This document shows positions 1-64,000 of a stretch of DNA of 64,000 nucleotides, in pieces; positions within the stretch are counted from its first letter, which is position 1; each line of letters opens with the position of its first letter. Source of the stretch: Ceratodon purpureus. Lineage: Eukaryota; Streptophyta; Bryopsida; Pseudoditrichales; Ditrichaceae. A model generated the notes under the pieces. It saw nothing but the letters and a program-made list of their open reading frames with translations. It did no database searches and was not told the DNA's origin. The stretch lies in contig CM026426.1 in the NCBI GenBank assembly GCA_014871385.1, positions 68,099,692-68,163,691 of the forward strand. The letters run 5' to 3'. The position numbers and the translations under genes are program-made.

Positions 1-3000
1 AAGATTCCCGGCCCTTTGACACAGGAGGAGATGGACGGTATGAGGCCAACATACCCCGCGTCAGTTCAACGTCCGTATTTGAGTGCTTCCACACACGGCA
101 CTGTGTACGGTGGATCCGAACCCTCGTACAATGATACCCAAGAGGACCAAAATGTCTCCAGTGCTGCACCTAGTAGGGCCGGTTCGAATACCACTAGGAG
201 CTTGCAGTAACAGGACATGAGTGAAGCACTCCAGATCTCCAAGCGAAAGGAGCTGGACATGTTGTGGTCATCCTTCTTTTACGAAGCCAACATCGCATTC
301 AACGTGGCCAAGCACCTAGCATTTATAAAGGCGGTGAGCACGACGGCGGCTGCCGGATTTGATTACAATCCCCCTTCCTATAACGCGATGCGAACAACGC
401 ACATCAAGGAAAAAAAGAAGTTAATCAAGGCAAAGATTGATGAACGTACGAAAACGTCGACCGAGTTATACGGAGCTATCATTTGCTCTGATGGTTGGGA
501 TAATGTGAATCACGGACCGTTGATGAATGTCATACTAGTATGTCCGGCAGGCGATGTATTTCTTGGGTCTATTGATACGACTGGCGAGAAGAAGTCAATG
601 GGATACATTGCGGGGGAGATGAAGAAGTATATTCGAGAAATTGGCCCTCAGAATGTTGTCCTGATTTGTACGGACAATGCAAGCAACATGCTTGGCGCCA
701 TGGATAATATCCTACAGGATTATCCTCACATGTACAAGCAGGGATGTTGTGCCCATATTCTAGATCTTCTTATGGAGGACTCGGGCAAAGAACGCTCCGT
801 GAAGGATTTGGTCGCCAAAGCTAAACACGTGTGTCATTACATTTGGAGACATCATGTTCCTATGGCCCTTTTCCGCAAATTTGAGCCCAAGTTGTCCTTG
901 GTGGTTCCCGCTGAAACCAGATTCGCTTGTAACTACCTGATGATAGCGCGCCATATGGAGGTTAAATTTGCTTTAGAGCAAGTGGTCATGGCAGCGGAGT
1001 GGTTCAAGTAGGTCGACGGTTTATTCAACCAAACCGAGGGGGTGCGTAATCATGCACGCGCAAGCCTAGTGTGTCAAACAATTCGTGATGATGGGTTCTG
1101 GCATCAGTGTGACAACTTCAAGCACCTGGTGAAACCAGCCCTGGTAGCTCTCAGAACCTTCGATGGAAACCAGCCGGCAATGGGCAAGGCATGGGTTACA
1201 ATGAGCAACCTAAAGGATCACATGTACAGTCTCCGAGGAGACCCTTGCTTTTTCCCACCGGACATGGCAACAAGGCTGGAGAGGCGATTCGACCGTAGCT
1301 GGGACATGATGCACACCGATCTTCATTATGCCGCGACGCTCTTGAACTCTTGGTGCAAAAAACATAAGAGCTTACAAGCCATAGGAGAAGCGAAGGCGGC
1401 TCTCAATCGGGTGTTTCGTCAGGTGGGTGGGCAAATGGGAATTCCATTTGCCGATCTCGTGGTAGAGATTACCCACTTCAAAGAGGAACGTGGCCCTTAC
1501 AGCCCCGAAGTGACCATCGATATCAAAGCAGCAAATCTGGAACCCCATCAATGGTGGCAGAGGATTGGGGGGGGGCCCTTGGCAATCATTGCGAAGCGCA
1601 TTTTATCTCAGGTCTGCTCCGCCTCATCGTGTGAACGGAATTGGAGCATATATTTGTTTGTCCACAACAAGGTACGAAACCGCCTGGGGGTGGAGAAGTC
1701 TGAGGCCTTGGTGTACATTTATACAAACAACAGACTCCTCCGTGAACGCCCAAAGCCCAACCCCCTCAGATGGTACGAGAACAATGCATGGTCAGAGGAG
1801 TCAGATCCGGAGAGAGATCCAACATTAGGAGAAAAATCAGGTCACAAAAAGGCCGTGTAAGCGGCACGTGAGAGAAAAAAACGGGCGCTGCCCGCGTACT
1901 TTTTGACATGGCATGTGAGGTGCCACCGTGGTGCCAGCAACCGCCACGGGGGCTCGAACCAATGACCTCCGAGGGAGGCGTGTGGAGGGCACATCTACAG
2001 TGTCGGGCTGACACAACCTGCCCACTTGGGACCAAAGCCCGAGCCGAGGCATTCATGTCTCACCTAATATTCCGAGGACCTCTGTTGTGAGTGCGCCACG
2101 CAGTTCTGTGCGGGCAGCAACTCTGGCATCCGCTGCCAGCGGCAGAGGTGCCCAAAGTAGGGAGTTCACCTAGAAAGGCCAGGCTTACACGGCCTTATTT
2201 TGAGCTCATTTTTCTCCTAATGGCAAAGAGGACGGAGATGACGACGATCATTACATTCCAGTTGACCACGCAGACGGTGAGGATGATGACGTCTGGGACA
2301 TGATAACAACGACGTTAACACGAATGGGCACAACGACGGTAATGACAACGGGGGTGATGACGCTAACCGCAACAATCCTCGTGACCGCAACAACCACGAT
2401 GATAACAGAATATAACCAAGGAAACCCGGACATGAACATCTACGAAGACAAATTACCCACACTCCCGGTTTTTGATGAAGCGGTTAATGCAGAAGGAAGA
2501 GACGCACGTGACGAAGGAGATGCTATTCCAGTCCATATCAATCCCGATAACAATGACGGCGTTGCGGATGATTCATCCAGCGAGGACCATCTTGGCAACG
2601 ATATCCATGCTGGCAATGATGACGAGGACAATGACAAAGGGGGTGATGGAAGTCATGGACGGGCTGCAGATGGACCTCATTGGACTGGTCTCGTTAGTGG
2701 GGAGGGCAACTGGGGAACAGTTCCGGCACAAGGAGACTCAAGCTTGCTTCAAGAGATTCCTCCTGCTCAGGAGAGAAGGACCGTTCACGCAATCCCCGCA
2801 CGGACTGTGCCTCCATCGCAACCCACTGATATGGGGGATAACGAACCAGATACAATCGTGGATGGAGGCCTGGCTCGAAGGCCCACGGGTTCAATGGGCG
2901 CAAAAATAGCTCGACTCCTTAGATCATCTGCAGCGGCGAGGCCTCCACTCAATCGAGCTGGTGGTAGTCGGCGTGGTGCCTCCACCGCCAACCAAGACGC

Positions 3001-3541
3001 CGTGGCGCCAGCTATAGACGACGCCATACAGAGTGTGGCCCAGCGTGGTGCGAAGAAGTCCACAGACAGGGTTGTTAGGAAACCACCATCACAAGAACCC
3101 CGTGGAGGAACACGAAAGACAAGCAAAAGAATCGGACCTGATCCCCTCCCATTCTATAGAGGGTACACTGAAGGTGGGCCATCTTCTGGAACTGGGGTTG
3201 TTTGCACACGCGTAATCAGTGAGGATGGCATCAGAGCCATCGGTAATGGAGGAAAGGAGAGGCCTATGAAGCGCCTAGTAAGTGCCAGAGATGGCGATAC
3301 GGGGGAAATTTCCATCCAAGTGCGCAATATTACATTGGAGGTGAAAGGAGAGGTACGAGCTCCAGTGGTCGGTGATCCTGAGGATGAAGGTGACGACGAT
3401 CGCTCAGACGAGGAAGACCTGGATTGCGATGAGGCGCCAAATGACGGGGATGTGATAATCCGGCACGAATTGGGGGCCACTTTGGCTCGGAAAAGACAAT
3501 CTTCACGCAAGAAAAAGCCCCGCAAAGCAAGGAGAGAGTAG
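1..3541 (+). pseudogene. hAT-superfamily transposase, broken, 5' end outside window
   Basis: One reading frame is open from base 1, so the BED-type zinc finger expected upstream lies outside the window. The segment at 217-1011 matches the DUF659 region of plant hAT transposases (motifs FFYEANIAFNVA, ICSDGWDNVN, CTDNASNM, GCCAHILDLLMED). Bases 1042-1860 hold the C-terminal dimerisation region (SASSCERNWS, KVRNRLGVEKSEALVYIY). The frame is interrupted by TAA at 208-210, TAG at 1009-1011 and an inserted element at 1823-2222. After the insertion the same frame resumes with an acidic Asp/Glu-rich tail (GKEDGDDDDHYIPVDHADGE) and runs to a basic C-terminus at 3541. The family cuts and pastes DNA in the nucleus; this copy cannot make a full protein. 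The acidic tail of over 400 residues is longer than in familiar plant hAT proteins. Family assignment is firm; the exact end of the original protein is less sure. Confidence 0.9.
1823..2222. mobile_element. 400-bp inverted-repeat element inserted in the hAT gene
   Basis: Both ends carry a 40-bp terminal inverted repeat, 1823-1862 against 2183-2222, with 36 of 40 positions identical by eye. The outer motif is CATTAGGAGAAAAAT and the inner motif GGCCGTGTAAGC. No transposase is encoded, so it is MITE-like. Removing 400 bp reconnects the hAT frame on both sides. No clear target-site duplication is visible. The interior contains GGTTCGAGCCC on the minus strand (about 1950), resembling a Pol III B box. 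The superfamily cannot be named from the ends. Confidence 0.75.
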
Positions 3542-3876
3542 ATTGTGGTCTCTTTTTTAGCGCATGAAGTAGCAGTAAATGTAACCATAAAATCTACCCG
3601 CTAAAAACCCAAAAGAAATACTATGTTATTCTTAATTTTTTATTTTTTTTTGCTAATACCTTCTTATTACGTAGACATATACTGTTACTTAGAGACAACC
3701 TAGTTCATTATCTCACACTCGAAGGAATTGTATGGATGTGCTCTGTATTATTTTTTGAGCGCTAAATGCGGTTAATATATTTCCATTGAGTCATTGAGGA
3801 GTGATTCTTTTTTTTTATTTTGTTCAATATATGAGTATACCGTAGTCGAACCTGTATGTAACGCTACATATCGGGG
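3542..3876. other. Intergenic, AT-rich, no gene seen
   Basis: This stretch separates the hAT remnant from the GC-rich array. It contains T-rich runs and no convincing ORF. The AGCGCTAAAT motif near 3760 is weakly similar to the complement of TTCAGCGCT near 6529 beyond the opposite array, so it may hold one end of the kinase-bearing unit, but that is only a suggestion. Confidence 0.5.
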
Positions 3877-4232
3877 CGCGTGCACGAGGATGGGCGCGTA
3901 CAGGAAGGCGCGCGATTGCACGGAGTCAGGCGCGTGCGCGGAGACGGGCGCGTGCACGGTCACGGGCGCGTGAAGCGTGCTCGCGCGTATAGATAACCGG
4001 CGCGTGCAGGGTTACGGGCGCGAGCACGCGGGCACAGGCGCCTGCGGCGTCGTCGGGCGCGCCCGATGTGGGCTGACGGGCGCGCACGCGGGCACAAACG
4101 CGCGCACACGCGCGCACGCGCGCGGGCTGTCTCATCGGGCGCGTGCGAACGCGGTTGACGGGCGCGTGTGGATGGGCGCATGCGGACGGGCGCATGTGGA
4201 GGCCCTGAACGCGCGCGTGTACGCGCTTACGG
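3877..4232 (+). repeat. GC-rich irregular GGGCGCG array, left copy
   Basis: About 350 bp built of irregular 14-40 bp units, most beginning ACGGGCGCG or TCGGGCGCG followed by TG-rich variable bases. Composition jumps abruptly from AT-rich flanks. Long ORFs run through it on both strands, but their products are Arg/Ala/His-rich low complexity and are artefacts of repeat composition. The same unit occurs in opposite orientation at 6196-6523, so the two arrays flank the kinase-like locus as inverted subterminal repeats. Confidence 0.8.
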
Positions 4233-4244
4233 GCGCGATCAGCC

Positions 4245-4269
4245 AAGGGGAGCATAAAAGGCTCCCCTT
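4245..4269 (+). promoter_or_regulatory. TATA-like box inside a perfect 9-bp inverted repeat
   Basis: AAGGGGAGC and GCTCCCCTT face each other around a 7-bp ATAAAAG loop, directly downstream of the GC-rich array. The position, about 180 bp before the ATG at 4435, fits a core promoter for the kinase-like locus. The palindrome could also be a protein-binding site. Function is inferred from position only. Confidence 0.4.
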
Positions 4270-4434
4270 AACCCTTATTTTCTACTTTTCAAAGTCTCCT
4301 CTTCCAGGTGACTCCTTGTCCTAGCTCGTGACTCCACGTGCTCTGCTTGGAAATGCAGGAAGTGAAAGCAATCAGATTGGGTGGGGGGGAACTTTTGTTT
4401 TTTTCTTTTTGGTGTCCAATTTATTATTCCAACT

Positions 4435-6003
4435 ATGTCGGTCTCTCGTGGATCCGAGAAACGTCCTGCGTACTTAGATCTTGATGCTCCTGTAGATGAG
4501 GTGGTGGCAACCTCCACAGCACCATCTCATACAGGCTCAAACCCGTCATCGAGCTCATCAGGAAAGAAGAACCGGAAACGGGCGAGTGAGAAGGACCCGG
4601 ACTACCCACCTCCTCAGTACCAGGACTTCGTTCGAGAGCTAACATTGGAGTGGTACGGATGTCGTAAACGGGAGGCGATTACCCGTACATACGTTGACAA
4701 GGGGGAGTCGGGAATTAAGGCATTGAAGTGGCAGTTGGAAGAGTATTTGTGGAATAAGCTGCAGAGTTCCGAGAGATATAATGATTGTATTAATTACTAT
4801 CATTTTCCTAAGTGGATGGAGCAACAAATAATAACAAACACTACGAACATTGTGCATATGTTTGAGTGTGTCAACAAAAAGCCCACGGAGGGCTACTCGC
4901 AGGCGCAGAAGGAGGAGATAGAGAAGCTCAAATATGTTCAAGATTTGTGCACGAGATTCTCGAGTAATAGGACGAGGGTGAGGCCATGGCTTGAAGCTGG
5001 ACTGAAAAGCGCAATGGATAAATACTTGTAGGGAGCAGTGGTCTCGGTTCCAAGAGGGGTCAAGTTGGTTCCGCTGTCAGGCACAAAGGAAGGCGGTTAT
5101 GGTAAAGTCCGAAAATTACGTATTATTGGCATGGAAACCATACCTAGGACTTGTGTCTTTGCGGAGAAGATGTCCAAGGCTCCTGGCGAGACCTAGAAGC
5201 GGTACGAGACATCAATAGAAGCCATGGTTTGCAGGATTGACCATCCCGACGTTATTAAGTTTTTTGCGGTCAATGACTGGACGATGGAAGCCTACACGCT
5301 TTGGTGGAATGGGGATTGCCTGCAGAATTTTCTGAACAGGTTTAATTCAAATATCAGGGAGGGTACTCAGAGCCGTAACATCCACAAGCAGACGGATCTG
5401 CCTATGGAAACACGTGACCGTGTTAAGGCCTTCCGCACCCATAGGGCCAAGCTAGCTTGGGCACTGATCTGTATTATGGATCGGGTCCATAAGGGGTATT
5501 TGCAGCATAACGACATCTCCCCGGGAAACGTCTTGCTTCACTTCCCAGAGGATAAAGTGAGCGAAGTTTACATTGGAGTATGCGATTGGGGCCTTGCAAG
5601 TCGGATGTGTGAGACAATTCCTTCAAGGTACGGTTACCCAACTGCAGCGGAGCGTACGGCTGCCTTCAAGGAACGTGGTACTTTTGTCGCTCCGGAGTTG
5701 TGGTACACTTATGGTAAGCCAAATTCGGAGACCTCATATGAAACTCTAAGGAGGAGACATCTATATACGCAGGCTGCCAATGCGTACTCGGTTGGAGTGG
5801 TAGCAAATATGATTTGGAAGGACGAGGACGACTTTGACCTTTTCAAGGATGCAGCAAGGAAGGCTAGATTTGCAGTGGTGTTGAAGGAGCTCACAATTCC
5901 CGATCCCAAGAACCGCTCCACCTTGCAGGTGGCCCACGCTACTCTAACTGCCCCTCCCTACAATTTCCAGATCCCAGAGTGTTGTTATCGCAAACATATT
6001 TAG
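4435..6003 (+). pseudogene. Protein-kinase-like gene with two in-frame stops
   Basis: A single frame from ATG 4435 to 6003 is broken only by TAG at 5029-5031 and TAG at 5194-5196. The first part (about 200 codons) is not recognised; it starts with a Ser/Lys-rich linker and then looks helical. The second part shows kinase landmarks in order: glycine loop GTKEGGYGKV near 5080, a candidate VAIK lysine in VFAEKMSK, catalytic loop HNDISPGN at 5506 (HRD replaced by HND, Asp and Asn kept), CDWGLA at 5581 in place of DFG, and VAPELW near 5686. Catalytic residues appear kept, so the ancestor was probably an active or recently active kinase. The locus sits between two inverted GC-rich arrays, with a TATA-like palindrome upstream, and has no visible introns. 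It may be cargo of an undescribed transposable unit; a decayed host kinase is the alternative. Confidence 0.75.
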
Positions 6004-6195
6004 AAGTACGCAAGTAGTGACAACAATGTGATATTCCCAGTTCTCCATAAGAGGGGACATTCTTTGTAAGTGGTTTACTGCCACAATTTTGCAATACTTT
6101 TTAATAAGCACTGTACTTCCCAATTGCCCTCTCCTGAAATACATGCCCTCTCTTGTGATGTTGCCCGAGGTCGCTCTTTCCCTACTAACCTGCAG

Positions 6196-6523
6196 CGCTC
6201 GCGCCCGACCGCCGGCGCCCGATGTAGCGCACTCGCCCAAACGCACGCGCCCAAACGCACGCGCCCAATACTGTGTGCGCTCGATCCAAGCTCGCGCCCA
6301 CATGACTGCGCCCGATAAGTGTGCTCGCAACCGTCAACTGGATTGCGCCCGCAGCGACGCTCGCGCCCGTTTGCACGCGCACGCGCACGGCCGAAACGAC
6401 GCACGCGCCCTCGCTCTCCCGCACTCCTGCGCGCGCCCGTGACATCGCGTTCGCGCGGATGCTCGCGCCCGTCGTACTGCTTGCGCTCATTCGCTCGCCC
6501 CCGTAATCACGCTCGCGCCTGCA
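6196..6523 (-). repeat. GC-rich irregular GGGCGCG array, right copy, inverted
   Basis: Read on the minus strand this shows the same GGGCGCG-headed units as the left array, for example GGGCGCGTGCGTTT twice in tandem near 6240. Spacing is irregular, about 14-40 bp. ORFs predicted here on both strands are compositional. The array begins about 190 bp after the end of the kinase-like frame. Together with the left copy it gives the locus a symmetrical structure of roughly 2.65 kb. Confidence 0.8.
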
Positions 6524-7071
6524 CTAATTCAGCGCTAGGTAAATTCGTTTTACCCTTACCGCGAGTCAACTGGTCAACGCCCTTATGTGACGGACACGGG
6601 GGTGTGTCTTGTCACCATGACGGACTAACGGACTAACGTACGGTCGGTCTATTATCACAACCATGCACATGGCAAAGAAATATTCATTTCTTTTGAAAAA
6701 ATAATGTTATCCTCTCAAAAATCAAATTTCTCAATTTTTGTTTTTCAACAAAAAAATCAATAAAATTGACCTTAAATGACTTGGAATTAACAAAATAGTG
6801 CACAAGTGAATTCATTCTATTTTTGTTTTTTTATCTTCATAATTTTCTTACGTTACATTTTCTATTTTTAGAATTGTGTTTTAAAGAAATGAGCCCCTCA
6901 CCCTCCACGATGAGTTTCCGGTGACTAATTTCTAGCGTCCAATGAATTCTTGCCAAGTCAATAATTTTAAGTGAGTTTGGAGCCCTCATGTGTGGTCCTC
7001 TCTATATGGTGGTCTTGGTGATGAAATCTAGATTCCCTTTCAAGTGGTCGCATTTTGTACTCTAAACACCC
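6524..7071. other. Intergenic, AT-rich, no gene seen
   Basis: Unique-looking sequence with homopolymer runs of A and T and no convincing coding frame. A possible end of the GC-array unit may lie near 6530-6640, where GACGGACTAACGGACTAACG forms a short direct repeat. Confidence 0.5.
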
Positions 7072-7680
7072 CTAATGCAGATGGGTCACGGAAACAACCA
7101 CAGACAGAGCTCCATTTGGAGCAGTTTCCTCAAACCTAGGGACAATCAGGATCGGTGCATTCTGGTACTGCTCCTTAATCTTCTTCCAGGCCTGCTCACA
7201 CTGGTAGGACCAGATAAAGTCCTCAGTTTTCCTCATCAGGCTGGTGATAGCTTCCGTTATTGAAGCATAGGCCTTGATGTAACATCTGTTAAACTGGGCA
7301 AAATCGTTAAAAATCTGTATATCAACTAGTTTCTTGGGTCTAGACATTTTTTCAATGGCCTCAATTTTCTTGGGGTCCAGAAACTTACCTTCCTTGGATA
7401 CAATATGGCCCAGGATAATACTAGAATACATCTGGAAAAAGCATTTTTCAAGGATCATGCTTATGCGAAACTCTTTGCATTTCAGAAAACACAGTCTCAA
7501 CTTGACCAGATGACTGACTATGTCACTGTTAACACTGAAATCATCCAGAGACAGTTTCATGAAATCACCAATAAAATCACAAAAAACACGGTTTACCGCT
7601 CTCTGATAGGTTGGTGGAGCATTCTTTAGCCCGAATGGCATCACCACCCAGACAAATGCCCCGGGCCCTCACAAGATTAG
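7072..7680 (-). pseudogene. Ty3/Gypsy reverse transcriptase fragment
   Basis: The minus strand encodes the C-terminal part of a Gypsy-type reverse transcriptase and the beginning of its RNase H. Visible motifs are VMPFGLKNAPPTYQRAVN, a catalytic box reading SLDDFSV where YIDDxxV is usual, LGHIVSKEGKFLDPKKIEAI, and IWSYQCEQAWKKIKEQYQ followed by APILIVP. Gag, protease, integrase and LTRs were not found nearby. The loss of the aromatic residue in the catalytic box and the loss of frame at both ends mark it as a dead fragment. Confidence 0.85.
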
Positions 7681-8386
7681 TGTTGCATTTCAGATTTGGG
7701 AGATTTGGGTCAAATATGTCTGTGAATTGCAACATCTGAGATTTTTGGTTGATTTTTGATTCAGTATGCATCTTTGTTTTGGAATCTTGAGTTTGCCAGG
7801 AGGACGAAGATGTTGCAGAGTTGCAATGTCCAACTGCCCATCCTGCCTTGAAGGTTCAAGCTGTTTCAGGATGTTCTTGGGGTAAGGTAATCCAGTAAGT
7901 TGACACTGTGCAAATTTTAGATGTTTGATTACAAGAAGTGACGAATGGTATTCATCCAATCTCCAAAAAGCATTTCAAATTTGCAACGCTCAAGAATGAG
8001 GTCGTATGTTTCAAAAATCATTGAATTGAAGCAACCAAGTCATATCCAATGTTACAGCAACCCAATGTTACAGGGGACTGTAGATATGGGTTGATGTCAC
8101 GGTGTTTCCAACAATCCCATGGGAAGAAATCCAATATTCTGTCATAACAGTGCAGCTTATGGAATGTGCATTAAATGTAACCCTGACAGCAGAGTGATCG
8201 ACTGTGCAGATGTTGCAATGTTTCAAGTTCTAGATTAAAGAAACGTTACAAATAGAAGAAATTAGTCGAATATAGTACAATTTGGATTAAATTGTGATTT
8301 ATATTCGCAATAGTAATTATAACAATTTAAATAAATTTGCTCTGACATCAACCAATTGGCTTTTTTCTTTGTATATCTTTTCTGAT
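7681..8386. other. Intergenic, no gene seen
   Basis: Noncoding sequence between the Gypsy fragment and the first GGGGGAAGCAC element. It has several short direct repeats built on GATGTTGCA and no supported ORF. Decayed retroelement sequence may be included, but nothing could be matched. Confidence 0.45.
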
Positions 8387-8390
8387 ATAC

Positions 8391-9114
8391 GGGGGAAGCA
8401 CAATAAAGTGGACCACAAAGTGCAATGTGTGATCATTTGGAAGTGATTATGAAGTGTGCTGTTTTTCAAAGCTCAAATCTGATTTTGAGCATTTTGGTGT
8501 GGTTTTGAGCATTTAAGTCACTTTTTAAGGTGTCATAACGTATCTTACTCGCATCTCCATAAAAAAAACATCTTTGATTGAAACTTAATTTGACCACTAA
8601 TTCTAAATCATGAAAATGAACTTTTCCAAAATCTTATTTTCTTCATTTGGTGCCCTCTATTGTCTTTAAAGGATGTTTTTTCCAATTTGAAAAACAATGT
8701 TCGGTGAAAAAAAAAGTGACAAAAAGTATCGCTGAAGTGGCCTTCTTAAAAAACATCCTGGCGATACTTTTGGAACCCTAAACCAATTAATGAGTATATG
8801 AATTGACTATTTTAGAATACATCTTAAACATATAGATGGCACCACTTCAACAAAAGTGATTTTTAGATAATTTTTGATTCGTTTATAGCTACTTATCAAA
8901 TGACTGCATTCACTTTGCTTGGGTTTGAAGCCCTCATACAGTAACTTTAAAGTGTCTACTTTGCATGAAACTTTTCCAAGTTGTACAAAAACAAGTTGAG
9001 AATCCATATTAGCAAAAAAAATTGACTTCAATTACATCTTTCCATCACTTTTGTGCAATTTTTGCAAAAGGGCTGAAACTCGCAATGAGACGTCCACTTT
9101 ATTGTGCATCCCCC
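8391..9114. mobile_element. Non-autonomous TIR element, copy A
   Basis: The ends are inverted repeats of about 23 bp: GGGGGAAGCACAATAAAGTG at 8391, and GGGGGATGCACAATAAAGTG read from the minus strand ending at 9114. A 4-bp direct repeat ATAC flanks it (8387-8390 and 9115-9118). Its first 350 bp closely match copy B at 9532. No transposase is encoded. The 4-bp duplication and G-rich ends do not fit the common plant MITE classes (Stowaway TA, Tourist TWA, hAT 8 bp), so the superfamily is left open. Confidence 0.8.
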
Positions 9115-9131
9115 ATACCAATGTCTGTATA

Positions 9132-9369
9132 CAGGGTTGTTCATGGGACATAAGGACCAGACCGTCCGTCCGGTCTGCTCGTCCGTCCGTTAAGGGTCAT
9201 GTCCGGTCCATAAGAGAATATTTGAGCATATTCGAGCATATTCGAGCATATTTGAGAAAAAATTAGGAATATTCATAGAATATGTCCGATTTTCACCTAG
9301 GACCGACCGGTCCGTTCGTCCGTTCGTGTCCGGAAATTTTGCCCATGTCCGTCCGTTATGACAACCCTG
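9132..9369. mobile_element. hAT-type MITE, 238 bp, perfect 8-bp TSD
   Basis: The element starts CAGGGTTGTTCAT and ends ATGACAACCCTG, giving hAT-like inverted ends. The 8-bp sequence TCTGTATA occurs immediately on both sides (9124-9131 and 9370-9377). The interior is rich in GTCCG and CGGAC motifs near both ends, probable subterminal transposase sites, and contains the tandem TTCGAGCATA. It is non-coding. Perfect flanking duplications suggest a fairly recent insertion. Confidence 0.92.
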
Positions 9370-9531
9370 TCTGTATATCAATATCCACAGTCAGAAACCA
9401 TATTGTGTATTGATAAACATCTAGTGGAACCTGTGCCATTGAATACATTGACCACAACTCAAATTTGTCTCCTCAACAAATTCCAGCGCGGAACAGTCTA
9501 GCTGTTTTATATAATAGATGTCGTATATTTT

Positions 9532-10268
9532 GGGGGAGAGCACAATAAAGTGGACCACAAAGTGCAAAATGTGACCACCAACAAGTGAATATGAAGTGTG
9601 CTGTTTTTTAAGGCTCAAAGCTGATTTTGAGCATTTTGGTGTAGTTTTTGAGCATTTTAGTCACTTTTTAGGGTGTCATAAGGTATCTTTTATACATCTT
9701 CATAAAAAGAACATCTTCAATTGAAACTTAATTTGACCACTAGTTCTAATTCATGAAAATGAACTTTTCCAAAGTCTTAATTTCTTCATTTGGAGCCATC
9801 TATTGTCTTTAGAGGATGTTTTTTCCAATTTGAAAAACAATGTTCGGTGAAAAAAAACGCCCCAAAAGTTTCGTCGAAAACACTGTCCTGAAAACGTCGG
9901 AACGACACTTTTAGTCCATCCGAGGTTCCAAAGTACTGAAACAGGTACATTTATATAACCCTATTTCAAAAGCGGGGTGCCTAGCGAAATTAAAAGTGAT
10001 ATCGGACAAAACCCTAAACCGTTCTGTTCACTTTTCGAAACGAGTCAGTTCACTTTGTCCGAGTTCGACATCTCCGTTTTCCATGTTAAACTCCATGTCT
10101 TCTCCCGCCACTTTGGGACGTTGAAGTCCATCAAGTCTATTTTCGGTATTCCAAACTTAATCTTGCATCGACATAACGTAGATCCCACTTTCCCTAGTGT
10201 TTACGGAAGGGGCTGAAATTGGTGAAAAGATAAGCACTTTTTTGGTCCACTTTATTGTGCTTCCCCCC
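9532..10268. mobile_element. Non-autonomous TIR element, copy B
   Basis: Same family as copy A. The left end is GGGGGAGAGCACAATAAAGT; the right end, read from the minus strand, is GGGGGGAAGCACAATAAAGT. A 4-bp TTTT direct repeat flanks it (9528-9531 and 10269-10272). Bases 9532-9860 align closely with 8391-8730 of copy A, while the right halves differ more. An ORF-like stretch inside (9977-10216) has no recognisable product. A 4-bp duplication in both copies supports a real family with that insertion signature. Confidence 0.8.
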
Positions 10269-10272
10269 TTTT

Positions 10273-12019
10273 ACACAATGGGTATTGTGCTGTGGGGTCA
10301 CATGGGGAGTAACTACTTTGCAGTTACCATATCCATCATAACTTTGACCCATCTGAACACCACTTCTACAATTTACCCCACCAAATAAACTATATTTTGC
10401 ATGGGCGGAACCTGAGTATACAAACTTTACTGCCTAAGTTGTATACATGATTTCTAAATTCTGGGCAGAAAATTCATGTACTCAGCTTCATGTCTGTGTG
10501 TAGAAAAAGAATAGCAGCTGCATCAATAATATGTGTAGTACACATGTTGATACTGGAATCCACCTCCGAGAAACACAAATTACTGTGTCGGAGAAGCATA
10601 ATTATCCGAATTCCCAAATCTTTCTAATCAAAAGACTGGCTCAGCTGAAGGCCTTCAGAGAGAATCTTTGAATTGCAGCAACCTGATTTGACTGGAAGTA
10701 CAAACATTTGAGATGATGATATCTCCGAGAAATGGGAGAAAAAGTGCAAACGAACAAACCTGCAACCTCACTCACTTCGAAGATCATCGTCACGACAGAT
10801 GAGCCTGCGGAGAGTGAATTAAGGCCATGCAACGGAATAAAGAATGATGGTAAAATGGCACAGAACGAGGCGTGAGGAGCTCGGCTCGCACATCTAGAGC
10901 GGACGCGGAGTGGGTGGCGCAGTGGTCGTCTCTATCTCCGTCCTCGCTCCGTCCTACTCATCAATGGCAGTCCCCGCGACGTCATGGATTCATGATGGGA
11001 ATCCATTCTTCTTCTCCTGCTGCTGTCGAGTTGCTAGCTGCGTTGCTAGCTGCTGTCCACCAACTCACCAGCTCACCTTTGCACCGTGGATCTCCAGCTC
11101 TCCATCTCTAGACGTGAACTTTTGATTAAAACAACTTCGATCTCCTGCAGCTCATGGTTCGATGAAGGTGTAACAGTGACGATTCACTGACACGCTTCGG
11201 CAGTTGAGACGTCTTCACGATTCTAGTGCTAGTTCAATCAGCGTTATGGTTGTGGATTACTTGATCACTGGCGTTTGATTCGGAGCTTCGGTGAGATCGA
11301 GCTGAGTGCATTCTACACGACGGAGAGAGATGTTCAGACTGTGAGAGGGTGCGAGGTGGTGCAATTCGCTGGTAGAGCTAAATTGTTTGACGTTCTTTCG
11401 TGAAGCTGGACTGTCGACGTTGGTTAGTAGCCCGGAGCTGGAATTCACGCATCGTCTGTTTTTTTCTGGAGGATTTGGGGTCTGTATCTGGTCCTGCGAG
11501 TGATTTTCTTTCTAGAGCGTATTTCGTTTGTCGATCCTAATGCAGAGGGTGAGTGTGCGAGGTGAACCTACGTTGTAGTCTTAGAGGATTGCCCTTGGCC
11601 TTGTTGCTCCTTAAACCTGATTGAATTTCATCAAGGCTAGTGAATCCTTCATCTTCCCCCTCGCTCCACCTGTGCATTTCAATCATGCCAATTACTTCTC
11701 TTGTTGCCTTGGAAATAATCTCTCCGGCTACTGGCTATGCTCGCAATCTCGACTTGGAGAGGAATAAACTCCTGCTAGAGAGCGACAAAGAGTTGCCCAG
11801 GTGACCTACTATTCTTGCGACTTTGATGAACCCTGATTCATGTGCCTTCTATTGGGCACAGCCGAAGTAGTGCTTCAGATTGTCTAGCTCGGCGCGATCG
11901 AAACTGATGCAACTCGAATTTCTGCTCGACAGCAAAGCATTTAGCAGTAAGTGGGAAATCTCGAGAAAAGGTTTTCTAGAGGCGAAGGAGAGGCGAGGTC
12001 GGCTAGATGAGCGAAGACC
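10273..12019 (+). promoter_or_regulatory. Upstream region and probable 5' leader of the DREB-like gene
   Basis: No coding frame is supported. From about 10860 the composition becomes CT-rich and gene-like. GGTGAGTGTG near 11549 resembles a splice donor, and CACAG near 11862 and CGACAG near 11930 resemble acceptors, so a 5' UTR intron is plausible. The transcription start cannot be placed by eye. Confidence 0.35.
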
Positions 12020-13291
12020 ATGGTTGATAAGCAGCGACGAAACACAGGCACGCCAAGTTGCGGTCGTGGCTTCGAATTTCTGAAGCCTAAGAAGAAGCTG
12101 AAGAAGCAGGAGATTGAAAAACGTAGAATTAGCGGAAAGAGCTCGACGAAGATGGAGGAGGAGGCGGGGTCATCGTCTGGCAACGAGAAGGGCGCGGTGA
12201 CTCCGGCTCTGCAGAGCAAGTACAAGGGAGTGCGGATGCGCGCGTGGGGGAAATGGGTATCAGAGATTCGGGAGCCGAACAAGCGGTCGCGCATTTGGCT
12301 AGGATCCTTCCCCACGGCGGAGATGGCAGCCAGGGCGTACGACGCAGCGGTGGTGTGCCTGCGCGGGCCAAAGGCGACGCTCAACTTCCCCGACTCGCCG
12401 CCGTCGTCGCTCCCGCTCAGCGCTTCCCCTCGAGAAATTCAAGCCGCCGCGGCAGCAGCCGCTGCCGCGACTCCGAACTCGCCCGCTTCGCCTACCGACG
12501 TCGTCGCTGTCTCGCTCCGTGCTCAGCTCGAGCGCTCAGACCAGAACACAACTCATGCTCCTCGAGACACCCCTGCTCCATGTCCACCGCAGAATCCTAC
12601 CAAATTTGCAGAAGTGCAGCACGACGAACACAACAGATCAGAGGGTCACGTGGAGCTCAAATCAACTTCGAGCAAGAACTTATGGCCTGCTTCCCCACCT
12701 CAACACCCACCCGAAATCACAGAAGTGGAGCGCGACGAGTTCAACCTGAGAGATGGTGCGGCGACTTCGAGCAAGGAACTATGGCAACCGCGTCGGCTAG
12801 AGCTTCCGCAGTCGTCCTCCGAGGAAAGATCAGCTCAGCAGACGCCGGATTTCAACCCTGGCACTGCAACATTTCTCACGGACCAGATCAACTGGGCCGC
12901 CACCGTCCCCGACGCTGCATTAGAGTTTCACTGCAAGGAATGCTGCGAGGTGTGCCGGAGGATTGCGCAGGAACAGAATCTAACTAGCTTAGAATCCCCA
13001 TCGCCAGCGCAGGATGCCAACCTAGTCACCGTTCATGGAGTTGCACTGGCCGCTGAAGAATGCCATCAGCAGGGCCCGGTGAAGATGGAGGAGGTCCAGC
13101 AGCTGGGTTATGACGACGAGGTGGCTTTGCATGAGGAAGATGAAGTGCAGAGCTTGTTGCATGGATTGAAGGAGATTTATCTGCCGCTGTCGTCCAACAT
13201 TGCAGATATCATCACCCCTACCGTCCCGGCGGATTCCAACGCCGCATCCGAATTCTGGGAGTTCGACAATCTCTGGGATTTTCCTGGTTGA
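12020..13291 (+). CDS. AP2/ERF transcription factor, DREB type
   Basis: Intact single-exon frame of 423 codons. ATG at 12152 (379 codons, purine at -3) is an equally likely start. The AP2 domain begins at [20 protein letters not shown] (about residues 67-125 from the first ATG) and continues through [20 protein letters not shown] and LNFP. Valine 14 and glutamate 19 of the domain are the DREB signature, so binding to DRE/CRT-type (CCGAC-core) promoters is expected from family knowledge. A poly-Ala tract, a Ser/Pro-rich linker, a duplicated segment (about 12586-12693 and 12700-12783) and an acidic C-terminus ending [13 protein letters not shown] follow; the latter resembles an activation tail. 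The protein would act in the nucleus, typically in stress or developmental regulation. No stop or shift is seen, so it is probably functional. DREB subgroup is undecided. Confidence 0.93.
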
Positions 13292-16200
13292 TTCTCAAGT
13301 TCCAAATTCACATCAATTTCACCATCCCACTTAGATATCAAATCATCAGCCTGGATTTTTTTCCTCGGCATCAATGCAATGCTCTGCAGTGGATTATAGT
13401 TTCACTTCGATTGAAGCGAGGTATATCTAGACCTCATCACTTGCGACAGGCGAATATTTTGACAACTCGGCACGAAGTTAGACTAGGAATTTATTCATGA
13501 GGAGCTGGAGATAGGGATTGTAGAGGAGGAAGGGGATTCAATTATTGATGATCATCTCTTGTTGCTCCCACCAGCCGTATTGAGCAGTAACGATGTGATT
13601 TGTCTCTGGTTGGCGCAGCAAGATTGAAGCTGCTCATGGAGGGATTGATTCATGTGTACCGATTTATTTTCACGTTAGTAGAGATTCATGTAAGTGATGA
13701 TGGTAGTGCAATTAGATATATTGCTAGTTCTATTATCGAGATTTATTGTTACAAACTTCGCTGCATCAGCCGGCAGTATTAGTATATAAGCAGAGGAAAA
13801 GTTTGGACCCCATTTGTATAGTCGGATATTGTGCCGCATTCGTTAATTTGATGCATTTAGCATTTCATTCACTAATTTTGTGATATGGTTTTGCTTGTAT
13901 TATTATTGTTCCCTGCTCCTCTCTATGGATACGGTGTGAATGAATACACTGTGATTGTTGTCAATGTTGGTGTGATGGATTCTCCTTGGCATCAAATGTT
14001 TATAAGAGAGTTTTTCTGGTGACTGCCGCGTCTACCATATGATCTGCAACTTATAGGGTTATGATAAGTTACTTCCACGGTTTAGACTTGCAGCTACATA
14101 TCATCCAGTGTGCACAACTTTCACGAATTCCTTGAAATTTGATCATCACTCATTCCATGACTCCTTCCTTCTTTAGTCTCCAATTTCAATTATTCCAATC
14201 TGACACGAGGAGAATTATTTTTCGTGATTACCTTACCGGTGATCGACCACCAAAGCCAGTGAATACAAAGCAGTAATAATGCTCCTAAAAAATAGTTGAC
14301 ACGGCAGCAGAAACCATGCAATAACTCAGTTGAATATCTCAGCTGTCCTGTCACCGAACCCATGTCCGGCGATTCTGAGCCCAAAAAGCTGGCAACTACC
14401 ATCGTTGCCATGGTCGGTATGACACCCCAACGCAGTCAGTGTGCACGTTTTGTCAACATTCTGCAACCGCCACGGCAAATTCCTGATTGTCGGGAACACT
14501 CGTCTGTAGTACCCGTGCATCCGATCATTTTTGCTGCTTCCTCGTTCCTCACAAAGTCTCAAAGTTAGTCCGTATTCGAGAACCTCTTGGACTGGTTCCT
14601 TGCCTTGAGGATAAGGTCCACCTTCGGCGACCCTTCACATTTCTGAGACTTGAGGAAGCTGTCGCCTGTACATGAAGCCAACTTTCTACTTTCCTACAGT
14701 GAAGTCAGCGCGGAGATTGCAACTTACACCCGTCTCGGACTCCTCGCCACCGCCACGGTCCCCACACTGTAACCTGTCGATTGGTTTCTCATCTCCAGCT
14801 AGGATCAGCATTGCAAGTGGCTTATGCACTGTCTGTAGTTCTTTGAACACCGGGAGGGACACCGACATGAGTCTGAAGATGTATCCACCATTGTAGAATA
14901 CAGAACTTGGCTATTTGGGACATGATACACACCTGCCCAAATCGAGGCTTCGTGTACCTGTAATAAAATGTCCTTTCCTGCCCAGCTTGGAAGTGAGTTT
15001 TTCTTGATCGAAATTGTGTGGTGTTTTATCATTTATCTGTGTCGGTGGCGTGGCGAACATGGGAGAGTAGGAGTACTTTCGAAGTGGAGATGGTGGTCCA
15101 TGGCCTCATTAATAAGATAGATTTTAATGTTCAAATTGAGTTTAGTACCACCATGAGGTGCAGCATGGTTGTATTTGCATATCTAATGAAGTTAGTGTGA
15201 AAGCACGAGAGGAAGGGTAGACTTGGTTCTCATAGAGGAGGGGTGCGGACGTCATAATTGCACCAACGTTTGACAGTTCCACAATCAGAACATAAGAAAA
15301 ACCGGTGTCGCATGTTTCTCGACGTCGGTTGGATTCAACGAAGACATGTAGCACCGCACTGACTTGAAAGTCAAGCATCGTTCAGTAGAAAGTAGTATTT
15401 AGGTGAGGTATCACGATTCTAGTGAGCTGGACTTGAGTTGACTAGAATAACGAAGTAATAGAATCATCTACATGGTACGGACTTCCACGTAAAAGGACAC
15501 GTACTTCGTTTTCTCAAGTTCAGCCGAGAGTGAGTAATGTGGCGGTAACTTGGCTGTTGCAAACAACGTAAATAGTAGCAACAAGCCCAGGAAGAGCTTC
15601 GCCAATCTGTAAAAGTGAATAACATGGTTCTTCTCTTCCCTCGCTTCCAATGGGCACCATAAGCATTAGCTCCAATTGCAGAAACTGAGCCTGGTATTTA
15701 AAACACAGATATACGGCATTGCATTGTAATCACAACCTGTCTAGTATACGAGCAATCGTGGTCAAGATAGTTAAAAAGTCTGCACATGAAATAATAATTA
15801 CGCATCCACACAAGCAATCGAATATGACCCCAGCTTGCAGTAACATCACGGTTTTTTCCTCCAAGTAGAATACCGTCGTAACGACCCTACTAATATACAA
15901 CCTTCATGAATATGTTCAAGATCTGGAAAAAGCTAGCTACATCCTATCAGATTAATAGTGTGTCTATCTTGAGAGTCCTTCAAGCAAGGCAACAGGGAAT
16001 TGCCAAGCTAGGGCTAGAAATCCTTGAGAACGACGAAGGGTCCTAATCGATACTAATTGATGATTATCATCGCTCCAACACGGTCTCATAATGAACCTCA
16101 CCGCTACACTTTACACGTTAGAATGTACCTGTCTTCATGAAGAATAATGATGCAAAATTTCTGAAATACTAGGTTTTATCAATTGTAAGCAATATAGCTT

Positions 16201-16424
16201 AATGAATATCTGTACATTTAAATAAAGTAGTGAAGAGAGGAGAGCACATAAGGAGATCAACGAACGTACGATGAGGATGTCAACCACCTTCAATCAACGA
16301 TTTTTTTGGAAAAACTGAATTTGGTGTAACAATTTCTTGAAATGGCGAGTCTGTGGACGCACCGAGCAAGTATGCTCCGTCGAGGTCGCAACCAGCATAA
16401 TTTATGGAATCACTGCGGCATGTA
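13292..16424. other. 3' region of the DREB-like gene and intergenic sequence
   Basis: About 500-600 bp after the stop is probably 3' UTR. No gene could be named in the rest. One 60-codon minus-strand ORF at 15468-15650 has a charged N-terminus followed by a hydrophobic stretch (LFLGLLLLFTLFATA) and could be a small membrane protein or a first exon, but nothing else supports it. Another minus-strand ORF at 14190-14411 contains a hydrophobic stretch and is equally unsupported. Bases 15660-16424 probably include the 3' UTR of the apyrase gene. Confidence 0.4.
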
Positions 16425-17936
16425 TCACTGATAACCAGATACGAGTTCGATTGCGCTCCCCAGTGGCCAGGATGCTTCGACTTCCGAACCTCTGTACAGA
16501 ATCTTCTTCACGAGGGTGAGCTCCTGATTCTGGTCAATCCCAAAGCCGGTCACAAGCAAAGAATATTGGTATACCAGATCCAAGCATATATATTTTCTCT
16601 TCATCTCCTTCAGCCTTGGAAATTGTTGCACGATCTCTGCCAAGCTCAGGCTACAGAATTTCTTTGCAGCTTTCTCGAATTCGGCTGGTGTGACAATTGC
16701 CGAGGCAACTTTCTTGTCGCTGATTATACCCGCATCGACTGCCTTGTCAAAGAAGAACGACGCAACGAAGAGCTGCTTGAATCCATCTCCACCTCCTCCG
16801 TTCCAAACTCCTCCAAATGTGCATTTTATATGCTTGCAAGCGTGATCCACATTCAGGATCTTCAGTACCAGAGCTTGGCAATCCAGGAAATGAAACCCTT
16901 CATTTCTAGTTATAGTCGTATGATTCACCCCAGCGTACATGTATGTGCCTTCAAAATCCTTGGCAACGCACGGGCAGGGCACATTTTGACTATGCTTGAA
17001 AACCTCCGCACGAAAGGCCAGCAGTCCATAATGCAAATAACTATGGACATAAAGATTGTAGCTCATGTTCAAAAGCTTGACCTGCTGAACGCTCGACAGT
17101 TCATCATTGCCAGCCTTGGGAGCATTGCTGTAATCTTCGTCAGATATTGCATAGGCCATCTGCACTGAACCCCCGCCCAAGTCCACGATCCCCACGGTCT
17201 CATCCAGTTCTTTACCAAGATTTCCACGGAGGTAGTTGGTTGTGACCCACTGATATGAGCCTTCTTGAGTGCCATCGATGACGTTCACCCATTCTGGTTG
17301 AAACATGAACCCACTGTTTCCCAACAGCGTGCGTACTTCCTTCAAAAGATTCACCACTTCATCTCCAGGGAGTAGTCTCAACCCAGCTGTTGCTCCCAGA
17401 CGCAGAGGTGTTGTACTATGCTGATCCGCAGGTATCACTCGCAGAGCTTCGTTCAACATGGGCAGCAGCGACTCCGCTCCTTTGCGAGGATTCTTAGCAA
17501 AATCGCTCAATCCTGGCTCGGAGTGCATGAAAATCTCCAGCTCATTGCCTACTTTCACGAGCTCGTTTTTCGAATCAAAACAGTAGATATGAACACGGCT
17601 GCCGGAGCTCCCCGCGTCAAGGATCACAGCGTACCTCTTCAAGCCTGGCGTCACTGCCTTGCCAGTGCTCATAGACAGAAACGAGAACATCTCAGGTTTC
17701 TGCACCACCACACAAGGTAGCAATATCATAATGGCAGAGAGCAGCACCAGTGGCAAACTCAGGAAAAGAAGTGTGCCCAGCGATCGTGAATCCTTTTTGG
17801 GCAGAAGGTTTTGGAGGAGCCCCGATCCAGGCTTCCCATCAGATACCCCATCACCTCCTGGAACAGAATAGTCCCCATCCACTATGCCAGAGCCATCGTC
17901 GTGACCGGTGTGCCACCCCGGCTTAACCTCCGACAT
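16425..17936 (-). CDS. Apyrase (GDA1/CD39 family nucleoside di/triphosphatase)
   Basis: Intact 503-codon frame without introns. A Gly/Asp-rich cytosolic N-terminus is followed by one hydrophobic anchor (FLSLPLVLLSAIMILLPCVV, about residues 55-80), so it is probably a type II membrane protein of Golgi or plasma membrane with a lumenal or external catalytic domain. Apyrase conserved regions appear in order: VILDAGSSGSRVHIYCFD, LGATAGLRLLPG, YQWVTTNYLRGNLG and VGIVDLGGGSVQMAYA; the C-terminal WPLGSAIE is also present. Length and motifs match plant APY1/APY2-like enzymes, which remove phosphate from NTPs and NDPs using a divalent metal and affect extracellular ATP or Golgi glycosylation. It is transcribed towards the DREB gene from its own promoter. 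No damage is visible. Which plant apyrase clade it belongs to is unresolved. Confidence 0.95.
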   Translation of the reverse strand: MSEVKPGWHTGHDDGSGIVDGDYSVPGGDGVSDGKPGSGLLQNLLPKKDSRSLGTLLFLSLPLVLLSAIMILLPCVVVQKPEMFSFLSMSTGKAVTPGLKRYAVILDAGSSGSRVHIYCFDSKNELVKVGNELEIFMHSEPGLSDFAKNPRKGAESLLPMLNEALRVIPADQHSTTPLRLGATAGLRLLPGDEVVNLLKEVRTLLGNSGFMFQPEWVNVIDGTQEGSYQWVTTNYLRGNLGKELDETVGIVDLGGGSVQMAYAISDEDYSNAPKAGNDELSSVQQVKLLNMSYNLYVHSYLHYGLLAFRAEVFKHSQNVPCPCVAKDFEGTYMYAGVNHTTITRNEGFHFLDCQALVLKILNVDHACKHIKCTFGGVWNGGGGDGFKQLFVASFFFDKAVDAGIISDKKVASAIVTPAEFEKAAKKFCSLSLAEIVQQFPRLKEMKRKYICLDLVYQYSLLVTGFGIDQNQELTLVKKILYRGSEVEASWPLGSAIELVSGYQ

Positions 17937-19150
17937 CCTACTTCACTTGCGGAGATGATCAAAATGAGTTCAATATCACCTACGTGATATGAACCAGAGC
18001 TGTCCAAAATATTCGCAGCACCATATGTTGCTTCTCCCTCCCCGCATACAATTGGAATACTTACAGGATTATTGAACCCAAATCCAACCAATATTGTTCA
18101 GTTCCAAATCCAAACAGATTCCTTCGCATTTTCACTGATTTCCCATCTGCATATCGTATCAGGAACAGGATAAACTACCCTTCTCTTCGAAACGAAACCT
18201 GCAACGTCGACGAATCTCGACGCAGCTCGCAATGCAGTCAACCATGTGCTCCCCTCAGTATTAACAAAGTGTAACCCCAGAAAATGAAACCTAATATTCG
18301 CCTTCCCATTCTTGCCAACACTTCACTTCCCAAAAGATATCAAAACTCCTTGAACTCTAGTCACACATATTCGAAACGAGCTCAGAGACTGCTCAAAAAC
18401 GCCAGTCTCTGGTTAATCTTCACAGCTTAAAATTCACCCAAATCACCACACACTGCGTCCTGACATAGCTGACACTGCAGCAAACGCGTTGATGCTTTCC
18501 TCCTGAAGCTCCCCGTGAAAAAACATGAGCTCCACCTGAGACAAAGCAACAAAACCCACCTTTCAAAACCCTAAGAAACAGTTCAGTCCCAAACCACGAA
18601 ATTCCACACTGCAAACACAAATTCACTACACATGTGTAACGCATTGTACAATCCCTCCCATATTCCCAGTTCTACAAACACGTCTCTCCCACAATCAACA
18701 AACTCCTCAACAAAAAAATTCAAACAAAAAAAAACAGCTTAACCCCAAAAGAACCGAAACCCACCAAAAATTCTCAAAAAAATCCCTACTCCAAAAACTG
18801 AAATACCATCAAAACAAAGCTTTTCTTCACAACAGCATAGTCACTACGGTTTTCTCACACCACCCAACTACACAAAATGAGCTGCAAACAATCCTCCAGC
18901 AGACGATTCCACATGATCTGCCTCATAGATGACCCATTTCCAGGCTAAAAAACGCAAAAACCAACTGAAAAAAGTACCGTAAATTGCAGGAAAAGTGTTT
19001 TCCGGGGTCTCACACCCAGATTATAACCAAATCTCCCCGCCGGAGATCGTTTCCAGAGCGCAAACTGTGAGCTATCCGAGTTCTCGCCGAGGCGACCATC
19101 AACAAGTGCCGTCTTTTCTTTACTCCGCCCCCTCTTTCCATATTGACGAC
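17937..19150 (-). promoter_or_regulatory. 5' leader and promoter region of the apyrase gene
   Basis: Non-coding, CA- and A-rich sequence upstream of the apyrase ATG. On the minus strand AATCCTGTAAGTATTCC near 18065 is a strong donor-like site and TCACGTAG near 17975 a possible acceptor, so a short 5' UTR intron is possible. The transcription start probably lies near 19000-19100, but no clear TATA box could be assigned. Confidence 0.35.
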
Positions 19151-19839
19151 TGAGATTTATATATACGAATATTTAACGGCTCAGATTTATAATGTTTACT
19201 ATAACAAATCTGTCTTCTGTAGTGTTTTCTTTTTTATTCGACGACTACGATTTGACTGCTGGTTATTCAACGGCTGAGATTCGATGAGCGGCATGGATGT
19301 TTTAGGTGGATTATCCGTTGGATTGGTGGGGTGGTGACAACGAACAGATTGGAAGGAGTAGTTCTGTTTGGGATTTGGGAGGGCGAAGCGCGGAATCGAC
19401 GGCTAGGATTGAATACGTCGCAGATCGGACGGATGGGGAGGCGCGGAAGGTCGGAAGGGAAAGACGATCTGGCTCACCGGACGAATGACGTGAAGCCATG
19501 TGGCGGTGGGCGTTCTTGAAATTTGAGTTTGGGCGGAGCTGGTTGTGCCATCTGGCAGGCATTGGACTCTGAGGGTTGTTTTGGGGCTTTTTTGTTTTTT
19601 GTTCGTTCAAAAAGCTTTAGGAGTATCATACATTTTAATTTGTCAAATTTATCTTGAGTTATACCCGGTGTACACCTCGGCACTTATTCCAGATCATTAA
19701 TCCCTGATCCGTCCCGGCGTTTAGAGCGCATCGCTAGACACTGGACTGGCCAAGTTTTTACTGTCCGAGTTATTGAAGTTGCAGGTTCGTCCAAAGGCAG
19801 TTCTTACATGTTCTATGGGATTGTGGGCAAGTTGGAGGG
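19151..19839. other. Intergenic, no gene seen
   Basis: Upstream part contains repeated phrases of the type GACTACGATTT, CGGCTGAGATT and CGGCTCAGATTTATA (19145-19285), like short diverged tandem motifs. The later part may be decayed 5' sequence of the LINE remnant that follows. Confidence 0.4.
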
Positions 19840-20541
19840 CATTGATCCAGTCATCTGGCGCTGGAAAAATAACACCCCACTCATGATGTATTCAGCAAAA
19901 GTTGGCAGATAACTCCTCAAAGATCGACAACAGTTGAAAACTCCGATAGCTAAGAAATAGAAACATGAACAATCGATTCGATTTAGGCTCGACTGGAAGA
20001 CGGTGTAGGACAATAGATCCCAAAAAGAGGCGGCATTCCTTTGGTCTCTTTGGCATCAAGCCATAGCTACCAACAATTGGAGGAGCAGATTTAATCCCAG
20101 CGCAAATCCCAACTGCCCTGTTTGTATTCACCCCTTCACGGAGAACTACACACATAGGTTCTATCAATGTCCCCAGGCTCGGAAGTTCTGGGCAATTGCC
20201 TTCTTGATCATGCATTGGATGAGAAAAGGAACCAAGAACTTGAGGCTTTCCCTTTGGAGCAGTGCCTCTTCGGCAAGAAATCTCGGCATTAAGACAAAGG
20301 CGCTCTTAGAATCTGGGATCTCCTTCGGGGCGTGGTGATTTGGGGTTGCTGGGTAGGGAGAAACGACATGGTTTTTGAAGGGCTGTCTTGGTCCGCTGAA
20401 AGAATCAAGTCTTACATTTGGGACTCAATGATTGAATACGGTAGACTCGATTGGAAGAAAACCTTGATCAACATCGAAAGAGCAAAAACTCCGGAGAAAA
20501 TCCAGAGCATCCTCGATGCTTTCGATGCACTAGAAGAATAG
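19840..20541 (+). pseudogene. LINE (non-LTR retrotransposon) 3' end
   Basis: The plus strand encodes the region downstream of a plant LINE reverse transcriptase. LWHQAIATNNWRSRF is followed by a zf-RVT-type zinc-binding pattern CPVCIHPFTENYTHRFYQCP and ARKFWA (about 20050-20200), then VVIWGCWVGRNDMVFEG and SAERIKSYIWDSM, ending at a stop at 20541. In-frame stops occur upstream of 20040 and near 20337. The RT and endonuclease domains are absent, as expected for a 5'-truncated copy. No poly-A tail is obvious. Confidence 0.75.
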
Positions 20542-21117
20542 GGGACGTTTTTCATTGCATTAGAGATTATTTTGGGTCTGGGAGAGGCCCTCAACATGTG
20601 CCTCGGTTGTGCCCTTGGTACAGTGCCCGGAGTGAAGTAACCGGTTCAGCAGGTAATCACCATTGGTGCCAGCCTTCGGTTCCAGCAGCATGTTTGCAGG
20701 GTTCGGCCAATGGCTGCAAGAGGTTGAGTTTCCCATTGTGACCTAGGTGGAACTCACACATGTTTGGACTGTACTCAATCGGATTTATTTACTAGAGAGA
20801 TTTGGACATCTCTGTACCATGGTGGGCTGATTATACTCGAGTGACTATCCTTGAAGTCGCTTGAGTTTTCATATTATAAGATTCTATTTCTGTATTTTAT
20901 GTGGACGGGGTAGTGGAGGGTTAGCCATGTCAGCTAAAACAGTGACATAATGGCGCGGGAAAATGGATGCCGAGGGTAATTGGTTCGCACACAGTCAGCT
21001 TCGGAGATTTGGAGTAGTCTTTTGGGCCAGAATATTTGGCTTCCTCGGTGGTCTGTTGCGGCAGCAGAGTAGCGCTTCCTGCTGTATTACTTGGTTTGTG
21101 ATACGGGTATATAATCG
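20542..21117. other. LINE tail and upstream region of the 446-codon gene
   Basis: No supported coding frame. TTACTTGGTTTGTGATACGGGTATATAATCG just before 21118 contains TATATAA, a possible TATA box, but it lies so close to the ATG that the start would leave almost no leader. Confidence 0.35.
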
Positions 21118-22458
21118 ATGGCAAATAGTTGGCGTCCACGGGCAGGGGTGCAATCAATAGTCGTCTACAACGACCAGGACGTTGGTGGACAGTGGATCCC
21201 GTTGCGACTGGAGGTTGGCAGCTGGGTGACGCTGAAGCCTGCGTCCACTGGGCCGTGGGCTCGAGACTCACGGAGACAAGGAGAGGAGAGTAACGCAGGT
21301 GCTTACAAGGCACGGATCGTTGAATTCCAGTGGAGTTACAGCACTGTTAGAGGCAAGGTTGTGATGAAACTCGAGTCCGTGTTAGTGAGGCATGCATATG
21401 AGCGTAGGCAAATCCATTTGGACCCTGTAGTTTCAGCCACCGAGCCTAGAGCCTGCAACTATCTCTATGCATCATACTGGGAGGATTGGGTCCCGCCCAC
21501 GTCGATTTTAGATGTCATCCTTGTGCTGCATCATGAGGTTGGTGAGGCGACTCGTAATGGCCGAGGTTACAAGGATTTGAGGGCTGATGGAACTTTTTAC
21601 TTGAGGGCTGTGTATGTGCCGCGGTCTGGCAATCAGCTCTATGGCACTCTAGAGGCACTTCCCCTTCCAGAGCTAACGGACTCAGAGTGGCCCCTCCCTG
21701 ACATGCACACAAGTGAGTTTTTTAGAAGAAAGCTTGCTGTCGACATTGCTGCCGCAATGAAAGGCTCCACAGGCAGTAGGGCTGTTCATGTGCACTGGTT
21801 CATGCCGGTGCATGTGATGGTGGATTTGTTTGCCTGTGCGGATAGTGTACGGAAAACCAGATCCATGTACATTTTTAACAACCCTTCAGAGGAACTTTTG
21901 AGTAGCTTGATGTCACTGGGTTGGGATGTCAAGTATGAGAAGGGGCGGGATGTGTTGAAGTGTGTAGTGAGTCATGACAGCATTAAGTTTAGATATCATT
22001 TGGGTCGGCAAATGCTTTATGTGAACTACCAGTACCTGCGTTATAGATGTGTGGAGGGAGACGCTTGGACTGCCATTGATCAAGCAGTTGCTGTGGAGAT
22101 GGTTAGGACCTCTGTTATTTTGGGAGAGTCTTTGTTGCCGGCCATTGAAGTGGGCAGAACGTGGCCTGTGTCGCATCTTCGGAACGAGATTTCGATCATC
22201 CTCTCCAGAGACTCACTTCCAGAAGAGTATGACCTAGTCATACAGCGGCCAGGCCAGCCTGATACCAAGGTACAATTGCAAGTTCAGTTGGTTGCTAATG
22301 GACATTGCAATATTAATCAAAGACTGTATGTGCAAAAAGCTCAGCTGAATTTAATTTTGCACGCCAATGTTGTGCAGATAAATGGTCGACACGAGAAGAT
22401 TACACTCATCGGTGCGGTCCTGGCCGATCATGGTCAATTCAAAATGGTTGTAGTGTAG
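21118..22458 (+). CDS. Uncharacterised 446-residue protein
   Basis: Intact single-exon ORF of 446 codons from ATG 21118, the longest undamaged frame between 18 and 64 kb. I do not recognise the family. Residues about 25-65 (LEVGSWVTLKP, then YKARIVEFQW) resemble the start of a small beta-barrel of the BAH or Tudor kind, but the similarity is weak. The middle has YLYASYWEDWVPPTSILDVI and a conserved-looking VHVHWFMPVHVMVDLFACAD block; the C-terminus appears beta-rich (VQLQVQLVANGHC, LNLILHANVVQING). No signal peptide, transmembrane segment or zinc motif is visible. Its intactness among dead transposons suggests either a lineage-specific host gene or a recently active mobile-element gene. It follows a LINE relic and precedes AT-rich repeats, so context gives no function. 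Confidence 0.7.
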   Translation: MANSWRPRAGVQSIVVYNDQDVGGQWIPLRLEVGSWVTLKPASTGPWARDSRRQGEESNAGAYKARIVEFQWSYSTVRGKVVMKLESVLVRHAYERRQIHLDPVVSATEPRACNYLYASYWEDWVPPTSILDVILVLHHEVGEATRNGRGYKDLRADGTFYLRAVYVPRSGNQLYGTLEALPLPELTDSEWPLPDMHTSEFFRRKLAVDIAAAMKGSTGSRAVHVHWFMPVHVMVDLFACADSVRKTRSMYIFNNPSEELLSSLMSLGWDVKYEKGRDVLKCVVSHDSIKFRYHLGRQMLYVNYQYLRYRCVEGDAWTAIDQAVAVEMVRTSVILGESLLPAIEVGRTWPVSHLRNEISIILSRDSLPEEYDLVIQRPGQPDTKVQLQVQLVANGHCNINQRLYVQKAQLNLILHANVVQINGRHEKITLIGAVLADHGQFKMVVV

Positions 22459-23394
22459 ATAGCCTAGTACAGAGAATTTCAAGCATGCTATAGAAAATGA
22501 AGCAGTGTGAGACACTGAGAACCTGTTGCTGTGTGTATCTAAACATTGTGCACTTGCTTTTAACCATTTTGTTGTGCTTGTAAATGTTGAAGTTGCTTTA
22601 TGCCAAAGCTAAAACGGTGGTTCACCATTTTTTAGTGATATTTGATATGCGTTTTGAACCATGCTTATTACATGTTTTGATTAAGATGAAAGTTTGATTA
22701 GCTTAGAATCTGATTTGGTTAGTTTGCAAAATTTAGTGAAGTGTGACTAGCTTAGACTGGAGTAAATGAACCAATTCAAGATTTTCCATTTTTTTAATAT
22801 TTTAATTTATTTAACCACTACCATCTTTAAAACTTGAATACACTGTGAATTCTTCACAGCATAGGATTTGATTCAAATAGAGCCAAAGTAATCTACTTCT
22901 AATTATTCAAACCATACCTTCCGACTCTTAGAAATTAGTGGAGGCACAAAGTTTGAAGGTCAAATCTATCCGACTGAACTGAACCATTACGGAAATTAAA
23001 TGAGTGTGGGGAAAATCTCCATCCCCTAAATACCATCTTAGTAGTTACATTCGTCAAGTGTGAAAGAATCTCCACAGTGGAGACTAAAGGGAAACATCCA
23101 AAGCCTCCTTGCTGAAGCAAATGGGAAATAAATGAAAAAGAATCTATAATTTTCAGATTCATTAATTTGGAAGTTTAATCTTACCAAAGCATTGTTGTTG
23201 TCATAAAAGGTTAATAATGATGATGGAGGTTTGCACTTGACCCTTTGACCCTTTAACGCTCCAGCGTCCAAATTCTCGACGTTGGACGACTTTCAGCGAA
23301 GCTATTTTTGAGGGGTTGGATGCTTTTCGTCTATTTTGATTTTTTCTTGAATTCTTGTGTTAGTTACTACCATTTGCACGGTGTGGATCTTCAA
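22459..23394. other. 3' region and intergenic, no gene seen
   Basis: T-rich sequence after the 446-codon ORF, probably including its 3' UTR, then AT-rich sequence. Minus-strand ORFs near 22935-23271 are short and have no recognisable product. Confidence 0.4.
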
Positions 23395-24330
23395 GATAAG
23401 ATCTTGTAATTTTTTGAAAAATCATAGAATTGATTTATGTCAAGTTTCATCCCTGGTTCAAAAAGTGAGATCTTAAATATGATTTTCCAGAACAAGTGGA
23501 ATTAAATAATGGAAATTATACCATCACATAGTTCATGTTAATCCAAATTCATAACAATTATTATCAATAGGAAATTATTCTTTCAAAATTCGTCAAAATT
23601 TGAGATTTTGGAATTTTTCAAAAATAATTTGGCTCAAAAATTGAAGACTTATAAAGGCACCTAACCACCGTTCAGATTTTTCTAAAACCAAATATACGTG
23701 ACGTCATGCATGTTTTACTATATCATGGTTTTTGGATGTGCTTCTAGAAAACAATTTTTATGAGAGCCAAAAAAAGGAATGAGTCTCTCAAATTTTCCAT
23801 GGGGGTACTCAACCTAATTAAACTTTGGAATATAAAGATACTTCTGGAAAGAACCTTGGATACTCACTTGCTTAAAGTTAGTTTCAGAATTATAGAAGAC
23901 TATGCTAATGGTTGAACAAAATTCTAAGTATTGAAAAAATGGTGATAGTAAAATCTTCATAAACAGTAAAAGAACACCTTAGTGAAAATAACTTATAAAA
24001 GAAGAAAAAATTAGAAAATAAAAATTATGCACGTTCAACTGCGCAGCTGAAAGCGTGGTGGGGTGGGTGTCGGAGGGAGGATTCGAACTCGGCACCAGCA
24101 CCCTGGGGCCGCCACATCAGTTCGAACCTGAAGCCTCGGAACACCAAGCCACCAAGGCTTTGACTAGTATGTAAAATTTCTGAGCATACTTATATCGAAT
24201 TTGGGATCCTAGAAATTAAAAAAATTAATAAATGAAGAATTCCTAATTGCTTTAACTGGACGCCAAGTTAGGCAAGGGAGTTTGTAACAGATTCCAAGCA
24301 AATCAGGCTTCAAGGTTAATCTTACGTCTG
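23395..24330 (+). repeat. Dispersed repeat family R1, copy 1 (plus)
   Basis: About 0.9 kb that recurs inverted at 34985-35935 nearly base for base, and whose 3' part recurs at 29960-30745 (plus) and 40201-40790 (minus). Landmarks are TGACGTCATGCATGTTTTAC, TCTGAACGGTGGTTAGG (minus strand: CCTAACCACCGTTCAGA), and a GC-richer block near 24065-24160 with GGATTCGAACTC and CAGTTCGAACC, which look like tRNA-type B boxes. It ends around GCCAAGTTAGGCAAGGGAG. Non-coding; possibly SINE-derived in part. Confidence 0.85.
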
Positions 24331-24334
24331 CGAC

Positions 24335-24620
24335 GGTCACAGGTCTAGAAGTAGCGGACATGGGCCCAAGGCTCTGGTCATGGGGCTCACAACATGTTAG
24401 AAACAAATTCTACCTATACATTTATACTAACATAGATTGAATATTGAAATCAGTTCTAAGTGTACATTTAAATGGCTTGCAAATATTCAGCGGATTTGCA
24501 TCCGGTTTGTGATGTTGCTTGGGGCCACATGGATGAATGGGTTATGGGGAGTTGCAATGTATTATTTTGATTCTTTGTCATCAAACCCCATAACTGCATG
24601 CCATGATCCCACTCCATGAC
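24335..24620 (+). repeat. Dispersed repeat R2, copy 1 (uninterrupted)
   Basis: Starts CGGTCACAGGTCTAGAAGTA, includes TAGATTGAATATTGAAATCAG and GCCACATGGATGAATGGG, and ends near 24620. The same series is found at 28755-29055 and 29370-29460, where it is split by another element. It provides the uninterrupted version of that insertion site (ATATTCAGCGGATTTG at about 24485). Confidence 0.8.
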
Positions 24621-25018
24621 GACGTCTAATCTCAGCGGCTACATGACTACAATGTGGGTGTCCTCGAATGCATTGTCTCCCAACTCAATCAGTCCAGCAC
24701 CACTAACACGTCCAATCTCATTAACTTGAGCATGCATTGTCTCCAAGGATTGAACAAAGCAGACCCTGACTGTCCCATCTAGATTTTGAGAAGGTGGAGA
24801 ACCATGCATGGCACTCCACGCACAGCTTTTGTGCCTGCTCGAGCTGTTTGGGTGCAGCTGCAGCAAAACAATGCAGTTGAGCCTGTTGAGGTGATTTCCT
24901 ACTGTCTCTATTGTGGAGTTACAGGCTTGATCTTTTGTGTTGCGAATTTCCTTTGCTTGATTCTAAGTTTCCTAATTCGTCTATTCTGCTGTACATACAG
25001 GTTGGAGAGAACGTCAAC

Positions 25019-26512
25019 ATGGTGTTTTAGAGGAAGCGGAAGGTGTCTAGGGGCGGCAACACTCCAAACAGTGCTCGAGGTAGGAGGCATTGATCATCCA
25101 TCGATTATAGCGAGGAAGGGGAAGGATCTGGGTCACATTCCTTGCAAGGTGAAGGTGATTTGACCGAAGTGGAGCTTGCATACGAGATTGGTAACTCAGA
25201 GTGGGATGCACCATTCGAGCTTCGTGGTATTCCAGTAGGGTTGCAGTCTTCCATGGTTGCAGTAGCTCCTGCTCTTGCGGGCCGTGAGGCAGAGTACAAG
25301 GATGAGTTCTTCACCAACCATGTGGGCTTGTGCGACCGGGGTGCTCTGGTAGATGATGTGGGGAAGGTCTACCCGCAAGTGTTGGAGGGTGACATCAAGG
25401 AGATCTGGAGGCCGGGGATGTAGCAGAATGGGTACGAGCTTGTCAACTGCACCAGCAAGATCCAGGCTCGGCAGTTTTCCAAGCTTTGTTATGAAGTTTA
25501 TGGACATCGCCCGGATAATGCTTATTTTGCAATGCGGTTCTTGAAGGCCGCTACCGCGATGTTTGTGCATGGCTTGGAGGTGAATTGGGTGTCTGAAGCA
25601 CAAGGGCGTCGATGCAGACGTATAGCAACCGCGACGAAGAATCAATACAAGCTTGGTCCAGTTGGTCTCCGGTGTCAAGTTGAGGGCTTATGCGGTATCA
25701 TCAAGGATCTCGCCCGTGGACAACCGTTGACTCCTGGTTTACCAGAGTCGGTGACTGCAGCAGAGGGGGCGTTGACTGCGGCTACAGCAGCTGCGGATGC
25801 CGCGGCTGAGGTACTGCGAGGACTTCAGAAGGAGAGGAACTTGGCGGTGGCGGTGCTGGAGAGGTGCACGGAGGAGGACGTGGCGGAGGCTGAATCCGAG
25901 AGTAACGCGGCCTTGGTGGAGCAGAGAAGAGTTTTCCTCACTGGGACACCTTCCGAATACAAGGCCCAGGTTGAAGTGGTGCGGGCAAGTTCTGAGAAGG
26001 TGGCCAAGCTGCAGGAGGAGTTGATGACCGCAAGATTTGCCATGCGAAGTCTTGCCGAGGAAAACGGTCCACTGTCCATGGCCGTCGCGGATCAGAAGAA
26101 GGCCATGGCCGTGCGTGTTGAAGCCGAGGCAGCTCTCAAGAAGGCCAAACAGGAGACCCTGATCTTGCGGCCGCGAGCGGTTTTTGAATATCCTCCACGA
26201 CAATCTGTACCGGCGATTGATGGAGGGATGGGCTCACTGAACGAGTGGTGCCCCGTGTGTTCTAAAGGGTTTGTGTCTCGTGCAACAATTCTTGGTTCTT
26301 GTGGTTGCCTCTTCCACCACGTATGCGTGGCAGAGATGATCGAGTCGAGCCATTACCGTTGCCCCTACTGCGAGTGCGAGCTTGATCCAGCGTGGGTCAA
26401 ACAGTGGGATGGGAAGCTGAATGCTGACCAGGATCGGCAGGTGGGAGTTACGGTGGAGATGGTTAGGCGCCTCGGGGCTGCGTACCACCACGGGGGCCGA
26501 AATGTTGAGTGA
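25019..26512 (+). pseudogene. RING/coiled-coil family, copy 1
   Basis: One frame from ATG 25019 to the stop at 26512 is interrupted by TAG 25028-25030, TGA 25091-25093 and TAG 25421-25423, with no shift. Order: basic/acidic low-complexity N-terminus; unrecognised domain (VELAYEIGNSEWDAPFEL, YKDEFFTNHVGLCDRG, GHRPDNAYFAMRFLKA); a long Ala/Glu/Arg-rich coiled coil (about 25740-26160); then LRPRAVFEYPPRQS and a C3HC4-like RING (CPVC, CGCLFHHVC, CPYC; about 26250-26380). RING proteins usually act as ubiquitin ligases, so a ligase with coiled-coil dimerisation is the likely ancestor, but substrate and pathway are unknown. The part from 25424 to 26512 is intact, and ATG 25532 gives 326 codons, so a shortened protein is conceivable. 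Two paralogues lie at 32154-34101 and 37389-39053. Confidence 0.75.
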
Positions 26513-28107
26513 CATGTGCTGAAGCATCGTTGTTGTGGCCATGGCATTGTAGATAGGTTTATGCTTGTCTGAATATGTGAGTCGAGGATATACTTTTTGG
26601 GTCGGATTCCACTGAACAGTATGGGCCGTGATTCTTCTTAGATCAATTTTGAGACATTGTTTTTTCGGCACATTTGGTTAAACCTACGGATGGGATTCAA
26701 CGTCTGATTTAGAAGTGAACTGCTGCAATCTCTGATTGCATTCCTTCGCTGATTTCTCTGAATCCACGGAAATCTTCAAGACTGTATTCATCTCAAAATA
26801 TATTTCATATGTGTGAATGTATCTCATACTTTGTTACATTCACAGAAACCGCTTAATGCGAAGAGTTTGTTGCATTCGAAGATTCTGTCGGTGTGAATGA
26901 TTCTCTGAGTGTGAATGAACCCGGAGTTTACATTGTAAGAGTGGAATTGATTCTTGATCTGAACTTTGTATGAACCTATGATTTTGATTCTGCCGGTATA
27001 TTTGGTTGGGCGCGTGATTCTAATTTAACCGTTATTGATTAATTTGTTAGAATCGGAAAATTGGATTTGTGGTGCGATTGTTACTGTACCAGAAGCTCAC
27101 TGAAGCAATCCACTGTTCACACTGTTGTTGCGAAATGGCATACTGTAGTCAATTTCCGGGTTTATTTGGGGGGTAAGAAGTCCTTGGCATAACAATTTAA
27201 TTAAACCACTAGGCTGTTCATTTCATATTTCTTTCAAATTTAAGATATGCAACGTTGGAGATATCCGACATGATTAGAGCTCGAAAATTGTGCTGCTCAA
27301 TTCTTGAAATTGCTTCCTACCTATCATTAATTGCTGAAAGATTTATTTCCCCATTCTTTTCTAGTTTCCCAGTGTTACAGTGTCCCCCCTCGTTTGTTCC
27401 TTTCTAAAATGTTATTCCTTGTTTCAAAAATGAAGCTCTCAGATATTTAACTCAAACCGTATTAATCAATTCGAATGATCTCGGAGTCTTTGTTTAGAAT
27501 TAGTACCTCGTAAAGAAAGGTCTTTGTAGGCATAAATGTGTCTTACAGTCTTACTCAATTCTGAAATGCAGAAGCTTGTTCTGACTTGTATATGACAATG
27601 CGATTCAATTAAAAATATGTGCGGAATATGAGCTCAGAGTTGTATACGATAATGCAAATAAATAAAATAAATTTTATCTAACATGCATTGACTACAGCAA
27701 CAACATGACTGTGTACCCACCTATATTACTATTTGTAGCAGTATTTTACTCCCTTTGTTTCACAAAAAAAACATAATTTCCACAAATACACGTGTTTCAC
27801 AAAGAACCCATGGATTCATTATTACCATGGAAGTAATCTTTGAAGAAGAAGGGAAAAAAAACATGAAGAAAATAAAGAAAGATAATGGGGAATGGGAGGT
27901 ACTGTGTACAGGAAGGGAATAGAGAAAAAAGAATAATAAAAATAAATAAAATATGTTCTATGGCTATATATTTTATTTCTTTATTTATTTATTTATTTAT
28001 TTTTAACCTGGTGCAGATTCCATGTCATGAAGAAGAGGGAAAAAAACTAGGACACTAAATAACCAGAAGTAGAAAAGGAAGACTAGAAAAGCCAAAATCC
28101 CTTCTTT
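26513..28107. other. Non-coding AT-rich region
   Basis: No gene seen. It includes the short GTGTGAATG series near 26810-26920 (TGTGAATGTATCTC, TGTGAATGATTCTC, TGTGAATGAACC), and a TTTA microsatellite at about 27969-28003. Confidence 0.5.
27969..28003. repeat. (TTTA)n microsatellite
   Basis: Tandem TTTA units, about eight copies with one interruption, in an AT-rich stretch. Confidence 0.85.
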
Positions 28108-28252
28108 AATTTATAATTATTTTTAATATGTTGGTAATTCCATGTCATGCCGTCTCCAGAACAAGGGAGAGGCAAAGGGATGGTCTAAGAAAGAATAACA
28201 AAATGAAGCCAAGGTGGGTCATAACAAAATCCATAATTATTGCAATTTAAAA
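28108..28252 (+). repeat. Repeat R3, copy 1
   Basis: About 145 bp (ATTTTTAATATGTTGGTAAT, CCGTCTCCAGAACAAGGGAG, AAGGTGGGTCATAACAAAAT) repeated at 29462-29602 with few differences. Confidence 0.85.
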
Positions 28253-28754
28253 GAAACTTGAGAGTGAACTAATCTCTTGGTGGATGGATGAAAAACAATA
28301 TGAATGCAAAATAAAGTCTCAGTGAAGCAAGTGAAGCTGAATAACAATATCCATATCTATTGAAATTTGAAGGAAACATGAACTTGTCCCAATTCTTGTG
28401 TAGATGGCAGAAAATGGATGGATGAAATATGGATGTATGGGAAGTGGATGGATGCAACTTCTCTAAGTGCATTGGAAATGTGCGTAAGAGGTTACAAATT
28501 TATTAGCCAAAAATAGGGGGAACTAATTACAGTGGGTTCTCTACTGGTTTCCTCTTTTTGTTTATTACGGGGTTTCATACAAGGGTTGCTTTCAAATGGA
28601 GAGTTTCTCACTGCTGCTCAAATACCATGTGAGAATGGTGTAAGAATATAAAATCTTAATAAAAACTAAGGAGAAAAGAAAGTAATGAACCCTTTCTTGA
28701 AGTTGTGTACAGAAGACTTGGGGAAGAGGATTAGAAAATAGTGGGTATGGGGCT
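28253..28754. other. Non-coding, GATGGATG-rich
   Basis: No gene. Contains several GGATGGATG and ATGGATGAAA words (28280-28460), the complement of the CATCCATCC words at 35940-36370. Confidence 0.4.
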
Positions 28755-29460
28755 GAAGCGACGGTCACAGCTTCAGAAGTAGCGGACATGGGGCCGAAGG
28801 CTTTGGTCATGGGGCTCACAGCATGTCACGGTCATAGGCCTAGGACGACTGACTTGGTTCAAAGCAACCGTCATGGGGTCAATATTGTAAATTTGTAATC
28901 TATTTCCAGAAGTATATAACTGCTTCAACTTGAAAACCATAAAGCATTACAAATATATGTTCATATACTACGTATAATTTAACACTAACGTAGATTGAAT
29001 ATTAAATCAGTTCTAAGTATACATTTAAATGCAGCAAAGTTTACTTGCAAATGTTTATAGTAGAGCGTCCAATAATGGCGCAAATTTCAGCCTGGGGAAT
29101 CTACTGCGAAATTAGCGGTGCAAATATTTTTCATGCATGGAGAAACTAATTAAAAAGTTGGAGCAAGTGGAATCATCATTTTTGGATTCTTCTACAATTA
29201 GTTATGAATTTTGAAGATGGATTTATAGGTGTTTCTAAAATGGCGCACACCCTATAATGTTTTCCATCAGTACATGGTACTGTTGGGTGGGGAAGCTATT
29301 ATGTACCTCTGATAGAAGATGACTAGAGCTCCATTTTTGGCACTGCGCCATTTTTGGACGCTCTACCATAGCAGATTTGCACCCGTTTTGTGATGGTGTT
29401 TGGAGCCACATGGATGAACGGCTTCTGGGGCGTTGCAATGTATTATTTTGATTCTTTATA
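28755..29460 (+). repeat. Repeat R2, copy 2, split by a nested element
   Basis: Matches 24335-24620 in order: AGAAGTAGCGGACATGGG, TAGATTGAATATTAAATCAG, and after the nested element GCCACATGGATGAACGGC and GCAATGTATTATTTTGATTC. The match breaks at 29057 and resumes at 29369. Confidence 0.8.
29058..29368. mobile_element. Tc1/mariner-type MITE, 311 bp, TA duplication
   Basis: Left end TAGTAGAGCGTCCAATAATG and right end, minus strand, TGGTAGAGCGTCCAAAAATG form inverted repeats of about 25 bp with two mismatches. TA flanks both sides (29056-29057 and 29369-29370). The homologous R2 copy at 24485 lacks the insertion and reads ATATTCAGCGG where this copy reads ATGTTTA, element, GCAGATTTG. No coding capacity. 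TA duplication and structure fit Tc1/mariner or pogo-related MITEs. Confidence 0.88.
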
Positions 29461-29461
29461 A

Positions 29462-29602
29462 TCAAATTATTTTTAATATGTTGGTAATTCCATGTCATCC
29501 CGTCTCCAGAACAAGGGAGAGGCAAAGGGATGGCCTAAGAAAGAATAACAAAATGAAGCCAGGGTGGGTCATAACAAAATCCATACTTATTGCAATTTAA
29601 CC
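29462..29602 (+). repeat. Repeat R3, copy 2
   Basis: Close copy of 28108-28252, in the same orientation, ending in TATTGCAATTTAA where R1 copy 2 begins. Confidence 0.85.
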
Positions 29603-30745
29603 CCTAAGTGCCCAGGAGAGCCAAAACAACTTTTTGCTGTTTCGGTCAGTTTAGAGAAAGGGGTTCAAATTAATATTTTCGCCTAATATTTTTACTGGAT
29701 GCTCCATGTACTGCAAAGTGTATGTAGTAAAATTTGCAAATTGAAATTCCAATTTTAAGACCTTCATCTAAAAATTTTAGATTTCAAGTCCAAAACAAAC
29801 AGCTTAAAATTAGGCTTTTTTATAATAAATTTTTTTTAAAATATGTTCATAACCAAACCACCACTCAAATTCCAAAGATATCCAAGTCAAAAAATATACC
29901 AATTCCACAAGTGCAGCCTCTAAAATTTACGAAGTCAAGCTTCAATGTTTTCAGTAATTTTTTAATTACTTCTTTCGAAATTCATCAAGATTTGAGATTT
30001 TGGAATTTTTCAAAAATAATTTGGCTCAAAAATTGAAGACTTATAAAGGCACCTAACCACCGTTCAGATTTTTCTAAAACCAAATATACGTGACGTCATG
30101 CATGTTTTACTATATCATGGTTTTTGGATGTGCTTCTAGAAAACAATTTTTATGAGAGCCAAAAAAAGGAATGAGTCTCTCAAATTTTCCATGGGGGTAC
30201 TCAACCTAATTAAACTTTGGAATATAAAGATACTTCTAGAAAGAACCTTGGATACTCACTTGCTTAAAGTTAGTTTCAGAATTATAGAAGACTATGCTAA
30301 TGGTTGAACAAAATTCTAAGTATTGAAAAAATGGTGATAGTAAAATCTTCATATACAGTAAAAGAACACCTTAGTGAAAATAATTTATAAAAGAAGAAAA
30401 TTTTTATAAAAGAAAAAAAATTGCACTATCAACTGCGCATCGGAAATCGGAAAGCGTGGTGTTCTAGTGTCGGGGGGTGAATTTGAACTCGGCACCAGCA
30501 CCCTGGGGCTGCCACGTCAATTCGAATCCGTAGCCTCGGAACACCGGTCCACCCCGGCTTTGACGAATTATGGTGTATTCTGAGCATACTTATATCAAGT
30601 CTGAGATCCTAAAAATTAAAAAAAAAAATTAAAAAGGAAAAATTCTCAATTGCTTTAAGTGGACGCCAAATTAGGCAAGGGCGTTAAAACAGATTCCAAA
30701 CAAATCAGGCTTCAAGGTTAATCCTACGTCTGCAATCCCGGGTCA
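29603..30745 (+). repeat. Dispersed repeat family R1, copy 2 (plus, alternative 5' half)
   Basis: Begins AACCCCTAAGTGCCCAGGAG. The first 360 bp match the complement of 40790-41160; the last 780 bp match copies 1 and 3. The B-box-like block is at 30480-30545. The end, GGTTAATCCTACGTCTGC, together with the beginning may give an 8-bp inverted end (GATTAACC and GGTTAATC, seen more clearly in the copy ending at 41160). Confidence 0.85.
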
Positions 30746-31084
30746 CGTCTTAGACTATTATCACATGTAATATATTGTATGATTTTGTGGCTTGTAATCT
30801 GTGATGAATATATATCACATGCAGTGTTTTTTATTTGTACATACCCGGTGGTTTCGTTTATGATAGCAGCTTTAAGAGTAGTGATGGTTTTTATCCAGTC
30901 GATGTTTGTGAATCGTGAAACATTTTATAACACATTTCTAAAATCAACGATGGATTAGGACCTCGAAATGGAAAATCTTCGATAATCAACGAAAAATCAA
31001 AAGACGGGCTCGAAGATGAGGAGAATTGTGAAACATGGCAGAAATAAAATTGGAATCACTATGCATATTCTATGGAGTCTTTTG
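30746..31084. other. Non-coding
   Basis: Unique-looking AT-rich spacer, no gene or repeat identified. Confidence 0.4.
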
Positions 31085-31624
31085 CCTCAGGAGGCAACTC
31101 ACTTATTATGGGCACGGCTGTGTGGGATAATAAGTCAATTTAGACTTCTTATTCCGTTTTTTATAACAAATAGTATGCTTCCTTTGACGGAATCAAAACT
31201 CATAATAAATACAATCTTATTAAATGCTTTATTGTAACTTGCACGATAAAAAATTTAAGAACTAAACAAACTGTAGCATACAAATACATCATAGAAATTC
31301 TAAGTAGGATATATAAATGTGTGTGAAGAACCTTATTATGCATTTATTATGCCCTTATTGTAATTTTGTTTTATTATGTTTATAATAAAATTTATAATAT
31401 GTCTTAAAATATGCATAATAAATCGTCTTATTTTACATTTATTATATATCATATCCAATTATAGATAAACAATTTTGAGACACACAATACATATTCTGAA
31501 AGCTTTCAACGTCTATTTTCTATTGAACTATACATCATCATAATCATAATTGATAAAGTCATAGTATTTTGTAAAATAAGATATAATAAATCTTCTTATA
31601 ATAACTCAAAGTTGCCTCCCCGGG
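31085..31624. mobile_element. TIR element, 540 bp, perfect 8-bp TSD
   Basis: The octamer GTCTTTTG lies directly on both sides (31077-31084 and 31625-31632). The ends are imperfect inverted repeats: CCTCAGGAGGCAACT on the left and CCCGGGGAGGCAACT read from the right (12 of 15). The interior is very AT-rich with many TTATTAT words and no ORF. An 8-bp duplication suggests a hAT-like insertion mechanism, although the ends lack the usual CAGGG start. Confidence 0.75.
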
Positions 31625-31632
31625 GTCTTTTG

Positions 31633-32153
31633 TGCCTACTTATACATATTTGCAGCATATATAGGCGGTGGTAGAGTTGCTCTTAATTACTCAAAAAAAT
31701 TTGGGAAAAAATATTCCATTTATAGTACTGACATGGTCTTCCACAAAAAGATTGAACAACACAACATCATCTTCCAGTCTTGAATGCTCATATGCATGGG
31801 TAAACGAGTGAACACACTACATATGCATAACATAATTTTAGGGGTGAAAGGTTTTAAGGTGAAAGAAACATCATTCTATTTAATGAAACACATGCATAGA
31901 TGATAGGGGGAATAGACAGCCCTGAAGGATTTACATGCGCACATTAATAAAACAAAAATATATTATAATATAGCCTGGTCAAGAAACATGTCGTTACAGT
32001 GTAAAATGTCGTCACACTTCTGCATGGCCATCGGAATGTCAGTGGATTTTTGATACAAGTATATCTGCATCACCGGAGCACATATCTACCACATGGCATT
32101 GGAGACGCAAAATGCGTGTTTCTGCATGTTCGGTACACTACGAGGTCCCCAAT
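31633..32153. other. Non-coding, 3' flank of RING copy 2
   Basis: No gene seen. It may include the 3' UTR of the leftward RING-family copy. Confidence 0.4.
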
Positions 32154-34101
32154 CTAGATTCCCTGCAGCAGCAAGCTCTCAGCCTCTAGTGCTGCTTCAG
32201 CTCCGATTGCACGTATTTCTTCACGCTCTGCTGTGGAGACCGGATCCAGTTCTGGCTCGCATGTTGAGTCTGGATGTGCACGTTTGGGAAGAGGCTCCTC
32301 AAAGCATAAACTGTCCACTTCAGGGAGACGTTTCCCCACAGCAAGTTTCTGAGTCTCTTCTTGGATCAAAGAATTCAGCGCGTCCTCCACCTTCACGCGC
32401 GCACTTACTGCATCCAGAGGCTTCAACCAACCCGCTTCGTCCATGCCGGTTCTGCAAGCAGAGATTGCGCTACGCATGTCGTCGTCGGTACTAAATCCCC
32501 ACTGGCCTCTCCATAGCCCACTAGGTGCATGACTGCAAAACGGACAACGCGGATCCTTCGACAGGACTACTCTGAACATGCAAAAAGGATGCAGCAAGCA
32601 TCCACACGGAAGAGAAACAAAAGCATTGTCCACCCAAAATCGACCGCAGAGAACACATGGAACAACTGGTTCTACTTTCACCAACTTCATGCATGCTACA
32701 GGGAGGCGTGCCAGGAGTTGCTTCGGACAAATGCTGCTGCTGTCGACGACGACCACATCGATGTCTGCGGTGATGACCCCCACCTTGTCTTGCAGCTCCT
32801 TCGTGGTTCGCCGTAGAAGCTGAATGCGATCTTGCAGCTCCGCAATCTGTTTTTTGAACATTAGCGATGGACTATGAGATGGTGTTAGCGAGTGCTGTCT
32901 TTGCTCGCATATCTTCTTCCAGTTGAGAACTCTCCTCTGATAGCGGCGCGCAATGCTTTTTAGTGGCTCGTAACGACACCATGACCTCCCAGTTGGAATC
33001 CTCCGAAATAGAAAGTTCTGTCTTCTTGGCGCCCAGAAGTTCAAGTTCCTTTTCTGCATCCGCCAGGTGCTTGATCACGGTGAATAGCTTTTTCTCTGTC
33101 TTCCGTCTCTTCTCTTTTAGTGCCTGGAGCTGGTCCGGTCTTGCGTTCGGCGAAGGCGCACTTGCAACCGCTTCCACAATGGCACACAGTGGAGATGTCC
33201 GTGGAGCGCTGGATCGCTGCTGCCGCACCGCCTTGCTACCACCGGGTGAACCTTGGAGGATTGCTCTCGTTGCCTCTGCACGCACCTCTTTCCGTGCAGG
33301 AGGACTACTTTCCGTGGGATCCGCAGACCCTTGCTGCCTTGCCGGAAAATCGGATGGCTTGATTGGCAAATTCGCGCGCCTCAACTGTGATGTCGCATCC
33401 TCCCGTTCTGCATAAGCGGTCCGAAGATAATGCTAGAACAAGTTTATCATAGCTTGGATCTCCTCCCTCAAACATGGCGGCGTGAGTTTCTGTGGATTGA
33501 CAATCGGATTTTGCACCCGCTTCTTCGCCAAGTCTGCTGCATAATCAGCCCAGTCCACTTGCGTCTGTCGTTGATAGAATAGGACAAGACCTCGAATGAA
33601 AGCTGTGCCAAATTCGCCATTGTCAGGATGCGTTCCACCATACACTCTTTGGTACATGTGCAAAGCGTTTCTTGCTGCGTCACGATCTGTCATCAATCGC
33701 AAGGAGTGACGGTTTCCATGCTTGTTAAGAGGATACGTAGCAAGCAAATCATCAAGTGGCACACCATGCTCGTCCTTCATCAAACTTCCGAATCGAACCC
33801 CTTCAGCACAGAGACCACCGACTTTCTCAAAAAAGTGCTTGTTGTATTTTGCATTCTCAGCTCCCAAGAGGAAGGGTGCCTGCTTCAACAACTCTAGAGT
33901 CATAGTCTGCGGAAGCATCCGAAGATCAAAAGGCTCCCGCCAGATGGTAATGTGACTGGAGTGAATATCCTCCACGGCCTTCGTTGGCCGCAATGGCCGC
34001 TGCAACTGTTGGAAAACTTCGTCGTCGGTATCAGACGATGACTCAGGAATAGCACGTCGCTTGCCAGCGGCCTTCTCCTTCCCGCTCATCGTGCGGCTCA
34101 T
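32154..34101 (-). pseudogene. RING/coiled-coil family, copy 2
   Basis: Read leftwards from ATG 34101 (or 34089). The N-terminus is Lys/Ser/Asp-rich, then the family domain follows (FDLRMLPQTM, APFLLGAENAKYNKHFFEKV, YGGTHPDNGEFGTAFIRGL). A TAG at 33433-33435 is the only break before a Pro/Arg-rich linker and a coiled coil (KRRKTEKKLFTVIKHLADAE). A one-base frame change near 32870-32890 leads into KKQIAELQDRIQLLRR and a C3HC4-like RING (CVLC, CGCLLHPFC, CPFC; about 32520-32670), followed by a 120-residue C-terminal extension absent from the other copies. It is more diverged than copies 1 and 3 are from each other. Function, if any, is probably ubiquitin ligation, by inference from the RING only. 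The frame change could be a small intron I did not resolve. Confidence 0.7.
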
Positions 34102-34984
34102 TCCAAACGTAGAGAGTGTGTTCTGCAAGACTGCAACGAATACGTACCCCTCCCACGAGCTAGAATGTGCAGAAAACAACTTTACAATCGTGAACAAAGA
34201 CTGCGATTGACAAACAATGCTTTAGCAAGATCTGAATATCATGCGTAACTCGCTATGGCTTCATGCGGTAGAACTCAGTTTCATAGATGCCACTTTCACT
34301 GAACGAAGGGATGCTTGAATTCGATCAAGCTAATTGTAAGGGTGCCCTGCTCACCACTGCTGGATGCAGTGATACTGGTTTCCATTTTTAAATATTATAG
34401 ATCCACCGCCTCGGATGTCTACAAGTCATGATACTTTGGACATTGTCCTCTGGGTCTTCCCTTATTTTATGCCCTGGTTGTCATGTCTTTGATGAATTTC
34501 AGAAGTCCTGGAGTGTGGATTATATTATAGAGTTTGTATTATCTGGATACGCACCACGAATAAGACAGGGTCATGGAGATTTGGAAAAAGTAGCAAATCT
34601 GAAGAACTCCAATAGCTACAAGGACATTAGTTGCATCTGTCGGAACGTGAGATGCACTGGCTGCGGCACTCCATGACGCACAATAGTCAACTGGGGGTGA
34701 TAACTTACAAGCACAGTGTACTCAAACTAGGGACCCTGACGGCGCTAATGAACAAGAAGAGTGCATGAGTACGCATGGTAGTGAACTGCGCATCACACGT
34801 GAAGGGGTATAAATCAAAACGGAGGACAACTAGTACAGTGTACACACACAAGTGTATGAGAAGATATATACATGCATGCATATTTCTCAACAACCACCTG
34901 TATATGCATTTGTATTTTTCAGTAAATTATGTTTTCTACAATTGTTATTTCCTCAAAAAGTCTTCTTTCATTTCTTGGCCTCTC
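34102..34984. other. Non-coding, upstream of RING copy 2
   Basis: Contains the probable promoter of the leftward RING copy and AT-rich spacer. No gene recognised. Confidence 0.4.
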
Positions 34985-35935
34985 TAAATTGAATTTAATA
35001 GAACACTAGTACATCTTAATACAAGCTTGGAATCTGTTATAAACTCCCTTGCCTAATTTGGCGTCCACTTAAAGCTATTAAGAATTTTGCATAACATAAT
35101 ATTTTTAATTTTGAGGATCTCAGATGTGATATAAGTATGCTCAGAAATTTTACATACCTCGTCAAAGCCTTGGTGGCTTGGTGTTCCGAGGCTTCAGGTT
35201 CAAACTGATGTGGCGGCTCCAGGGTGCTGGTGCCGAATTCGAATCCTCCCTCCGACACCCACCCCACCACGCTTTCAGCTGCGCAGTTGAACGTGCATAA
35301 TTTTTATTTTCTAATTTTTTCTTCTTTTATAAGTTATTTTCACTAAGGTGTTCTTTTACTGTATATGAAGATTTTACTATCACCATTTTTTCAATACTTA
35401 GAATTATGTTCAACCATTAGCATAGTCTCATATAATTCTGAAACTAACTTAAGCAACTGAGTATCCAAGGTTCTTTCCAGAAGTATCTTTATATTCCAAA
35501 GTTTAATTAGGTTGAGTACCCCAATGGAAAATTTGAGAGACTCATTCCTTTTTTTGGCTCTCATAAAAATTGTTTTCTAGAAGCACATCCAAAAACCATG
35601 ATATAGTAAAACATGCATGACGTCACGTATATTTGGTTTTAGAAAAATCTGAACGGTGGTTAGGTGCCTTTATAAGTCTTCAATTTTTGAGCCAAATTAT
35701 TTTTGAAAAATTCCAAAATCTCAAATTTTGACGAATTTTGAAAGAATAATTTCCTATTGATAATAATTGTTATAAATTTAGATTAACATGAACTATGTGA
35801 TGGTATAATTTCCATTATTTAATTCCACTTGTTCTGGAAAATCATATTTAAGATCTCACTTTTTGAACCAGGGATGAAACTTGACATAAATCAAATCTAT
35901 GATTTTTCGAAAAATCACAAGATCTTATCTGCAGC
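34985..35935 (-). repeat. Dispersed repeat family R1, copy 3 (minus)
   Basis: Inverted copy of 23395-24330, highly similar along its whole length. It includes the B-box-like motifs as GAATTCGAATCC and GGTTCAAACTG near 35205-35245. Coding predictions inside it are artefacts of the repeat. Confidence 0.88.
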
Positions 35936-36370
35936 TTTTCATCCCTCCATTTATAATCCATCCATTTATCATCGGGATATTGCTTGATTACTTCACTAAG
36001 AAGTTTCTTTTTAATTTCAACAATTAAAGATATTGCTTTTCACCTTGCCTTGCCTCTATTTTTTTATGTTATTCTATTTTATTTTTTAAATTTAATTTTT
36101 TATTTCATTTAGGTTTATTTATGTGCAAACTATTTGAGGGTCAAGAGTAGTTCCCTGTGATGTGAATACGAAACTCTATTTTTCATCCCTTCGTTTATCA
36201 TCCACCCATTTTTCATCCTTCCATTGATCATCCATCCATTTATCATCCCTCCATTCTTCTTAGAATTATATCGAGTTAAGTTCTTCTTGTCACAATTTGA
36301 GAGCCAGGGTTGGTATTGTTTGAGAGTGAACCTGAAACTTGATTTTTCATCCATCCATTTATCATCCATA
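35936..36370. repeat. CATCCATTTATCATC imperfect minisatellite
   Basis: Two clusters of CATCC, CATCCATTTATCATC and TTTTTCATCC words (35938-35970 and 36180-36370) separated by AT-rich sequence, units about 15-17 bp and imperfect. Complementary words occur at 28280-28460. Confidence 0.65.
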
Positions 36371-37388
36371 TTTAAAAGATTGCTTCACCTTGCCATTTCT
36401 TTCAAATTAGCGACCCTCTTGGATGGAAATGTTTTCGTACATGATAATTTTAAATTGGATGAAAACCGTCACAAATAATTATGGATGTGCTTATATTGGG
36501 CCTAGTAATTTGGACGTGCTATCCTTCATTTTCCTTAATTTGAAACAATTTGCTATGCATGACAATAATTGTGCTGCATTAGAGAAATCAGATAATGATG
36601 CGAATCCAAAAATCATTAAATATTTTTGAGGCCTCCCTGATACGATTTTCTAAGAGTTCCACTGACATTACATTGCGCAACCTTCATTTTTCCCAAGACC
36701 CAGTTTATTATGTCAATTAAGGATTTTATTCATGATTATAAAATATTTTCATATGAGTTATGGCATGGCTACAGGCACTCCATATTACTTATATAGGCAG
36801 TACCATATCATTTTCTGGTCTTCCCACAGCGATTCAAGAATGCGCATATTTGAATATGCGGATTTTTTTCGTAAGTGACTTAGGATTTTAAATAAATTGT
36901 ATTATCTAAGATTTCAGTGCTGTTGTAACACATGATAACAAGTATGTAGTATCTGTGTCACGTCACATCCAACCTCATGCTTTTTAAATTACATTTGACG
37001 GCGGAGGCCGTGCGTAACTCACACTGCTGAAGTCATTGTTGAATGATAAACTAGTCCGATGTAGCAAAGCGTCGATGTCAATGGGAGGCGAGGTGACCGT
37101 AACTGTACAGGTGTGATTATTTTTCTTATCAGCCGCCTCTTCCCTGTCCAAGTAACCGTAATTAGAATCATGACTTCGAAATCCTTGCCCACTAACAGTG
37201 TACTTGGAGCTCTACAATGCCTGAATACTCTTTTGCCTGGGCGACGTTTCACAGCCCACCTTGCTATATGTAGTTTGTGTCTTCTCGCTTTGTGCTCATG
37301 CTTTCGTAGTTGTTGTAACATGATCACAGTGTAGGTCCGTCTCTGTTATTTAATCTCCACCGCATAGGTTAGACACTATCACGTTGCC
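36371..37388. other. Non-coding, upstream of RING copy 3
   Basis: AT-rich to about 36960, then more balanced sequence that probably contains the promoter or first non-coding exon of RING copy 3. No other gene is seen. Confidence 0.4.
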
Positions 37389-39053
37389 ATGGGAAACGGG
37401 AAGGGGTCAGAGAAGAAGCACAAGAAACGAAGGTCCGAAGCCACCGAAGGTCATAGAAGTCCGCAACCTCGCAAGTCACGTAAGTATGTCCAGAAGGAAC
37501 TCCCACAGTCCACCAGCGGAGATAGAGAAACGACTCCAGAGGGCCCACATGTCGAGTTAGTCGAAGTCCCTCCTGCGTTTGAGGTGGGGAACTCCGAGTT
37601 TGATGCAGCATTCGACCTTGAAGCAATCCCATTGGCGCTGCGTGAACGAATGGTGGCAGCTGCACCGATGTTGCTGGGCCGCAATGCAGAATATGACAAC
37701 ATGTTTTTCCATGACAAGGTGGGGTTTTGTGACAGGGGCCCGACAGTAGATGATGTTTCCAAGGTTTACCCACATATTCTGGAGTCCAACATCAAGAAGG
37801 TATGGCGCCCGGGTTCGCAGTTGAATTGATTTGAGATTGCAAATTGCTTGGACAAGGAGCAGGCTCAGCTTTTCTCGCAGCACAACTACCGTGTGTATGG
37901 CAACTGTCCTGACAATGCCTACTTTGCCATGCGTTTTCTCAAGGCTGCTTATGCAACATTTGTGCATGGCTTGGACGTGAACTGGGTGGCGGAGGCCACG
38001 GTGCGCCGAAGCAAGCGCTTCGCAACCGCATTGAAGAACCCAAAGAAGCTGGGACCAGTGGCGTTGCGCCGGCAGGTGGAAGGTCTCTTCTAGCTCATGG
38101 CTTCAGTGGCATCTGGCACACCAGAGCGCCAGATAATGCCACGAAGTGCAGATCGTGCACTCAGAGAAGTAGTGGCTGCCAGAGCAACCGCAACTCTAGC
38201 ACAGATAGCGTTGGAAACGCTTCAGCGGGATCACGACTCGGCATTGGGCATTGTGAATGCCTTTACAGATGCAGAGTATAGTCGGCTGGAGTTGGAATGC
38301 AATGCGGCGAACACGAAGCTCTCGCGTTTGTTCCGGGAGGGGACAGCAACAGAATAGAAGGTTCACGCGGAAATGGCGCGGCTTCTTTCAGCGAGGCTCT
38401 CGTCGATGCAAGAGGAGCTGATGATTGCGCGATCTCGAATTTTAGAGCTCAAGTCGGGTCCCCTTCAAGATGCCACTGCCGCTCACAATCAAGCCCTTGC
38501 TGACGTCGCTCCCGCGGAGGCGAGCCTGCTCAAGAGTGAACAGGAGTATTTGATCCTGCGCCCACGCTCCGTTTTTGTGTACCCGAGCGCATACTCCGTA
38601 CCTGCGTTAGTATACCGTATGACTCATATCTGCTCAATCTGCAACAAAGGTTTTGTCTCCAATGCAGCAATACTCGGTTCTTGCGGATGCCTCTTCCACA
38701 ATGTGTGTGTGGCACAACTGATTGACTCTAACCTCTATCAATGCCCCATGTGTGGCGACCTCGACCCAGCGTGGGTAGCTCAATTCGACGGCAAACTTGA
38801 CGACCAGCAAGAGGCGTGGGTCGAAGACACAATGCAGAATCTTAGGAATGTTGTGGGAGCGCGGAATGGTGCTGCAGTCACCATGCATACGGCCCTGAAC
38901 CTGAATTCAGAATGTCATGACTTCTTACTGTCGCAGGAAGGCAATGCATTGCCTAGCGAGGAAGCCTTGGCCCAGACTCCTGTATCATGTTCTTCAGATA
39001 CGCACAAACTGTTCGAGCGATCACGTGGAGATCCTCCTTCTGCACAACGTTGA
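37389..39053 (+). pseudogene. RING/coiled-coil family, copy 3
   Basis: One unshifted frame from ATG 37389 to the stop at 39053 contains TGA 37827-37829, TAG 38091-38093 and TAG 38355-38357. Domain order equals copy 1: basic N-terminus (GSEKKHKKRRSEA), family domain (FEVGNSEFDAAFDLEAIPLA, YDNMFFHDKVGFCDRG, GNCPDNAYFAMRFLKAAYAT), coiled coil (38100-38520), LRPRSVFVYPSAYS and RING (CSIC, CGCLFHNVC, CPMC; about 38630-38755). It is clearly the closest relative of copy 1. Where copy 1 has stop 25421, this copy has CAG. Where this copy has stop 38355, copy 1 has TAC. The intact parts on both sides of each stop argue that the ancestor was a full-length protein. A spliced product avoiding the stops is possible but no good splice pairs were seen. 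Confidence 0.75.
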
Positions 39054-39939
39054 TCAAGACATGGTAGTTACTTACCAGACACCGCCGAGGGCTAGCTTCA
39101 CCAATCTCCATGTGCCGTCTCTACCCATGCTTACCTTTCTCTAGTTGACAATCCAGCAGGTTATTGGTAGGATCGATGGTTATTGATAAGTTACAGTTGC
39201 ATTATAGTTGAGGACATATTGCCGCATGTCTGCAATTTCCTAGTTGAAACTACCATGTTTTGAAATAGACGGTTCATATGAATAAATTACCTGTTGTGTT
39301 TGTCATACATTCTCCGATACCAAGAGCACCTTCGGAACATGCAACAGTCGGTGATGTTGAATTGTTAAGTAGTGGACCGTTGTTAAATAGTAGCCTTGTT
39401 GTGCTCTTGTTCATCTGCACTTGCAACTGCAATTCCACCACTCCATCTGGCTGCCGCCGAAATCTCTTTGTCGCATTGTTTGTTTCTCCATTGTTCTGCA
39501 ACGGGAGCACATCAAGAGGTGACATTATTCACTCAGATAATGGAAAGGAAGGACTAAAGAATCGTGAAATTCCCACGGCAGTTCAGATTCTACCACTCTG
39601 TAACGGTAGACCAGAATTCGAGATTCAGCGGGTTACTACATCTTTGATGAATGTGAAGAGGGACGGGTAAGACTTCATCGCACTAAAGAGCGCTAGAAAC
39701 AGTCTTCACCACTCAAACAAAGTAACATAATAGTCTTCTGAAGAAGCAAAAACCTTATTCACTGGTCCTACACTTGAACTAATTTGTTTGATGATTTTTC
39801 CTTAGCTTTTATTAAGATTTTATCTTCTTACACCATTCTTGGTTGTGTTCTGTATCTTTACTATCAAAAATTGTTTCGTGCTTTACCATCCTTTCTAAAG
39901 TTTTTCCGAGCCATTTTACATCTATGAGTTTTTGAATTT
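39054..39939. other. 3' flank and intergenic
   Basis: No gene recognised. An open frame at 39278-39670 (130 codons) has no recognisable motif and is probably chance. Confidence 0.4.
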
Positions 39940-40200
39940 TAAATCCCTTGCCTTATTTGGCGTCTAGTTAAAGCGATTAAGAATTTTTCATTTTTAATTT
40001 TTTTTTAATTTTTAGAATCTCAGATTCGATATAACTATGCTCAGAACATACACCAATCCATCAAAGCCTTGCTGGCTTGATGTTTTGGGGCCTCAGAGTC
40101 GAATTGACGTGGCGGCCCCAAGATATTGGTGCAGGGTTCGAATCCACTCTCCGACACCCATCCCACCACGCTTTCCACTGCGCAATGGATAGCGCACATT
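39940..40200 (-). repeat. R1 repeat, partial copy 4a (minus)
   Basis: Only the last 250 bp of R1 (TTGCCTTATTTGGCGTC through the B-box-like block ending near TGCGCAATGGATAGCG), immediately before another copy in the same orientation. This gives a tandem of two R1 3' ends. Confidence 0.75.
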
Positions 40201-41160
40201 TTTTTTATTTTTTAATTTTTTTAATTTTGAGGATCTCAGATTTGATATAAGTATGCTCAGAAATTTTACATACCTCGTCAAAGCCTTGGTGGCTTGGTGT
40301 TCCGAGGCTTCAGGTTCAAACTGACGTGGCAGCCTCAGGGTGCTGGTGCCCGGTTCGAATCCTCCTTCCGACACCCACCCTACCATGCTTTCCGCTGCGC
40401 AGTTGAACGTGCAAAATTTTTTTATTTTTATTTTTTCTTCTTTTAGAAGTTATTTTCACTAAGGTGTTCTTTTACTGTATATGAAGATTTTACTATCACC
40501 ATTTTCTCAATACTTAGAATTATGTTCAACCATTAGCATAGTCTCATATAATTCTGAAACTAAATTAAGCAACTGAGTATCCAAGGTTCTTTCCAGAAGT
40601 ATATAATCCAAAGTCTAATTGAGTTGAGTACCCCTATGGAAAATTTGAGAGACTCATTCCTTTTTTTGGCTCTCATAAAAATTGTTTTCTAGAAGCACAT
40701 CTAAAAACCTTGATATAGTAAAACATGCATGACGTCACGTATATCTGAAAAAAATCCTAAATCTCAAATTTTGACAATTTTCGGAGAGGAGAAAATGTAA
40801 TGTCACAAAAAAATTTGAAGCTTCTTCATGTACTTTTGGAGGCTGTCCTTCTAAAATTGGTAAACTTTTTGACTTGGGTCACTATGGTTTTTGAGTAGTG
40901 ATTTGGTTATGAACATATTTCAATTTTTTTTTATAAAAATGACCTAATTTTAGACTGCCTGTTCTGGACTTGAAACCCAAAATTTCTACTTAGAGGTTTT
41001 AAAATTGGAATTTGACTTTGAAAATTTTTCCACGTACACATTGCGGTAAAGGGTGTATCTGGTAAAAAATTTAGGAAAAAATATTACTTTTAACGTCTTC
41101 ATCTAGGCTGCCCAAAACAGCATAAAGCCATTTCGGCTTTCCTGGGCACTTACGGGTTAA
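40201..41160 (-). repeat. R1 repeat, copy 4b (minus, alternative 5' half)
   Basis: Matches R1 from the B-box-like block (GGTTCGAATCCTCC near 40354) through TGACGTCACGTATA, then switches to the alternative 5' half shared with 29603-29960, ending at CCTGGGCACTTACGGGTTAA near 41160. Confidence 0.82.
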
Positions 41161-41736
41161 TCTTGCCAAAATTTATTATTACCCACATTGAATTTGCAGG
41201 TGCGCAGGGTTTACGACATATTACTTATATTGGAATTCATGTATTCTGTCTATTCAAAATTGTTAAGATTTTGAATAGATGATTTGTATAACTAATTAAA
41301 AATAGCGTGGCCCTCAAATTAGTTCATTTTTTCTAGTTTCTACCGTCCTGTTTTATATAGATCTAAGGAAATCATTTGCTTCAGCATCACGAGGGTAATG
41401 AGAAACTTCTACTACCAACAAATTTGGAATGGGATATTATATAAATCCATATTACAGACTACAGTACTATAAACAATGAGGAAGACAAGAAGGTATGTGC
41501 TTTAACGTGAAATTTGCAATACTCTCGTGAGAAGTGCACATTCATCCAATGAAGCTCAATCAGGACAAGTTGTTTTAATATTCTTGAGTGTTGTTTGAAA
41601 TGGATGATTTTGTAGTAGTTCAGGTTTTTACTAAGGTGGGATTGCATCATCATTCACTTCTTGCTTACTCGAAATTTAAATTTCCGTGATTAATTAAAAA
41701 TACATTAACATGCAGTTGATAATGTTGCTCAGTGCT
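41161..41736. other. Non-coding
   Basis: AT-rich spacer between R1 and the 3.7-kb transposon. No gene seen. Confidence 0.45.
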
Positions 41737-41740
41737 CGGG

Positions 41741-44700
41741 CACTGTTTCTCACAATACTCTGATGCACTTTGAATTAATAGTCAAATTTAAAAAGCATCA
41801 AGTTTGAACCCTGTTTCCATACTCAAAATGACCGTACAAGAATTCTGGGACAATGTGGCTCACATTACAGACTTACGATATGGCAAACTTTGTATGGTAG
41901 GACGCATGCTCCATAGCAAAGCAGGCACCTCCAGATCAAGTCAAACTACAACTCTGTTATGTCGGTGACATGTTCATTCTCCCACTGATCTGTATCAGTT
42001 GTCGCCTGGGAATCCTCTTCACGGACAGACTGGGTTCCGCGCGTCTCCACTGCCCCACTGCTTATTCCACAAGGAATTTCATCGATGCCTGCACTATCTG
42101 GATGAGTGTGAGCCAACTCTGTAGAACCACTATTTGGAGCCACCCAGCGATTCCCATCTCTATGACGACTTTGACGCCACACTCCTGAAGCTTCAGCAGC
42201 TCCCGAGGCCCACCAAGCATGCCGACGTCTTGCGGCCGCAGCTATGGCGCTTGGATCCACTAGAATAGCCCGGGATTCTTCCAATCTCCTCTGTTCCTTC
42301 CTGGTATACCGATGCTGAATGCAGCGGTACCACCATTGGTATTGTTGAACAATCACGCTAGTGCGAGCAGCTGTCCCTCCATGTTGTGTGTGACCTTGCG
42401 TTGCTGCTTTTGCTGCATGATGCGACTTTTCCATACCTTGACAGGACCAGACTGACAAACTGCCGTAGATTTCAATGAACCATGGCCCATGCTTCACGAG
42501 TACGTGCTGCACACAGAAATATAAGAATTTAGGAGTTAGTGCCATGCCATGCCTAGCTAAGTAGTGAACAGAGCCTCAGGTACCATCGTAACTCCATTGC
42601 AGCTTCCTATATTGAAGACACCAAAGCACATGTTGATCAGCATATAGAACCGTCCCTTACGATATAGTGGGTAACGTGCGTTTCTCCAAATGCTGCAAGG
42701 AAGGCCTTCCCAAAAGCATCCATCTTCGCCCTACAAGAGCCACGCTGTCCCTGCGTGAGCACAAGTCCTGTGAGATACGGCTGTAAATCCTCCAGTGCCT
42801 CCCAAACCCGCCATCGATTTTGTCGACCTTGCCCCCCTTCGAGGTTGTTGAATTCTGACATGCACACTTCTTTCCACACCTTGTCATATGTGGACCATGT
42901 GCTTGGACGGAACAACCTCGCAGACACCTTTCTACTCAAACTAGGCTTCATGACAACATTTGCATTCTTTCCGGACCACTTCTTATCCTGCTTCAGCTGG
43001 CAGTTGCCCCCCTCCACTCCTATCGCTGACAGAGTCTTCTCAATGGAATCCATAGCCTCTGCTCTCCTCCTCGGATCTTCCATGTTTAAGATGAACATGA
43101 AATGAAGGTGCAAGATTTTCTCAATAATACGAACCTGGGCATGGAGGGTACATATATGAGGGTGAGACAGCGGAATGGGCAGAATAGGCTTCCACCGTGG
43201 GTGCGTCTCAATATTGACGGGCTTCGGTGGGATCCTCGAAGCAAAAAGCCCCCCTTGCCAGTTACCCTTGCCCTGTAGCCTGAATTCCCTTGCTGCTGCT
43301 GCGCTGCTGCAAGATTTTGATACCTCATGGATCTGCTCACAATAGATGCACGTCATCTTGCATGTGGGACCGTGCTGAAGCCCATACATGCACTTAATCG
43401 TTTTCATATCAGCGGCTAGGTGCCACTCCACATTAAAACTGCCAACTCCCTCCACCACAAGTTGTTGGCCCGCCATGTGTGCTGCAATCAACTCAAAGAA
43501 CCTAGTCTTCTCAAATGCCCACTTCAGCACATCATAAGACTCTTTCCCTACTTGGAAACATCCTATGGGCCATATCTCTTGTTCGGATTGTACAGAGAAG
43601 TATCTCTCATGGTCTTTCTGGATGCTAGGATCTAAGGCTCGATTCATCAAGGTCAGACTCACTCTCTCGAATTTCTTCCCCTGTAGAACCTCTGCTTCAT
43701 CAAGCTTCAGCACAAAGATCAGTGGACCGCCATTGCACTCTGCACAGCATGAACATATTATACACCTCGGTCACAGCTCACCTTGAATCTAGTACACTAC
43801 AATCATAACATAAGCGCTTACGTTTGACTAAGTCCGATTATGCACACAAATGGAAAGTTACCTTCCGTCGTCATTTCGTAGAACATAACCATCGACCGTT
43901 GCACAACTTCCAACTCAACGAACAGACTGTTTTTGCTATCCAGAACAACCTCCTTTGCGGCTGTGACCACCTTTCCTCCCACCCGCACTTCTGGGATTGT
44001 GCGGCGTCCGTCAATATGGTAATAGTCCCCAATGAACTGTGGGAGCTTCAAGTTCATTTCTTTTCTCAACAACCCTAGTCGATGTGGCGCCGGCATATAC
44101 CAGATTTTATACCTGGTGCTACCATTCCAATGGGATTCTTCACCGTCCTGTATATCGCATCGTAACCTCTCACCGTCACTCCAGCGCTGTCGCATGCATC
44201 CAACATGCTATCAGAAACCTATGCTATCCCCGATCTGCCTAATAACATCCTTTACTACACTTGCCTTTGCTTGGGACATCCTCGGCTGCTCCACCATTGC
44301 CGCCGCTTCAGCTGGCCTGAGGATACTGGCCAAGCATGCCGCCGTCTTCGCTTGCGTCGTAGAATCACCGGCCAATCTCTTCTTACCACCGGCCACCTTG
44401 TTAGTGCTCCGAATTGCCGCCACGACTGCCGGCTGGAGCATGGCTCTCATAAGGGCCCTCTGTCGCTTGGCATGGCCGCTGCCGCCTGCAAGATCGGCCA
44501 AGCTCTTCATCGATTTCCCGTGCACCCTTTGGCGGAATCCACGGGGGGTTCGAACCATGGAACGGAGCTTCTCCTCTAACTTTTGGTACTCCAGTTTGCA
44601 TCTCTGCAGCTCAGTATCCATAGACTCAACTTTCTCACGATGATCCACATCATTCGCATGGGTGCGGTGCTCGCTGCGGGCTAGATTTCCACTAAGCTCC

Positions 44701-45440
44701 TCACATCTTGCTTTGAGCCTTTCCACGTCCAAGCAAAGGTTTCTTCGGTCAATCCCATCTTGGGCTGCTGCATCCAACGTGATGCTGGCCTCGGATTCAA
44801 GCCGCATGCATAAATTTTGAAGATGTTGAATCTGTCCATCATACTCCGCGACCAGACCCTGCAACGTCGAGACTCGTGACTCCAATTCCTGTACACTACC
44901 CCCTGTTTTCAAGTGTTTTGTATAACCAAGCATCCCATTCTCACCTTCACAGAGGAACTCTAAATAATCTTTTGTGCTCCTGAAAGACGGGGGTTCCTCA
45001 GTTCTAGGATCGATTGGCCATATGCGTCCATCCACCCACAGATCGATATTACTCTCACCCCGTGCTCTCCTCAGTGGAAAACTACTTCTCGACGCCTGGG
45101 TAACCAGTGACTTTCCTCTCCTGATTAGTGGTGCACACTTGCTTGGCAATTTAATCTGCGGAATATACAAACTACATGTGTTTGTGACATCAGAGAGAGC
45201 CATGCTGCAGCACTTGACGTTGCTCACGACGGAACGGTTAATTTTCCTAATCAGCAGATCAGGAATCAGACACACGCACACCCGCCAAAACATTCACTTT
45301 GGCGCCAGAGAATGCCACGAGACAGTTCTACCGCCCTTTTTGGAGACCCCCTTCCCGCCTGAAACTGCCTTGCTGGTCTTTAGAATACTTATTTTTCCTG
45401 GGTACAACTGAACCAGAAACAATAGTTTGCGGAAATAGTG
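41741..45440. mobile_element. 3.7-kb DNA transposon with CACT ends and CGGG duplication
   Basis: Left end CACTGTTTCTCACAA at 41741; right end, read from the minus strand, CACTATTTCCGCAAA from 45440. Nine of the first ten bases match. CGGG occurs immediately outside both ends (41737-41740 and 45441-45444). Inside is a leftward multi-exon transposase-like gene. CACT-type ends with a 4-bp duplication recall the Mirage/Chapaev side of the CMC superfamily more than CACTA proper, which makes 3-bp duplications. The ends are short, so assignment rests on the combination of TIR, duplication and enclosed gene. Confidence 0.7.
41946..45203 (-). pseudogene. Transposase-like gene of the 3.7-kb element
   Basis: Leftward gene. 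ATG 45203 starts a coiled-coil-rich first part (LESRVSTLQGLVAEYDGQIQ). TAG 44211-44213 and a frame change near 44100 break the next segment (LDACDSAGVTVRGYDAIYR, LNLKLPQFIG-like MNLKLPQFIGDYYHIDG). A GT-AG intron between about 43859 and 43739 joins MTTE to CNGGPLIFVLKLDEAE. The main exon (to 42662) has WHLAADMKTIKCMYGL and a CxxC (CIYCEQ). A 155-bp intron at 42507-42661 joins THYI to HVLVKHGPWFIEIYGSLSVW and SCQGMEKSHHAAK. Such patterns (Asp in an LAADMK block, CxxC after it, SxQGxE near the end) resemble DDE transposases of unclassified eukaryotic DNA elements; I cannot name the family. Location inside a TIR-flanked unit supports the call. Confidence 0.65.
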
Positions 45441-45444
45441 CGGG

Positions 45445-46864
45445 GTACACAAAGCTCAAAACAATATTCTAGTTCCTTGGTTTTGGGTACAATTCGTTGA
45501 CCTTGGAATTTTATTTAGTATCAGTCACTCCACACGTTGGGTGACTCCGGTTTTATAATTTGGAAACCCCGAGGCATGGTTGGTACACCATAGCCTTCTC
45601 ATGATCGATCCTCCCTGCCCGAGCCTTGCTGGCTGGTTGCCCACTTCGAAAATTGTACAGAGATTACCCTGCCCCTTAAGCCCTTGCAGGGCCTCTCATA
45701 GACCCAAAATAATCTCTAATGCCTGAATTAGTAGTAAAGTGGTGGAACGGCGCCAGTCTTGGAGAGACGAGGAGCGCGGCTCTGGCGGAGAAAAGCAGTA
45801 GAATCGGTGACAACGCGACAACGGACCGGGCCCCCATCTCTGCGTTAATTGGTCAGAGCAAAAACTCCCTCGCCGTTGTGAATTTGCCTTCCCCTCCGAC
45901 GTGGGGCAGAGGTGGATTACCGGAGTGCTTGCGTGGATTGACACCAGTGCCTCTGCGAGGGATGTTACCGGCCGAGGGATGCCGTTCACTCCAAGTCCCA
46001 GGTAGTCTGTGAGGATCGGAGATGTGGGAATGTGCTTCATTGCGATTCGCCAGTGACGTGCCGTGTCGTCGTGTTGACGTCCGAATAGGAATCGACACCT
46101 CCGCCTGAGATATGGGTTGCGGTCTCGATGTCCGTTCGATTTGTGACGGGTGCGAGCATGTAATTAGTGCAAATTCCGTATGCACAGTGTTGTCCGGTAT
46201 TAAAGTTGTACCGTGTATTGTGGTGTAATTTGTACTGCCCTGTATTGGGGGGTATGAGTGGTGGTGTTTTGTTGTTATCTGGTTGAAATTCCAGGGTTTT
46301 GAGCGATCCCAAAGTGAGTTCTTATCACTGAAGGATGTATACATCACAATGACCGTAGAACGACATGGAGTAGGGGGGTTCCGGGTGAAAGCAAAACCTG
46401 ACATACACATTGCAGGCCAAGTGCATAGACATTGACAAACGGGCATGCTGTCGACAATGAGTCCAGGAACTTACAGATCAAACCGAAATCTTGTAATTGA
46501 ATAATGATTAGGTACAATTCACTCACTACATTAAAGAGTTTAGCCTCCCCCGTCTTGATCGGGTTCTGCACTCGTTCCTGATGGTAGAGCAGCTCAACGA
46601 CCCTCGCTCAACTGTTAGCATGGATGTTGAAACGTCAGTGGAGCCGCGTTGATCCCACTTGTAACCTGTCGCCCCTTTTGCCTCTTCAAATTCGGTGGAC
46701 GCTGCATCCTCCACAATCAAGCACGTCAAATGGAGAGGTGTAGGGGCAGAGCTTCAGATCAATTCTCAGCACGAACGATGGCTGTACAGAAGGGGAAAGC
46801 ACTGGGGAAGATCAGCAATTGTGGAGCGTAGGAGGCAATATCTGGGCGGTTCCTTACCGAGAGC
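45445..46864. other. Spacer between the two large elements
   Basis: No gene supported. It contains small ORFs on both strands without motifs. The left end of the CACTA-like complex should lie here, but no CACTA terminus with a partner could be identified. Confidence 0.4.
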
Positions 46865-48737
46865 TTAGTTTATCTTGTCGAGCACAATATATTTGAGGTA
46901 GTTTGTCCTCCACATCAGGGTGCTGTCTTTGTCGAAAACCGCGTTTGCAATATCCCCCATGGTCTGTATGCCCTCCCGTTGCAGCTCTGGGTACATGGGG
47001 ACCACCCCCGCCCATTGAGGATATACGTAGTCAATTGTCACGTGTTGCATTCGGACTTCCCATGGCACACCTGGTCCATTCGAAGCTAGTTTCCCTTTCT
47101 GGTTTTTCCAATGCGGGCCACTACGACCGATGGCGATCGTCTCGTTTACGTGATCCGGATGCATTATCCAAACGTATCTCTTGGGATGTAGTGGTCCTTG
47201 CTGTTGAATTGTCAAGTGCACACATGTGAGCCACTGGACTGTAAGTACACTACCTCGAATGATCTACTTCAATCCTGTTCATCATTTGCGCTGTTGCAAT
47301 GGCTATAACTGTGATTTCAATACCGACGTAGGGTCATTGAAACGTGGAATATAAGGTCATACCTTGTCACTTCGAGGCTTATTTTCTTCAGGTGGAGCAT
47401 GCTCCAAATACCTGGAGGGACATTTGAAGACGCGTTTGCCTGGTCTCTGTCTTGTCATACTAACGTTATCCGGTAGAGGTGGAGGGTGCGATTTGAGAGG
47501 TGTGCTAGTCGTACTCTTGGGTTGCTGACTCCGTTGAGGAACTGGCAGGGGTTTTGGGGTAGAATCTGTTACAAGGAATCAATTGTCAGATATGAAACCG
47601 GAGTACAACGGACTAGGTTACAACCTATACAGACTTACGATCTTGTGGTTATGAAGGCCTTGTACCTTGCTCAGGGTCGGACCGGGGCCTTTTCCGCAAT
47701 CCATCTGCGCCCGTCGTTTCATCTGTCACAACAATCCGGTGTTGACATCAATTAACATAACGAAATAAACGATGACAGATGTGCTACCAGTTTCCTCTGT
47801 CTTCCTACGACGAGTCAGTTCAATCTGCGAGCGAGTCCCCTATTCAGTGATGAGGGAGTATACCGTTAATAGGTGCCGCCCTCTTCTCCGTCCGAAGGTT
47901 AGCATCGTTGTATGAGCCAAATGCGATCTCCATTGCAGAAGGGGACTGGGTTGTGTGTGTGACGGCGTTAAAGGCCCCGCCGGGAATTGTCGGTCCAGCC
48001 ACTACTGTACTCACTGGATTGTGAATTACCTGCTCGGACGAGGAAGCTCTCTTTGCAGGAGCCTTCTGTTTCGAGGATAGCGCTAACGACTTAGGAGGAG
48101 GCTTACGTCCTCCACCGTCGATGGTGCTAACGTCGGCGTTGCGGGCTTTGACACCAGACTCCGGTGCGCCATCTGCATCTCCGGCGTTGTTAAGAAGGAC
48201 GAGATGGATGACGGGGACTTGGTGTATTTGTTTAGGGTAAAGAGGAAGACATTGTTTCAATGTTGAGAGTACTCACTTGCATCGCATGTTGCAGTGTCAA
48301 GGAAACGCGTTTCGTGCGAGACGCCAGACGCTGAGCACGTTCTCTCTCCGGACTTCATCACCTGAGGTCCCTCTGTGATTGTCTGATCGTTCAGTGTCTC
48401 TTTGCTCGTATCGCCATGTGCAGAGGAGGGAAGTCCTCCGACATCAGTCGATCCAGGTGCGGGAGATCGTGTTCCGGACATCTGCAGTCGCAGGAGCAGG
48501 TCTATTTTCTTACTCATAGATGACTGGTCAGAGTTCATGGATGACAAGTCCGATGCCGTCTCTGAAAGCTTCTTGTCCACTTCGCAGCGCCAGTCGCTTA
48601 TGCCTTGGATTGAGGTCTTCACAAACTGCAACTCCCGCCCAACCAAACGGTTCACTCCAGTCGATGTAATTATCTTCTCTCCTGCTTCGTCTATTACAGA
48701 CTTGCATCCAACAGCGTCGCTCCGATCGGGTAGCTAA
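46865..48737 (-). pseudogene. tnpA-like C-terminal part (coiled coil plus TNPA-type domain)
   Basis: Leftward exons without introns resolved fully. 48737-48257 encodes ELQFVKTSIQGISDWRCEVD and a Ser/Asp-rich helical segment, leaving through a GTGAGT donor near 48271. 48210-47990 is Pro/Lys-rich (GGGRKPPPKSLALSSKQKAP). 47221-46865 encodes a domain with RYVWIMHPDHVNETIAIG, GVPWEVRMQHVTIDYVYP and EGIQTMGDIANAVF, which follows the pattern of the C-terminal domain of plant CACTA TNPA proteins (GPxxxEVxVxxV, QTMxDA). TNPA proteins bind subterminal repeats and help transposition. Exon joining is inferred, and the gene is probably the continuation of, or a neighbour to, 49241-51027. No stop in the final exon before 46865. 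Confidence 0.55.
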
Positions 48738-49240
48738 AGGTCAGGCACGTTGGAGCGAATTAAAAATGACACATGGGTAACCAGAAGTGATAGCCATTTG
48801 AATACCGAAATCAATGTGCGCATCACAGCATACACCAGGGAGAGACTCATCGGAAGAGGTGACGCACTGAACTCGCGAGGTGGTGGGGTGCTGGATGTCC
48901 CTACCTGTGCAATAAACAACTTGCTTCAGATTCTGGTCAGAAGCACGAGTTATATTAGGTGGAGAGTATAATACAGCTACCATTTTCACAACAGAATGTA
49001 TAATCGAATAGAGGCTTGGCCATAAAGAACTTCAGCGAGTACTACATGGGAACCGGATGTATTGGTTTAGGGCCGAATGTCAATATTAAGGTTTCAGTAT
49101 CATTAGCGACCATATCATGGTTTAGGGGGGCTTAGTTCATGGCCCCATACTGATTTTTTTAAGAGAGGGAGTACTGGTTTCTGGCGCTTAATAGACTTCT
49201 TTGACGAGTGAGTGCTAGGATCAGCGATGGCACTAAGTCC

Positions 49241-51027
49241 TCAATTACAGTATCCAAAATTCCCTCGGGCGAAGTCCTCATGGGCTAGGTTGTCCATCCG
49301 GGATTCCCAATACTCTTTGAACTCAGAAGTACACTCCACCCACAGCCTCCACTCTACACAAACAGATCTGAAAATGGCGATAGTCCTGAACTTGGCTGCC
49401 CCTGTTTGGCAATCGGCAATAACTCGTGCCCAAATCCCTAGTAACGACAACTCTTGCGGTAGTCTCCTAATGAAAGAGAAGTCCAGGTCAGCTGTGCTGA
49501 GGCTGTCGTTCTCCAAATCGGTACGATCATCCTGACGCACTCCATCAGTTTGGTCGGAGTCTGATAGTGTGTAATTTGAGTGGCCAAGCGGGACTGAACG
49601 CCGCTCCTCATGGCGGCATTGCCCAGTCGACTGCGGTAGGTTTGATAAGGGGAGTTCACGGTCGACGTCAAGGGTCTTCAATTGAGATGATAAGAGTCCC
49701 GTAGCCTGAAACAATTCCGAATACGAGGATTGGTTCGTCGTGGACACATGAAGGCAGATGTTGAGGATCATGAATACGAATCTCTTACCTCCCACGTATC
49801 TTCGCTAATAGACGGAGGCAGTTGGCCATCCGTAATCAGCTTCATCTTTGCCGCCCTGGCTTCCATTCGTTCACATTTTATCTTCTTGGCCTCCTCCTTC
49901 GCCTCGAACGTCACCCAGTATTTTGCCAATGCCGGGAATGCTTCTCCTGGACATTGAGGGTGCTTATGAGCTCTCCCAATTTTGATCCAGTATTTCGGCC
50001 ATTGGTATCGACAGGTCCGCATGGAGTCTTCGAGGTACCAGACTATGTAGCCATCGTAAAGTGGTGGCTTGAATTTGTATTGTTGCTCTATTATGTCAGT
50101 CACGATCTTCACTTGTTTTGGAGGTTGGTCTTTGAAGGATATAACAGAGACGTCCAAGAACCGACGAGCCGTGGCACGCATTACTCTGTGCACGAAAACC
50201 CGATATCCTTCTCCAATTTCCCCGTCCGCTGTAGTCAGGATTCTGATGGGCCAATCTGCCCACTTCTTCTTGAACGACGTCTTCGCCTGCTTTTAGAGCC
50301 TCCTTTGCCGAGTGCGTTTCGATTCAGTGCATTGTATATCTCCAATCTCCGAATCCGTGCCTGTTGGTCCAACGTTGTTCCGTATCATCGGGGCTGCTGT
50401 GGGAACTTGATCAGGGGTGATGGCTTGAGAGGGAGCGGGTGCAACCACATGCAAGGGCGTAGTAGGAGTCCCGTTTCCCCAGGTCGGCCATTCTGGAGTG
50501 CCCTGGAAGATTGGCGCTGCTAGGTGGGCGCGCCCTTGCGTCATCATGTCGTACAAGAAGGCCTTCGAGAGAGAAGCATGCATTCCGGCCATGGCCGTCG
50601 ACGCCATACTGTTGGCGCTACTGCTCCCTTGAGAGAGCGAACTTGAAGTTGGGAATGTCAAGCCGGCATGTTGGCGGGTGTGAACGTAACCAGGGGATCC
50701 CATTGACGGTTGCCCAGGATTCATCGAGTACTGGATGATTGGAGAGGGTGCTCTCGAACGTGGTGACACGGCCTGCAAACGACCTCGCACCTGCGGCGCT
50801 CCGGGGTGCTGCTGCCGTTGGTTCATGGGGGGCTGAGGAAACCCTTGGAACATGTACTGCATTGAGTTAACCCCGTCCATGGTTTCAGGAGCACCTTCCC
50901 CGTATATGAGATGTGAGGCCCATGGCTGCATATACAGAGGTCGCTGGGGGTATGGGGGTAAGAATGACATTCCTGGGTTGCTGACAGTCTGCGACGGACA
51001 GCGCAAATGAGAAAGCACATAGAGCAA
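49241..51027 (-). pseudogene. Transposase_24-like protein spliced to an F-box-like domain
   Basis: Leftward frame. 51027-50293 is Pro/Gln/Ser-rich and ends with a basic SKRTRQRRL stretch at an in-frame TAA (50293-50295). The same frame continues with KKKWADWPIRILTTADGEIG, then a plant Transposase_24-like segment (VKIVTDIIEQQYKFKPPLYD, YQWPKYWIKIGRAHKHPQCP, ALAKYWVTFEAKEEAKK). At 49789 there is a donor (TGGGAG then GTAAGA) and at 49705 an acceptor (TTTCAG); the 83-bp intron joins TWE to ATGLLSSQ in phase 0. The second exon ends at 49241 and holds an F-box-like helix set (LPQELSLLGIWARV, SVCVEWRLWVECTSEF). Transposase_24 proteins bind element DNA; an F-box would link to SCF ubiquitin ligases. 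The fusion is inferred from splice signals. One nonsense codon makes this copy doubtful. Confidence 0.6.
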
Positions 51028-51639
51028 TGGACAAGTTATGTTGAGTTTTGTGTGGTGTTTTACAAAGTAATTCCATCTGTGTTACCGAACGGACGATGTT
51101 GGTTATGAAGTAGCTCGTTTCACAATGCATAAAAAAGCAGATACTATTAACGTTTGATTGACTTACCTAAGACTGGCCGTTTCGGGGGCCATGTCCAGAC
51201 GTCTGAACGGGCTCTGGAGAGCTGGATGGAGTCCCTGCTGAATCCGTTCCCCCCAACATTGCGGTGTATGTTACTACCTGCATCGGCATGAATTTTGAAA
51301 GTTGGTAAGTTAGTGCATCGCCGCGGCATTATGTTATCACATCCAGGACGTGCCATGCTGATAGAACAGAGAACAAGCAAATCGAATTGGAGATACAAGT
51401 GGATATCGAAAATGTGGCCGTTCGAGTTTTGAGACACACTTATATTCAACTGAAAACAAGGAAGTTACATCCGCGCAACCTATCTCACACTCTGGAGATG
51501 TAGGGTTACTAGATTGAAGCGAGGCAGTAGTGTGTGTCGACCAAGCATCCTCTGCTGACAGATAGAACGATGTCTTCAGTTTGTATCGACGATGTGGACT
51601 TCCTATAATACTATGCTACGTATGGCATGCTCAGTACCC
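51028..51639. other. Spacer within the leftward gene set
   Basis: Between the F-box-like ORF and the Pro-rich exon. A leftward ORF at 51147-51449 has no motif. It may be intron or 5' leader of the Transposase_24-like gene. Confidence 0.4.
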
Positions 51640-52023
51640 CTATCTATGGATTCTGCGACGGGCCTCACTGTCGACCCACTCCTCATCGCTTTCAGATTCC
51701 TCGTTAAAGCAGTGTCGAAACCACGCACGCATACCCTGCGTCCATTCTGGCTGGGCGTCGACATGTCTCTGCCACGACTTGCAGACGGCGCAGATGAGGG
51801 TGCAGTGCAGAAAGCTCGTGTACACGGTGCCATCGCTCATTATGCGACTCCATATGGAATGGACAATTTCTAGGGGCAGTTCATTCAGAAATCCAGTCGC
51901 TTCTCTTTCAGGAGCCGAGAACACCCTCTGCTTGCTATACCATAGCGCCTTCTCGATTGGCTCCCCGTCGCTATCTACGTCCATTAAGACCTTCCAGACA
52001 TGCTCCGTTGTTTCCTTCGACAT
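51640..52023 (-). CDS. Short F-box-like protein
   Basis: Intact 127-codon ORF, ATG at 52023. Residues about 43-95 read as an F-box: FLNELPLEIVHSIWSRIM, then CTLICAVCKSWQRHVDA and QPEW, matching the LPxEIxxxIxxR and VCKxW pattern. The C-terminus is Asp/Glu-rich (ESESDEEWVDSEARR). There is no substrate-binding repeat domain, unlike typical plant F-box proteins of 300-400 residues. It is related in pattern to the F-box-like exon at 49241-49705 and is oriented with it. The gene lies at the head of the leftward set, upstream of the divergent TNP2 gene. F-box proteins bind SKP1 through this motif; a role in element regulation is only a guess. More exons downstream are possible. Confidence 0.6.
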   Translation of the reverse strand: MSKETTEHVWKVLMDVDSDGEPIEKALWYSKQRVFSAPEREATGFLNELPLEIVHSIWSRIMSDGTVYTSFLHCTLICAVCKSWQRHVDAQPEWTQGMRAWFRHCFNEESESDEEWVDSEARRRIHR

Positions 52024-53262
52024 GATGCGTAAAAAGGGGGGATCTAATGCACCTCAAGCTTGGAGATAGAAAGGAGTGTGGACAAAGACCAAGAACAATC
52101 ACAAAGGGAGCTGGTTGCAAGGAAATAGTACCTCTGGGACTTGGTCGAAATACAAAGCGCTGGGAAATGGCTGCAGTTCTTGAAACCCTAAGCCGCCTTC
52201 CGAGACATGGAGGACTGGGGTCGCATTCTGTGGTGGGTAAGGCGGCCATCGAGCCACTACGTACATCCTGCCACTACGTCCAAGAATCGCCAACAAAATT
52301 AAAGATAAGAGTTGCTTGCTGACGGCCCTTGGAGACGAGATGCCAAATTAAGCCACCTACATCGAAGAGGGAGGCGTCTCGAGCTACGGAGGGGAGACAA
52401 TGCCTTCATTGAATGGTAGATGTCGAAGTCTCCAAGACTATGGCGCATTGGGAACGCTGTGAGAGGGCCAGGAATCCGAGACGTGTGCAACGCCTACCTC
52501 CTTTGTATAAGTACCGCAAGCGCGCACGACAAGCATTCTGTCCTCTGGGAGATTCCGGGCCCTGCATTATTTCGTTTGCAATTGAATGAGATTACTGACA
52601 TTACTAAATTTGGATAAAGTATCGAGAAGAGAGCCTACCTCATTGTCCGCTACTGTGGAATGGGCTTCACAAGTCCGGATTGAAGACAAGTGCGCAGGCG
52701 ATATCCTGGCATAAGCCCCTTCCAGGGAGGAGGGAAGAGGTGCTGTAAGGCACCAGCTGCGCTTGGACACTAGGGCACAGGAGCGCTCGAAAGAGGCCAT
52801 CACGGCTGAAGACTTGGTTTTGGTAACTCTCTTCGGAACTCCACTTCCTAGCTGATGTATAGTTTCTTTGTTGTCTTTGTATTGGTTGACAACGGTTCTG
52901 TTTTCGTGGATGGCTATGGCGCTACGGGGCTTGACATATGAACGTGAGTTTGGGGTCTACTCGAAAAGGTCAGATAGATTCGGGGGTCAGCCTAGTTGGT
53001 TGGAGACAGTAATCAGGGAATACGAGCTAGGGCATTAGGGTCCATTTCATGCGTGCGGCGAGTATTCCGACTGCATTTCGTGGTGCAGAATGAAGTGGTT
53101 GCAAAACCCTAAATGCAATTGTCTCCTGGGTAAGCACTGGGAATACTCTCTAACTCTAGACGACGCGATGCGGCAAAATGGAAAAAATGTCGATGTGAAC
53201 CTGAGCCGCTGCCCTCTGTAGACGAGTCGTTGTGCAAGTGCTTACTATTACTTCCAACTCAG
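52024..53262. other. Divergent intergenic zone of the CACTA-like complex
   Basis: No coding frame supported. This is where leftward and rightward promoters should lie. GCCACTACGT occurs twice close together near 52255-52275 and may be a regulatory repeat. Confidence 0.4.
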
Positions 53263-53691
53263 GAGTGGGATCCCAATGAAGAGGTACGCAGCCCGCAAAC
53301 GGACGTTGAATACGACATTCCGTATGCTGACAGCGAGGGTGAGAGCCCGGAGGTTTCCTTGGGAGACCCGTCTGAGCTCGCTCCATGGGCGAGGGAGATT
53401 ATTTAGAGGATGCTCAGGAACGGCTGGAAGTTCCCTCCGCGCGCGTATGACCCATGGACGGGGACGTGGTCCACCGCGGTACAAAGCCCGTCCCCTGGTA
53501 ATTCCGTGCCCTTCCCCGGGTCCCCTGTGGCCGGAGATATCGTCGGCCCTCTCAACGGGGTTCCTCGAGATCTGCAACCTAATGATGATACCGCAGATAC
53601 TGCATCGTCTTCCGTGTTGAAGCGAAAGCTCGATGTCTCCGCCAGTAAACAGTGCTCACCCGAGCGACTGCTCCGAGGAGGAACACCATAG
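53263..53691 (+). pseudogene. Acidic, proline-rich hypothetical exon with one stop
   Basis: After an acceptor-like AACTCAG the plus strand reads EWDPNEEVRSPQTDVEYDIP and further acidic sequence, a TAG at 53404-53406, then RMLRNGWKFPPRAYDPWTGT, a Pro-rich stretch and SVLKRKLDVSAS before a stop at 53691. The composition looks coding and the codon-position bias differs from the shadow frames. No family is recognised. It may be an upstream exon of TNP2 or a small separate gene. The opposite-strand ORF at 53403-53918 is taken as a shadow. Confidence 0.35.
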
Positions 53692-54203
53692 TTCCTCTGC
53701 CAGTCAGCAACGATTACTCTCGCATTACCAGTATTGATAAATGGGAGAGGGCTTCGTGGAACCCTAATGAGGAGTGGCTGTATACGTCTACTCTGAGTCT
53801 TTCGCCATTGACCCATGAAGTAGTATGCAGGAGCGATCAATTCTGAGTCATCATAGATTGCTCGAGCAGTTGGATCAATGGATCTCGCATTGTATGTTTT
53901 TTTCCACTCAATAAACACGTCTTTTGTCTACATGATGCTGTCCACAGCCCAGGTCCACGATGTGATTGCTGTCAGAGTCGGGGAGTCGTCTTCTCATTGC
54001 AACATGGTTTGCCTTATCCGGGAGGATACGGTCGCGGGTGCATAGGGTTAGTCAGCGGAGTCTTTCTTAGAGCGTTTGCGAGGGTCGTCCAACCGCAGCG
54101 GCGGTCAATTCATTTGGTTTGCACATAAGGGAAGATTGCTCGTAATAGGTAATACCATGAGGAATTGACAGAGGTTCGATGCGGTGCAGGGACTTAGGGC
54201 TCA

Positions 54204-57200
54204 ATGGAGGAGGGAATACGCCGACGGATGCCGGATCCCAGGCGTGTTAGGGCTCGAGAGGAGAAACTGCTCCGCCGGAAGCTCCAATATGCCAACGATC
54301 TAGGACAGCGGAAGCTACCATGCCCTTGCAGGTTGTGTATGCGGGAGCAACATTCCGAGAAGATCCTATTATCTTACAGGAGATGCGTTACTGCGAATGG
54401 AAGGCATCCCTGGTTCTTCGGCAGCTTGGAGGTAAAACCCTAAACCATAAGGAATGGTTTCGTTGCATAAGAGACGGTTTAGGGTTTCGATGTCCTTGCA
54501 TAGCATAGCAACAGTGGTTTAGTACATGATTAGGGTACTGTGGGTTCGCAGGGTGCCGATCCAGACGACAGCGACAACGAATGGGATGATCACATAAATT
54601 GGTATTACGGAGCCCAAGCGGTTGAGCGTGCCCGTCCACCTCGTCCCGGAGGCATGGACCCCGGAATGGATCTCCGGGAGATGCTAATTCAGACACTGAA
54701 CAGGGCAGACCGTCTTCACGCGGATGCCAAGAACAATGCTGCACCGGAAGTCCCCATTTCTCCCCCGAGAAGCCCTCCAACCAATTCCGACTCTCCTCCC
54801 GTCGGCGGGCGTCCTCGTGCATTGCAATCGCCGGACTGTGGCCCGCATGTAGAGCCTGATGGGGTACCCGCCTCGCAAGACCACAACGGCGATGTACCCA
54901 TGGAAGAGGAGTATCATGTCAATGCAAACTCGCTTGACCATCCACCGTTGCCCGACTCCGACCCGGACTCATCGGATGATGAAGATGTCACTTGGGGAGA
55001 GAGTGACGACGAGGCCGACGATCGTTTGCAGGTGTTGGAGGAGGCAGCAGCCACCCCGCTGTTTGCTGAATCTGAACATTCAAGTATGGGCGCAACGTAC
55101 TTGCTCATGAGTTCCGCTAGGCTGCACAAGTGCACAGATACGTACCTGGATGAATTGTTCCGCACCCTTAGTATGACGATTCTGCCGACTCCGAACTCGC
55201 TGCCGAAGTCATACAGCGAGGCATCTAAGTATCTAAAGAGGTTGGGACACTCTTATCAGAGCATAGACGCCTGTCCCAATAGTTGCGTCCTCTTTCGGAA
55301 TGCATTGGCCCAGACGAATGTTTGTCCCAAGTGTAGAGCACCGAGGCGGAAGCGGGTTGGGAAGTCGCACGTTTCCCAAAAAGTTGCGAGGTATTTCCCG
55401 GTAACCCCGCGACTGAAGAGGGTGTTCCGCAGTGTCGAGCAAGCATGTGCCATGACCTCGCACGCAATGCAGGAGTTCGACGGTAACATAATGAGGCATG
55501 TTTCGGAAGCCAAAGAGTGGGAGTTCATCAACGAGCAGTTCAGGAGAGAGTTTGGCTACGAAGATCGCAACGTCCGTTTGGCGCTAGTTACGGACGGGAT
55601 CAACCCCAGCGGCGACAAAAGGATTTTATAATCTCTCTGGCCCGTGTAACTGTTGAATTACAACATTCCGCCATGGCTAACTATGAAGAAGTATTTTATG
55701 ATGCTAGCTATCCTAATTCCAGGTCCGAAATCCATGACCTCTGAGGACTTTGATGTTTACTTGGAGCCTCTGATCGATGAACTCCTTGACCGATGAAATT
55801 ATGGAGTGTATTGTATGGACACAGCATGTTACAAAGGTTCTTCTCATTTCTTGATGAAAGCCATGGTGATATGGACAATTAGCGACTTCCCTGCGTATGG
55901 CATGCTAGCTGGCTGTGTTACGAAGGGATTCGTGGGGTGCCCAGTGTGTGGTGAAGGTTTTCGTTCCAGGCGATCAAGATTCCTTCACAAGAACGTGTTC
56001 TGCAATTGTGCATGGAGGTGGTTATATGATGATCATCACCTTCGAAATGACAGTACGAACTTCCCGGACGTGGAGCACAGGCGCGCGCCTCCACCGAGGA
56101 CTGGTGCACAAGTGAGAGGTTGGGGGGAAGAGAGGGAGAGATGGCTTAGAGAGGAAGGGGCCCCCCCGAAAACGACCCAGTTCGCTAGCACGTTATCAAA
56201 AGAGTGTCGTCCCTGTACCGGTTGCCCTACTGGGAGGTGAGAACAGAACACTGTCATTAGTCCCGTACCGTTAGCGGCATGTGCAGATTGTGATGCCCCT
56301 CTACATGCATCGAAGAAACAAGTTCGGGGCATGCCAAGCCGTATGCATGCCCCATGCCCATACCACGCACTAAGTGAACCTGCAGCATTAGGGTTGAGAG
56401 AGGCGACGATGCCTAGGATGGTTTTCGTTACGACAGAGTAGGTAGCCGTGGCTATAATCATAGCATGGTTCAATCCTGGAGAACTGCAGAGAGTGCGAGC
56501 GTATGCCATGGGGATGACTCTGGGCAATGTCTTCTATGTCTGTGATCATGAACGTCGATTTCTCAAATGACAGTGAACTAACGATACTGAATTGGAGTGG
56601 TGCGCAGGCTCTTCCCGTCAGGCATACACTAGACATCATGCATATAGAGAAGAACGTCGCCGCGACAACCATGGGGTTTTCGTTGGGTGAGAATGACACC
56701 ATTGCGGTGCGGAAAGATGCCCAAGAGCAAGGCGTCATGCCTGACATCCACCTTGTTCGACAAGGTACAAGTGACAACTACCTAAAACCCCATGCCCCCT
56801 ACGTGCTTCGTCCTCAGGAGAAAGCAAAGGTTCTAGAGACCATTAAAGCAGTTCAAACACCTTCTGGTCATTGTGGCAACTTTGATAAGCTAGTGAGTCG
56901 GGGGAAAGGGAAGATGCAGTTCATGAAGAGCCATGATTGGCATATACTCCTTCAGGAGATCCTGCCCGCAGCTATACGGGGATCCTTAGCAGCAGGACCT
57001 CGAGTGGCCGTCATTAGGTTGGCGCATTGCTTCAAACGTTTTTGTGAGAAGGCAATTGACAGACGAGAAGTTGAGGACTTACAGAACTACGTGGCGGAGA
57101 CAGCAGCGCTTCTTGAGATCTATTTCCCCCCCGGGTATTGGAACACGATGCCACATCTAGTTGTCCACATACCCAGAGAGCTGTACTGGTGCGGTCCAGT

Positions 57201-58693
57201 TCATGCTAGGTGGATGTACGGCGTGGAGAGATACCTTGGACATCTGAAGACCCTCGTTTGGAACAAGGGGCGTCCAGAGGGTTCGATCGCGATGGATTAC
57301 ATGTACGAAGAGGCCTTGGGGTTTGTGACGGAGCACTTCCGTCTCTACCCCGGGTCGGCCCGTGTCATTTGGGACATGGATGAGGACATCAGAGATTCAG
57401 GAGAAGTGTTGGAAGGACGCCCCCGCGAGAGCCAATTGGGAGACGCAGAGATCCTCGCATTACATGACTTCATCATCCGCCACAACATCCTGACGGGGCC
57501 ACTGTACAAGTAAGTTCACTATGCCCCAAAATTACAGTTGATGTGACTCTCATGTCCCCATGCATCGCAATTGATTTGACTCTCATGTCCTCGTATCTAT
57601 TCGCTCTGAACACACATTGATAAGAGCCGTCTGGACATCTCTGCTGTGCATTGTATAACTCCCTAGGTAATACGGTATTTGATGTTTATGGCTCTCATCT
57701 CAAAAGCATGCAATGTTCAGACAGTACAAAGAGAGGTTGCTCCTGCGCGGTAACAGGAGGGGTCGTCCGTTCCCTCCATTTACGACGTGGATTTGAGATC
57801 GGGTCCGGGAAATGGCTGCCGCTGGTCAGGACATCACTCTATCCCTGGAGACCATGTCAAGACTTCCCTCTCCAACAGTTAAACATTACACGTCGATGTG
57901 GGCGTTTGGGTATCACTTGCGTGCCGACGACAAAGATGGTCGGAGTAACGTTTCCTTCGACGCAGGAGTGGCGGCCATCATCACCCAGGACTGTCGGTCA
58001 TCCCGAGCTGATCTCTATCCGATCGAGGCCGAATTAATGTATGTTGGCATCATTAAGGACATCTTGCTTGTGGACTATGGAGTCCATGAGTACGTGGTCT
58101 TGAGATGTTCTTGGATTCGGCCAGACCTAGAGGGGGCACAAACGATGAGGAAAGACGATCACGGGTTCTGGTCCGTCAAGTACGATGCACGGCAGCCCGC
58201 GGACGTGGAACCGTACATTTTGCCAAAACACGTGCAACAGGCAAGTGCTCTAAATATGACGTTTATGTCCTGATCTAAGTTCCAACTACTGCGAGTTGTC
58301 TCCTGACTTGTTTCTTCCGTGTAGGTGTATTTCGTAGATGACGTGCTGGAAGCCGGGTGGAAGGTGGTTAGGCATAAGGAACCCAGATCAAAGCGGCTTG
58401 TTTCAGACAGCGACACCGAAACGTTATCAGCTGCAGGGCATATAGACGCCACAACATTCCTCCCGAACAGGATCGCGCGTCATAGAGGGGAGAGGATGGA
58501 GGTTGAGGCGGAACCTATACTGGCTGCTGATGTCGAACAGGTTCTCGCACACCGAGAAGAGGAGTACCCCAAAAATGTCGACGCGGACATGGAGGAAGTA
58601 GACGAAGCGGGCTCCGATAATGACTTCGACAACGTCATGGATGGAAATACGGAAACCGTAGCAGCGGACCCGACAGTGGGAATGGACTTCTGA
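54204..58693 (+). pseudogene. CACTA/En-Spm transposase TNP2 (TNPD-like), five exons, broken
   Basis: Exons fit at 54204-54431, 54552-56236, 56608-57509, 57721-58240 and 58325-58693, all joins in frame. Exon 1 has the N-terminal cysteine motif (CPCRLCMRE). Exon 2 has the Transposase_21 core: IDACPNSCVLFRN, CPKCRAPRRKR, RYFPVTPRLKRVFRS, RNVRLALVTDGINPSGD, DFDVYLEPLIDELL, LWTISDFPAYGMLAGCVTKG and GCPVCGE. Exon 3 begins with HTLDIMHIEKNV and holds a DUF4218-like region (LVVHIPRELYWCGPVHARWM, RYLGHLKTLVWNKGRPEGSI). Exons 4 and 5 hold a DUF4216-like region (YVVLRCSWIRPD, QVYFVDD). Damage: TAA 55629, TAA 55647, TGA 55794, TGA 57794 and a one-base frame change near 56190. The protein would catalyse excision of CACTA elements. 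Flanking termini were not found. The superfamily call is very secure. Confidence 0.93.
58241..58324 (+). other. GC-AG intron in the TNP2 gene
   Basis: The exon ends CAACAG, the intron starts GCAAGT and ends GTGTAG. Joining gives HVQQ followed by VYFVDD in phase 0, exactly where TNP2 proteins continue. AG|GCAAGT is the standard minor GC-AG donor. The 84-bp intron contains in-frame TGA, so it must be removed for a full protein. Confidence 0.75.
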
Positions 58694-60097
58694 TAGAGGA
58701 CCTCATCCCTTTATGGAAGTCATCCTAGTCCCAGGCTTCTTTTCCCGGGTTGAGAACTCTATAAGATATCAGATTATGGAGAACGTTACTGCTTTTAACA
58801 GGTCGTATTGATTAGTACAGGCCTACGTTTCGTTCAAAATTGCAAGCATCAGGCACACAGTTTGTCGACACCAAAAGCATACGATTCACTCGACGGATCG
58901 TTAATCAGCCCCGTTGGTGTTGCAGCTCAAGGCATGCGCCCCTGCCGACATGGCCAGTACCAGGGCCAGGAAGCACAAGATGACCTTCGCCATGGTGACT
59001 GACTGGGAGGCCCTTATAAATCTGCTGCAAACAATGTCATGAAGACGTCAATATCAAGGTATATTTAAACTACAACAAGATATGTCAATTGTGTTGCACC
59101 TACAGACAGTTATATGTTGAAGTGGTTACTCACATTGTTGCTCTTATGTTCTCTGCTTTCCTCTTCCTTTGAGATGTTAATTGGGCAGCGTCTAAGATTT
59201 CTGCCAATTCGCACGTTTCAAAATAATCTTATAAAATGTTTCTTTTGAACATGGATTGTTTCCCTGCAAGATCTTTACCGTGACAATGGTGTAACTAAAG
59301 AGCCACTCAGCTGTCTCCAAGACTGACATTCTCCAGGATACAAATCCAACCCGAATTTCCGCATAGCTGCTAGCAAAGCTCGGATATAGCAACGACGACG
59401 ATGAGACTTATCTCTGAATTTCCCCATTTTCATATGTAATGGAAGTGAGGTTCATATACATAACTTCCATTATCAAAGTGCTTCTTACCATCACTCTTAT
59501 GCCACTTGAATGACCTACCAGGTATTTAATCTTCCTGATCAAAGTCATTTTCTTTACTGCAGATGTTTGCACTACAGTTGGGTTCTAGGACATCATCCAA
59601 CCTAGCAGCCGGGAGAACATGTTGTAACACCGTGACGTGCGTTAGTGTAGGGAAATATGATCAACATTCATTTTTTGGGAAAGCTTTCTTTCACTTTGCA
59701 TGGTAGGTGTTAATGATCAAGTCCATCAAAGGTATGGACATACATGTGCCAACCTGGCAGCACATTCTCGCGTTTGTGACTCTGATAGTAGCTCCCTTGA
59801 CGACGACTGTGGAATTGAAGACTCACCTTCTGAAATGGTCGGAGGCAACGATTTGCACAGTTGTCCCCTTCTCACAGGGCCTGTTCAGGTGAGCTTCATC
59901 AAAGTCAGTTGCATTATGTTTCTTGAAATGAAGGGGCTGTATTAATTTTGATGTAATTTCCTACTGAGTGGCTGATTTGTACACAATGCATTACCTACAT
60001 GGTATTTTTCATTTTCTTCGACTAAATCAGTACAATTCTGATGGGCAGGATTAAAACCTCCATGTGATGAGTTCATAGTCCATGTGGAATAGGAATT
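58694..60097. other. 3' flank of TNP2, no gene recognised
   Basis: No convincing coding frame. Small ORFs near 58808 and 59700 lack motifs. The right end of the CACTA-like element should be here; TAGTG occurs at about 59636, but no partner CACTA end was found on the left. Confidence 0.4.
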
Positions 60098-60379
60098 GTG
60101 TTGCCATTGAAAAGACATTTCTATCCATTGAGAGGAACCCGAGAGCCAAAGCAAGGAAATGATGAGTCTGCAATTGATGTGTACAGTCGTTCACATGAGA
60201 TTCAGATCAGTTTTGTGCTGGTCACCATGCCATACACAATGTCACAAATGGGCTACGCTTGGGGAATCGATGCCTCTATCCTGTATGGACTAATAGGAGC
60301 ATGGGGTGTTTACCTTCTGGTATGGCTCTACTTAGAATTCAAGTCTCGCATAGCTTTACAAGGCAAAGTTTGCCCATAG
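60098..60379 (+). pseudogene. AUX1/LAX auxin influx carrier-like N-terminal fragment
   Basis: A 93-codon frame starts MLPLKR and continues into a first and second transmembrane-like region: ISFVLVTMPYTMSQMGYAWG, then ASILYGLIGAWGVYLLVWLY and LEFKSR. This is the order and spacing of the AUX1/LAX start, where the LLTMPYSFSQ-type helix is followed by a YGLIGAW helix and the YxEYxSR segment. The following core of the transporter (about ten helices) was not found in the next 1 kb, only a possible hydrophobic stretch near 60640. Full-length proteins are about 480 residues and import auxin at the plasma membrane. This is probably a truncated or captured gene fragment. A distant amino-acid permease is the alternative. 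Confidence 0.5.
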
Positions 60380-61511
60380 AACTATGTCATCCAAGTTTGT
60401 GCAATTATGTCCCAACTCTGCATACAAAGTTCATCGCATGCTCGTGTTAGGTTGCTTAGACTAAGAACTTGATAGTTGGTTGTTTTTATTAAGCTGGCTC
60501 CTCAGATTTGTCTTACTTGCGATTGTGTTGTCAACAGATGAGAACACAGTAAGTGACAGCACAGATTTTGTGGATGTGTGCAGTACCATTAAGTGATTGG
60601 AGGACTAACTGGCAGATGGGGCCGCAAAATCACCTATTTCTTCATTATTTTGACGCTTTACATGGTGGCGAACATCCATCTCGTTGCGACTTCAAGGTGG
60701 GACTCCTGCCAAATTATCTCTGTCCATTGGTTTAAAAATCACAAAACAATCCTACTGTGATCATTGCAACTACTGTGATCCGGAGTAAATTGATTCTGAT
60801 GTCACAAGTCTAACCTGGAGAGAGAGATTGATACTAATACTCTATAAATGTTGTATTGCTTGCAATTTTTCCAGCATTTGTGATTGTGAACTCGTGTCAT
60901 GATTCACGACATCACCTTCCATTTCCAGTGCAACACTTCGTCACAGAACTGACCATACCCAGACTTGACAGCCGTAGGTCATTTGACGTTTGGATACGAC
61001 ATGATGCTACGAGACTCCTCGAGCAGTGCGCAAAGGAGTGGGGTGGTCTGATGAGACCTTCAACTGATTTTCCAATCCAGTCACTTTTGGCACATCATGG
61101 TTCAATTACTCATGAGAGGGGACTAATGCGTGGAGCAAAAGTTTTCCCACAACCCTAACCACGATCCTGTCCCGCCATCACCTCCTTAACCCCCTTTTTC
61201 CCTAACCAGAACCCTATTTAAGTCGGAGCCATGGCCATTGTCATACCCCGTTCATTTTGCAACTGAAGGCGTGTGTCCTTCTGGAGCTGAGCGTCGTGAG
61301 CATTGGTTTTTGTTGGGTTTCGTGGGATACCTCGGCATTTGAGTTCATCGTGTGTATGCTGCTTCACACCATGGCCTTCTGTATCGTTCCCTCTTGAGAT
61401 TGGAATCCCTATAATTGATAAGCTGCTCCGCCTCAGTATCACCCCTGAATTCCCCTATCTTGTTTGCCCTACCGATTGTGATGTTGGTGTTCTGTCATTG
61501 TCTCCGTGCAG
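60380..61511. other. Decayed sequence with a promoter-like stretch
   Basis: No named gene. A frame at 60856-61158 has no motif. CCCTATTTAAGTCGG near 61210 resembles a TATA box and precedes the exon-like sequence at 61512. CCCTAACC words near 61150 and 61200 resemble telomere repeats but are only isolated copies. Confidence 0.35.
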
Positions 61512-61630
61512 GCTCCGATTGCGAAGAGCGACTTCGACGTTGCCGCGAAGTTGTTGCGCATCCTCTTCCGCTCACAACGAACCGCCCGGAAGTTGGATAC
61601 TTTGCTAGAGATAGTTGTCAATTTCACTAG
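61512..61630 (+). other. Exon-like segment of unknown gene
   Basis: Bounded by TGCAG before and GTACGT after, this 119-bp segment encodes PIAKSDFDVAAKLLRILFRS and RTARKLDTLLEIVVNFT, a helical, coding-like stretch. A downstream acceptor (TTTGCAG near 61750) exists. The product is not recognised, and the link with the frame at 62584 is unproven. Confidence 0.3.
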
Positions 61631-62583
61631 GTACGTTGCTCATCCTGGTCACCCTCTAAACCCTGAACCCCACCAACCCCCTCTCACAGATTTCTCTCGC
61701 ACAAATTCCTTGATAATCCTGTATGGTCCTCTAACGCCTGTGTTTGCAGCTATTGTGTAGGCCAATCAAGTTTTACGGGAGCACGTGCGCCAGTAGCGCA
61801 GAGACGGTGCACATAGGCAGAGGAGTTGTCTGAGGTTCGAGGTCGGGTGTATCTTGGAGTACAGGTGGGTTTCCTTGCATCTCCTCCACAAATTCCCTCA
61901 TTTGTGTACGCCGCTTCTTGTTTCTTCATCGGACATGGTTCGGTATTGCATTTGATGCAAAGCTTCGTAGCCGACCAATGTTGTTTACGTGTTGTTGGGT
62001 TTTGGTCGACCAATCCTGTATACGCATTGTTGGGTTTGGGTCGATGATTGACGACTCGTTTAGCTATCGTGCTTGGCGTCGCATGGCTATGAAGTCCATT
62101 TTGTTGCATGCTAAGACAGTAATACGTTCAATGTTCCAGCTTCGTAATGTTTGTTTTAGGAATGTGAGAGCTTGGTTGTGGAATACCGCCCTCAGTTTGT
62201 GGACGACTCGGAAAGTTAACCAAGGAAGAAAGCTTCTGTGATGTATAACAGAATTAGCCCCTAAACCGACCCAATTGCATCTTTAGCTATAGGATCAGAG
62301 AGGTAGTCTTGCATTCGCATCTGTGCCAGAAGATGTAGCTTGCGGAAGTGATGGTATTTGTTGTTGTAAGAACAGTTAGCGCATTACTTGAACGTGGTGG
62401 TGGATTATGCTCCGGGTCAGATTATGGGATTGAGTCAGCTGTAGATTTTGATGTGAGAATTTTGGGCCGAGATTGAGGGGTTGAGCGTTGTGTAAGGCTG
62501 TAAGTGAGAGCAAACCGTGACATTCGATGTAGGGAGATGTTACTGAAGGTGCTGCTTCTGTTGTTCACTGCAGGTACTCCACC

Positions 62584-63300
62584 ATGGCATCACTCCGAGA
62601 AGAGACATACCTAGTGCCGATTAAGGGGACAAAGAACTGGATGCGACGAGACCAGGGGCTAAATGACGTCGGCTACATCCCCGGCATTCGGGAGGGCGAG
62701 CATGGCTACATGTCGCGCGTCGTGGCTTCAGTGGATCATTGTATCGATTGCTGGGCCCGATGGAGGGAGGTTGTTTCCACTATGATCGCCCTGGCAGATG
62801 CGAGAGTCCGAAAATGCAGCGCTACATAGAACTCCTGTTCTAGAAGACTCATCAACGACCAATTGGAAGGGTTAAAGCAATTGGCCTTGCGTTTGCAAGA
62901 GGGCTTATCGCGGAGATGAAAGGATATGCCGTGGATTGGGCCGGGGCAAGAAGATGACTTTACAATTTGAGTCCTTCGATGACCTGAAGGCCAAGTGTGA
63001 GAGAGGAGAAGCCGTCTGGCCCGGGGGAGAAGTATCAGCGGAGGGCTTGGATGACCTCGAAGGTGCCCTAATCGACTAGGAGATCAATCGGAACGCTCGG
63101 AAATTCACGACGGCCAGCACGTTTAACCTGGGCAGGTGGCTGCACCCCCCACCTCGCACAGTTGTGGAGCGTCCGCTATGGCGAGTAAAGACACCGGCAC
63201 CAACACCAGCTGCATCGGTGGATCCTTCGTCGGACTCCATATCTTCTGACACAGCCTATCCCCGCCACCTTCTCAACGCAACACGGCCCCCCCTTCCAGG
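62584..63300 (+). pseudogene. Broken hypothetical gene
   Basis: From ATG 62584 the frame encodes YLVPIKGTKNWMRRDQGLND and HGYMSRVVASVDHCIDCWAR to a stop at 62829. About 120 bp later a different frame reads MTLQFESFDDLKAKCERGEA, WPGGEVSAEGLDDLEGALID, TAG 63077-63079, then FTTASTFNLGRWLHPPP and a Pro/Ser-rich stretch ending at a donor-like GTACAT near 63300. Coding character is clear in both parts, but family and function are unknown. Given stops, a frame change and transposon surroundings it is probably a decayed element gene. Confidence 0.4.
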
Positions 63301-64000
63301 TACATCACTTACCTCCTACTATCTGTGTCGTTGTCATGAATATTCCACATTACAATCCAACCTGTTTCCTACCATTTCCGCATCACAGCTTGTACACAAT
63401 GTCTTTTGGCGGTTAACCTGACCGCGAGTACGAGGAAGGACGTGGGAACTCCTTGGGGAAAGTTCGTATGTGAGCGGAGAGCGTAGAGCGGAGAGCGGAG
63501 AGCACAGAATGGAGAGCACATATTTGACAATTAGCAAAATTTTCAAAAGCAAAGTAGACCCTACAACCGTGGAAAATTACTAAATTAAGGCTTGATTTTG
63601 ACACTTTTTTTAGGAAAAGAGTATATTATCGTGGAAATCAGGGTTATCTCTGGTAAGAATTTATTAAGTTTGTTCTCTAAGTTACAAATTAGGGCTGATG
63701 TCATGATGACGTCATGCATATATTTTTTTAGATTTGTCATGGGTTTAGGCAAGATACAATGATCATGCGTTAAGTTTTAGATCAAACAAATAATTCTTTC
63801 ATAGGATTATGTAAATGCACAAGGAAAAAAACAACTTTCACAGAACATAAAGGAAGCAAGGTTTGAAAACTTCCTTGAATATTTCAAAATTCGTGTATAA
63901 TATCTTCACTGCTGAAACCAAGATATACCTTGTTAGAGTCCTTGTCTTCATCGAAGATTACTCTCTCTTCCTAGGCAGCGAAGCATCTTCATTTGAGTGA
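63301..64000. other. Non-coding right edge
   Basis: No gene. A short GCGGAGAGCGTAGAGCGGAG tandem lies at about 63473-63512 (unit GCGGAGA). ATGACGTCATGCATATA near 63705 resembles the R1 landmark, so a diverged R1 end may be present. Confidence 0.45.

Follow-up and report, generated by a model that had tools for sequence, protein, structure and literature searches.

What are three related RING genes doing within 14 kb of a moss chromosome? The question comes from a stretch of 64,000 nucleotides of Ceratodon purpureus DNA, referred to here as the window, where a sequence-only reading had proposed either a host ubiquitin-ligase family that expands by duplication or a gene travelling with a mobile unit of unknown kind. 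The answer that we prefer, with a probability of roughly three in four, is that the genes, here called R1, R2 and R3, encode accessory RING proteins, probably E3 ligases, of a giant cut-and-paste transposon with a transposase bearing motifs of the CACTA-Mirage-Chapaev-Transib (CMCT) clade.

Three RING paralogues of common layout

R1 (25019..26512, plus strand), R2 (32154..34101, minus strand) and R3 (37389..39053, plus strand) lie exactly where they had first been placed. In each, a charged N-terminus is followed by an N-domain, a coiled-coil-like middle part and a RING at the C-terminus. When searched against the window with tblastn, the N-part of R2 finds R1 (E 8e-14) and R3 (3e-13), R1 and R3 match each other at 1e-96 with 49% identity, and the RING of R2 finds R1 at 6e-8. 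The proposed kinship and common domain order are therefore borne out by similarity in both the N-domain and the RING, and the alignment is not confined to the RING and coiled coil. All three genes are broken in the window, as had been noticed: compared with the sister copy u48, R1 has three stops, R2 two stops and one frame break, and R3 three stops. In three sister elements fetched from the genome, R1 (497 aa) and R3 (554 aa) are open in all three and R2 (649 aa) in two, and all three genes are open together in two of these young copies. The expectation that active relatives exist was sound to the extent that intact relatives are present, with R2-type open frames of up to 738 aa and R1/R3-type frames often of about 400-580 aa among the matches listed.

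The RING had been described as C3HC4-like, which needs correction. Its ligands, identical across the three proteins, follow C-x2-C-x13-C-x-C-x2-H-x2-C-x11-C-x2-C, a C4HC3 order with RING-H2-like spacing in which all eight zinc ligands are kept. Pfam zf-RING_2 matches these RINGs at E 2e-4 to 0.03, short of its cut-off, and a RING profile matches solved RING E3s in the PDB, the best being PIRH2 (E 4e-4). A hydrophobic residue between the first two cysteines and a proline in the last cysteine pair are usual in active E3 RINGs, and all three proteins keep both. These features bear on another reading, in which the R proteins serve the transposition complex as structural or DNA-binding subunits and the RING is merely a dimerising zinc fold without ligase activity. 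The non-standard C4HC3 order, and the co-retention of three paralogues whose coiled-coil-like middles would suit a hetero-oligomer, speak for such subunits; the two residues typical of E3 RINGs and the E3 identity of the top PDB matches speak against them, and we regard this reading as rather unlikely.

The N-domain was said to belong to no named family, and this stands: no Pfam family matches it at cut-off, R2 giving sub-threshold matches only (such as DUF4129, E 0.007), and a profile search of the PDB at E 10 finds no solved structure and nothing credible. An NCBIfam search gave nothing, and viral contigs scanned with the R alignment held no relatives. AlphaFold models of the N-domain, from the three window rows, reach a mean pLDDT of 37, too poor for use.

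A unit bounded by terminal inverted repeats

R1, R2 and R3 all lie within one DNA transposon, which occupies 20558..45721 of the window (25,164 bp, unstranded). Its borders are the limits of similarity to the sister copies: in all three copies fetched, out of 13 further places matching an R1 probe at 97% or more, similarity starts at 20557/20558 and stops at 45721/45722, and the DNA outside differs. The main pieces are 96.5-97.8% similar to the sister copies. The ends are inverted repeats of about 37 bp, CATTAGAG...CTCTAATG, the left one (20558..20594, plus strand, 37 bp) being 92% complementary to the right one (45684..45721, minus strand) at E 2e-11. Counts of the end pattern support both, with 40 matches in the genome and none for the reversed control pattern. 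A comparison of flanks for terminal repeats or target duplications had been suggested earlier; the repeats were found, at the ends of the 25.2-kb unit and so beyond the range then considered, and the window copy has no target duplication of 2 or 3 bp.

Target duplications do occur elsewhere in the family. Among 13 end pairs with both ends in the sample, which leaves out places such as C6:53.45 M, C6:85.40 M and C7:7.53 M and includes one doubtful pair with ends 186 kb apart (C6:13.51-13.70 M), three show 3-bp duplications (TCA, ATG, TTC), the chance of three or more being about 0.001. Two more show 2-bp duplications, and the remaining eight, the window copy among them, have neither a 2-bp nor a 3-bp duplication.

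The R genes thus reside in one unit bounded by terminal inverted repeats and recur with that unit. This bears directly on the view of a host ubiquitin-ligase family grown by ordinary local duplication, which has in its favour the presence of three paralogues in 14 kb. The three-gene set recurs elsewhere together with its intervening DNA, at about 97% identity and inside one pair of terminal repeats, and the probability left to this view is very small; as an account of the cluster, host tandem duplication is ruled out by the shared sister borders, the terminal repeats and the end-pattern counts. Of the two options first proposed, the mobile unit is upheld and host duplication falls, and the unit is probably not a wholly unknown one, as described below.

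Besides the R genes, the unit contains gene A (21118..22458, plus strand; 446 aa, open), which has at least 95 scored matches in the genome; Pfam finds no known domain in it and a PDB search nothing credible. An internal repeat is present in four copies, between A and R1 (23394..24299, plus strand), R1 and R2 (29597..30700, plus strand), R2 and R3 (35025..35930, minus strand), and R3 and the transposase gene T (39990..41160, minus strand). Searched with Rfam, the element yields no RNA family at E 1, and the whole window none at gathering scores. Mismatches amount to 0.45-1.0% among the three sister copies, the closest pair differing by 0.45% across 25.9 kb, and to 2.2% between the sister copies and the window copy. 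The copy in the window is in decay, within a family some of whose members have moved recently.

The transposase and comparable known elements

Gene T (41946..45293, minus strand) has three exons with inferred GT-AG introns and encodes 1023 aa in the sister elements; exon 1 is broken in the window. The open frame with exon 2 (42637..43770, minus strand) holds the first and second catalytic D and the C(2)C motif, and has at least 109 scored matches at 58-100% identity. Exon 3 (41946..42506, minus strand), placed by the RAG1 alignment and by relatives, holds H(4)H and the catalytic E. In the spliced T of u48, with catalytic residues assigned by motif, these are D491, D588, C608-x2-C611, H838-x4-H843 and E863, both motifs lying between D588 and E863. 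When T was compared by phmmer with 177,635 PDB sequences (E up to 10), the only hits were chains of RAG1, the enzyme that rearranges human antibody genes: three at E 0.4-0.7 and four at E 0.8-1.3, aligned on the H-x4-H...E stretch and not significant alone. Pfam at E 5 gives exons 2-3 no match, hence no Transposase_21 (PF02992). A separate Transposase_21 piece at window position 54534 is, unlike these exons, recognised by Pfam. At E 1, a Pfam scan of two T frames of the window detects no RING and gives weak mixed matches, many of them to coiled coils. Viral contigs scanned with T held no relatives, and AlphaFold on exon 2 alone gave a mean pLDDT of 33, too poor for use. With C(2)C and H(4)H accompanying its D-D-E triad, the sequence points to T being a member of the CMCT clade, whose definition includes the motifs C(2)C and H(3-4)H (PMC12730594). 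The CATTAG termini of the transposon agree with the 5'-CA..TG-3' ends of that clade. Target site duplications in the clade measure 2-5 bp; in the moss family the picture is mixed, with 3 bp at three of the 13 end pairs, 2 bp at two, and none at eight.

Within this clade, the transposon is probably the lineage Lanisha of Repbase. The Lanisha report (Maumus, McDaniel and Carey, Repbase Reports 2020, 20:2521) is cited in PMC12730594, which describes an EnSpm-like cut-and-paste lineage of the CMCT clade that carries C(2)C and H(3-4)H. McDaniel and Carey are also among the authors of the Ceratodon purpureus genome. Both are of cut-and-paste type with these motifs, a likeness drawn from the description. 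EnSpm/CACTA elements resemble the transposon in CA..TG termini, in the 3-bp target duplications of some copies and in C(2)C and H(3-4)H, but the moss termini read CATTAG rather than CAC, outside the CAC..GTG pattern, and Transposase_21 is not matched. By description, the fungal PlavakaB is similar in its CAT... termini (5'-CATCA..TGATG-3') and its 2- or 3-bp target duplications (PMC12730594). The giant EnSpm of Chondrus crispus (PMC6431247) is likewise a CACTA-group element of increased size, 16-20 kb, with additional ORFs that bring the number to 4-5, whereas the moss element is 25-28 kb with three RING paralogues.

RING motifs have precedents on mobile elements. In Chapaev and RAG1 (Transib superfamily), a RAG1-like transposase is associated with a RING finger, and the RAG1 RING has ubiquitin ligase activity (PMC4411706); there the RING is inside the transposase, whereas the moss element has it on three separate proteins, whose N-domain is a different one. 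Kapitonov and Koonin (2015) state that the RING finger and Chapa domain are not encoded by known transposable elements beyond the Chapaev group (PMC4411706). According to a review, however, the extra domains of the planarian giant retrotransposon Burro include a RING-type motif (AIR1) and others related to ubiquitination (PMC6431247). It is alike, by description, in bearing a RING-type motif on a transposable element, but is an LTR retrotransposon with no RAG1-like transposase.

Linkage, constraint and a possible role

Across several diverged lineages of the element, R genes are neighbours of the transposase gene. In 90 of 109 scored T matches an R gene is found no more than 32 kb away on the element side, against 5 of 109 on the other side, the two spans not being quite mirror images (32 kb one way to 2 kb the other on the element side; 4-36 kb for the control). 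Random-placement controls are rough, since the highest match coordinate serves as the contig extent, except for C6. The listings are limited to the top-scoring candidates (for example, the best 150 of 178 matches, from 1480 first-look candidates), and gene copy numbers are therefore lower bounds. Could the R genes be captured host RING genes, mere passengers that do nothing for the transposon? Large DNA transposons can pick up host genes (PMC6431247), 108 of 359 listed R genes have no listed T or A inside 30 kb, and pN/pS of R is high among young copies. Against this, two or more R genes stand alongside T in 69 of 109 matches, R matches adjoin T even where T is only 58-70% identical to that of the window, and long R open frames persist, and we consider passengers improbable. 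In a more distant T lineage (at least 40 copies, 45-48% identity), 1 of the 40 has a listed R2 match no farther than 30 kb away, so R may be dispensable for some relatives.

Between R1 and R3, the N-domain and RING have been held under protein-level constraint: synonymous sites are near saturation (pS 0.72), and pN is 0.36 overall, 0.26 in the N-domain and 0.22 in the RING. Comparisons of R2 with R1 and R3 (pN 0.56-0.59, pS 0.77) are too diverged to show constraint clearly. In young copies, pooled pN/pS is 0.62-0.79 for the R genes, 0.39 for A, and 0.28, 0.34 and 0.80 for T exons 1, 2 and 3, and dN/dS for pairs of element copies is too noisy as proof of selection. Recent constraint on R is therefore weak or masked by decay. 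The same high ratios would suit R proteins that repress the element's own movement, as copy-number control, instead of helping it, and their inactivation in the window copy would then be tolerated; all three genes are nevertheless open in two of three young sister copies, and we give repression little credence.

If the R proteins are accessory ligases, as we prefer, their activity and target are predictions. The proteins would enter the nucleus, since their N-termini are basic, and may oligomerise through the coiled coil, while the N-domain would hold a partner or DNA and the RING would recruit an E2. Ubiquitylation of a host silencing factor, a repair factor or the transposase itself might then favour expression or transposition of the element. 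The anti-silencing proteins of VANDAL elements, which are of the MuDR superfamily, are comparable by analogy only. A broader proposal is possible but tentative: an ancient RAG1-like plant transposon lineage would have its own multi-paralogue RING ligase module acting in trans, kept across diverged lineages and used against host silencing or for transposase control, so that evolution would have joined a RAG1-type recombinase to a RING ligase a second time.

For the moss, one contig, which makes up 30.5% of the assembly, holds 35 of the 40 end-pattern matches and 263 of the 359 listed R genes, which points to the transposon as a contributor to the size of a very large chromosome, probably a sex chromosome. 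Should the R proteins prove to be ligases, the giant transposons of the moss would combine a RAG1-like transposase with ligases encoded apart from it, and what ubiquitylation does in transposition and in the silencing of transposition would become testable in plants.

RING genes inside a mobile unit

The RING paralogues R1 (25019-26512, forward strand), R2 (32154-34101, reverse strand) and R3 (37389-39053, forward strand) reside in a 25,164-bp DNA transposon spanning positions 20558-45721 of the window (G000:C6:68099692-68163691 in the assembly). The sequence-only reading had proposed a gene carried by a mobile unit as one of two origins, and this origin is upheld by three sister loci that match the window only inside shared borders. 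In all three, similarity begins at 20557/20558 and ends at 45721/45722, and the outer DNA differs. These loci are three of the 13 places that match a 601-bp R1 probe at 97% or more; the probe gave 40 scored genome matches, or 38 when the window's own R1 and R3 are excluded, and 13 of the 38 reach this level. R1-type and R3-type matches lie 12.5-14.7 kb apart at 7 places, window included.

The element ends are inverted repeats of about 37 bp, starting CATTAGAG. Allowing up to 3 mismatches, a 31-base pattern of the ends matches the genome at 40 sites, 35 of them on C6, the contig of the window; the reversed pattern, used as a control, matches nowhere. Among 13 examined end pairs, a perfect 3-bp target duplication is present in three (the chance of three or more being 0.001) and a 2-bp duplication in two more, while the other eight, including the window's, carry neither. 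The missing duplications may result from recombination between elements, which is suggested because the elements at C6:43.49 M and C6:48.05 M have a right flank identical over 1034 bp and do not share the left flank. Mismatch is 0.45-1.0% among the sister copies and 2.2% between sister and window copy, and the element family has therefore moved recently.

The unit carries five genes, namely A (446 aa; 21118-22458, forward strand), R1, R2, R3 and the three-exon transposase gene T (41946-45293, reverse strand). The window copy has open frames for A and for exons 2 and 3 of T, together with a broken exon 1 of T. Each neighbouring gene pair encloses one internal repeat of about 0.9-1.2 kb, the four being up to 99% alike: 23394-24299 (forward) between A and R1, 29597-30700 (forward) between R1 and R2, 35025-35930 (reverse) between R2 and R3, and 39990-41160 (reverse) between R3 and T. 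Each of the 58 listed genome matches of the first repeat has a listed match of A, T or R2 no more than 20 kb away. A 259-bp unit (35936-36236) is present in about one copy in the window, and is arrayed in several copies in two of the three sister elements (C6:48.04 M and C6:60.78 M). Variants of 20 kb with no listed R1 match occur at C6:43468076-43488286 and C6:64735009-64755040.

Elsewhere, the window holds hAT transposase frames with DUF659 and Dimer_Tnp_hAT and one stop between them (211-1860), an ORF with weak protein-kinase similarity (5197-6003; E 4e-5, under the cut-off), two ordinary plant-type genes, for an AP2-domain protein (12011-13291) and a GDA1/CD39 apyrase (16425-17942), and a conventional CACTA piece with Transposase_21 and DUF4218 (54534-57513).

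Domains and constraint of the RING proteins

Homology of the three copies from the N-domain through the RING, as first claimed, was borne out by tblastn of pieces against the window and by alignment of the sister-copy proteins, which are 49% identical for R1-R3 and 25% for R1-R2. The copies are indeed nicked, with three in-frame stops in R1, two in R2 together with a frame break, and three in R3. Open R1 (497 aa) and R3 (554 aa) are found in all three sister elements, and open R2 (649 aa) in two. The N-termini are basic, the first 45 residues holding 9-13 K+R and 5-8 D+E, followed by a coiled-coil-like middle and the RING. The C-terminal RING is present with all eight ligands invariant, but their order is C4HC3 and not the C3HC4 first read. 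In Pfam it is matched weakly, by zf-RING_2 at E 2e-4 to 0.03, under the cut-off. A profile of the three proteins matched 55 PDB sequences at E ≤1, of which 54 fall at the C-terminal zinc-finger stretch and are mostly RING E3s (top PIRH2, E 4e-4); the remaining one is a liprin-alpha coiled coil.

In line with the sequence-only reading, the N-domain matches no Pfam family at the cut-off, and its profile has no PDB match at E ≤10. Sub-threshold Pfam matches occur in R2, for example DUF4129 (E 0.007) across the charged N-terminus. An R1-type match at C7:7694564-7695634 lies in a reported open frame of 3767 aa, far exceeding all others listed.

Between R1 and R3, pS is 0.72, near saturation, and pN is 0.36 overall; by region it is 0.26 (N-domain), 0.43 (middle) and 0.22 (RING). 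The lower values argue that selection keeps the N-domain and RING. The R1-R2 (pN 0.56) and R2-R3 (0.59) pairs are more diverged and less telling. Among young copies, with small counts and broken copies included, pooled pN/pS is 0.62 for R1 (n=8), 0.79 for R2, 0.64 for R3, 0.39 for A, and 0.28, 0.34 and 0.80 for T exons 1, 2 and 3 (n=4 each from R2 onward).

Association with the transposase across the genome

Genome matches, counted from the best scored candidates and thus lower bounds, number at least 113 for the R1 C-part, 178 for the R2 N-domain (best 150 listed), 150 for the R3 N-part, 95 for A and 109 for T exon 2. Merging the listed R matches gives at least 359 R genes, at least 263 of them on C6. 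The assembly measures 362.5 Mb in 151 contigs, and C6, at 110.5 Mb (30.5%), is probably a sex chromosome, since its size fits the U and V chromosomes published for Ceratodon purpureus, each above 100 Mb and totalling about 30% of a genome of about 360 Mb (PMC8000587).

With T oriented as in the window, the element side was taken as 32 kb to 2 kb and the other side as 4-36 kb. Of the 109 T matches, 90 are accompanied on the element side by one or more listed R genes, 69 by two or more and 28 by three or more, leaving 19 with no listed R gene there; on the other side, at least one is listed for 5 of 109. A listed R gene lies within 30 kb of T in 91 of 109 cases, against a mean of 6.9 and a maximum of 14 under random placement. 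At C2 15.82-15.84 M, R3-, R1-, A-, R2- and T-type matches are consecutive. The R set is probably old within the transposon group, because R genes also adjoin T in lineages whose T is only 58-70% identical to that of the window, in differing orders and orientations. However, for 108 of the 359 listed R genes neither T nor A is listed within 30 kb, and in a T lineage at 45-48% identity a listed R2 match lies that close to only 1 of the 40 copies listed. This distant exon-3 lineage, with at least 40 copies on 12 contigs, many equal-scoring (e.g., C1:1917980, C10:13393889, C24:35287), may be a smaller relative that lacks R genes.

The transposase and a putative role for the RING proteins

In all three sister elements, T reads as a predicted protein of 1023 aa spliced from three exons, with GT-AG introns inferred from sequence. 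Pfam gives nothing for its exon 2-3 part at E 5, and phmmer against PDB (E ≤10) returned RAG1 chains exclusively, three at E 0.4-0.7 (451-aa query) and four at E 0.8-1.3 (414-aa query), none significant alone. These alignments cover the H-x4-H...E region, which in T reads ITHYIHVLVKHGPWFVETYGSLSVWSCQGMEKSH. The spacings in T are D-97-D, D-20-C, C-3-C, H-5-H and H-20-E; the RAG1 counterparts are 108, 19, 3, 5 and 20. By motif rather than by tree, T would belong to the CACTA-Mirage-Chapaev-Transib clade. The element group is probably Lanisha, a lineage cited in PMC12730594. Among the papers listed by the literature searches, no title or abstract opening describes RING genes of this element.

In RAG1 and two Chapaev subgroups the RING lies inside the transposase (PMC4411706), whereas here the RINGs are on separate proteins beside a RAG1-like transposase. 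T would act on the CATTAG ends. As a best guess, the R proteins would be nuclear ubiquitin ligases, with putative nuclear entry and E3 activity, and their putative target would be a silencing factor or T itself.
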